Shown: one piece after another, positions 1 through 36,843 of the stretch
Numbering within the stretch: the stretch's first letter is position 1
Layout: the number at the start of each line of letters is the position of its first letter
The notes under the pieces: generated by a model
The model's database searches: none
Seen by the model: the letters and a program-made list of their open reading frames with translations, nothing else
What the model was told of the DNA's origin: nothing
Assembly: GCA_022013205.1 (NCBI GenBank)
Contig: JAKLQT010000244.1
Span: forward strand, 1 to 36,843
Direction of reading: 5' to 3'
DNA length: 36,843 nt
From: Candidatus Omnitrophota bacterium
Lineage (GTDB): Bacteria; Omnitrophota; Gorgyraeia; B26-G9
Program-made: the position numbers and the translations under genes

Positions 1-1218
1 AGCTTGTATTGTAAATTCTTCAAAAGATATTTATCACAAAAAATTTAGATTTTCAAATCATTCAGAAGGAATAACTTCAATGTTAGCAACCTGTGGCGAG
101 ATAAAACAAAAAGATAATTATAAAGAGCTTGTTTTTGCCCTTGAACCAACCGGCAATTACCACAAGCCATTGGCTAATTATTTATACAATCCGGGTCATA
201 TGGTCTGTTACGTATCTTCTGTCGCGGCTAAAGAAAATAGAAAAACAATTAACGGCCGTTGGCGGAAAAATGATCCTGATGACGCGTATAATATTGCTGA
301 TTTATTGAATCAAGGTAAAATTATGTTTTATGATTTAGAGCATCAAAAACAATTTAAACAATTAAAGCCTTTAATTATTTTACGTAAAAAAACTTCAGAA
401 AAGACTGTGTTCTATAAAAGCTAAAATCAGAAATAATGTTTTCGCGCAATGTTTTCCGGAAATTGATTCTCTATATGAGCAGATTGATAATCCTGAAGTT
501 GTTGAAATATTAAAAAGCTTCCCTGCGGCAGAACAAATAAGAAATACTTCTTTTAAGGAATTCTATGCCAAATTAGCTAAAACCGGACGGATAACGACTC
601 AAAAGAAGCAAAGAATTTATAATGTTTGGCATAAAGCAGCAAATTCGATTGGCTGTTCATTAAACGCAACCATGGAACTAGAATCAAAATTTATACTTCA
701 AGACCTTGAATTAATTAAACAGCAACTCAGGAAAATTGATAGTGAAATAAATTCTATTTGTGGTGCTTCTGAAGATTACAAATTACTTCTTCAAATTCCC
801 GGCTTTGGGCCAATATATACAAGTATATTTTTAGCTGTTGTTAAAGACATTAAGAAATTTAATCATTCAGACCAAATAATAAAGTTGGCTGGACTAGACT
901 TAGAATATAGTCAATCCGGAAAGTATCACAGCAAAAGCCGCATTTCCAAGAAAGGTAACGCGTTATTAAGATATGCCTTATGTGGCGCTGTCAATGGTGC
1001 TCTTAAACATAAAGATTTTAAAATGCTATTTGAAAAACAACTTCAAAGAAAAGGAGATAATAAAGATACTCCCGACTCGACGAATATTAAAAGTAAAATT
1101 AGCGGTAAAAATGATCCGGATTGCCTATGCGGTATTATCAAAAAAAGAACCTTTTGATATCGAGAAGATAAAACTGAATTCGGTGAAGGAGCCTGTTCTT
1201 ATCGAACGTGAGGGCTGA
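1..1218 (+). pseudogene. IS110-family (DEDD / Transposase_20) transposase, 5'-truncated by the window edge and broken by at least two frameshifts
   Basis: Reading frame open from base 2; FALEPTGNYHKPLANYL...NDPDDAYNIADLL (DEDD transposase-like), then in another frame LLLQIPGFGPIYTSIFLAVV...LAGLDLEYSQSGKYHSKSRISKKGNALLRYAL (Transposase_20-like), then a third frame LAVKMIRIAYAVLSKKEPFD. Frame changes near 360-425 and 1060-1100. Confidence 0.88.
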
Positions 1219-1392
1219 AATACGACCCTGTGGGGGACAATTAAGGCGCTTCACCGAATTCTTTACAAAGTATAAAGTATACTTTGCGCATAGCTAATCT
1301 ATGACGCCGTATCACAACGATTTCTTGGAAGAATTATTAAACAGTGAAGCTCATTGAATGTTTTATCTTTATGGTAATTCCTTTTGAAGGAA

Positions 1393-1416
1393 AGACAAAA
1401 TTAAGAAATTTTGTCT
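1393..1416. repeat. Perfect 10-bp inverted repeat agacaaaatt-aaga-aattttgtct downstream of the transposase remnant
   Basis: Read directly; could be a terminator-like or IS-end structure. Confidence 0.6.
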
Positions 1417-1636
1417 AACGGGGAACTCTTTTCTTGACAAACTTTATAGTATGTCCCCTATTCACCCAATCAATTAAAGCATTTTAGCAGTTGAAAATTT
1501 TATCGGAGAGTTCTTCCCAGAGCTGAACTATTACTAAAATAACAATATTCTTCAGCCCCTCCAAGTGAAGGATGCTCCCCCCACGTAGATGACAAATGAT
1601 CTGGAGCAATACTTACCTCGTATGTGCCAAGATCAT

Positions 1637-2500
1637 TTAATTCCCCAATCCTTCCATTACCATTTTTAATTTCTGTTCCATCTCTTCTTTTTCTCTTTTT
1701 CCTTCAAGCTTGATCAATCTTTTTTCAATCAAATATTTCGCTTTTTCAAATTCTTTAAGTCTAATTCGACAATCTATTAATACCCTCTCTGCTGAATCCA
1801 TGTCTCGATAATTCCCATATTTTAATATTTCTTCCGCTGTTTCAGCAGCTATTTTATAATCGCCATTTTTCTTATAAATTCCCACTAACATCATTAACGC
1901 TTTTTGCTGCGGCCATTGTGTAAACTCCATCGATTTAAAATCTTCATCTGTTTTTAATTCTGATTTTATTCCTTTAAGTATTTCCTTGTCTCCAATTAAC
2001 AGCTTGAGTCGGTGAACAGCTTTATCTTTTTTACCACTTTTAATATAAATCTCCGCGAGTAAAATCATAGCTGATTGTTCTAATGTTATAGGGTAGTTTT
2101 CTATCAACTTAATTGTATTTTTTTGAGTTTCTGAAGAAACCCACCCTCTTGGGGGGGAAAAGAGAACGGGGCCAAGAGGATCTTTAAATTTACCATAATC
2201 ATTTAAAACCCTCATGGCTATTTGCTCTGCTTCAACATAGTTACCTAACCCTTTGTAAATCCAACCTTTCCATAATAAAGCCTCTCCAGACCATTTGGAT
2301 ATAGGTTTTATCGCAATTATTGTATCTAATTTTGACAGCAACTCTTTTTTATCTCCATTAAAGTTGACTGGAAACTGAAGATATTGCTTTTCCTCTAATT
2401 CATCCGCTTCTCTTCCATAAGTTAATAATGGTAATAAACAAAAATTTATCAATAAAATAAAAAATATAACTTTAGCACTTTTAAAAATGAACATTTTCAC
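1637..2500 (-). CDS. Exported TPR-like repeat protein, 287 aa
   Basis: N-terminal signal-like segment VIFFILLINFCLLPLLTYG; helical repeats of TPR type (WKGWIYKGLGNYVEAEQIAMRVL; AAETAEEILKYGNY). Confidence 0.65.
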   Translation of the reverse strand: MKMFIFKSAKVIFFILLINFCLLPLLTYGREADELEEKQYLQFPVNFNGDKKELLSKLDTIIAIKPISKWSGEALLWKGWIYKGLGNYVEAEQIAMRVLNDYGKFKDPLGPVLFSPPRGWVSSETQKNTIKLIENYPITLEQSAMILLAEIYIKSGKKDKAVHRLKLLIGDKEILKGIKSELKTDEDFKSMEFTQWPQQKALMMLVGIYKKNGDYKIAAETAEEILKYGNYRDMDSAERVLIDCRIRLKEFEKAKYLIEKRLIKLEGKREKEEMEQKLKMVMEGLGN

Positions 2501-2517
2501 GTTCTCCTTTCAATAAT

Positions 2518-4347
2518 TCATGGTCTTATCCCGTAAACTCTTGAATTATTTCCAGCAGGATTATCCCAGATGTCCTCTCCAACCCCAGCGGGAAAGCCAT
2601 CTGGCATTTCAAAGATAGATATAGTAAACTTACTTACCACTTGATCTTCGTATGATCCAAATCCTGAAGAATTACTCAAATAATAAGTTGGGTCATAAAC
2701 GGTTCCAGTTCCTTGACCAGTCATAATAAAGGCATGGTCGGAAAAAATCCAGGGGCCAGTCGAGCCGCCCATTGCCGGTTTTTCTATATAATAACAATAT
2801 TCTTCTATCGGATTGCCAGATTCATCTCTTTCTAAATCCGGATGATTTCCCCATGTAACCGAATTAGGATCGGGGACAATACAAACATCATAGGTATTGA
2901 CACCTTGAAATGCTATCGCTTCATGAAGCAAACCAGCCCACTCACCACAAGCACCTTTTTTTTCATCAAGAAAGTAGTTTAAATCTCTATAGAATACAAC
3001 TAACGGAAATAAATATTCGTAACCATTTAATCCCCCACACCCATCAAAACAAGCCTGGATTATTCCCGTAGGGGTTGTAGCATTTGCAGCTTGCACCCAT
3101 TCACACGACCATTTCGCGATTGTTTCGAACATATATGAACATCTTTCGTTATTCCCTATCTGCACATACTCGGCATGCGGCGCGTTTGTAATATATATTT
3201 CATGTTCTGAACTTGCTAAATCTATAATTTGTGAGGTGCATTCTCCGTTTGCGGATTCTATTCCCTTGCCTTTCCAGTCCCAATCAATATTATACACCCC
3301 TGCCTTATCCGGGGGAGTATTTATTGTAAATTCTTGTTCACCTTCTCCATTGGTGAAATATACGGTCACAGGACTTTCTTCGCTGTTTAATCCCCCAAAA
3401 CTCCCTTCCGCCCAAATCTTTGCGCTGGTAATCTCAGCCGGTTCTACGGTAAATTTTGCCTTTACAGAAAATTGTGTGTTTTTTATATACGCTGCAGGTT
3501 CATTCTCTGTTTCACTTCTTCCTTTTACCCATTCAGGAAATTTTAACCGCTGATCGGTGACATGGTCCATCATTCTTATCGCTTGTGAATTGTCGCAGTC
3601 AAATGTAATATTTGATAAACTTATCTCTCCTACGATTATCTCCCCGCTCTCCACAGTATAACTCGCTGTAGCCCCATCCGCAAGAAATTCGCACTTCACC
3701 TTATACACTCCCGGCGTGTCCGCGGAAAAATCGGTAGTCGCGCTATTGGGAGCGGAAAAAGTAACGTTTCCCTGCCCGCTTACTTTCGACCAAGTAAACG
3801 TTCCATTCAATGGATATTGAACATTTAAATAAAAGTCATATATATAGTCAGGGCCTTCTTTAGCTGTAAGCATAATCTCTCCATTAACTGCAAGATAGAC
3901 TGGAAAAGTTTCAGGAACAATGATCTTCACATTAAAAACTGCGACTATTACATAATCACCTGTTCCTCCGTCTACTGAGCCATCACCTGCAGTCCCATTT
4001 ATAATTATCCAGCCATTAGTCATCCATGCGGGAGGAAGAAGTGTGCCTGTCAAGCCACCAATCCCAAACTCCTTGCTATACAAGTGAGGAGTTCCGCTTT
4101 CCAAGAAAATACCGTTCCAGCAATGCATGGCTATCCCTAACCAACCAGTTGATCCTTGATCATCATATACCAGTTCTCCACCCTCTGTATTAATAGCTTC
4201 AAGTTGAATTGTTGATGTTGAGTAGCCATTAGCAGGTATCGCTTCCGGCGTTGCGGTTACATCTACCACTATCCATGCGAAAACTGGATTCACAAATATA
4301 ACAAAAAATAAAATGAGAATAAATATTAAAATAATTTTATTTTTCAT
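2518..4347 (-). CDS. Exported multidomain protein with Ig-like/beta regions and a C-terminal transglutaminase-like (Cys-His-Asp) domain, 609 aa
   Basis: Signal sequence at N-terminus; KKGACGEWAGLLHEAIAFQGVNTYDV ... DHAFIMTGQGTGTVYDPTYYL fits a C...H...D transglutaminase-like arrangement. Confidence 0.65.
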   Translation of the reverse strand: MKNKIILIFILILFFVIFVNPVFAWIVVDVTATPEAIPANGYSTSTIQLEAINTEGGELVYDDQGSTGWLGIAMHCWNGIFLESGTPHLYSKEFGIGGLTGTLLPPAWMTNGWIIINGTAGDGSVDGGTGDYVIVAVFNVKIIVPETFPVYLAVNGEIMLTAKEGPDYIYDFYLNVQYPLNGTFTWSKVSGQGNVTFSAPNSATTDFSADTPGVYKVKCEFLADGATASYTVESGEIIVGEISLSNITFDCDNSQAIRMMDHVTDQRLKFPEWVKGRSETENEPAAYIKNTQFSVKAKFTVEPAEITSAKIWAEGSFGGLNSEESPVTVYFTNGEGEQEFTINTPPDKAGVYNIDWDWKGKGIESANGECTSQIIDLASSEHEIYITNAPHAEYVQIGNNERCSYMFETIAKWSCEWVQAANATTPTGIIQACFDGCGGLNGYEYLFPLVVFYRDLNYFLDEKKGACGEWAGLLHEAIAFQGVNTYDVCIVPDPNSVTWGNHPDLERDESGNPIEEYCYYIEKPAMGGSTGPWIFSDHAFIMTGQGTGTVYDPTYYLSNSSGFGSYEDQVVSKFTISIFEMPDGFPAGVGEDIWDNPAGNNSRVYGIRP

Positions 4348-4996
4348 AGCTTATTTTTTTCAGTCTTTCTTCCGCACGATCTTTCCAGCCCAATTCAGGA
4401 ACCTTTTCAATCATTTCACGATAATGTATAGTCGCGTTTTCCATCTCTCCTTTTTTCTCATAAATTCGACCAATAAAGTAGTTAGCAAAAGCGCTTAACC
4501 CGTCGGGAATAGGATATTCTAAAATTTTCTCATATTCCGCTATTGCTAAATTGTATTTTTTTTCTCTTTCTAGTCTATTCGCTTTTTGACGCAAACACAA
4601 TGCCAATACCGTTGAGGCTCTCTGGTCCTTGGGATATTCCTTCAATGTTTCTTCCGCTTTAATCAGTGCTTCTTTGTAATTACCTGCCTTGTAATTTAAA
4701 CTCGCAATCTCTTCCATTGCCTTCTGTCTATATTTAGGATTGTGTTTTATCCCCTCATATTCCTGAATCATATTGTTAAAAATTACTTTTGCTTTTTCCT
4801 TATCTTCTGCTTCCTCGGATAATAACAGTACCTTTGCCTCAGCAAAATTGCCTGCGGTAAGCTTTGCCTCAATCCTTTCCACCTTTTCCACATATTTATC
4901 ATAATTAAACGGCGGTTTTGCAGCCAGGCTCAATACCTGCCAGGAGATTATCACCACAAACGCCGTGATTATCAGCAGTTTTATGATCAGCTTCAT
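4337..4996 (-). CDS. Exported TPR-repeat protein, 219 aa
   Basis: Signal-anchor N-terminus LIIKLLIITAFVVIISW; TPR-like repeats (NYKAGNYKEALIKAEETLKEYPKDQRA; YNLAIAEYEKIL; IYEKKGEMENATIHYREMIEKVP). Overlaps the start of the 609-aa gene by 11 bp. Confidence 0.75.
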   Translation of the reverse strand: MKLIIKLLIITAFVVIISWQVLSLAAKPPFNYDKYVEKVERIEAKLTAGNFAEAKVLLLSEEAEDKEKAKVIFNNMIQEYEGIKHNPKYRQKAMEEIASLNYKAGNYKEALIKAEETLKEYPKDQRASTVLALCLRQKANRLEREKKYNLAIAEYEKILEYPIPDGLSAFANYFIGRIYEKKGEMENATIHYREMIEKVPELGWKDRAEERLKKISYEK

Positions 4997-5192
4997 TTAA
5001 GCTCCATTCCCAATATTCAAACAAATAAAATATTTACCTTTTCCCATTTTATTCCTCTCGCAGAGCCACTGAGTGCACGAAGTTTTTTCAGCAAGCAGCT
5101 TTTTTATTTATTTTCTTCCTCTGCGTTCTTTGCGGCTTTGCGCGATTATTTTATTGTTTTTTATTCTCACAGAATCCAATATCCAATTTCTT

Positions 5193-6059
5193 TTATTCTA
5201 TTTCCTCCAGCGGGTCGCTCAGATCATCTTCCGTTCCCTCTACCCCGTCCAATCCCGCCCTGCCGTATTTCTGGAATTTTATGAATTGATTTGCCCTGGT
5301 AAGGTTCATGTCCAGGCAGCGGAATGTCCGGCATATCCCGTCCAATGACCTTTCCATAAACTCAACATTATCCAACGGACAAATCTGGTACGCGTTTCGG
5401 AATGACTTTAGCGCCTTAGTTAAATGCTCTTTCTTTACGCTTTCGTCTATATCTTTGACGAATGCCTGTTCAATACGCATCTCTCCGGTATCCAGGTAGG
5501 TTTCCGTTGTTTCCATGCGATAATTCGGATATGTTTCTATGACCTTTTCGTATGCGTTAAGCGCGTTATCATATTGCTGCTGCCGACGGTATGCCCTGGC
5601 AATCATCATCTGCGCCAGTGCCTTCAGGTGGCTGTCCTGGTAGTTATCGATTACCTTCTGATATTCATAGATTGCCGTCTCCGGCTCGTTTAAACGGTAT
5701 AAGTGTATCTGACCGATCTCAAACTGCGCCTTCTGGCATTCCAGCCAGGCTTTGGGATAGTCATTTATAAGTTTTCGGTATTCCTGAAGGGCTCTTTGGT
5801 GGTCGCGGTTGGCGTAATGTTGGCCGGCGATGTAATACTGCGCCTGGGCCTTCTGATTTTTGTTTGCCTGTTTATCGGTAAGGATGCTTTGGAGGTCCTG
5901 TTCTTCGTCCCATCCGCCATACCACCATTGATTCGGGATCTTTTGCTTGATGGTTTCTATCTTCTGCTGCATGAGCACCTCTCCGGCGATAAAGCCGAAG
6001 CTGAAGACGGCCAGGGTAAACACCAATACCCCCATCGCGAAGCGGGACAGAGTTTTCAT
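5193..6059 (-). CDS. Exported TPR-repeat protein (tol-pal YbgF-like repeats), 288 aa
   Basis: N-terminal signal FAMGVLVFTLAVFSFGFIAGEV; multiple TPRs (AQYYIAGQHYANRDHQRALQEYRKLINDYP; AYRRQQQYDNALNAYEKVIETYP). Confidence 0.78.
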   Translation of the reverse strand: MKTLSRFAMGVLVFTLAVFSFGFIAGEVLMQQKIETIKQKIPNQWWYGGWDEEQDLQSILTDKQANKNQKAQAQYYIAGQHYANRDHQRALQEYRKLINDYPKAWLECQKAQFEIGQIHLYRLNEPETAIYEYQKVIDNYQDSHLKALAQMMIARAYRRQQQYDNALNAYEKVIETYPNYRMETTETYLDTGEMRIEQAFVKDIDESVKKEHLTKALKSFRNAYQICPLDNVEFMERSLDGICRTFRCLDMNLTRANQFIKFQKYGRAGLDGVEGTEDDLSDPLEEIE

Positions 6060-6111
6060 ATCTTCCTCCGTTGTTTTGATTGTCTCGATAAAAGAACCAG
6101 CTATTAAATAG

Positions 6112-6142
6112 ATTTTATCATTTTTTTTTTTTGTTTTGTCAA
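6112..6142 (-). promoter_or_regulatory. Candidate sigma70-type promoter with a 12-nt homopolymer in the -35/-10 spacer
   Basis: Minus strand TTGACA(6142-6137)-AAAC-A12-TGATAAAAT; upstream of the 288-aa TPR gene. Confidence 0.5.
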
Positions 6143-6263
6143 TGTTTTTTTATACCGAGGATTTTCCTCCGTGCGCTCGGTGGGCTCAGTGTGATAAACA
6201 TTAAACCAACCGCTGTTTCACCGCGTAGGTGGAATTTGGGTCGATTTTTAGAGGGGAAATAGC

Positions 6264-7946
6264 TCATACCAGCAAAACGGCAATCATAAGAACTATCGCC
6301 AATATAAGAATAAACGGCAGATAGATTGCCGCGCTTAAAACCGGGTCATCCCATTTTGCCTTGTAAACAAAGGGATTGAGCAGCACGCTAATCGCTACGG
6401 TTATCAGCCAGAGATTTCCCGTCGTAAAGGTAGAAAAAATCAGAAACGCGCATAATGTTATTTCGAAACAATAGATTATCTTATGTTCCATGGTATCTTT
6501 TTTTTCTTTCACACCGGTTACTAAAAACCGGCTTTTACCGGTAATGATGATCGTTAAAATATTCACAAACGAGGCCATGCTTGAAGACAGGCACAAAAAA
6601 AGAAAACTCCCCATATACCGGGTTACCTTAATCGGGTCTTTAATTATGCTCCACATCAGCGCGCTGAACTGGGCAAAGGCGCTGACAAGCATGATTAGAA
6701 AGAAATCCATTGTCCAGCTGGTATGTATATACATCCCGGATAAGTAAGCGGCAACGACTTCCGCAAGCGGCGCGAATGTGGCTACCAGAGGAATATGCAA
6801 ACCGAAGAATTTTGCCGTTAGCGGCAAGATTATACTGACCAGCAGCAAGAACAATACGAAGACAAACGGCTGCAGTAAGACTCCCGCGGAAATCAATACA
6901 TCGAGCTTTTCAAACCAGGACACTTTATTCGAACAAAGCAGGCCGGGATACCATTTATAGAGGTATTCCGTTGTGCCTTTGAGCCAACGCTCATTTCTAA
7001 TCCGGAAAGATTTATAGTCCTGCGGAAAATCCTCCAGACAGACCACATCGGAAATAAAAATCCCGTAATATCCTTTTTCCCGCAATAACGAAGAAAAAAC
7101 AATGTCTTCGGTAATGGAATGCGGAAATCCACCGGCTTCTTTCCAGGCTTCACTGCGGATAACCGCGCCATGGCCGTAAAACATGAGAAACCCGTATTTA
7201 TCCTTTGCCGGGACATAGTATTTCCAATGCACATCGGTATTCATGCCCAGGTCCTTGGCAAACTCGGAATCCTGTTTGAGATTCCAGCGCTGATTGGCCT
7301 GGACAAAACCAATCTTTTTATCCAAGGCAAAAAAGGGTATGAGTTTTTTAAGAAAATCTTCCGGCAATATTCCGTCCGAATCGGAAACGGCAAAATACTC
7401 ATATCCCGCATGAATCCGTTCCAAGGCGTGATTCAAATTACCCGCCTTAAAATGTTCCCTCTTCTGCCGGCGAATCAGCTTTGCCTGTTTATGCATGGAA
7501 ATAAATTTATCAACCTTAGATTGCCATTCTTTATCCGTACTGTCATCAAGGATATAAACGTCAAAAGCGCTATAATCCTGATTCAGGCAGGAAAGAGCCG
7601 CTTCTTCCTTAAAATCATTCATGGTCAAATAAAGAACCGCGGCACGCGGAGATTGATCAACCGGTATCTGCGGCAGTGCGTTTCGCGGACGGTATATAAA
7701 CGCGGAAAAGAAGGCAATCACCAGGTGATAAATTCCGAAAAGCCAGAAGACATTCACGCAGACAATAAAAGCACCAACAGAAACGCGGCTGATAACAGAG
7801 GTGTTCCGATGCAAATACGTCAAAATCTTCGGGTCAAAATACAATAAACTGATAATCCACAACCCGATGATGATAATAAACATGAGGTTGTCTTTTTCGA
7901 GGGCAGTAAAACCGGCTGATGATTGTTTGTTCTTTGTTAACATCAT
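6264..7946 (-). CDS. Glycosyltransferase family 2, multi-TM, cellulose-synthase-like, 560 aa
   Basis: VYILDDSTD, FAVSDSDGILPEDFL, GHGAVIRSEAWKEAGGFPHSITEDIVFSSLLREKGY, RNERWLKGTTEYLYKW; TM helices at both ends. Confidence 0.88.
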   Translation of the reverse strand: MMLTKNKQSSAGFTALEKDNLMFIIIIGLWIISLLYFDPKILTYLHRNTSVISRVSVGAFIVCVNVFWLFGIYHLVIAFFSAFIYRPRNALPQIPVDQSPRAAVLYLTMNDFKEEAALSCLNQDYSAFDVYILDDSTDKEWQSKVDKFISMHKQAKLIRRQKREHFKAGNLNHALERIHAGYEYFAVSDSDGILPEDFLKKLIPFFALDKKIGFVQANQRWNLKQDSEFAKDLGMNTDVHWKYYVPAKDKYGFLMFYGHGAVIRSEAWKEAGGFPHSITEDIVFSSLLREKGYYGIFISDVVCLEDFPQDYKSFRIRNERWLKGTTEYLYKWYPGLLCSNKVSWFEKLDVLISAGVLLQPFVFVLFLLLVSIILPLTAKFFGLHIPLVATFAPLAEVVAAYLSGMYIHTSWTMDFFLIMLVSAFAQFSALMWSIIKDPIKVTRYMGSFLFLCLSSSMASFVNILTIIITGKSRFLVTGVKEKKDTMEHKIIYCFEITLCAFLIFSTFTTGNLWLITVAISVLLNPFVYKAKWDDPVLSAAIYLPFILILAIVLMIAVLLV

Positions 7947-8008
7947 GGATAGTTTGTTAAAAAGGTAATTTTGTATTATAATTTTAACATAAAATAAGGC
8001 GGATTTAT

Positions 8009-8164
8009 ATGAAGAAATTTTTTCTAAAAATTAAAGGTGCGCTGCCTAACACGCTGTTTCTGATGATTTGCGCGTTTTTGATTTCAGCCTATACGTTCTA
8101 TCATCGGCAGATGATTGATTATCACTGGCAGGGGTTACTACGTATTTTCTTTCAATTAAGATGA
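8009..8164 (+). CDS. Small membrane protein, 51 aa, overlapping the next gene by ATGA (not in the supplied ORF track)
   Basis: ATG at 8009, MKKFFLKIKGALPNTLFLMICAFLISAYTFYHRQMIDYHWQGLLRIFFQLR, TGA at 8162-8164 overlapping the ATG at 8161. Confidence 0.5.
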   Translation: MKKFFLKIKGALPNTLFLMICAFLISAYTFYHRQMIDYHWQGLLRIFFQLR

Positions 8165-10026
8165 GCTCAATATTATTATCCATTTTATGTTCATTTTTTA
8201 TTTTTGCCGCTTACCTGGTCGTTTGCTCTCCTTTGCAAGAAAAAGACGATATTGTAACCGCCGGTTTTACGCTGGCGGTTTTCCAAATCATAATATCCGA
8301 AATATTGCTCGGCATATTCGGTTTACTTACCCCTTCTCTTGTCCTTTCCGCTAACATGATAATCCCCTGCCTTATTATCCGGCTAAGAAGAAAGCACCTC
8401 AATTTAAAAAAACTGCGGTTAACGGTTCCTCAGCATTATTTTAAAAACACAAATACAATCTTCATCTGTCAAATGATTTTCGTAAGCTACGGGCTTATTA
8501 TCTTTTTCGGGCTCTTGATTCCTCCCTATGCCTGGGACAGCATCTCTTATCACCTGCTTAGCGTATTCACCTGGCTAAAGGCAGGAAAATTAATCATGGT
8601 TCAGCCGTTGTATGATACCTCGTTTTTTCCGATGAACGGAGCGCTTATGATGTTCTGGGTGTATCTCACCAGCCAAAACCTCCATCTTATCAACCTCGTA
8701 CAACTGCCCTTTGCCTTTATGCTCGCTTTCGCGACTTACAGCCTGGCCCGCAAATGCAATATCGCCGGCGCCTCTAAAGTTATTCCTATTGTCCTGTTAA
8801 CACCGGTAATAATGCTGTTATCCTCCGTTGAATATGTAGACATCATCTTTGCCTGTTTCGTAATTATCGGTTTAAATTTTATTATTGGTTACCTGCGCAC
8901 GAAAACACCTGTTTTTATCCCGCTGGCCTGTATTGCCTTAAGTCTCGCCGGCGGCACAAAGCCCGGCGGTTTCTGGCTAATAATCGGGGCTTTATTGTTT
9001 TTATGCTTTCTCAGGACAAAGAAAGCACCTATCAAATACATCTTAAGCGGGCTTATGCTTGTATGTATCAGCGGCGGCTGGTGGTTTATCAGAAATATTA
9101 TCTTGACCGGCAACCCCATATTTCCTTATTCTCTCACCATCTTTGGGATTAAGCTGTTAAAAGGCACTACCGCGCTGGATAAAGTATCTCCATACAGCCA
9201 ATGGTTTGTCGATGCTAAATGGCAATGGATTCTTTATCCCCTTCAGGAAAAAATCCGCGGTAATTTTACTTATTCCATTGAAAACGGATTCGGGATGCAA
9301 TTTGTTTTAGGCTTGGCCGCCTTATGCTACGCCATATATCTATCAATAATAAAAAAAGACAGGCTATCATGTCTTGTTTTCTTGATTTTCCCCGTAACGA
9401 TATGTTTCTGGACTACGGCGGTTACCTGTTCCGTGCCCAGATATATTATATTTTTATGTTCCATAACCGCGATTGCCTTCACCTATGTGTATGATCATCT
9501 GAATAACCGACAGCAAAAAATCATGGACATTATGATAACCTACGCCTTATTTTTTTCTTTTCTGGCCTGTCTGCCCATATTAATTCCACACGAGGCAAAC
9601 GTCTTGAATGCTTATTTTAAAAACCATAAATTATCCGCTTATGAGTATTATAGATGGGAATACGGTTCCATAGCAAAGGCATGGGAATGGCTGGATAAAA
9701 ACATTCCTCCGGGAAGCGTTATTGCTTACAATCATCCGGAGTTGATAACCCCTCTCTACGGAGAGAAACTGCAGAATAATATTATTCATATCGCTCCTTA
9801 TGATTTTCCCAACGCCGGGAAGAACGCGCCAAGAACCTATAGCCGTTGGAAAAAACTATTAGAAAAAAATAATGTTGCATATTTTCTCGCGTATATCCCA
9901 TACTGGAATATTAATACCGGTTATGCGGATTTCTCATGGCCGCAAAAGCACCCGGAGGATTTCGCGGTGTTAAGAAAATGGGATTTTGACACTAAACATC
10001 CGGTCATCATTTATAAGGTACGTTAA
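8161..10026 (+). CDS. Polytopic membrane GT-C-type glycosyltransferase-like protein, 621 aa
   Basis: About ten hydrophobic helices; luminal-loop motif YAWDSISYHLLSVFTWLKAGKLI; soluble C-terminal domain. Family assignment by style only. Confidence 0.6.
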   Translation: MSSILLSILCSFFIFAAYLVVCSPLQEKDDIVTAGFTLAVFQIIISEILLGIFGLLTPSLVLSANMIIPCLIIRLRRKHLNLKKLRLTVPQHYFKNTNTIFICQMIFVSYGLIIFFGLLIPPYAWDSISYHLLSVFTWLKAGKLIMVQPLYDTSFFPMNGALMMFWVYLTSQNLHLINLVQLPFAFMLAFATYSLARKCNIAGASKVIPIVLLTPVIMLLSSVEYVDIIFACFVIIGLNFIIGYLRTKTPVFIPLACIALSLAGGTKPGGFWLIIGALLFLCFLRTKKAPIKYILSGLMLVCISGGWWFIRNIILTGNPIFPYSLTIFGIKLLKGTTALDKVSPYSQWFVDAKWQWILYPLQEKIRGNFTYSIENGFGMQFVLGLAALCYAIYLSIIKKDRLSCLVFLIFPVTICFWTTAVTCSVPRYIIFLCSITAIAFTYVYDHLNNRQQKIMDIMITYALFFSFLACLPILIPHEANVLNAYFKNHKLSAYEYYRWEYGSIAKAWEWLDKNIPPGSVIAYNHPELITPLYGEKLQNNIIHIAPYDFPNAGKNAPRTYSRWKKLLEKNNVAYFLAYIPYWNINTGYADFSWPQKHPEDFAVLRKWDFDTKHPVIIYKVR

Positions 10027-10031
10027 ACGCC

Positions 10032-11900
10032 ATGTTCCGAACATTAAAATTTTATCCGCAGCAGACTATAGACCCGGAAAAGATATTCGCGCAGCTGGTT
10101 GAATTCGGCTACAAACGCAGCGAGCAGGTCGCGGAAAAAGGCGATTTTGCCTATCGCGGCTCGATACTCGATATTTACGCGGTGAATTACGAAAGCCCGG
10201 CACGCATCGAACTCGCCTTTGACAGCATCGAAAAGATTTTTACCTTCTCGCGGCAGACGGGAAAAATCATCAGCGAGCAGAATCCGCTCCTCGTCATGCC
10301 GGCAAGGATACTTTCCGCCCGGCAGCAGACGGAGCGCCTATCCATAAATAAATTCGAAGAACTGGAAGAGAACGATTTCCTCGTGCATATCGAACACGGC
10401 ATCGGCCGATACTGCGGCATCAGCGTGCTTAAAGGCAAGCGCCATATTAAAATTGAATACGCGGATAGCGCCTTTTTGTATGTTCCCTTTTCGCAAAAAC
10501 ATCTCCTGCAAAAATACATCGGCTTTAGCGGCCACGCGCCGCGGCTGCACAAGCTCGGCGGCAAGCTCTGGCAAAACACAAAAAATAAGGCGCAAAGAGG
10601 CGTCACCAGTTTTGCCATTGACCTTTTGAAAATCCAGGCAAAACGCAGCGCGCTTTCCGGGTTTTCCTTTTCCGCGGATACCGACTGGCAGCGCGAATTC
10701 GAAAGCCGCTTCCCGTTCCGCGAAACCGCGGACCAGAAAAAGGCCGCGGAAGACGTAAAAAAAGATATGGAGTCCGCGAAACCCATGGACCGGCTGCTCT
10801 GCGGCGATGTCGGCTACGGCAAGACCGAGCTCGCCTTCCGCGCCGCGTTCAAGGCGGTAATGGACAATAAACAGGTGGCCATGCTCGTGCCCACGACCAT
10901 TCTTGCCGAACAACACCACCACAACCTTTCCGAACGCGTTAAAGATTTTCCCGTAAACGTACAGATGCTCAGCCGATTCAAGAACAGCTCCGAACAGGAG
11001 CAAATCATCAAAGGCCTGCATCAAGGCACGGTGGATATCGTTATCGGCACGCACCGGCTTCTTTCCGATGATCTAAGCTTTAAAAAACTCGGGCTGATAA
11101 TCATCGACGAGGAACAGCGCTTCGGCGTCAAGGCAAAGGAAAAACTAAAACACCTGCGCGAGCTTGTCGACGTGCTCACGCTCACCGCCACGCCTATACC
11201 CCGCACATTGTACATGTCGCTTTTAGGCGTAAAAGACATGTCCACGATAAATACGCCTCCGGAAAACCGCCGGCCGATTGAAACTTTCGTAAGCGTTTAT
11301 GACGAGGAACTGGTAAAAAACGCCCTTGCCAACGAACTCGAACGCCACGGCCAGGTCTATTTCATCCATAACCGCATTGAAGACATCGAACAGATTTACG
11401 AACGCATTAAAATTATGCTGCCGCAGGCGCGTATTGCCGTGGGCCACGGCCGCATGCACGAAAAAGACCTGGAAAAGGTCATGCTTGATTTTATCGAACA
11501 TAAAATAGACATCCTTGTATCCACAACCATCGTCGAATCCGGCCTGGATATTCCCAATGCCAATACGCTGATCGTGAACAACGCGCATAATTTCGGCCTG
11601 GCAGACCTCTATCAGTTGCGCGGACGTGTCGGCAGGTTTGACCGCAAGGCTTACGCCTATTTCCTCATCCCCAAACACGCCTCCTTTAACCCGGACGCGA
11701 AAAGAAGGCTAAAATCAATACAAAAATTCACGGAACTCGGTTCCGGATTCAGAATCGCCATGGAAGACCTGGAAATCCGCGGCGCCGGAAACCTGCTCGG
11801 CGAGGAACAGCACGGCTACATCATGTCCATAGGCTTTGACCTTTACTGCCGGCTTCTGAAACAGGCGGTTGAAGCGCTCAAAAAACACGAACATCACTGA
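10032..11900 (+). CDS. mfd: Short Mfd-like (transcription-repair coupling factor) SF2 translocase, 622 aa
   Basis: RID-like EENDFLVHIEHGIGRYCGISVL; Walker A DRLLCGDVGYGKTELAFRAAF; DEEQRFGV; LTATPIPRTLYMSLLG; TRG-like ELGSGFRIAMEDLEIRGAGNLLGEEQHG. Lacks the usual extended N-terminus and C-terminal D7. Confidence 0.88.
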   Translation: MFRTLKFYPQQTIDPEKIFAQLVEFGYKRSEQVAEKGDFAYRGSILDIYAVNYESPARIELAFDSIEKIFTFSRQTGKIISEQNPLLVMPARILSARQQTERLSINKFEELEENDFLVHIEHGIGRYCGISVLKGKRHIKIEYADSAFLYVPFSQKHLLQKYIGFSGHAPRLHKLGGKLWQNTKNKAQRGVTSFAIDLLKIQAKRSALSGFSFSADTDWQREFESRFPFRETADQKKAAEDVKKDMESAKPMDRLLCGDVGYGKTELAFRAAFKAVMDNKQVAMLVPTTILAEQHHHNLSERVKDFPVNVQMLSRFKNSSEQEQIIKGLHQGTVDIVIGTHRLLSDDLSFKKLGLIIIDEEQRFGVKAKEKLKHLRELVDVLTLTATPIPRTLYMSLLGVKDMSTINTPPENRRPIETFVSVYDEELVKNALANELERHGQVYFIHNRIEDIEQIYERIKIMLPQARIAVGHGRMHEKDLEKVMLDFIEHKIDILVSTTIVESGLDIPNANTLIVNNAHNFGLADLYQLRGRVGRFDRKAYAYFLIPKHASFNPDAKRRLKSIQKFTELGSGFRIAMEDLEIRGAGNLLGEEQHGYIMSIGFDLYCRLLKQAVEALKKHEHH

Positions 11901-12016
11901 TATCCACATATCTATCGCTAAAAAAAAGCAAAACACGGCCTTGTGTTCAGCTGAATTTTATGTTATAGTATAATGTAAAATTACAACGCGCTAGACAATA
12001 TCCACAAGAGAGAAAA

Positions 12017-13000
12017 ATGAATTACCGTTCAATATTTTCACTATTAATCCTATTCGTAATAAGCATTCTGCTTGTTACTTGCGCCGTCGCGCAGCAGACG
12101 GAATTTACGCAAAAAATTCTCGCCGTAGTCGGCGGTCAAGCAATCACGCAAACCGACGTTGACGAGCTTCTTGCCCCGATCTACCTGCAGTATAAAAACA
12201 CCTATAAAGGCAATGACTTGAAACAAAAACTCGATATCGCCAGGGCAGACATACTCGAACAAATCATTGAGGATAAGCTTATCCTGCATGAGGCAAAACG
12301 CCGGGAGCTGACCGTTGACGAAAAAGAAGTCGATAAGCTTATCGAAGATTTAAAACAGGACTTTTCCTCATGGGAAGAATTCGAACAGGTATTAAAGAAC
12401 CAGAATACCAGCCTCACGGAACTGCGGAAACGTTATCGCGAACAACTGCTCATAAAGAAAGCCGTGGGCAAAGCGATAATCAGCAAAATCATCATTTCAC
12501 CCGGAGAAGTTGCCGATTATTACGAAGCACACAAAAACGATTTCAAAATACCCGAACAAATACATCTGCGCAGTATTTTTCTTAACGTAAATAACAACGA
12601 GGAAGAAATTCAAAAGAAAGCGGACGACATATACGCGCAATTAGAAAAAGGCACGCCTTTCGTAGAACTGGTGGAAAAATATTCCGAAGCGCCCAATGTG
12701 GTCGATGCCGGGGATATGGGCTTTATTAAACGCGGCTCCCTGCGCGCGGAGATTGAAAACACCGTCTTTACGCTTAAAACAGGCGCATACTCCAAACCGC
12801 TCAAAACTCCCGCCGGTTATTATATTTTTAAAATCGAAGGAAAAAAAGAAGCAACAACCTCTCCGCTGGAAAATGTCCAGGAAAACATACGGCGTTATTT
12901 ATTTGAGGAAAAGATTAAAGTAAGATTAAAAGAATGGATTGATAAACTAAAAACAACAACATTGATCGAGGTGAAAACGTATGGCAAAGAAAAAAGCTAA
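12017..13000 (+). CDS. SurA-like periplasmic peptidyl-prolyl isomerase (PpiC/parvulin domain), 327 aa
   Basis: Signal peptide; VVGGQAITQTDVDELL SurA-N-like; parvulin core IHLRSIFLNV...FVELVEKYSEAPNVVDAGDMGFIKRGSL...GAYSKPLKTPAGYYIFKIEG. Confidence 0.85.
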   Translation: MNYRSIFSLLILFVISILLVTCAVAQQTEFTQKILAVVGGQAITQTDVDELLAPIYLQYKNTYKGNDLKQKLDIARADILEQIIEDKLILHEAKRRELTVDEKEVDKLIEDLKQDFSSWEEFEQVLKNQNTSLTELRKRYREQLLIKKAVGKAIISKIIISPGEVADYYEAHKNDFKIPEQIHLRSIFLNVNNNEEEIQKKADDIYAQLEKGTPFVELVEKYSEAPNVVDAGDMGFIKRGSLRAEIENTVFTLKTGAYSKPLKTPAGYYIFKIEGKKEATTSPLENVQENIRRYLFEEKIKVRLKEWIDKLKTTTLIEVKTYGKEKS

Positions 13001-14039
13001 AATCGGTATTACCCTGGGCGACCCTGCCGGCATCGGTATGGAAATAACTCTTAAAGCGCTCCAGGACAAAAAAATCCGCGAATCCGCCACTTTTCTGCTT
13101 ATCGGGGATTACGGAGCTCTCACTCATCTGCAGCGTGACCTGAGAATTAAAGCCGTCAACTACCACATTATCTCCGATATCGGGCGGCTGCGTTTAAGCG
13201 AAGAACTCATAAATTTTGTCAACCTGGGAAATATCACCTTCAACATTCCGTACGGGAAAATCGACGGCCGCTGCGGCAAGGCCGCCTATGAATACATAAA
13301 TATGGCCTGCCTGCTCCTGCGTTCTCACGACAACCTTGACGCCTTAGTCACCGCCCCGATCAATAAGGAAGCCCTGCATTTAGCCGGGCACACATTCCAT
13401 GGCCATACCCAGATACTCGCGCAGCGGTTCAAGTCCCGCTACGTACGCATGATGTTCTGCGCGGAAAAACTGCGCGTGGTGCTCGTAACCATCCATGTGC
13501 CGCTGAAGAATGTTCCCGCTCTCGTAACGAAAAAAGAAGTGCAGGACACCATCTTTGCCGTGCAGCGCGTGATGAACACCAATTTCAAGATAAAAAGGCC
13601 GCGCATTGCCGTCTGCGGCCTAAACCCGCACGCCTCGGAAGACGGCTTATTCGGCACGGAAGAAGCGGAACATATTATTCCCGCGATAAAAAAAGCCAAA
13701 GCGCAGCACATAAGGGTTGAAGGCCCCTTCCCCAGCGACACTTTGTTCTGGAAGGCAAAAGAAGGGCAATACGACGCAGTTATCGCCATGTACCATGACC
13801 AGGCCTGCATTCCGTTTAAGACGCTCTATTTCGACAAAGGCGTCAACGTTACGCTCGGGCTTCCGTTCATCCGTACCTCTCCCGACCATGGCACGGCCTT
13901 TGACATCGCCGGGAAAAACATGGCCGACCCGCACGCGATGAAAGAAGCCATCCGTGTAGCGGTGGAAATGACTTCGAACATGCCGCGCAAACGAAAGAAA
14001 AAGAAAATTTATGTCCCGCACATCGAACATTCCGGTTGA
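12981..14039 (+). CDS. pdxA: 4-hydroxythreonine-4-phosphate dehydrogenase, 352 aa
   Basis: IGITLGDPAGIGMEI; TAPINKEALHLAGHTFHGHTQILA; AVCGLNPHASEDGLFGTEE; GPFPSDTLF; AMYHDQACIPFKTLYFDKGVNVTLGLPFIRTSPDHGTAFDIAG. Confidence 0.96.
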   Translation: MAKKKAKIGITLGDPAGIGMEITLKALQDKKIRESATFLLIGDYGALTHLQRDLRIKAVNYHIISDIGRLRLSEELINFVNLGNITFNIPYGKIDGRCGKAAYEYINMACLLLRSHDNLDALVTAPINKEALHLAGHTFHGHTQILAQRFKSRYVRMMFCAEKLRVVLVTIHVPLKNVPALVTKKEVQDTIFAVQRVMNTNFKIKRPRIAVCGLNPHASEDGLFGTEEAEHIIPAIKKAKAQHIRVEGPFPSDTLFWKAKEGQYDAVIAMYHDQACIPFKTLYFDKGVNVTLGLPFIRTSPDHGTAFDIAGKNMADPHAMKEAIRVAVEMTSNMPRKRKKKKIYVPHIEHSG

Positions 14040-14856
14040 TTACAAACCGCGGCCGAAAAAAAGGCTCGGGCAGCATTTCCTTATCGATAAAGCGGCGCTG
14101 GGAAACATCCTGGACGCCGCTCGGCTTTCTTCCGAGGACTACGTCCTGGAAATCGGCAGCGGGAGCGGCAACCTCAGCGTACTGCTGGCGAAACAAGCCG
14201 GAAGATTCTACGCCCTGGAAAAGGATACGGCCTTTAACGCGGTTCTTAAAAGCCGGCTCAAACCTTTCCCCTGCAGCAAAATCATCTTCACCGACATACT
14301 CGCGTTTGATATAAAAGAAATATTCGAAGGCAGAAAATATAAAGTGATCGGCAACATCCCCTATTACATCACCTCGCCGATTATCACGCGGCTCATCGAA
14401 CAGCGTGAATACATCGACACGATACTCATAACCATCCAGAAAGAAGTCGCGCAGCGCATCGTTGCCTGCCCGGGGACGAAAAACTACGGACGGCTTTCCA
14501 TACTTGCGCAATTCTACACCAGTCCGGAACTCATAACCATCTTTCCCAAAAAATTATTTTCTCCGGCTCCGGAAGTTGACTCCGCGCTGATACGCCTAAA
14601 AATACTCTCTTCCCCATCCATATCCGTTGCCTCGGAAAAGACGTTTTTTAGGGTGGTAAAGGCGATCTTCGCGCAGCGCAGAAAAACACTGTTAAACGGG
14701 TTGCTCGCCGCCGGCTTCGCGATTAATAAAGAAACAATGCTGGAGATACTGAAGAAAACGGATATTACGCCTTCATGCCGCGGGGAACAGCTAAAACTCT
14801 GCGAAATAGGCAGGCTCAGCGACGCGATCGAGGGATATTCACCGCAAAAGATTTAA
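14011..14856 (+). CDS. rsmA: 16S rRNA (adenine1518-N6/adenine1519-N6)-dimethyltransferase, 281 aa
   Basis: PKKRLGQHFLIDKAALGNIL; VLEIGSGSGNLSVLLA; VIGNIPYYITSPIITRLIE; FAQRRKTLLNGL. Confidence 0.95.
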   Translation: MSRTSNIPVDYKPRPKKRLGQHFLIDKAALGNILDAARLSSEDYVLEIGSGSGNLSVLLAKQAGRFYALEKDTAFNAVLKSRLKPFPCSKIIFTDILAFDIKEIFEGRKYKVIGNIPYYITSPIITRLIEQREYIDTILITIQKEVAQRIVACPGTKNYGRLSILAQFYTSPELITIFPKKLFSPAPEVDSALIRLKILSSPSISVASEKTFFRVVKAIFAQRRKTLLNGLLAAGFAINKETMLEILKKTDITPSCRGEQLKLCEIGRLSDAIEGYSPQKI

Positions 14857-15191
14857 ATCGCCGAACGCAAAACACGGTCAACTTCAATGGCCTTACGGTC
14901 AAAATCAATGCTGTTCAATTCTATCGGCTCAAGCTCATAAACGGAAGCATCATTGCCCTCTTCTATGATCTGCGCCTTAAATGTACTTACCTCACCTGCG
15001 CTAATGATGTTGTGCATCTCCGTACTTACCAATGCCTTCGGCAACTGCACGGATAAGGGGCATATTGATTCAACAGGCAGCATACAAAAAGCAAAACGGC
15101 TGGACATAACCACAATACTCAGAACTGTTATCGCGGAAATTTTCATATTAATTCTTTTCATCTTTCTCACTCTCCTGCTTTCGTTACTCAC
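14853..15191 (-). CDS. Small exported protein, leader/C-terminal-tag family (ends LRSAI), 112 aa; true start may be an internal Met
   Basis: MKRINMKISAITVLSIVVMSSRFAFC signal-like; PLSVQLPKAL resembling the LxPxVQI motif; C-terminus VDRVLRSAI; promoter copy at 15236-15264. Stop codon overlaps the rsmA stop on the opposite strand. Confidence 0.6.
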   Translation of the reverse strand: MSNESRRVRKMKRINMKISAITVLSIVVMSSRFAFCMLPVESICPLSVQLPKALVSTEMHNIISAGEVSTFKAQIIEEGNDASVYELEPIELNSIDFDRKAIEVDRVLRSAI

Positions 15192-15235
15192 TTCTCTGTT
15201 TAAAAAAATTAACCGTCTTTTCTAAAAGGTAATTA

Positions 15236-15264
15236 ATTATACCATATATTTTTCTTCTTTGCAA
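15236..15264 (-). promoter_or_regulatory. Promoter copy 1 of shared class: TTGCAA-17 bp-TATAAT
   Basis: Minus strand TTGCAAAGAAGAAAAATATATGGTATAAT, upstream of the 112-aa tagged gene. Confidence 0.8.
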
Positions 15265-15293
15265 CTCAGTCACGCCAAATATTTTATTACTGC

Positions 15294-15316
15294 AACATAT
15301 TGCAAAACAATGTGTT
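15294..15316. promoter_or_regulatory. Inverted repeat upstream of promoter copy 1 (aacatattg-5-caatgtgtt)
   Basis: Arms match with one mismatch; related sequence at 20348-20370 and 27115-27137 at nearly the same offset from the -35. Confidence 0.6.
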
Positions 15317-15404
15317 ATATAAATTTATCCGCAGAAAGATTATTCTTCTCTGCAGAAAAAACAAAAACTTGCGGCGTTTTATCCGCTATGAGCTATGAGC
15401 TATG

Positions 15405-15907
15405 TTATATCGCCTGTTCGATAAGCTCTAGGCGCTTCTTGTTAAACACTGTATTTTCTCTTTTGCCCCCCCATATCCATCATCTCCACACTTGTAGCCT
15501 TAATCCAATAGTCTTTTATAACCAAGAGGAATCCATATTCTTTCAGCTCTTTTCTCATAGCCAAAGAAAATCATATCCCAGTATTTACTCAAAGTTACTA
15601 AATTTTTGCTATTCCCATTTATCTTTTTTAAAAGGTTTGCCATCCACCTTTCAAAAACATTAATATCCTTCTTAATTCTCCCATGGCTATTTACAACAAC
15701 CTCGCCTGCCCCGCCCCAGGTAATATCTAATACCAAAAACGCCTGAATCAGCGCCAAAGCAATTATTTTAAATATTCTTTTGTTTTTTGGTTTTTCGTAT
15801 TTCCCAATTTCCATAAATTTCCATAAATTTCTTATTTCTTCGTTCTCGTCCCAGTGAGCGCAGCGAATGGTTTTAATTTTATTCATCCGGCAAATTTTTA
15901 TTTTCAA
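15405..15907 (-). pseudogene. Decayed leader/tag family member: leader KNKRIFKIIALALIQAFLVLDITWGG retained, C-terminal RLELIEQAI retained in another frame
   Basis: 135-aa ORF carries the leader; translating 15405-15481 on the minus strand gives WIWGGKRENTVFNKKRLELIEQAI* in a different frame, next to a C7 homopolymer at about 15466-15472. Confidence 0.75.
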
Positions 15908-18813
15908 ATCGATTGGGCAATAAAAAATTCGTTATTTTTAATTTTAAATGCGGTTACGGCACAAGGCATAACATCCGAAACGGGAATATCTCTCAAAAGA
16001 TGCCCGGCCATTTCTTCAACTTCCAGATTGGTAATATTAAGAGCCTCTCTAACGCGTTCTAAAGAAATACCACTTGTCATACACGCTCGGATATAAGTAT
16101 CTATTTCCTTTCCCAGATTAAATCGCTCAGCAATATATTCCCAGGCAGAAGCTTTCCCGTCAATTATCTGTCTTACCCGCAATAGCTCTTTAGCAAAAAA
16201 AATCCTCATTTGCCTACTGCCGCAATCAGAAATCACTTTAATTAACCTGCTAATATCCAAATTGCTTTTGGCTAAAAATTTTTCTATTTTTGCTATTTCA
16301 CGTTTTAATTCATCATCAGATGATTTACCGGCAACTGTTTTTAATATCTCTCGCATTAATAACAAACTCTCCAAAGAAAACATAAAAAGGCCAATGTTTT
16401 TCTCCGCTTCGGCGACATCTGATGTCAGTTCTGCCTGAAACGCTATTTTATTTTTTATTCTCTCCAGATAAACATTCACATCCTTTATCTGTGTATCTAT
16501 AAAATTACCATAAAGTTGTATAATCTTATCTCTGTCTTCACGGTTTTTGTTGAACCCAAAATTATCAGAATCATTATAAACAAGCATGTAAACCAACGCT
16601 TCATTAATAACCGCCTCTATTGGAAAACGTTCCTCATTTATTAATGAGGAAAATCTTCCTCCTATCTTCTGAGTCGACACCCTGCTCAGATTCTGCCTAT
16701 ACCATACCGGAACCACAATATTTGATTCAGGGAAACCATCAATAAAACTCATTTTAAATATTAAGCCTTCTTCTTTAAAATCAGGCCGTGAGATTAAATT
16801 ACGAAAACTCGGAGTATGGACATAATATTCCAAGAAATTATTTCCCCATGCCCCAAAGAATCTGTAACTCTTGGCCAAAGAATAAATTCTAAAAAAAGAA
16901 TCCCAAAAATCGGCCCATGTGGTATCAGAATTGATTAGTATAAAAAAATTTGTATTTTTAATTTTGTATTTCTCGCATAATTCGATAACCCGTTCTACAT
17001 CATTCATGGAATAACCAAGTTTTCCCCCTTTACCCAAACGACGGATTTCCCTGTCAGTAAAACCATCTACTCCAATTGCGATTCTTCCCAATCCGTTAAT
17101 CTTTGCCAATGACTCGAACAGTGATTCATCAATAATCTTTTTCCCATCTCTTTTTTTGAAAAAGCTATTCACCGAAACCGCTAATGAACCGCAGGTAAGC
17201 CCCAATCCCTGGGTGATTTTCAAAATCTCCATCCCACGGGATTTCTGGATAAACATATCGTCATCAACAAACCAGACAGTCAGGGCTTGTTTAAATTCCG
17301 CAGACAATTCATTTCCTTCATAAAGAGCAGACACCCTTTCTTTATATGCCGTTAAAAATTCCTTCACGCTGTCCACGGAAAATGTCCTGTATACCGGCCC
17401 CATAATCTGAGCGCAAAAACTACACCGGTAAGGGCATCCCCGGCTGGTAATCAATGTTAACCCATACTGAACATCCGATTTATTCAGAAAACCAAAATCA
17501 ATTTTAAACTCTTTCATCGCCTCATCAAGATTATAAAAATAATTCAGATAATCAAGATTTGCAGCAAGGCTAGTTTTACCGAACCGCAAATAGGCGCCAA
17601 ATAACGGTGTTAATTTAAAAGCTGTCTGCCGGGATAAATCCTGAGAGGCTTTCTGTCCTGCCAAAGAAACAAGCGCCTTTTTAAACACACCTTCTGCTTC
17701 TCCGGCAATAATCACATTTGCCTCTGGGATATGCTGAGCAAGCAAATCCGGAGCCAGCGTAACCGAAGGCCCTCCCAGAGCTATAACTACGTCTTTATTT
17801 ACCGCGCGGATAGCACGCACAAAATCCTGAACTGCCTTAATTTCATTGAGGGAAGGCGTAATCATTGATATAGCCATCACATCAATCTTCTCCAGATTAA
17901 TACATTCAATAATCCGGCTATTTTCCGCGTCAGTCGTGCCTTTTACGAATGAAATATTCATCCCTTCTTTTCTTAAACTCATTGCTAAAAACATATTCCC
18001 CAAAGAAGGCCCGGCAAGTGTCTCCGTCCGCGCATCGCGGGCATCAAAAAAATCGACAAAAAGCACGGAAGGTGATTTTTTGTTTTTCTTCAAAGGCATT
18101 TCAATATTTTTTCTAACCATTGTTTCTGTTTTTATACCGGCCATACCGTTAAATGCTTCCGCAATCAATGCCTGGATACGCTCTTTCTCCGCAAAGATAA
18201 GATTAATTCCAATATTTATCTGTAAAAAACAAGAATCTCTGCTTGATTTTATGGTAATTCCCTGCACATCATCACGAATCGTAATCTCGCCAAATACATC
18301 TTGCACTCTAAAACGCCTAAAAAATTCTTCCGCAATAAGCGACTGTATTCTCATCTTAGCCGCTTCCTTTTGCTGAGATGATTTTTCCGCTTCATAATCC
18401 TTACTCTCTTCCCTGACAAACCACGTCCCGGGAAAACCAATTGTTTGTTCCACCGGCAGATTATCTTTAGCACGAATAATCCTGCCTCCCGCGTCGAACT
18501 GAACCCTTGTTCTCTGGGGATAAATATTATATTTCTTTTGTTTAAGCTTTGATAATCGCAACTGCGGCAAATTGGTTATTTCATGGCCAATTTGTAACCC
18601 GCTACCCGGATTATAGCTGATGCCAAACTGGCCATAATCACTGTATGCTTTCTGAAATAATTCCTTATTTATTTCAAGCTGAGGGCTTAAACTGGTTACA
18701 ATCTTTCCGCACCTATCATTATCAGTGAAAGATAAATCACTAAATCCAAAATCCAGCATCATAAAAGCATGGATAAGCGCTAATGAAATTATTTTAAATA
18801 ACCTTTTATTCAT
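15904..18813 (-). CDS. B12-binding-domain radical SAM protein with family leader and C-terminal tag IAQSI, 969 aa
   Basis: Leader MNKRLFKIISLALIHAFMMLDF; TSLSPQLEI motif; B12-binding-like VVIALGGPSVTLAPDLLAQHIPEANVIIAGEAE; radical SAM CxxxCxxC ITSRGCPYRCSFCAQIMGPVYRTFS. Confidence 0.85.
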   Translation of the reverse strand: MNKRLFKIISLALIHAFMMLDFGFSDLSFTDNDRCGKIVTSLSPQLEINKELFQKAYSDYGQFGISYNPGSGLQIGHEITNLPQLRLSKLKQKKYNIYPQRTRVQFDAGGRIIRAKDNLPVEQTIGFPGTWFVREESKDYEAEKSSQQKEAAKMRIQSLIAEEFFRRFRVQDVFGEITIRDDVQGITIKSSRDSCFLQINIGINLIFAEKERIQALIAEAFNGMAGIKTETMVRKNIEMPLKKNKKSPSVLFVDFFDARDARTETLAGPSLGNMFLAMSLRKEGMNISFVKGTTDAENSRIIECINLEKIDVMAISMITPSLNEIKAVQDFVRAIRAVNKDVVIALGGPSVTLAPDLLAQHIPEANVIIAGEAEGVFKKALVSLAGQKASQDLSRQTAFKLTPLFGAYLRFGKTSLAANLDYLNYFYNLDEAMKEFKIDFGFLNKSDVQYGLTLITSRGCPYRCSFCAQIMGPVYRTFSVDSVKEFLTAYKERVSALYEGNELSAEFKQALTVWFVDDDMFIQKSRGMEILKITQGLGLTCGSLAVSVNSFFKKRDGKKIIDESLFESLAKINGLGRIAIGVDGFTDREIRRLGKGGKLGYSMNDVERVIELCEKYKIKNTNFFILINSDTTWADFWDSFFRIYSLAKSYRFFGAWGNNFLEYYVHTPSFRNLISRPDFKEEGLIFKMSFIDGFPESNIVVPVWYRQNLSRVSTQKIGGRFSSLINEERFPIEAVINEALVYMLVYNDSDNFGFNKNREDRDKIIQLYGNFIDTQIKDVNVYLERIKNKIAFQAELTSDVAEAEKNIGLFMFSLESLLLMREILKTVAGKSSDDELKREIAKIEKFLAKSNLDISRLIKVISDCGSRQMRIFFAKELLRVRQIIDGKASAWEYIAERFNLGKEIDTYIRACMTSGISLERVREALNITNLEVEEMAGHLLRDIPVSDVMPCAVTAFKIKNNEFFIAQSI

Positions 18814-19022
18814 ACTTCAGCCCTCTGCCATCATCCTTCAAGAAATCCCTCCCAGTTTCCATAAATTTCAATAAATTTCCAACAATTCCTTATTTCTCAG
18901 TTTTAATTTAATTTCAATCAATTTCCACGAGTTTCTAATAATTTCTAATTTCTCTCTCTGTCCCAGCGAACGCAGAGAGCGATCGTCCATCGGACTTCGG
19001 CTTGCAGCCTGCAGCAGCGTGT

Positions 19023-19069
19023 CAGCCATCAGCTATCAGCTATCAGCCATGAGCTATGAGCTATGAGCC
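19023..19069. repeat. Heptamer repeat tract (agccatc/agctatc/agccatg/agctatg)
   Basis: cagccatcagctatcagctatcagccatgagctatgagctatgagcc, period 7. Confidence 0.85.
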
Positions 19070-19080
19070 AACGAAGCCAT

Positions 19081-20200
19081 TTATATCGCCTGCCCTATCA
19101 ATTCCAAGGCTAAAATTTCAGGACACAGCGCCGGCAATTCGGGAGCTGCCAGCAACTGCATTTTTTTCTCCGCCACGCCAAGCTGTTCCTCCAGCTTAGG
19201 CAAGGCGTTTTTCGGATCGCCAGTACGGATTTCCGTCTTCCACTCGCCGGCTAAATAAGGTTGCCGGCTCTTCTTCCGTAATTTTTACGGCAAAAACGCG
19301 CTTCTCCGGCACAGTCACCAATGCCGGACGCGGAAATAATTCCGAGAGATGCTGCCACCATTCTTTGAGCTTGTCTTTCAGCTTGTTCCTAAGCGAAATG
19401 TAATTTTTCAGCGGCCAAATTACGTAAGAATACGGCCAAATTAGCGGCATGATCGCCAGGGATAAATGCGGCTCATAAAAGTAAAGATGCAGATCGCCTT
19501 TCCAGTCTACGGCAAAGGCTTTGGGCCGGCTGAATTCCCGTTTCAGCGTCTTGTTTTCGTTTTGCGGATCATCCGCGAAAAGCTCAAGGTCACCTTGATA
19601 AAACACCAGCAGCCCGCGGCCATCCTCATAATTTTCATTAATATGTTTAGCTAAGAGCTCAACATAAAAAGCAACAACAAACACACCAGCGAGAGAAGAA
19701 ACTAAATACGTCAGAGCATTGAAGTTAAACCCTTTGATAGTAGAGACAAAATAAACGACAATTTTAGCCACCAGAGACGCCCAACATCCGGCCCGAATTT
19801 CCATCAGATGCTCTCGAATATCTTCCGGCAAATCCTCAAAAGCAATAATAATTTTGCCTTTCGGCTGGTTATTATCCCCGCGCTTGCCGCTAGTTGCCTT
19901 CTGCGCATTCTGCGGGTTCTTCCTGCCGGAAACACCAGGAGATTCCGCCGGCAGAGCCATCCTCATCGCCCCGCTTACACCGCCGGATGCCGCAGCGAAA
20001 AATTCCAAGCCGCCGGACGAAAACTGCGAGCCACGGTCTGCCAGCCGCGAATAAGCCGTTTGAAACTGCTCCGCTCCGATTTGCACCTGCGGATTCAAAG
20101 TCTTTGGCTCAGCGACCCGGCCTGTGCCGCACCACGCGCAATCCATCACCAAAAATGCCTGGATTAATACAAACGCAATCAATCTGAATAATTTATTCAT
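19081..20200 (-). pseudogene. Leader/tag family membrane protein interrupted by one frameshift (or assembly error); full product would end EILALELIGQAI
   Basis: 334-aa ORF (19196-20200) starts MNKLFRLIAFVLIQAFLVMDCAWCG and has TLNPQVQI; shifting frame around 19240-19265 gives PYLAGEWKTEIRTGDPKNALPKLEEQLGVAEKKMQLLAAPELPALCPEILALELIGQAI* ending at 19081. Confidence 0.75.
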
Positions 20201-20291
20201 TTTATTTTATTTTTTCCATTTTCAAAATACTTAATTCATTAAAATAAATAAAGTTATGATTATATCCCGCCATTTTTTAAAATGGCATAAA

Positions 20292-20320
20292 AGTATACCA
20301 CATCTTTTCTCCCTTTGCAA
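20292..20320 (-). promoter_or_regulatory. Promoter copy 2 of shared class: TTGCAA-17 bp-TATACT
   Basis: Minus strand TTGCAAAGGGAGAAAAGATGTGGTATACT upstream of the gene starting at 20200. Confidence 0.8.
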
Positions 20321-20347
20321 AAAAAAGAATAAACATTTCATTACTGT

Positions 20348-20370
20348 AACACCTTATAATACAATGCGTT
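20348..20370. promoter_or_regulatory. Inverted-repeat-like element upstream of promoter copy 2
   Basis: gtaacaccttataatacaatgcgttac; same offset from the -35 as in copies 1 and 3. Confidence 0.5.
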
Positions 20371-20584
20371 ACACAAGCGTATCCGAGAGGTTAACCATTC
20401 TTTTGGCAGAAAAAACAAAAACCTGCGGCGAATAAATTGGTATTTACGATTAGTTTTGCGGCTCTCGCAATTTATTATGATTGTTGTTGCCCAAAAACCT
20501 TTACAGCGGAAAATCCTCTAATGATTCTTATCTACTTGACTTATCTTAAAAAATATAGTATTCTTTTTTATAGGAGAATTACAT

Positions 20585-20812
20585 ATGTTAAAACGATTTA
20601 AAGTAATAATCGAGCCGGAATCTGGAGGCGGGTATTCCGTGCATGTACCTGCACTCCCGGGGTGTGCTTCACAAGGCGAAACTATAGAAGAAACGATTTC
20701 TAATATCAAAGAAGCTATTGAATTATATATCTGGTCCCTTAAGGAAGATAAACTGCCCATTCCTGATTCTGATATAGAGGTAGAGTTAAGAGAAGTAGAA
20801 GTTTCAGTATGA
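20585..20812 (+). CDS. hicB: HicB-family antitoxin, 75 aa
   Basis: FKVIIEPESGGGYSVHVPALPGCASQGETIEETISNIKEAIELYI. Confidence 0.92.
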   Translation: MLKRFKVIIEPESGGGYSVHVPALPGCASQGETIEETISNIKEAIELYIWSLKEDKLPIPDSDIEVELREVEVSV

Positions 20813-21039
20813 GTAAACTGCCGCATGTCCGCGGAAAAGAAGTTATTCGTGTTTTGCAAAAGCACGGATTTTTTATTAAACGCCAAAGCGGTTCTCATGT
20901 AATCATGCGCCACCAAACCGATCTTAACCGCAGATGCATCATTCCCTTGCATAGCTCTCAAACCATAAAACCCGGCACATTATATTCTATCCTCAAAGGC
21001 GCCGGGATTTCTATAGAAGAATTTGTTAAACTTCTCTAA
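20809..21039 (+). CDS. hicA: HicA-family mRNA interferase toxin, 76 aa
   Basis: VRGKEVIRVLQKHGFFIKRQSGSHVIMRH...IPLHSSQTIKPGTLYSILKGAGISIEEFVKLL; ATGA overlap with hicB. Confidence 0.93.
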   Translation: MSKLPHVRGKEVIRVLQKHGFFIKRQSGSHVIMRHQTDLNRRCIIPLHSSQTIKPGTLYSILKGAGISIEEFVKLL

Positions 21040-21164
21040 TAGAGATATTTTTTCCATTTAAGACCATCTCCTGCCACTGCCACCTCTTTCCTTACTTAGG
21101 GTCTGCTGAAAAACTCATCAGACCCTGATTACAAAGATTAAAAACAAGATTACATGATTAAATA

Positions 21165-21209
21165 TAGACGGAAAAATCAAATGCAATTATTTTAAATATC
21201 CTTTTATTC
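21165..21209 (-). pseudogene. Remnant 5' end of a leader-family gene (MNKRIFKIIA then divergence)
   Basis: Minus strand ATGAATAAAAGGATATTTAAAATAATTGC; the upstream flank (about 21210-21350) nearly duplicates the upstream flank of the 969-aa gene (18814-18935). Confidence 0.55.
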
Positions 21210-21350
21210 ATACTTCAGCCCTTCTGCCATCATCCTTCAAGAAATCTCTCCCTGTTTCTATAAAATTTCAATGAATTTCTATCAATTTCCAACAATTCCT
21301 TATTTCTCAGTTTTAATTTAATTTCAATCAATTTCCACTAATTTCTTATT
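21210..21350. repeat. Copy of the 18814-18935 upstream region (direct repeat) rich in GAAATTTATTG-like 11-nt units
   Basis: Shared atacttcagccctctgccatcatccttcaagaaat and aatttccaacaattccttatttctcagttttaatttaatttcaatcaatttccac in both. Confidence 0.85.
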
Positions 21351-21409
21351 TCTTGTTTTTCAGTTTTCTTCTAAGCCAAGAACCATCAGCCATGAGCTAA
21401 TGAGCTAAG

Positions 21410-24400
21410 TTATATCGCCTGCTCGATAAGTTCCAAATTAATGGTTAAATTTTCTTCAAGTTTTACGCTTACGCTCTCTAATAACATTTTCACTTGAATC
21501 TCTGATGGATCATCCACTTTTACCATATGTACATCCGGCAGTGATTCGGCGGAGATTACTGCCTGCGATGGGTCGTTTTTACCAAATATAGCTGTACGCA
21601 AATCAAAATTACTCTCAATATCCGCCCTAAGAATTTCTTCTTCTGCAGCATCCTCGGTTTTATAAACCTTCTCCAGAGCATACTGTTCTTCAATTTCCTG
21701 TTCAGTTTTAGTATTCATCGGCTTTAGCAATAAATCAAAAAGCCCTGTTGAAACCACCGGCTGGGTTTGCTGATACAATCCCGCAGTAATAGTACCCGGC
21801 ACAGAATGTCCGTAACAATCAGAGTAGTCGAATTCAGAACGGCCGCGGAAGAGCTGGAACACATACTGTTCAATTGCCCCTTCTTTAACTTTATCATTTA
21901 CCGCCGGCCTGTATTGAGAACCCGCAACAGGCAAGCCGGTTTTTTGCGACAATATATCCAGCGCCGCATAGAGTTTGTCGATTTCTCTTACACCAAACTG
22001 CGTACTCTCTTCCACAAAGATATCCGCTTGTTTATTGCCATCCTTGTCCTCCAATATTCTCAGCCTGACTATCCTTCTGGTAATAACGTTTCTATTCTCA
22101 TCCAATAATACCACTGCCTTGTTTGTCCCGTTAACCACATAACCCGTAAGCCCCCTGCTTAAATTAGTGCCATAGGTACAGCTCTGGCATGCCGTTGAGC
22201 CGCGATAGTTTCCTATGTTAAATAGAATATAGAAGTCATCGGTAAACTCAATAGCCGCCTTATCTCCTTTTTCCGTTGTTATTACATACTGAAGAAGCTT
22301 TTCCCAATTTTTAATTTTTTCAATCCGCGATTTTAAACCAGCGAACCCATCAAGATTATGCAATTTTTCATAAAGAGTCTCTCCTTGAGCTTGTTCAAAT
22401 GCTTTTTTAAGCGCTGTTTGTTCTTTTACAGAAAGCTTATTAATCTCTATATCTATAATTTCATCTATAGTCTTTTTATAATCTTCGCTTTCATATTTCC
22501 ATTGCTTAAAACGACCGTCAATTTCCGCCTCAAGGGCAGCTAAAATATTTTCATAGATTTCCTTATCGGTAATGGACCTTAGATAAATATCTATCAGATT
22601 ATAAATGTTTCTTCCTTGATGATCTCTCCATTTAAATCTTGGATTATTTGCCGCGTAATTTCTTAATTTTTCAAGGAAGACAGATTCATTCCCTATAGAT
22701 ATAAATTTTTTAAATCGAGCTAACAAAACTTCGGCATCAATCATTGCTAATCGCTCTGATAGATCTTTTATTTTTGCGTCATTAATGTCTTTTCCGGATA
22801 AGAGATCATTCAAAATAGCTTCACTATTGCTCTCAAAGATTTCGTTGATAAGTTCTGGAAACAGTTTATCTTTAGATTTTTTATAAGTATCAATGACTTT
22901 TAAATACTGTTCCAGGTAATACATCAGTTCATCATAAAATCTCTCTGAATTCTCCGGAGAAGGAAAACCTTCTCTTTGCTCAATAGCTTCCAGAAGTTTT
23001 GCCAAAAGCTCACCGCTGCGATCATAATTCAATGTCAATAACAAAACCATCTGTTCATATAATTTGTTTTTAACCGTAGCTAACTGGTCATGTATATTTT
23101 TATTGGTGTTTAACGATCTAATCAATTGCCTGAAGGTATTCAGGGTTTTTGTATCTGAGTTTATCCGTAACAGTATTCCATAAAATATATGCGGGATTTG
23201 TGTTGTTATTTTCGACAATGTAATCTGTTGAAATAAGTTATTGATGTCTTCTTTAAAACATTTCAATTCTTCACCGGACAGTTTCGTAGCCGCATATTTT
23301 CTTTCCTGGTATAAATTTCGCAGCTGTTTAAATACCTCTTTCTGCTGTTTCTTATCTTGCAATCGAACGGCATTTTCTAAGTAATCATAAAAAACAGTAT
23401 TCTCAGCCAATAAATAACGGTTCTCCTCAAGAAAATATCTTATAAAAAGTGCCTTTCCACCAAGTGTTGTTAAATTGCCTCCATTTTTGAGTTCATCAAT
23501 TATCTTTAGAATTATTGTATTATCTGTCGTGATACCAAATAAAACTTTTAAACAAATCCTTAATTGACTCCCGGCTGGCTGCCCCAAAAACTGAGTTTGC
23601 AACTCGGAAAATAATTCATCTTTTTTTTCAATTGATAAAGCGTCAATGGCCTGAAATCCATCAGCGAGCATATCTTCTTTGGCTTCTTGCGAAATACTTT
23701 CCAGCTTAAATCTTAAGATATCCAATAAACTAAGATTGCTGCCTTCCGCAATAAGATTTAACCCAGGAAATTTCTGCGCCTTATCAATTTCTTCCAATAC
23801 GCTGATTAAATCTTCCACCGTCTTACCCTGCCTGCTCAACCCTTGAGAAACCGGCTCAAGCTGTTCGATCTTGGCTTGTAAAACAAATAAGTTAGACAAA
23901 ATCCAGCCTGCCTGTCTTATGATAAAGTCTGCGTTAGGCATGCCCTGCAACTGCTGTTTTACAGCATTCGTTATTTCTTCTAATGACTGCTTTGGGTCTT
24001 CTATAATTGTTCTGATGATTTTCTTAATATCTTCTATCGAAAGATATTTTAGCAGTTCGTTTATCGAAGAAATCTCGATTTTATATCGTTCCGGGTTATT
24101 TCTAAAAAACCGATCAAAAATCTCCTTGGCTTGCGAAATATTTTCCAAAGAGAATAAATATTCGAATAAGCTGTTTTTTTGATCCTCGCCGATCCTCATT
24201 TCAGCCGGATGAAGCGTCACTTCCCGGTTCAGGTTATAGGCAATCTCATTTAGTTGCGTTTTAAAAGCAGGCTCAGACAATCTTCCAAGAATGTTTTCAA
24301 TATCCTTTCTCTGGTCTTTTATAAACCTCGCAAGCTTTATATTGATTTTTAATGCCTTGGCAATTATTGCTTCCGGTGCAGCGTTAAGAATTTGTATTTT

Positions 24401-26968
24401 AAAATCTTTGGGTATTAAATTGCTCCACAAAACCTGCTCTATAAATCCATATACTTTTCCATTTGCTTCTTTAAAATGCCTATTAAAAACACCATTTAAA
24501 ACAGGCTCTATGAGAAAATCCGACTTATCCAGGGCAATAAACACGTTTTTGATAATTTTAACATGAGAAATAAGTTCAGGATTAAATATTTCAAGGATAC
24601 TTTTAAAATCGGAATTATCCCCGTAAACTATTTTATATAGTAATACAGCTAGTACCGCATCTTTTAATTTTTTATTAGTAGAGTTAACCAAAATATCTTT
24701 TATTGTAGGATAGGCATCATTTAAGTCTAAAGTATGCTTCCATTTCTCGAAGTAATCCATGCCAAAAACCTGTTTATTTTCATCCTTATCATCCTTGAGC
24801 ATCTCCAAAAACAACTTTTGCACCCCCTGGTTTATCCTTTGACGCGCCGGATTTAGCAACCGCTCATTTTCAGGGTTTTTAATAAAATCTAACTCGAAAC
24901 CAAGTTCTTGGCATGTTTTCTCAATAGCCTCCTTCAAGTCTAATATGTCGTTTTCTTTGCTGTATATTTTTGTTCCTTTTGCCTTATTTTCATCCTCTCT
25001 ATAAATTCTCAAATATTCTCTAAATAGATTTCTATAATAATAAGAACTGCCCGTAAGATAATTCTCAAAAAGATAATTTTTGTCTTCGTGACTTATACCC
25101 AAATAGTCATTTTTTACAAAAGCCTCTTCAAATTTTCGAAATAAAGGATTATCAATGTGTGTTTGGAGAAAACTTGCGGGATTATCCCGGATAGTCTCCA
25201 CAACTTCCATTAAACCATCAACATTATTTTCTCTTAATTGATCCATTTGATCCGGGGTTAAGGAAGATAAAAATTTACCCAAAGAACGCAATAGAGGATT
25301 TTCTCCTGAAATTCCTTTCTCCCGCCAGGCGTTCATAATAATCAGCGGCGTTAATTCTACCCTTAACTCAGGATTTTCCTCCACTAATCTGAGTAGTAAT
25401 TTACCTAAATTAACACTTTCTTTCGTGCCTGAAGAAGATGCAATCAGCAGCGCGGAAATTTTGGTTTTTAACCACTGCCAATTTTCCGGCGTGAGTTTTA
25501 ACTCCTCAAGAGAACTGCATATCTCTATAAATGAATTCGATAAAACATATCCCACGTTCTGGTTGAAATACCTGCTTTGAGAGGCCTTGGCTAATAAGGT
25601 AGTTAAGGTATTGATTTCAGTTTTATATTGTTCGACAATCACAGACGTCCCAAAAGCCGTTAAAAGATGGTAAAATTTACCTTCCTCGGATTGGGCGATT
25701 TTCCCCAGCTCTCTGATTACAAAATTATAAATTTCAGGATCAAAATCATGGAATAGGGCTTCCTTAAGGATATCTTCCAGAGATAAATCGCTCCTGTCAT
25801 TTAGCGGGATAATTTTCCAGATAATCACCGCTAAAGATACCCGGTTATCCTGACTAAGTTCACTAATTAACGCTAAAAACTTTTTTTGCTTGGCTTTGCC
25901 GGATAACTGTTTGGAAAGAGCGGTTAATAATTTGTCCGCTAAAAAATTATATTCTCCGGCGCTATCATCTTTTTTATACACCTCATATACTATATTCCCG
26001 TTTCTCTTGATCTGAACACCGTCAATGCCAAATTTGTGCGTTAGTCCTATGTCATAATCTTTGGTTTTAATTAAAATACCGCCTTTAAACTTTACGCCTT
26101 TTAACGCGGCCATGGCCGAATCTATCGCCTTATTTGCCTGATAAAATCCGATGCGCTTTCTGATGTCCTTCTTATATCTATTCCATAACCAGGCTCCGCC
26201 GCCTAACAATAATGCCGAGCCAAGCGTACCTCCTACTACTTTTCCCAGAAAAGACAAATCTTTTTGCCAACCTTCCCTTTTCCTTTGCTTTTCCCTGTCA
26301 ATTGCCTCCGCGATTATTTTTTTATCGTCTTTAAATTTCTCGTCTACGAAGACCACCTTATGCTCCCTGTCCCCAATGAGAAACTGAAGCCTGGCGTCTG
26401 CTTTCATTCCCCATTCAGACAAGTTTTTTATCGCAACCAGATAATATTTTTTCGCGTCATCCTCATAAACCGGATATTTCGCGAGCAAGGCAATGCTTTC
26501 CTTTCGCCATTTTTCGTATTCATCCTGATGTTTCTTTTCTTCGTTATTCTGAAATATCGCCCATAAGCCTCCTATTTTTTTTCTATGCTTATCTTCTGCC
26601 TCTACCGCTTGTTTTAAATCCTGAGGAAGATTGCCGCGCAGGAAGCTAATATATTTTCTATGCTCTGCATCTTCATCTGCTCCTTCTAGATTTTGGGTTG
26701 TTGCCGCCGCTGATTTTTTTTCTGATTTCCCCAAACCGGCCACCCCAAAGGCCCCAAGCAAAAAATCACGGCGGCTGATTTTGGTACCCTTTTCCTGAGA
26801 TTCAGTAAAAATATTTTGCAGCGGGGCCTCTACCATATTTACCTTAGGCGCTAATAAACTTGCTCGTGTCGTATTGTCAGTAAATAAATTAACCCCGCAC
26901 CACGCGCAATCCATAACCAAAAACGCCTGGATTAATACAAACGCAATCAATCTGAATAATTTTTTCAT
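21410..26968 (-). CDS. Giant leader/tag family protein, alpha-helical-repeat-like, 1852 aa, ends LELIEQAI; internal Tat-like SRRDFLLGAFGVAGLG
   Basis: MKKLFRLIAFVLIQAFLVMDCAWCG leader; SLLAPKVNM motif; Tat-like motif about aa 65-80; TM about aa 245-265; long helical body; C-terminal Cys-containing domain NYRGSTACQSCTYGTNLSRGLTGYVVNG. Confidence 0.8.
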   Translation of the reverse strand: MKKLFRLIAFVLIQAFLVMDCAWCGVNLFTDNTTRASLLAPKVNMVEAPLQNIFTESQEKGTKISRRDFLLGAFGVAGLGKSEKKSAAATTQNLEGADEDAEHRKYISFLRGNLPQDLKQAVEAEDKHRKKIGGLWAIFQNNEEKKHQDEYEKWRKESIALLAKYPVYEDDAKKYYLVAIKNLSEWGMKADARLQFLIGDREHKVVFVDEKFKDDKKIIAEAIDREKQRKREGWQKDLSFLGKVVGGTLGSALLLGGGAWLWNRYKKDIRKRIGFYQANKAIDSAMAALKGVKFKGGILIKTKDYDIGLTHKFGIDGVQIKRNGNIVYEVYKKDDSAGEYNFLADKLLTALSKQLSGKAKQKKFLALISELSQDNRVSLAVIIWKIIPLNDRSDLSLEDILKEALFHDFDPEIYNFVIRELGKIAQSEEGKFYHLLTAFGTSVIVEQYKTEINTLTTLLAKASQSRYFNQNVGYVLSNSFIEICSSLEELKLTPENWQWLKTKISALLIASSSGTKESVNLGKLLLRLVEENPELRVELTPLIIMNAWREKGISGENPLLRSLGKFLSSLTPDQMDQLRENNVDGLMEVVETIRDNPASFLQTHIDNPLFRKFEEAFVKNDYLGISHEDKNYLFENYLTGSSYYYRNLFREYLRIYREDENKAKGTKIYSKENDILDLKEAIEKTCQELGFELDFIKNPENERLLNPARQRINQGVQKLFLEMLKDDKDENKQVFGMDYFEKWKHTLDLNDAYPTIKDILVNSTNKKLKDAVLAVLLYKIVYGDNSDFKSILEIFNPELISHVKIIKNVFIALDKSDFLIEPVLNGVFNRHFKEANGKVYGFIEQVLWSNLIPKDFKIQILNAAPEAIIAKALKINIKLARFIKDQRKDIENILGRLSEPAFKTQLNEIAYNLNREVTLHPAEMRIGEDQKNSLFEYLFSLENISQAKEIFDRFFRNNPERYKIEISSINELLKYLSIEDIKKIIRTIIEDPKQSLEEITNAVKQQLQGMPNADFIIRQAGWILSNLFVLQAKIEQLEPVSQGLSRQGKTVEDLISVLEEIDKAQKFPGLNLIAEGSNLSLLDILRFKLESISQEAKEDMLADGFQAIDALSIEKKDELFSELQTQFLGQPAGSQLRICLKVLFGITTDNTIILKIIDELKNGGNLTTLGGKALFIRYFLEENRYLLAENTVFYDYLENAVRLQDKKQQKEVFKQLRNLYQERKYAATKLSGEELKCFKEDINNLFQQITLSKITTQIPHIFYGILLRINSDTKTLNTFRQLIRSLNTNKNIHDQLATVKNKLYEQMVLLLTLNYDRSGELLAKLLEAIEQREGFPSPENSERFYDELMYYLEQYLKVIDTYKKSKDKLFPELINEIFESNSEAILNDLLSGKDINDAKIKDLSERLAMIDAEVLLARFKKFISIGNESVFLEKLRNYAANNPRFKWRDHQGRNIYNLIDIYLRSITDKEIYENILAALEAEIDGRFKQWKYESEDYKKTIDEIIDIEINKLSVKEQTALKKAFEQAQGETLYEKLHNLDGFAGLKSRIEKIKNWEKLLQYVITTEKGDKAAIEFTDDFYILFNIGNYRGSTACQSCTYGTNLSRGLTGYVVNGTNKAVVLLDENRNVITRRIVRLRILEDKDGNKQADIFVEESTQFGVREIDKLYAALDILSQKTGLPVAGSQYRPAVNDKVKEGAIEQYVFQLFRGRSEFDYSDCYGHSVPGTITAGLYQQTQPVVSTGLFDLLLKPMNTKTEQEIEEQYALEKVYKTEDAAEEEILRADIESNFDLRTAIFGKNDPSQAVISAESLPDVHMVKVDDPSEIQVKMLLESVSVKLEENLTINLELIEQAI

Positions 26969-27058
26969 TTTATTTTATTTTTCCCATTTTCAAAATACTT
27001 AATTCATTAAAACAAATAAAGTTATGATTATATTCTGTCATTTTAAAAAAGGCATTTA

Positions 27059-27087
27059 AGTATACCATATCTTTTCTGCCTTTACAA
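27059..27087 (-). promoter_or_regulatory. Promoter copy 3 of shared class: TTGTAA-17 bp-TATACT
   Basis: Minus strand TTGTAAAGGCAGAAAAGATATGGTATACT upstream of the 1852-aa gene. Confidence 0.8.
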
Positions 27088-27114
27088 GGGAGGCGGTAAA
27101 TATTTTATTGATGT

Positions 27115-27137
27115 AACATCTTAAAATACAATGTGTT
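27115..27137. promoter_or_regulatory. Inverted-repeat-like element upstream of promoter copy 3
   Basis: gtaacatcttaaaatacaatgtgttat. Confidence 0.5.
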
Positions 27138-27267
27138 ATGTAAATATACCCGAAAAGAAAACCATTCTTTTGGCAGGAAAAACAAAAACTTGCGGTGAAT
27201 TGTTTGCAGCCTAAATGATAAACAATGATATTTGAGAACATCCTTCTAATGCAAATTTCGGGATGAT

Positions 27268-30200
27268 TTATACGGCTGATTCTATGGTAGAGTGCGGCGA
27301 TAACGGTTGTATTGTGTGCCGCAGAGTGAGAGTAGGTACTTTTACATTTTGAACCTTCCCCTTGGAGTTAGGAACTACCCTTTTATCCTTTCCGCCTGGA
27401 GCCTGATTGATTTTAGAGATAGTCTCATGGGGAACATAAGGAACTATAATTTCTCCCAAATCCAGGATGTTTAACCGCGGCTTCTCCGGATTTCGCTTAT
27501 CAACATAATAAAAATCCACATTGTAACGCATTTTTGCCGTATCCATTACTCCGTTTTTTACCGGATGTCCTAACCGTGTAATAACCGTATCACTAATTTC
27601 AAACCTATTGACAACCCTGATATCTCCGCCTGTATACAGGGAACCGCTGGGGCCGGAATCTTTTGTCATCGCTTCCGCACTTTGCTTATATAATGTCATC
27701 AATGCTTTTTCTTCCAGCAAAGATAACCTCTCTTCCTTTACTGCTTGCTGAACACGGTTTAAAAAATCCGGCCGACAAAAATATGACCCGTAAGATTCCA
27801 CAAAAAAACTTTCCACCAGTTGCTTGCTTAAGTTACGCGCTTTAAGCTCCTTTTGCAAAAATACTTCGGGTAAAGCATGAAAATGAAAAGAGAAAACTCC
27901 GTTTATAAAACGCCGATCATCCAAGTTTTCGTAACTGTCGTCTTTTTCCGAATAAGACTGCACACTGTTCGGCCATAAAGTTCCGTCTTGTCTTAAATCC
28001 CAGATTCCTCCGTATTCGGTGGTGTGATCAAACATATCCTTAGCGCCGATTTCGCTCAATCTTGCGGCTAGTTGCGGATTATGCAAGGCCTTCTCTACGA
28101 GTACGAGGCGTAAAAGAGCCAGATTGGAAAATCTTTCAAATGCCGGACGTTCGGTGTAATCAGAAGACGGCTTTATTTTCTTTGGGCCATCTTCTGTCCA
28201 AATGGTTATCGGCAAATCATCCCTTTTCTGTCGTGGGAAAGCCTTACGGGTTAATATATCCTTAATTTCACGGATCATTGCCTGACGGTCAAACAGCATC
28301 TTTTCAAGCTCTGGCGAAATCTCATTTAAAAGCAGCACATCGCTGATAGTCACCCGTTCTCCCAGAGTTTCCAATCTGTTGATAATTCCTTCCATTCTTT
28401 CCCGGTTAAATTTTTCGGCTATTCTTATCACTGTTAAAAAAGAGGAGCTGTGCAATTGCCTGATATAAAAACGCGTCTTAATAAATGAAACTACATCCTT
28501 AAATCGCAAAGAAAAAAGCAGGCTCATTTTTTCGCGGTCCTTTGCAACCGAATCGTAGAGTTCGGATAATTTCATAAGATCACGGATATCTTTTGCCCCC
28601 CCGTAAAATTGTTTGATGATTTTCTCGCTGAACCTTAAGAAATTATTGTCCTTCAAGTTATGAACAAACCGTTTGTCCGAATACGCGGCCATGGCCGCTA
28701 TTTTCAGCGGCTTATAGTCACGATAATTCGTCTTTAAATCAAAACCAAGCCGCGCCAGTTTATCCAGCACAAAAACCGTCTCAGGAGTGTAGTTATCTGA
28801 AATGTCCAAGGCTTTCAACAATATTTTTTCCTTCGTCCCTTTCCCCGGATACATGCGGGAAAAGAAGGCATTGAGCTCATCATATATCGGCCGCATTGAC
28901 GGTTTTTCCAGATCTTCCAACAGATAATCTATTGTAAAAATGGAAATATTATTTGAAAATTCCACAATTTCAATTTTACTGAATCCATATTTTTTTTGTA
29001 AAATATTCGCGGCTTTGAGAAATTTCTCAACATCTATCAACTTATAACATAAAAACCACTGTAACCATGCCAGGGGAACTTTTCCCTCAACAAGTTCTCC
29101 TTTTTTCTGGAAATACTCAACAAAATATTCTTTCCATAGTTTACCCTTCTTTTGCGCCTCGAGGTCATATGCTTCTATCAGCAAACGCGCATTATTTAAG
29201 AAACCAACTTTGTCATAAAAATCATTCAGGGCCGTAAGCACAACAGGTTTGCCGTCCTCAATCCGGCTTATTAAGCGATATTGTTTCTTCAGCTTTACAA
29301 ATTTTTCGGCATTCTTTTTATCCAAATAAAAATCGCGTTCTTCCGGGTTGAGCAATATCTCAATAAACCGGTCAAATCCCAGGCTGCTTAACTGCCAATT
29401 TTTTATCAAAACATCATAGAGAGTAGCGGTAACAGGCGATTGCAACTGCTCATAAATTTGTTTGAAATTCAAATCATATTCCGCCGCTTTACCAAATATG
29501 TTCTCTTGCGGCAATACTACTGCCTTGAAATTTTTTTTCTCTAAAAGATTTATGATTTTGATCCTGGTTTTAACATCTTCCAATTTGAATTCCGGCATGC
29601 CTCTTGTCCTTAAACGCTGTATACTGTCATTCAACCGCCAAAAATCCTGCTGCGAACCATAAGCCTTAATAATATGGGTCATCACCCCCAGAGACATCCG
29701 GTTTTTTAATTCAGGATAGCGCGCAGTTAATTTATCAACGAATCTCCGGAAGTTACGGTTATCGGCAGAAGGAAAGACATAGCTTCCGGCATAGTCTGAG
29801 GTGAAATCAAGCTTACCGAGATTAGTATTAAAAAGGCTTAACAGGGAATCATAACGCATTAAAAAATCCTTAAACTCAGCGGGGCTCATCTCATCCGTCG
29901 CCCAAACCTCCAGATACTTATCTACAAGCTCAAGCTTTCTTAGATTAAAAGCGCCGGCTATCTTATATAACAATTTCCAGAATAAACTATCTTTCTGCCT
30001 ATAAAAACTACTTCTCAGTGACAAAACATCACTGTGACCGAGAAACTCGCTTACTGTCTCATATGCAACTCTCTGCGGATATTTATCCTTAAAATAGGAC
30101 CAGATCGTTAATGACAAGGGATGACTTAAAGATTCCATTTTATCCTTATCCACTTCAACCAGACTTTTAAAATCAGATACATCTTCGATTTTAACTCCAT

Positions 30201-31323
30201 ATGTTGAGCGGAGAAATACATATTGCCGCGCCCATTTTTTAACGGTTTTTTCGTAATCAATTTTCTCTCGCAATGGGCTTTCAGCAAGAGCAGTCAAAAT
30301 CCTTATATTCAGAAGGTAACTGATATCAAATTCTACGCCCAACGGTTTAAAATACTGTTTAAGAACAGAAAAAGACTGCGTTATCCGGCCGGACACAAAC
30401 TGCTCCAAATGGGGAGGCGATAAATATATATCCAGCGCTTGGGACAGATAATTGTTTGGAGTTATGTTATACATTTTTTCCAAAAAATCACAAAATACCC
30501 TAAACTCCGGACTTTTTAAAGTATGTAAATATATCTTTTTTTCTTTTTCCTCTTTCGTGATAATGGTAAAGATTTCTAAAAAAGGGACATCAGCGGTTTG
30601 CAAATCCAGATTTTCCGCCGCCCATAACAATGTTTCTTTAAACTCGCGCGAGGAGATAATTACCTTAATTTCAGCAAGAGTTTTTTTCAGGAGACTCCTA
30701 TCAAATTCAATCAATTCGAATGAAAATTGTTCGTTGAATTCCCGTAAGATTGAAAGCATTTGCGCATTTTCCAGGGTAAAAAATTTTCGTTTTGTAATAC
30801 CGGGATTCCTGCCCTTGTGCCAGTCGAAAACTAAATCCCATCTGTACCATCCCTGCGCCCTCAATATTAATAAGAGATCTTTCGCGGGAATGGATTCCAG
30901 TGTTACATCCCCGGCTATTAACTGCTCTCTGGTTGCCTGAAGTTCGGAAATATTTCTTGAGATGCCGGGAGGAAACAGCTGATGTCCGCTGAACCCAGGT
31001 ATTAGTCGGTCACCGGGTTGCATAAGCATTAAAAGAGCAGACATTGTTAATATGGCTTTTTTTATTTTACTCAGTCTTTTTGCTTCCAGAACAAAATCGG
31101 CATTGCCCTTTTCCGGAAGAACAATGTTTTCTGCTTGAAAAATCTGTTTTACATGTTCTTGCGAAATTTGGACGGCAGGAGCAAGCGTATCATAAGCTTT
31201 TTCTCCGCTAATGACCATGTCATTGCCGGCCATTCCCGTGGAAAAACAAAAAATTGGCGGAAAAATAAGTAAACTAATTAATTTTATTAATCTCGGGCTT
31301 AACTTTATTTTGTCTATCTTCAT
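27268..31323 (-). CDS. Giant leader/tag family protein, helical, 1351 aa, ends TIESAV
   Basis: N-terminal hydrophobic LIKLISLLIFPPIFCFSTGMAG; TLAPAVQISQEHVKQIF motif; second TM AILTMSALLMLMQPG; long helical body; C-terminal FSFHFHALPEVF...DSGPSGSLYTGGDI. Confidence 0.75.
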   Translation of the reverse strand: MKIDKIKLSPRLIKLISLLIFPPIFCFSTGMAGNDMVISGEKAYDTLAPAVQISQEHVKQIFQAENIVLPEKGNADFVLEAKRLSKIKKAILTMSALLMLMQPGDRLIPGFSGHQLFPPGISRNISELQATREQLIAGDVTLESIPAKDLLLILRAQGWYRWDLVFDWHKGRNPGITKRKFFTLENAQMLSILREFNEQFSFELIEFDRSLLKKTLAEIKVIISSREFKETLLWAAENLDLQTADVPFLEIFTIITKEEKEKKIYLHTLKSPEFRVFCDFLEKMYNITPNNYLSQALDIYLSPPHLEQFVSGRITQSFSVLKQYFKPLGVEFDISYLLNIRILTALAESPLREKIDYEKTVKKWARQYVFLRSTYGVKIEDVSDFKSLVEVDKDKMESLSHPLSLTIWSYFKDKYPQRVAYETVSEFLGHSDVLSLRSSFYRQKDSLFWKLLYKIAGAFNLRKLELVDKYLEVWATDEMSPAEFKDFLMRYDSLLSLFNTNLGKLDFTSDYAGSYVFPSADNRNFRRFVDKLTARYPELKNRMSLGVMTHIIKAYGSQQDFWRLNDSIQRLRTRGMPEFKLEDVKTRIKIINLLEKKNFKAVVLPQENIFGKAAEYDLNFKQIYEQLQSPVTATLYDVLIKNWQLSSLGFDRFIEILLNPEERDFYLDKKNAEKFVKLKKQYRLISRIEDGKPVVLTALNDFYDKVGFLNNARLLIEAYDLEAQKKGKLWKEYFVEYFQKKGELVEGKVPLAWLQWFLCYKLIDVEKFLKAANILQKKYGFSKIEIVEFSNNISIFTIDYLLEDLEKPSMRPIYDELNAFFSRMYPGKGTKEKILLKALDISDNYTPETVFVLDKLARLGFDLKTNYRDYKPLKIAAMAAYSDKRFVHNLKDNNFLRFSEKIIKQFYGGAKDIRDLMKLSELYDSVAKDREKMSLLFSLRFKDVVSFIKTRFYIRQLHSSSFLTVIRIAEKFNRERMEGIINRLETLGERVTISDVLLLNEISPELEKMLFDRQAMIREIKDILTRKAFPRQKRDDLPITIWTEDGPKKIKPSSDYTERPAFERFSNLALLRLVLVEKALHNPQLAARLSEIGAKDMFDHTTEYGGIWDLRQDGTLWPNSVQSYSEKDDSYENLDDRRFINGVFSFHFHALPEVFLQKELKARNLSKQLVESFFVESYGSYFCRPDFLNRVQQAVKEERLSLLEEKALMTLYKQSAEAMTKDSGPSGSLYTGGDIRVVNRFEISDTVITRLGHPVKNGVMDTAKMRYNVDFYYVDKRNPEKPRLNILDLGEIIVPYVPHETISKINQAPGGKDKRVVPNSKGKVQNVKVPTLTLRHTIQPLSPHSTIESAV

Positions 31324-31397
31324 ATGTCTGTTGAATTCGTTATATTCGTTTATCCCGTTTTTTTAGTTTTTCCGTTCTTAGGTCTTTTTGTTCTTTT

Positions 31398-31460
31398 AAG
31401 CTTGCGGCTTGTAGCTTGTGTAATGTAGCCTGTAGCATGAGTTCTATCAGCTATCAGTTC
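31398..31460. repeat. Heptamer-type repeat tract (agcttgc/ggcttgt/agcttgt/agcctgt/agcatga/agctatc)
   Basis: Read directly between the 1351-aa gene and its promoter. Confidence 0.7.
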
Positions 31461-31506
31461 TTTTAAATAGTTATGCTCTATAATCAAGGTTAAAAATAAT
31501 CGTTAA

Positions 31507-31535
31507 AGTATACACTATTTTTGAAAATTTCGCAA
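31507..31535 (-). promoter_or_regulatory. Promoter copy 4 of shared class: TTGCGA-17 bp-TATACT
   Basis: Minus strand TTGCGAAATTTTCAAAAATAGTGTATACT upstream of the 1351-aa gene; half-site aacatattg at 31568-31576. Confidence 0.65.
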
Positions 31536-31619
31536 AATAATCAAGCGGTAAATATAATTTGTGCTGCAACATATTGATATAATTAAAGTTAAAGAAAAGG
31601 CTAAGTTAACGCGGCAAAT

Positions 31620-32555
31620 TTATTTATTCTTAGCGGATAAATGCACACAAATTTGGCAGGCAATCTCTTTAGGCTGGTCCTCTTTTCTTGTCCGGATCCA
31701 GACAATATCCTTATCCTGCCTGAACCAGGTCAACTGGCGTTTGGCAAACCGGCGCGTATCGCGTTTAAGTATCTCCACAGCCTCCGCGAATGAACAGTCC
31801 CCGTCTATATAAGCAAACAATTGCTTTATACCTAATACCTGGCACGCGGTCTTACTCAGCTTCATAACCTTAAGCCGCCTTGCCTCTTCCAGGGCTCCCT
31901 GCCGCAGCATGGCATCAACTCGGCCTTCAATCCGCTGATAAAGCTCTCCGCGTTCCCTTTCCAGGCCGAACATCATCACCCGATATGACGCGTCCAGGCC
32001 GCTGATTTGCGTTTTGAGTTGAGAGATCGGCTTTTTATTCAGTTCATAGGCCTCAAGGCTGCGGATAACCCTGCGCAGATTATTCGGATGAATCTTTTTC
32101 GCCGCCTCCGGGTCCACCTTTTGCAGCCGTTCATAGAGGTAATCATTTCCCTTTTCTTCCGCCAGCTTCTGCAATTTTACACGCAGCTGCTTATCTTTGC
32201 CTTTATCTTCAAATAACCCTTTGGTTAATACCCGCACATACAATCCCGTGCCGCCGGCAATAAGCGGGATGTGATTACGCGAATGAATCTCCGGAATCAG
32301 CTTTAACGCCTTCTCGCGGAAAAGCGCCGCGCTGTATTCTTCATCAAGCTCCAGGCAATCAATAAGATGATGCACTGCCCGCGAACGCAGTGCCGCGGAA
32401 GGCTTCGCGTTGAGAATATCCATGCCGCGGTAAACCTGCATGGAATCCGCGGAGATAATCTCCGCGTTTATAAGGCAGGCAAGCTCTACGGCAACTTCCG
32501 ACTTTCCACTTGCCGTCGGACCAATTAAAAAGATAACTAATGGTTTTTTTAACAC
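31620..32555 (-). CDS. miaA: tRNA dimethylallyltransferase, 311 aa
   Basis: IFLIGPTASGKSEVAVELA; AEIISADSMQVYRGMDILNAKPS; GGTGLYVRVLTKGLF; RRFAKRQLTWFRQD. Confidence 0.96.
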   Translation of the reverse strand: MLKKPLVIFLIGPTASGKSEVAVELACLINAEIISADSMQVYRGMDILNAKPSAALRSRAVHHLIDCLELDEEYSAALFREKALKLIPEIHSRNHIPLIAGGTGLYVRVLTKGLFEDKGKDKQLRVKLQKLAEEKGNDYLYERLQKVDPEAAKKIHPNNLRRVIRSLEAYELNKKPISQLKTQISGLDASYRVMMFGLERERGELYQRIEGRVDAMLRQGALEEARRLKVMKLSKTACQVLGIKQLFAYIDGDCSFAEAVEILKRDTRRFAKRQLTWFRQDKDIVWIRTRKEDQPKEIACQICVHLSAKNK

Positions 32556-32673
32556 AATCTACGTCCTTACTTCGAAACTGAGACAATTATAACATACTTG
32601 AAGTCAGAAGTCAGACATCAGAAGACAGAAAAAATCAAAATCTGTATTCTGTTTTCTGTCGTCTGTCTTCTCC

Positions 32674-33450
32674 CTACGGGAAGATATGCGTCGGCAGGTT
32701 TTCTTTGTCTTTGAGCTGGTTTTCCATGTATTCCGCGGCAAGGCGGGAGGCAAACTCTCCGACGCGCACACGGTAGAGCTTTCCCTTGCGGGATTCCAAC
32801 GGCGTAATATACGCCTCATAACCTTTAGACTTCAGGTCATCATACAAACTCTGCGCGTTCTCCATAGAGGTAAAACAGCCGACCTGTATGGTAAAGAAAT
32901 TACCGCCCACGGTAGTGGCCTTTGCCAGTTGCGCCTCAAAGCTTTCCGGAAATTTCTTATGCAATTGGCTGAAATAATACTCCGATTTTGCCAATTCGCT
33001 TTTTCCCTGATAAGCCCTGCCTAACTTATAAAAAAGCATCGCCTGGTAATCGGTATCACTGCCCTTTGTCAGCAACTGGTCGTATATGCTCACCGCGTCA
33101 TCGTAATTATGCTGCATGAAATAGGTATCGGCAATCCCGATATATAATTCCGTGGAAAGCGGCTTCTGTATATAAGGAATCGCCTTACGGAACGCATCGC
33201 GCGCCTTTTCATAGTATTCCATATTAAACAGGCAAACGCCCTCGACATAAAAAATTTCGCCTTTTGCCGCTTTATCAGCAGCGCCGCGTTCAAGCCGGGA
33301 GCACTCGTTCAGGGCTTCCCCAAATTCGCCTCTAAGCATCTTCGCGAACACAGGGTCCAGGCTTTTTGTATACCCGTAGGCAAACAAATTGCCGGCCAAA
33401 ATGCTCATTAACCCAAAACAAATAATTATAACTATCAGTCTTTTACGCAT
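32674..33450 (-). CDS. Exported TPR protein with C-terminal SPOR domain, 258 aa
   Basis: Signal peptide; TPR-like repeats; FFTIQVGCFTSMENAQSLYDDLKSKGYEAYITPLESRKGKLYRVRVGEFASRLAAEYM fits SPOR. Confidence 0.85.
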   Translation of the reverse strand: MRKRLIVIIICFGLMSILAGNLFAYGYTKSLDPVFAKMLRGEFGEALNECSRLERGAADKAAKGEIFYVEGVCLFNMEYYEKARDAFRKAIPYIQKPLSTELYIGIADTYFMQHNYDDAVSIYDQLLTKGSDTDYQAMLFYKLGRAYQGKSELAKSEYYFSQLHKKFPESFEAQLAKATTVGGNFFTIQVGCFTSMENAQSLYDDLKSKGYEAYITPLESRKGKLYRVRVGEFASRLAAEYMENQLKDKENLPTHIFP

Positions 33451-33459
33451 TGGATAACT

Positions 33460-33522
33460 TTCACCGGATATCGGCCGTTGGCCATAGACTACCTTTTCCC
33501 GTATTTTATCATATCCGGTGAA
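33460..33522. repeat. Perfect 12-bp inverted repeat ttcaccggatat...atatccggtgaa upstream of the SPOR gene
   Basis: Arms 33460-33471 and 33511-33522. Confidence 0.75.
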
Positions 33523-33524
33523 TG

Positions 33525-33737
33525 TTAAAAAGAAATTATTACAAAGCGGATTCTGCAGGTCATTCGTAAATAATACGGCAGGGAGACATCAAGCCCTGCC
33601 TCCATCATCTCCCGCTCATCCAAAACAGCGTTATGCCGGTCTTCCAGCCATGGTGTGATCTTTTCCGCGCCGCCCTGATCTCCGAAAAATAAGATATCTA
33701 TGACCGGTCTTGCAGTTTTCGGAAATTTATGGTATAT
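33525..33737 (-). pseudogene. C-terminal remnant of an unidentified gene
   Basis: Minus-strand open frame KFPKTARPVIDILFFGDQGGAEKITPWLEDRHNAVLDEREMMEAGLDVSLPYYLRMTCRIRFVIISF*, no start codon; upstream part absent. Confidence 0.4.
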
Positions 33738-33738
33738 T
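33710..33738 (+). promoter_or_regulatory. Promoter copy 5 of shared class: TTGCAG-17 bp-TATATT
   Basis: Plus strand TTGCAGTTTTCGGAAATTTATGGTATATT upstream of the 469-aa gene. Confidence 0.75.
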
Positions 33739-33823
33739 TAATAACCTTTTGTAATAAATGATTAAATAAATAAGCAAATTTTAATACACAGAACACTTAT
33801 AAACCCCAAAAGTAAAATAAAAA

Positions 33824-35233
33824 ATGAACAAAAGAATATTCTTTAAAACAGTATCGTTCGTCCTTATTATATCATTTTTGTCGCTGGATATGTCTTGGGC
33901 GGGGGGAAGAATAATCCCTCCCTCTAAAAACAAAAACACACTCAGTCCATCTCTGCAAATAGATAGCCAAGAAATAAAAAATTCCCTGAAAACTCATTAT
34001 TTTAAATTATCAGCTCCTACTAAAATCAAAATAAACTCGGGACATATTAACCTTCAAAATTATAAGCGTCCTAAAGTACTTAATATATCAGAATTTATTA
34101 AGGGAATAAGCTTTTTATTAATATCTATTGGTATACTTAGTTTTATCTTACAAAAATTTATGGGCAGATTCACGGCAGAGTATATATCTATTAGTCTAAT
34201 CGTAGGCATTAGCGGTGCAATGATGACTATTCTCAATGAAGTGAGTATAGCAATTTTCGGCAGAGAATTCACAATAAATCTTACTTCGCTGCCTGAACTC
34301 GATATTGAAGGAGTTTCAAATTTAGCGCCAAAGATAAAAGATCGATTTTTAAACATGCTATATCGGCTTGGATTAAGAAATGAACTAAACTTTAAAAACC
34401 CAAGCCCCAGCGGAGATTTCGTAATTTTAGGGAGCAAAACGTTAAACATGGATGATGAAACGGTAAAAGTATATTTTGTCAATTCTCTTAATCCTATGAA
34501 ATCCTCTTTTGAAAATGGCCATGCTTTTATAACCAACCCCAAAGAACGAAAAATCCATGTCGTCCTTAATGTTATTGCGCAGGAAATTAATTGCGAAATT
34601 ATGCCTTATTTGGAAAAAGGTGAAATTAGACTGCCGCATAACGACCGATTAGCCTTAGAATTTAAAAACAATCCTGCACTTTTAAACAATCACAAAGAAA
34701 CAATAGCCTTGATTTATTCATTATTAGGAAGGGAATTTGAAGGCATGTCCAGGGAACAGGTAACCCAAAAAATCGTTAATGCTGCCATCAAGCACAAATT
34801 AACCCAGCTCTCTTTTAACTTAACCGGGCAAAAGATTGAAGACAAAAACCTTGACCTTTTACTAAAAATTAAAGACGGGACAACACCGTTTTTAGCGCTT
34901 AAAGCTCTATTATCTAACGCTATATTAGGAGAAGAGAGTAATGAAATCATAAAAATGCTCGGCAAGGAATTATCATATCCGCATTCATCCGCAACAACCT
35001 ACCAGGATTGGCTTGAAACCTCCGGGATACTCAAAATAGAACATTCAGAACTCAAAAAAATAGCGAAAGAAATTTATTATCAAATCAGGCAAAAAACAGA
35101 AGCACAAAATTCAATACCTTCTGAAACTTTAGGAGTGAAAACTTTGAGCAGTATTCCCCCTCTGCCCCCCAGCCTATCGATGCTCGCCGGCAATCCGCAG
35201 CACTCTATGTTACCTTTCGAACAAGCGATTTAA
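33824..35233 (+). CDS. Leader/tag family membrane protein, 469 aa, ends LPFEQAI
   Basis: MNKRIFFKTVSFVLIISFLSLDMSWAGG leader; TLSPSLQI motif; TMs about aa 85-140; C-terminal FEQAI. Confidence 0.8.
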   Translation: MNKRIFFKTVSFVLIISFLSLDMSWAGGRIIPPSKNKNTLSPSLQIDSQEIKNSLKTHYFKLSAPTKIKINSGHINLQNYKRPKVLNISEFIKGISFLLISIGILSFILQKFMGRFTAEYISISLIVGISGAMMTILNEVSIAIFGREFTINLTSLPELDIEGVSNLAPKIKDRFLNMLYRLGLRNELNFKNPSPSGDFVILGSKTLNMDDETVKVYFVNSLNPMKSSFENGHAFITNPKERKIHVVLNVIAQEINCEIMPYLEKGEIRLPHNDRLALEFKNNPALLNNHKETIALIYSLLGREFEGMSREQVTQKIVNAAIKHKLTQLSFNLTGQKIEDKNLDLLLKIKDGTTPFLALKALLSNAILGEESNEIIKMLGKELSYPHSSATTYQDWLETSGILKIEHSELKKIAKEIYYQIRQKTEAQNSIPSETLGVKTLSSIPPLPPSLSMLAGNPQHSMLPFEQAI

Positions 35234-35275
35234 TCGGGAATCTGGAATTTTAAATCAACTATTATATAGCATCAA

Positions 35276-36619
35276 TCATCTGCCGTCCTGACAAATATAC
35301 ATAGATTTTTTCTTGTGCAAACTCTTCTGAAACTCTAATAACTTTTGATTCCGCTCTTTTTTTACAGGCTGCGGAACGTCATCCGCCAATCCCGCGGCCT
35401 TTGTGCGCGGCCGCGGCGAGTATTTGAAGATATAGGCGGCGCTAAACTCCACCTCTTTCATCAAATCAAACGTATCCTGAAAATCCGCTTCCGTCTCTCC
35501 CGGAAACCCGACCAGCACATCCGTGGTCAGCCTCAAGCCCGGGATAATCTCCTTTGCCTTTTTCACCAGCTTTATATAATGCTCCCGCGTATAGCCGCGG
35601 TTCATCAACTTCAATATCCTATCCGAACCTGACTGTACCGGCAGGTGCAAAAACTTCTTACACCTCGGCAATTCCCGCATCACCCGGAACAGCTCTTCCG
35701 AGGCGTCCTTTGGATGCGAAGTAACAAAATCAAACTTCTCCAATCCTTCAACCTCATTCACCATCTTTAACAAATCAATAAAATCTATTTTTTTTCTACC
35801 ATGAGCCATGAGCCATGAGCTATGAGCTGTATAGCTATTTACATTCTGCCCCAACAGCGTAACCTCTTTTACTCCCTTTCTCACCAACCCCTCTATCTCC
35901 CTGATTATCTCATGCGCCGGACGGCTTCTTTCCCTGCCCCTGACATAAGGCACTATGCAGTAAGAGCAGAAATTATCGCACCCCTCCATAATAATCACAT
36001 TCGCGTGATTTTTATCTGCAACATAATCGGTATCATACACCGCGTCTATACGCTGCTTCCTGCCTACAGCCATCTGCGGGATATGCCGCTTAAAAAACTC
36101 ATCCAGCACATCCGCGATACTCCCGATATCATTCGGCCCCACGACAACATCCACCAGCGCTGACTTCGCGAACGCCGCCTTTTTGTAATTCTCCGCCATA
36201 CAGCCCAGAAGTCCAATAACCGGACTTCTGGCTACAGGCTCCAGGCTGCAAGCTCCATGCTTTTTCCTGCGGCCTGCGGCCTGCGGCTTGAAGCATCGGC
36301 CGTAGCAGCCGATCTCGCTCCACACCTTATCCTCCGCATGCTGCCGCACCGAACAGGTATTAAACAGCACGATATCCGCGGACTCAATATTCTCCGCCAA
36401 CTGATAACCGGCCTTCAGCAAAACCCCAGCCACCAGCTCGCTGTCGCGGGTATTCATCTGACAACCGAAAGTCTTAATAAAGACTTTCGGTTGTCGTGTC
36501 CGCGGCGCGTTGAGGACAATCCCGCAGGGATTTTCATCAACATGCTCGCGCAAGGACCTGACACTATTTTTATTATGCTTACTGTTATCTTCTTCCATTT
36601 TTCTTAATGAACACATCAT
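35276..36619 (-). CDS. miaB: tRNA-2-methylthio-N6-dimethylallyladenosine synthase-like, with repeat-derived insertions and no visible TRAM domain, 447 aa
   Basis: VFIKTFGCQMNTRDSE; LFNTCSVRQHAEDK; GLLGCMAE; MEGCDNFCSYCIVPYVRGRERSR; EVTLLGQNVNSY; LHLPVQSGSDRILKLMNRGYTREHY; ends EFQKSLHKKKSMYICQDGR*. Confidence 0.93.
   Translation of the reverse strand: MMCSLRKMEEDNSKHNKNSVRSLREHVDENPCGIVLNAPRTRQPKVFIKTFGCQMNTRDSELVAGVLLKAGYQLAENIESADIVLFNTCSVRQHAEDKVWSEIGCYGRCFKPQAAGRRKKHGACSLEPVARSPVIGLLGCMAENYKKAAFAKSALVDVVVGPNDIGSIADVLDEFFKRHIPQMAVGRKQRIDAVYDTDYVADKNHANVIIMEGCDNFCSYCIVPYVRGRERSRPAHEIIREIEGLVRKGVKEVTLLGQNVNSYTAHSSWLMAHGRKKIDFIDLLKMVNEVEGLEKFDFVTSHPKDASEELFRVMRELPRCKKFLHLPVQSGSDRILKLMNRGYTREHYIKLVKKAKEIIPGLRLTTDVLVGFPGETEADFQDTFDLMKEVEFSAAYIFKYSPRPRTKAAGLADDVPQPVKKERNQKLLEFQKSLHKKKSMYICQDGR
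35801..35830. repeat. Heptamer repeats inside miaB (GCTCATA/GCTCATG units on the coding strand)
   Basis: Plus strand ccatgagccatgagccatgagctatgagctg; encodes TAHSSWLMAHG. Confidence 0.85.
36460..36495. repeat. 16-bp perfect inverted repeat with 4-nt loop inside miaB
   Basis: gacaaccgaaagtctt-aata-aagactttcggttgtc; coding strand encodes QPKVFIKTFGC. Confidence 0.9.
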
Positions 36620-36649
36620 TTATGGAGCAAAACGACATAAATGATGTGT
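36611..36649. repeat. 14-bp perfect inverted repeat spanning the annotated miaB start
   Basis: acacatcatttatg-11 nt-cataaatgatgtgt. Confidence 0.85.
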
Positions 36650-36703
36650 GTGAATTAACTATACCTTCACAAAATATTATCTAAATACATACATCACTTA
36701 GAG

Positions 36704-36843
36704 GTAAGCGTCCTTAGAATACAGGTAACTTTTATTTGACTTTGGCACGTAATTGCTGCCAGTTATCCGGCAGCAGGCTTTCCAGTTGACTCATCCTGCA
36801 ATCATTTATACGTTCCAGCACATCAGTCAAATATTCCCACGTA
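36704..36843 (-). mobile_element. IS66-family element end with C-terminal fragment of the transposase
   Basis: Minus-strand frame 36842-36732 reads TWEYLTDVLERINDCRMSQLESLLPDNWQQLRAKVK* (IS66 TnpC C-terminus-like); gtaagcgtccttagaatac at 36704 fits an IS66-type GTAA terminal end. Confidence 0.72.

What the first reader, a model, noticed from the sequence alone, without database searches (positions are those of the whole stretch)
15904..18813. B12-dependent-type radical SAM protein carrying the leader and tag
The CxxxCxxC radical SAM core (GCPYRCSFC) and B12-binding-like region are normally cytosolic and depend on cytosolic Fe-S assembly, SAM and reductant. Here they sit behind a hydrophobic leader and end in the family tag. 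Either the leader is not an export signal (membrane or internal-compartment targeting), or a radical SAM enzyme works outside the cytosol. It could also be the modifying enzyme for other tagged proteins.
Basis: partly seen in the sequence, partly recalled or inferred. Interest (0 to 1): 0.8.

Follow-up and report, generated by a model that had tools for sequence, protein, structure and literature searches.

The report
Radical SAM cargo with export tags
An uncultured Omnitrophota bacterium makes a vitamin-B12-type radical enzyme bearing the same export-like start and six-letter ending as dozens of other enzymes that normally stay inside cells, which points to an undescribed protein-delivery route that nobody has yet tested experimentally.

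Summary
ORF 15904-18813(-), 969 aa, is a B12-binding/radical SAM protein with an intact CxxxCxxC motif, behind a Sec-type leader and an LSPxLxI box, ending in a family tag (FIAQSI). Its one complete ortholog has leader, box and a variant tag; the other, N-truncated by a contig edge, has the tag. So it is not an accidental fusion.

It is one cargo of a large set. In fetched loci of the window's Omnitrophota family, 52 of 63 leader proteins end in [AST][IV] (consensus [LF][IV]EQ[AS]I), against 14 of 201 other ORFs; six of the 11 exceptions are interrupted genes with the tag just downstream. The set includes adenylate kinase, PGK, starch synthase, NadD, SecA, helicase and HTH domains, and further radical SAM types. 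The gene lies in a hypervariable ksgA-miaA island that holds such genes in most family genomes read.

I read this as a dual-signal export system. Leader topology, Cys depletion and hypervariable islands favour delivery outside the producer's cytosol, perhaps into a partner or prey cell. Destination and tag receptor are unproven. A general tag-modifying role is unlikely: orthologs occur in 3 of 12 genomes, the tag across the family.

The parts
15904..18813 (-). B12-binding/radical SAM protein, 969 aa, with leader, box and C-terminal tag
   Evidence: orthologs
18821..18825 (-). Shine-Dalgarno-like GAGGG 7 nt upstream of the ATG
18739..18813 (-). N-terminal Sec-type leader (residues 1-25)
   Evidence: leader profile E 9.9e-26; charge bias over 68 leaders. 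The window leader was in the seed alignment, so its own score is partly by construction
18670..18690 (-). LSPQLEI box (residues 42-48)
   Evidence: L[SAGN]P in 61/69 leader proteins vs 12/212 others
17680..18012 (-). B12-binding domain (residues 268-378)
16894..17451 (-). Radical SAM domain (residues 455-640)
   Evidence: fold search
17413..17439 (-). GCPYRCSFC, [4Fe-4S]-binding CxxxCxxC
15904..15927 (-). C-terminal tag FFIAQSI plus stop
15405..15907 (-). Broken small leader/tag gene: leader ORF 15500-15907, tag KRLELIEQAI in another frame at 15405-15437
19081..20200 (-). Leader protein 334 aa; its tag ALELIGQAI lies in another frame at 19081-19110
21410..26968 (-). Leader/tag protein, 1852 aa, ends NLELIEQAI
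27268..31323 (-). Leader/tag protein, 1351 aa, weaker leader match, ends STIESAV
33824..35233 (+). Leader/tag protein, 469 aa, ends LPFEQAI
14853..15191 (-). Short leader-like ORF, 112 aa, ends RVLRSAI; not detected by the leader profile
14853..31619 (.). Variable leader/tag island between ksgA (14011-14856) and miaA (31620-32555)

Best explanation
The protein is a B12-binding radical SAM enzyme that serves as one cargo of a dual-signal export pathway in this Omnitrophota family. Signal 1 is a Sec-type N-terminal leader (positive n-region, hydrophobic core, small-x-small end) followed by an LSPxLxI box; signal 2 is the C-terminal tag [LF][IV]EQ[AS]I. Shown: both signals, their joint occurrence, their conservation in orthologs, their presence on a set of normally cytosolic enzymes, and the variable island. 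Inferred: the leader carries the chain across the inner membrane; the tag is read afterwards by an unknown receptor (a PDZ-type carboxylate-binding protein is one guess) that sorts or ships it; Fe-S, cobalamin and SAM are acquired where the protein ends up. My favoured destination is a partner or prey cell, because the cargo needs ATP, NAD, SAM and DNA and lies in fast-changing islands. Probabilities: shared signal system 0.9; export by the leader about 0.75; recipient cell about 0.45.
For: Leader plus tag association. N-region charge +3.1 vs -0.8 after the core in 68 leaders. Cys 0.53% in leader proteins vs 1.21% in ORFs without a hydrophobic N-terminus. Six exceptions carry the tag downstream of a frameshift or stop. 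Cargo domains. Leaderless housekeeping PGK and ADK genes exist beside tagged versions. Hypervariable ksgA-miaA island. Long B12-radical SAM proteins of other family genomes lack both signals. Host-dependence traits reported for Omnitrophota: PMC10066038. Precedent for an exported glycogen synthase in Chlamydia: PMC3722199, PMC4829429 (abstracts only).
Against: No localisation data, no trained signal-peptide predictor, no receptor or outer-membrane channel identified. The cargo is what one expects in a cytosol, and no exported radical SAM enzyme is known to me. The window protein has 11 Cys (1.1%), so it is not itself depleted. ATP/ADP translocase was not detected in the family, though that control was silent. 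One interrupted leader gene couples SecA and M23 peptidase domains, which do not fit one simple destination.
Confidence: 0.5

Rival explanations
1. The leader/tag proteins, this one included, fill an extracytoplasmic compartment of the bacterium itself (periplasm or an internal membrane-bound lumen) that has its own metabolism; the tag retains them there.
For: Same leader, Cys and tag evidence. The cargo reads like a partial second metabolism: PGK, ADK, UDPGP, starch synthase, NadD.
Against: Needs ATP, NAD, SAM and Fe-S assembly in that lumen. Patchy, hypervariable content is unlike a housekeeping organelle. HTH and helicase cargo.
Confidence: 0.25
2. The leader is an uncleaved membrane anchor, or not an export signal at all, and the enzyme works in the producer's cytosol.
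For: Cofactor needs and cargo types are cytosolic; intact CxxxCxxC.
Against: Charge bias predicts N-in/C-out in 97% of 68 leaders; Cys depletion across the set. The small-x-small motif at the leader end is common by chance and weighs little.
Confidence: 0.17
3. The protein is a maturase that modifies the other leader/tag proteins.
For: Adjacent to leader/tag genes in all three genomes with an ortholog; B12-radical SAM methylases often modify peptides (general knowledge).
Against: Orthologs in 3 of 12 genomes while leader proteins are family-wide. The small leader/tag neighbours show no detectable similarity to each other.
Confidence: 0.05
4. The leader is an accidental N-terminal fusion or a mis-called start.
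For: Distant homologs (about 20-30% identity) begin at the B12 domain.
Against: Leader and box conserved in the complete ortholog L040/L090; GAGGG upstream; dozens of proteins share the leader.
Confidence: 0.01

Closest known systems
Cobalamin-binding (class B) radical SAM enzymes: TokK, OxsB, MgmA, CysS, TsrM
   Same: B12-binding domain before a CxxxCxxC radical SAM domain; Foldseek hits E 1e-11 to 3e-9
   Different: About 13-15% identity; no NCBIfam equivalog reaches its cut-off (best 47 vs 360 bits); extra N-terminal ~245 and C-terminal ~300 residues, leader and tag. The model is moderate (pLDDT 65.6) with low-confidence ends
Sec-exported proteins with C-terminal sorting signals (PEP-CTERM/exosortase, GlyGly-CTERM, MYXO-CTERM, T9SS CTD)
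   Same: Two signals, one at each end; many unrelated proteins per genome share the C-terminal one
   Different: No transmembrane helix plus basic tail and no 70-100 aa C-terminal domain, only about six residues; no NCBIfam sorting model hit the proteins scanned. MYXO-CTERM and GlyGly-CTERM: PMC11980579, PMC3237569 (abstracts)
Secreted metabolic enzyme of Chlamydia (GlgA)
   Same: A normally cytosolic metabolic enzyme delivered outside the bacterium; starch synthase domains also occur among the tagged proteins here
   Different: From memory, Chlamydia uses type III secretion; here signals are at both ends and the destination is unknown
Omnitrophota giant ORFs (Seymour et al. 2023, PMC10066038)
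   Same: Very large proteins in the same phylum, tied there to host-dependence
   Different: A term search of that paper found no mention of signal peptides or C-terminal signals

Membership tests
B12-binding radical SAM superfamily | CxxxCxxC motif in a radical SAM domain | tested here: met
   Pfam PF04055 E 2.7e-9; cysteines invariant in 35 sequences
B12-binding radical SAM superfamily | N-terminal B12-binding domain | tested here: met
   PF02310 E 1.8e-12; fold matches
B12-binding radical SAM superfamily | Bound cobalamin and [4Fe-4S], catalytic activity | not testable with these tools
   needs purified protein
Any named NCBIfam B12-radical SAM equivalog | Score above the family's curated cut-off | tested here: not met
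   best 47 bits vs cut-off 360
Sec/SPase I signal peptide | Positive n-region, hydrophobic core, small residues before the cut site | tested here: met
   home-made measures, no trained predictor; the small-x-small pattern is weak evidence
Sec/SPase I signal peptide | Cleavage and translocation | not testable with these tools
   needs experiment
Tat signal peptide | Twin-arginine motif | tested here: not met
   MNKRLFK has KR, no RR
PEP-CTERM / sortase / T9SS-type C-terminal signals | C-terminal TM helix with basic tail, or a CTD domain | tested here: not met
   sequence ends NNEFFIAQSI; no NCBIfam sorting model on the proteins scanned

The most novel reading that the evidence does not exclude
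An undescribed two-signal protein-export system of Omnitrophota ships dozens of normally cytosolic, cofactor-dependent enzymes, radical SAM enzymes among them, out of the producer's cytosol, with a lineage-specific C-terminal code of about six residues (EQ[AS]I here, AL.AA in a sister family).
Probability: 0.5. Interest if true: 0.92.

Novelty: categorically new. Interest (0 to 1): 0.82.

Why it matters
If right, Omnitrophota have a protein-sorting route read from both ends of the chain, and radical SAM chemistry runs outside the producing cytosol. That would make the lifestyle of a widespread uncultured phylum testable (do they deliver enzymes into other cells?), give a simple sequence rule for predicting its cargo, and raise the question of how Fe-S/cobalamin enzymes mature after translocation. 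The novelty claim is for the signal system; the enzyme domain itself belongs to a known superfamily, and only open-access papers could be searched.

Tried and rejected
Accidental fusion or wrong start: rejected by the ortholog and the upstream GAGGG. Tag as a shared DNA element: rejected, 52 distinct 18-mers with synonymous variation. Tag-modifying enzyme for all cargo: unlikely from its 3/12 distribution. Conserved small partner gene downstream: the three neighbours show no similarity to each other. ATP/ADP translocase in the family: none found, but the control genomes were silent too, so no conclusion. Solved structures by sequence: no hit. An early leader alignment (A2) contained a row I had partly invented; it was discarded unused, and A3 and A5 hold only observed sequences. 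The gene calling behind the counts is a greedy longest-ORF script; the leader threshold (E<0.01) and tag pattern were chosen after looking at the data: a stricter pattern gave 22/31 vs 8/160 on own-genome contigs, the looser one 52/63 vs 14/201 on the wider set.

Full report
The thing itself. The ORF at 15904-18813(-) encodes 969 aa with a B12-binding domain (268-378) and a radical SAM domain (455-640). The cysteines of GCPYRCSFC are invariant in a 35-sequence alignment. AlphaFold gives a moderate model (pLDDT 65.6, pTM 0.67) with low-confidence ends; Foldseek matches TokK, OxsB, MgmA, CysS and TsrM. NCBIfam equivalogs all fall far below cut-off, so the substrate is unknown.

Orthologs. G007 (L040/L090, titled Candidatus Omnitrophota MM_PC_MetaG.mb.2) is 952 aa with leader, LSPQLSI and the variant end KEIEQYI. 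G002 (L039/L086) is cut at the N-terminus by a contig edge and ends EKLIAQAI. No other of the 12 genomes in the order has one at E 1e-25. A more distant 1141-aa protein with a B12-domain match and CxxxCxxC in G009 has a leader-like start, MLSPRLAM and ends GVETAI. Two other radical SAM types carry both signals: L081 in the own assembly (607 aa, ELTEQSI) and L246 in G002 (1198 aa, ELELIGQAI). Long B12-radical SAM proteins of G003, G005 and G011 lack both.

The set. A profile of four window leaders finds about 30 leader proteins in the own assembly. Over the fetched contigs, 52/63 leader proteins end in [AST][IV], against 14/201 others; the logo is [LF][IVL]EQ[AS]I. Of the 11 without that ending, six continue into a tag after an in-frame stop or frameshift (window 19196 and 15500, L066:13006, L067:2440, L071:12661, L083:1040), one is the ortholog ending IEQYI, one (L074:10414) runs on, shifted, into a SecA-M23 protein open at the contig end, and three (L068:9589, L086:11432, L209:11131) have no tag that I found. 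Several of the 14 tagged others are the cut-off halves of such genes or start beyond a contig edge. The tag is encoded by 52 different 18-mers. L[SAGN]P follows the leader in 61/69, against 12/212 others.

Cargo. Pfam/NCBIfam domains on leader/tag proteins include NUDIX, GGDEF, adenylate kinase, PGK, UDPGP, starch synthase, HD/deaminase, LMW phosphatase, FAD oxidoreductase, several methyltransferases, NadD with NAD(P)HX dehydratase, SecA with M23, HATPase, SF1 helicase and tandem HTH. Many members have no hit. Ordinary PGK and ADK genes sit elsewhere in the same genomes. The tagged PGKs keep some but not all recognisable motifs, so activity is not established.

The place. Between ksgA and miaA the window holds only leader/tag genes, fragments and unassigned stretches. 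The ksgA 3' flank could be read at ten loci: it holds leader genes, mostly with different content, in eight (window, G000:C71, G002, G003, G004, G006, G007, G008), probably in G011 (tag-like ESSI, start missing), and not in G009. G006 and G007 share a helicase there. C71 has 58% KsgA identity to the window, so the assembly mixes two organisms and own-genome counts are inflated.

Export or not. Net charge is +3.1 before and -0.8 after the hydrophobic core, and 97% of 68 leaders have the n-region more positive. Leader proteins have 0.53% Cys, against 1.21% (no hydrophobic N-terminus, p=3e-6) and 1.11% (other hydrophobic N-termini, p=0.001). These fit export, but the window protein itself has 1.1% Cys, and no trained predictor was available.

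Distribution. Of the proteins read outside the family, nine in family f2 with a complete C-terminus end like ALQAA, ALASA, ALAAA or YLTAA (L268, L270, L272, L306, L307, L308, L311, L314, L319); other families are mixed, e.g. f16 L269 ALTAL but L313 without it, f37 L317 ALISA and L321 LLKAA but L316 LQTFA. These were chosen examples without a control set.

Literature. Seymour et al. (PMC10066038) describe giant ORFs and host-dependent traits; a term search there found no signal-peptide or C-terminal mention. Most subscription papers could not be searched.

Noticed in passing
L268, L270, L272, L306-L308, L311, L314 (family f2): Leader proteins in a sister family carry a different C-terminal tag, ending like ALQAA/ALASA, with a TLA.PS box; seen in chosen examples, no control set.
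   Followed up: partly
window 14853-31619 and L066, L208/L246, L261, L262, L264: The ksgA-miaA interval is a hypervariable island of leader/tag genes flanked by mfd-surA-pdxA-ksgA and miaA-SPOR-miaB.
   Followed up: yes
L074:10414-18884 (own C76): A leader ORF runs, after a frameshift, into a protein with SecA_DEAD, SecA P-loop and Peptidase_M23 domains.
   Followed up: partly
L264:1026-9291 (G008): Three adjacent leader/tag proteins have HTH or tandem-HTH domains, one together with HATPase_c.
   Followed up: no
G000:C71 vs G000:C220: The assembly holds two copies of mfd-surA-pdxA-ksgA and miaA-SPOR-miaB at about 53-81% identity, so it mixes at least two organisms.
   Followed up: partly
L066:13006-15174, L067:685-3264, L071:12661-13926: In-frame stops (TAG, TGA, TAG) split leader ORFs from tag ORFs; pseudogenes, errors or recoding were not distinguished.
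   Followed up: partly

What the first reader, a model, noticed from the sequence alone, without database searches (positions are those of the whole stretch)
26729..26968. Giant protein with a Sec-like leader AND an internal Tat-type motif
The 1852-aa protein has the family leader at residues 1-25 and then KISRRDFLLGAFGVAGLG at about residues 64-80, a textbook Tat n/h-region (S-R-R-x-F-L) that normally sits at the very N-terminus. Other members also have a second hydrophobic segment after the leader (1351 aa: AILTMSALLMLMQPG; 469 aa: GISFLLISIGILSFILQ). The family leader may therefore be a removable prefix added in front of proteins that already had their own targeting signal.
Basis: partly seen in the sequence, partly recalled or inferred. 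Interest (0 to 1): 0.78.

Follow-up and report, generated by a model that had tools for sequence, protein, structure and literature searches.

The report
Swappable leader before a Tat-like signal
A giant protein from an uncultured bacterium (probably Omnitrophota) carries a shared export leader followed 40 residues later by a second, twin-arginine-type export signal, and it belongs to a seemingly undescribed family of dozens of proteins per genome that share only a leader, a short 'LSP' box and an 'LIEQAI' tail around mostly unrelated middles.

Summary
The 1852-aa protein (21410-26968, minus strand) has the leader at residues 1-25 and SRRDFLLGAFGVAGLG at 65-80. It is one of about 180 collected members (9-47 matches per genome in all 12 genomes of one GTDB family, nearly absent elsewhere in the class). 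Members share a Sec-type leader, an L[SA]P box near residue 41 and a C-terminal LIEQAI-like tail (134/148 complete members); bodies are mostly unrelated. RRxF[LIVM] is about 21-fold enriched at residues 61-120: seven members in seven genomes, from four body groups, carry RRxFL followed by a small/hydrophobic segment. Tat genes and ordinary N-terminal Tat substrates are present. The leader is modular: two window genes with unrelated bodies share about 95% DNA identity upstream and through codon 25, then nothing, while an ortholog of the giant has a different leader. So 'swappable leader in front of a protein with its own signal' is supported as evolution; 'removable' is untested. In this protein the Tat segment is marginal (12 uncharged residues; 7 in one ortholog, absent in another), favouring a captured, decaying signal over a second working step; use of both signals in series at one membrane is topologically awkward. 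The larger discovery is the two-ended family.

The parts
21410..26968 (-). 1852-aa giant protein gene
   Evidence: Open frame with family leader and family tail
26894..26968 (-). Family leader, residues 1-25; Sec-type signal peptide with predicted cleavage near AWC/G
   Evidence: Profile match E 2.2e-28; 24 of 25 residues identical to the leader of the 334-aa gene
26834..26860 (-). L[SA]P box, residues 37-45 (SLLAPKVNM)
   Evidence: Same position in 87% of members found with the leader alone
26729..26776 (-). Tat-type motif and short h-region, residues 65-80 (SRRDFLLGAFGVAGLG)
   Evidence: ortholog L082 has DRREFL at 85-90
26702..26728 (-). Charged c-region and possible cleavage site, residues 81-89 (KSEKKSAAA)
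   Evidence: Sequence; inference
21413..24502 (-). Conserved body, residues 823-1852; mostly helical, weak GNAT-like stretch
   Evidence: 51% and 36% identical to L082 and L083; low-confidence model and fold search
21413..21436 (-). Family tail, residues 1845-1852 (LELIEQAI)
   Evidence: Tail consensus [LF][IV]EQ[AS]I at the very C-terminus
26895..27050 (-). Upstream region plus leader cassette, 94% identical to 20127-20282
   Evidence: Repeat D4; block scan
20127..20282 (-). Second copy of the upstream plus leader cassette, in front of an unrelated body
   Evidence: Repeat D4
19196..20200 (-). 334-aa leader-family gene; its tail LELIGQAI lies in another frame at 19081-19107
15904..18813 (-). 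969-aa member with B12-binding and radical SAM domains, ends FIAQSI
27268..31323 (-). 1351-aa member with second hydrophobic segment at 90-104, ends TIESAV
33824..35233 (+). 469-aa member with hydrophobic segment at about 91-110, ends PFEQAI
15405..15784 (-). Broken member: leader (15695-15784) and tail LELIEQAI (15405-15428) in different frames

Best explanation
The leader is the N-terminal half of a two-ended tag (Sec-type signal peptide, L[SA]P box about 15 residues after the predicted cleavage site, C-terminal LIEQAI tail) that recombination has spread onto many unrelated proteins in this lineage. It most likely sends the protein across the cytoplasmic membrane by Sec, with box and tail sorting it further (inferred). 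The internal SRRDFL segment is a Tat-type signal that the body had before, or acquired independently of, its present leader. In this protein it is probably a captured and decaying signal now overruled by the leader: once Sec has acted it lies on the far side of the membrane, where Tat cannot read it, and its h-region is short. In other members the second signal is intact and may still work. Shown: modularity, recurrence, presence of Tat machinery. Inferred: routing and decay.
For: Leader/box/tail statistics; leader cassette with sharp end at codon 25 before unrelated bodies; ortholog L082 with a different leader but 51% identical body; RR.F[LIVM] about 21-fold enriched at 61-120; tatA-tatC-tatA and classical Tat substrates such as the NiFe hydrogenase small subunit; short or broken h-regions in the window protein, L082 and L089 and none in L083; topology rule for internal Tat signals (PMC5449189).
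Against: L082 keeps RR-x-FL exactly while its h-region degrades, which pure decay does not predict; L087, L107 and L309 have full second signals; L122/L085 lost RR but gained hydrophobicity and kept an AxA site, which looks like continued selection. No signal predictor or experiment was run. Many bodies are cytosol-type enzymes, odd for plain Sec export.
Confidence: 0.48

Rival explanations
1. Functional bipartite targeting: the leader takes the protein across one membrane or out of the cell and is cut off, and the exposed second Tat or Sec signal is then read at another membrane, as with bipartite plastid presequences.
For: Complete second signals with AxA sites in several members, sometimes ahead of envelope-type domains (probable SLT transglycosylase in group B; HExxH motifs in L139, L144, L134); RR lost but hydrophobicity kept in L122/L085; many other bodies are cytosol-type.
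Against: No second compartment or partner cell is shown; most members lack a second signal; L089, with RRxFL, carries a helicase-like domain.
Confidence: 0.14
2. The RRxFL in this protein and its ortholog is not a Tat signal: an amphipathic or charged segment that resembles one.
For: h-region of 12 and 7 uncharged residues; low hydropathy (15-aa KD 1.00 and 1.39); absent in L083.
Against: Positional enrichment across unrelated bodies, including without the window protein and its ortholog; one ordinary N-terminal Tat signal of the lineage (L318) also has 12 uncharged residues.
Confidence: 0.23
3. Co-operative Sec-Tat insertion: the leader stays as a membrane anchor and Tat then moves the folded body.
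For: Tat can read tethered internal signals (PMC5449189); Fe-S membrane proteins of this arrangement occur in the lineage (RR at 311-313).
Against: One N-in leader would place RR on the outside; the known rule is an even number of N-in spans before RR. The leader has a signal-peptidase-like end.
Confidence: 0.08
4. Two products from one gene: an internal start gives a short form beginning just before the Tat motif.
For: ATG at codon 45 with AAGG upstream, 21 residues before RR; in L309 a TTG after GGAGG 15 residues before RR.
Against: No consistent start and Shine-Dalgarno arrangement across the eight candidates.
Confidence: 0.05

Closest known systems
Dual Sec-Tat targeted membrane proteins (Sco2149 Rieske type; PMC5449189)
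   Same: An internal twin-arginine signal downstream of a Sec-handled segment
   Different: There an even number of N-in spans leaves RR in the cytoplasm; here a single N-terminal leader precedes RR
Long-n-region Tat precursors
   Same: SRRxFL with an AxA-type c-region far from the N-terminus
   Different: Here the upstream part is itself a signal-peptide-like leader shared with proteins that have no Tat motif
YSIRK/GXXS leader plus LPXTG tail surface proteins (abstracts; general knowledge)
   Same: A special N-terminal signal and a C-terminal sorting element on diverse bodies
   Different: No LPXTG, no transmembrane tail; the tail is LIEQAI at the extreme C-terminus; an L[SA]P box follows the leader
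PEXEL / RxLR host-targeting proteins of eukaryotic parasites (own knowledge; analogy only)
   Same: Signal peptide, short motif 15-30 residues later, unrelated bodies
   Different: Different motif, bacterial, extra C-terminal tail; no export to a host shown
Omnitrophota giant ORFs (PMC10066038)
   Same: Very long, poorly annotated proteins in what is probably the same phylum
   Different: In the passages read no leader, box or tail family is described; many members here are short

Membership tests
Tat substrate | (S/T)RRxFL motif | tested here: met
   SRRDFL at 65-70
Tat substrate | Uncharged h-region of at least about 13 residues (TATFIND-type rule, from memory) | tested here: inconclusive
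   12 residues; lineage N-terminal Tat signals 12-25
Tat substrate | Signal at the N-terminus | tested here: not met
   RR at 66-67 behind another leader; no consistent internal start
Tat substrate | Tat translocase in the genome | tested here: met
   tatC and two tatA/B genes on C203
Tat substrate | Export depends on RR and Tat | not testable with these tools
   Needs an experiment
Sec type I signal peptide | Basic n-region, hydrophobic h-region, small-x-small cleavage site | tested here: met
   MKK, 15-aa KD 2.44, AWC/G; AWA/G in relatives; no SignalP run
Dual Sec-Tat membrane protein | Even number of N-in spans before RR | tested here: not met
   One hydrophobic segment before RR
Leader / L[SA]P / LIEQAI family described here | Leader, box and tail all present | tested here: met
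   Residues 1-25, 37-45, 1845-1852
LPXTG or PEP-CTERM surface proteins | C-terminal motif, transmembrane helix, basic tail | tested here: not met
   C-terminus is ...NLTINLELIEQAI

The most novel reading that the evidence does not exclude
The leader, L[SA]P box and LIEQAI tail mark an effector-like secretome of a host-dependent bacterium: cytosol-type enzymes act inside a partner cell, and members with a second Tat or Sec signal are re-exported by the partner's own machinery to act on its envelope.
Probability: 0.06. Interest if true: 0.92.

Novelty: new variant of a known kind. Interest (0 to 1): 0.6.

Why it matters
Omnitrophota are known for giant proteins of unknown fate. A leader-box-tail signature that picks out roughly 10-45 proteins per genome gives a handle on what this lineage exports and how. 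A Tat signal placed behind another leader, with relatives that keep it, shorten it or replace it by a Sec-like stretch, is a natural series for studying how proteins change export route.

Tried and rejected
Named relatives of the 1852-aa protein in GTDB contigs: none; MiaA was used instead and its best hits were Omnitrophota at 46-48% identity, so the phylum is inferred. Leader search in those loci: nothing. AF2 of the group B N-terminus: mean pLDDT 45, unusable for a fold, residues 24-133 all low confidence, so the 'buried in a domain' test stays weak. PDB sequence searches: no credible hits. Fold search of the conserved body: only weak GNAT-like matches, best E 0.014. Alternative start before the Tat motif: not consistent. 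The idea that second signals occur only before envelope-type domains: not upheld, L089 carries a helicase-like domain. Literature searches for a similar double signal or an Omnitrophota sorting motif: nothing found in the held library.

Full report
Observation. Translation of 21410-26968 on the minus strand shows the leader MKKLFRLIAFVLIQAFLVMDCAWCG and, from residue 65, SRRDFLLGAFGVAGLG followed by KSEKKSAAA. The given interval encodes exactly residues 1-80. The protein has no Pfam, NCBIfam or PADLOC match.

Family. A leader profile found about 37 matches in the window's own genome, some weak, and 9 to 47 per genome in all 12 genomes of the same GTDB family, against single matches in 9 of about 280 other genomes of the class. 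I collected 180 members. With a model of the leader alone, 87% have L[SA]P at residues 28-75 (median 41; controls 2-4%), and 134 of 148 complete members end in [AS][IV], consensus [LF][IV]EQ[AS]I, against 19 of 163 other ORFs, several of which look like fragments of members. Bodies are mostly unrelated: 115 similarity components. The 180 are the best-scoring matches, not a random sample, and the comparison ORFs include spurious ones.

Bodies. Where recognisable they are often cytosol-type: HATPase, GGDEF, methyltransferases, radical SAM, HD, 4-alpha-glucanotransferase, ARMT1, and an adenylate kinase in a 510-aa frame besides an ordinary adk in the same genome. The window protein's conserved body is mostly helical with a weak GNAT-like match. 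Group B (L087, L107, L121, L122, L085) carries a probable SLT transglycosylase domain: L121 passes the Pfam cut-off, L107 and L087 match the other half weakly, and ES and YN-G are invariant.

Second signals. RR.F[LIVM] is about 21-fold enriched at residues 61-120. Members with RRxFL and a following small or hydrophobic stretch are the window protein (G000), L082 (G003), L087 (G009), L089 (G010), L107 (G002), L121 (G006) and L309 (G008); L125 (G003) has RRSVL. The longest uncharged runs after RR are 12, 7, 22, 10, 21, 11, 19 and 23, against 12-25 for N-terminal Tat signals of the same lineage. L122 and L085 have lost RR but keep a hydrophobic stretch and PADA/PAVA. L139, L144 and L134 have Sec-like second signals with AxA sites. 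A simple detector finds signal-like segments at residues 58-150 in 23 of 160 members, against 64 of 1177 deeper windows.

Modularity. The 1852- and 334-aa genes are 93-100% identical in 15-nt blocks over 75 coding nucleotides and 60 upstream, falling to 20% at codon 26 (D4). The giant's ortholog L082 has a quite different leader on a 51% identical body. In L082 the tail stays last although about 200 extra residues precede it.

Machinery. tatA-tatC-tatA lies on C203 of the genome; TatC is found in 10 of 12 genomes, the others being incomplete assemblies. Classical N-terminal substrates exist (NiFe hydrogenase small subunit, DUF362), and Fe-S membrane proteins with RR at 311-313 resemble known dual Sec-Tat proteins.

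Test of 'orthologs start at the Tat motif'. None was found. Relatives of the group B domain outside the GTDB family lie inside giants; the N-termini read for four of them (L297-L300) look like ordinary signal peptides without RRxFL.

Mechanism. In dual Sec-Tat proteins RR must face the cytoplasm, hence an even number of N-in spans before it (PMC5449189). Here one N-in leader would put residue 66 on the far side, so the two signals cannot act in that order at one membrane. Higher hydrophobicity can replace RR in Tat targeting (PMC5539426), so L122 and L085 need not have left Tat. I consider a captured, decaying Tat signal most likely for the window protein, and leave open that intact second signals in other members still work.

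Limits. The phylum assignment rests on MiaA hits. The genome is a MAG with 7% contamination. No signal-prediction program and no experiment was available, and structure models were of low confidence.

Noticed in passing
window 19081-20200, 15405-15784, 21179-21211: Broken leader-family genes: the 334-aa ORF stops before its tail, which continues in another frame; one remnant keeps only leader and tail; one keeps only about 11 leader residues.
   Followed up: partly
L084 363-17998 (G010 C34): Seven leader-family genes on one strand within 18 kb, around miaA, as in the window.
   Followed up: no
L032 (G000 C71): A second contig of the same bin repeats the window's gene order (miaB, TPR/SPOR, miaA, 2607-aa leader protein, pdxA, ksgA), so the bin probably holds two related species.
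   Followed up: no
L126-L127, L086/L142, L147, L178: Leader-family frames of about 7,300 to 9,600 residues.
   Followed up: no
L298, L299: Giants of other families of the class share another leader, with ...VIAL(I/L)(L/I)V..F.PEQVAWA.
   Followed up: no
L089 6294-10829: Leader, Tat-type motif and a helicase-like domain (matches PADLOC MkoA and NCBIfam PLuB_AAA) in one 1511-aa protein.
   Followed up: partly
L107 residues 1346-1445: Weak match to N-terminal asparagine amidohydrolase and the XopAK family in a leader protein.
   Followed up: no
window 27097-27200, 20330-20433, 15276-15379: A 104-nt sequence upstream of leader genes repeated at 80% and 67% identity (D3), perhaps a shared promoter region.
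   Followed up: no
window 80-1157: Two ORFs that look like fragments of an IS110-type transposase (by eye).
   Followed up: no
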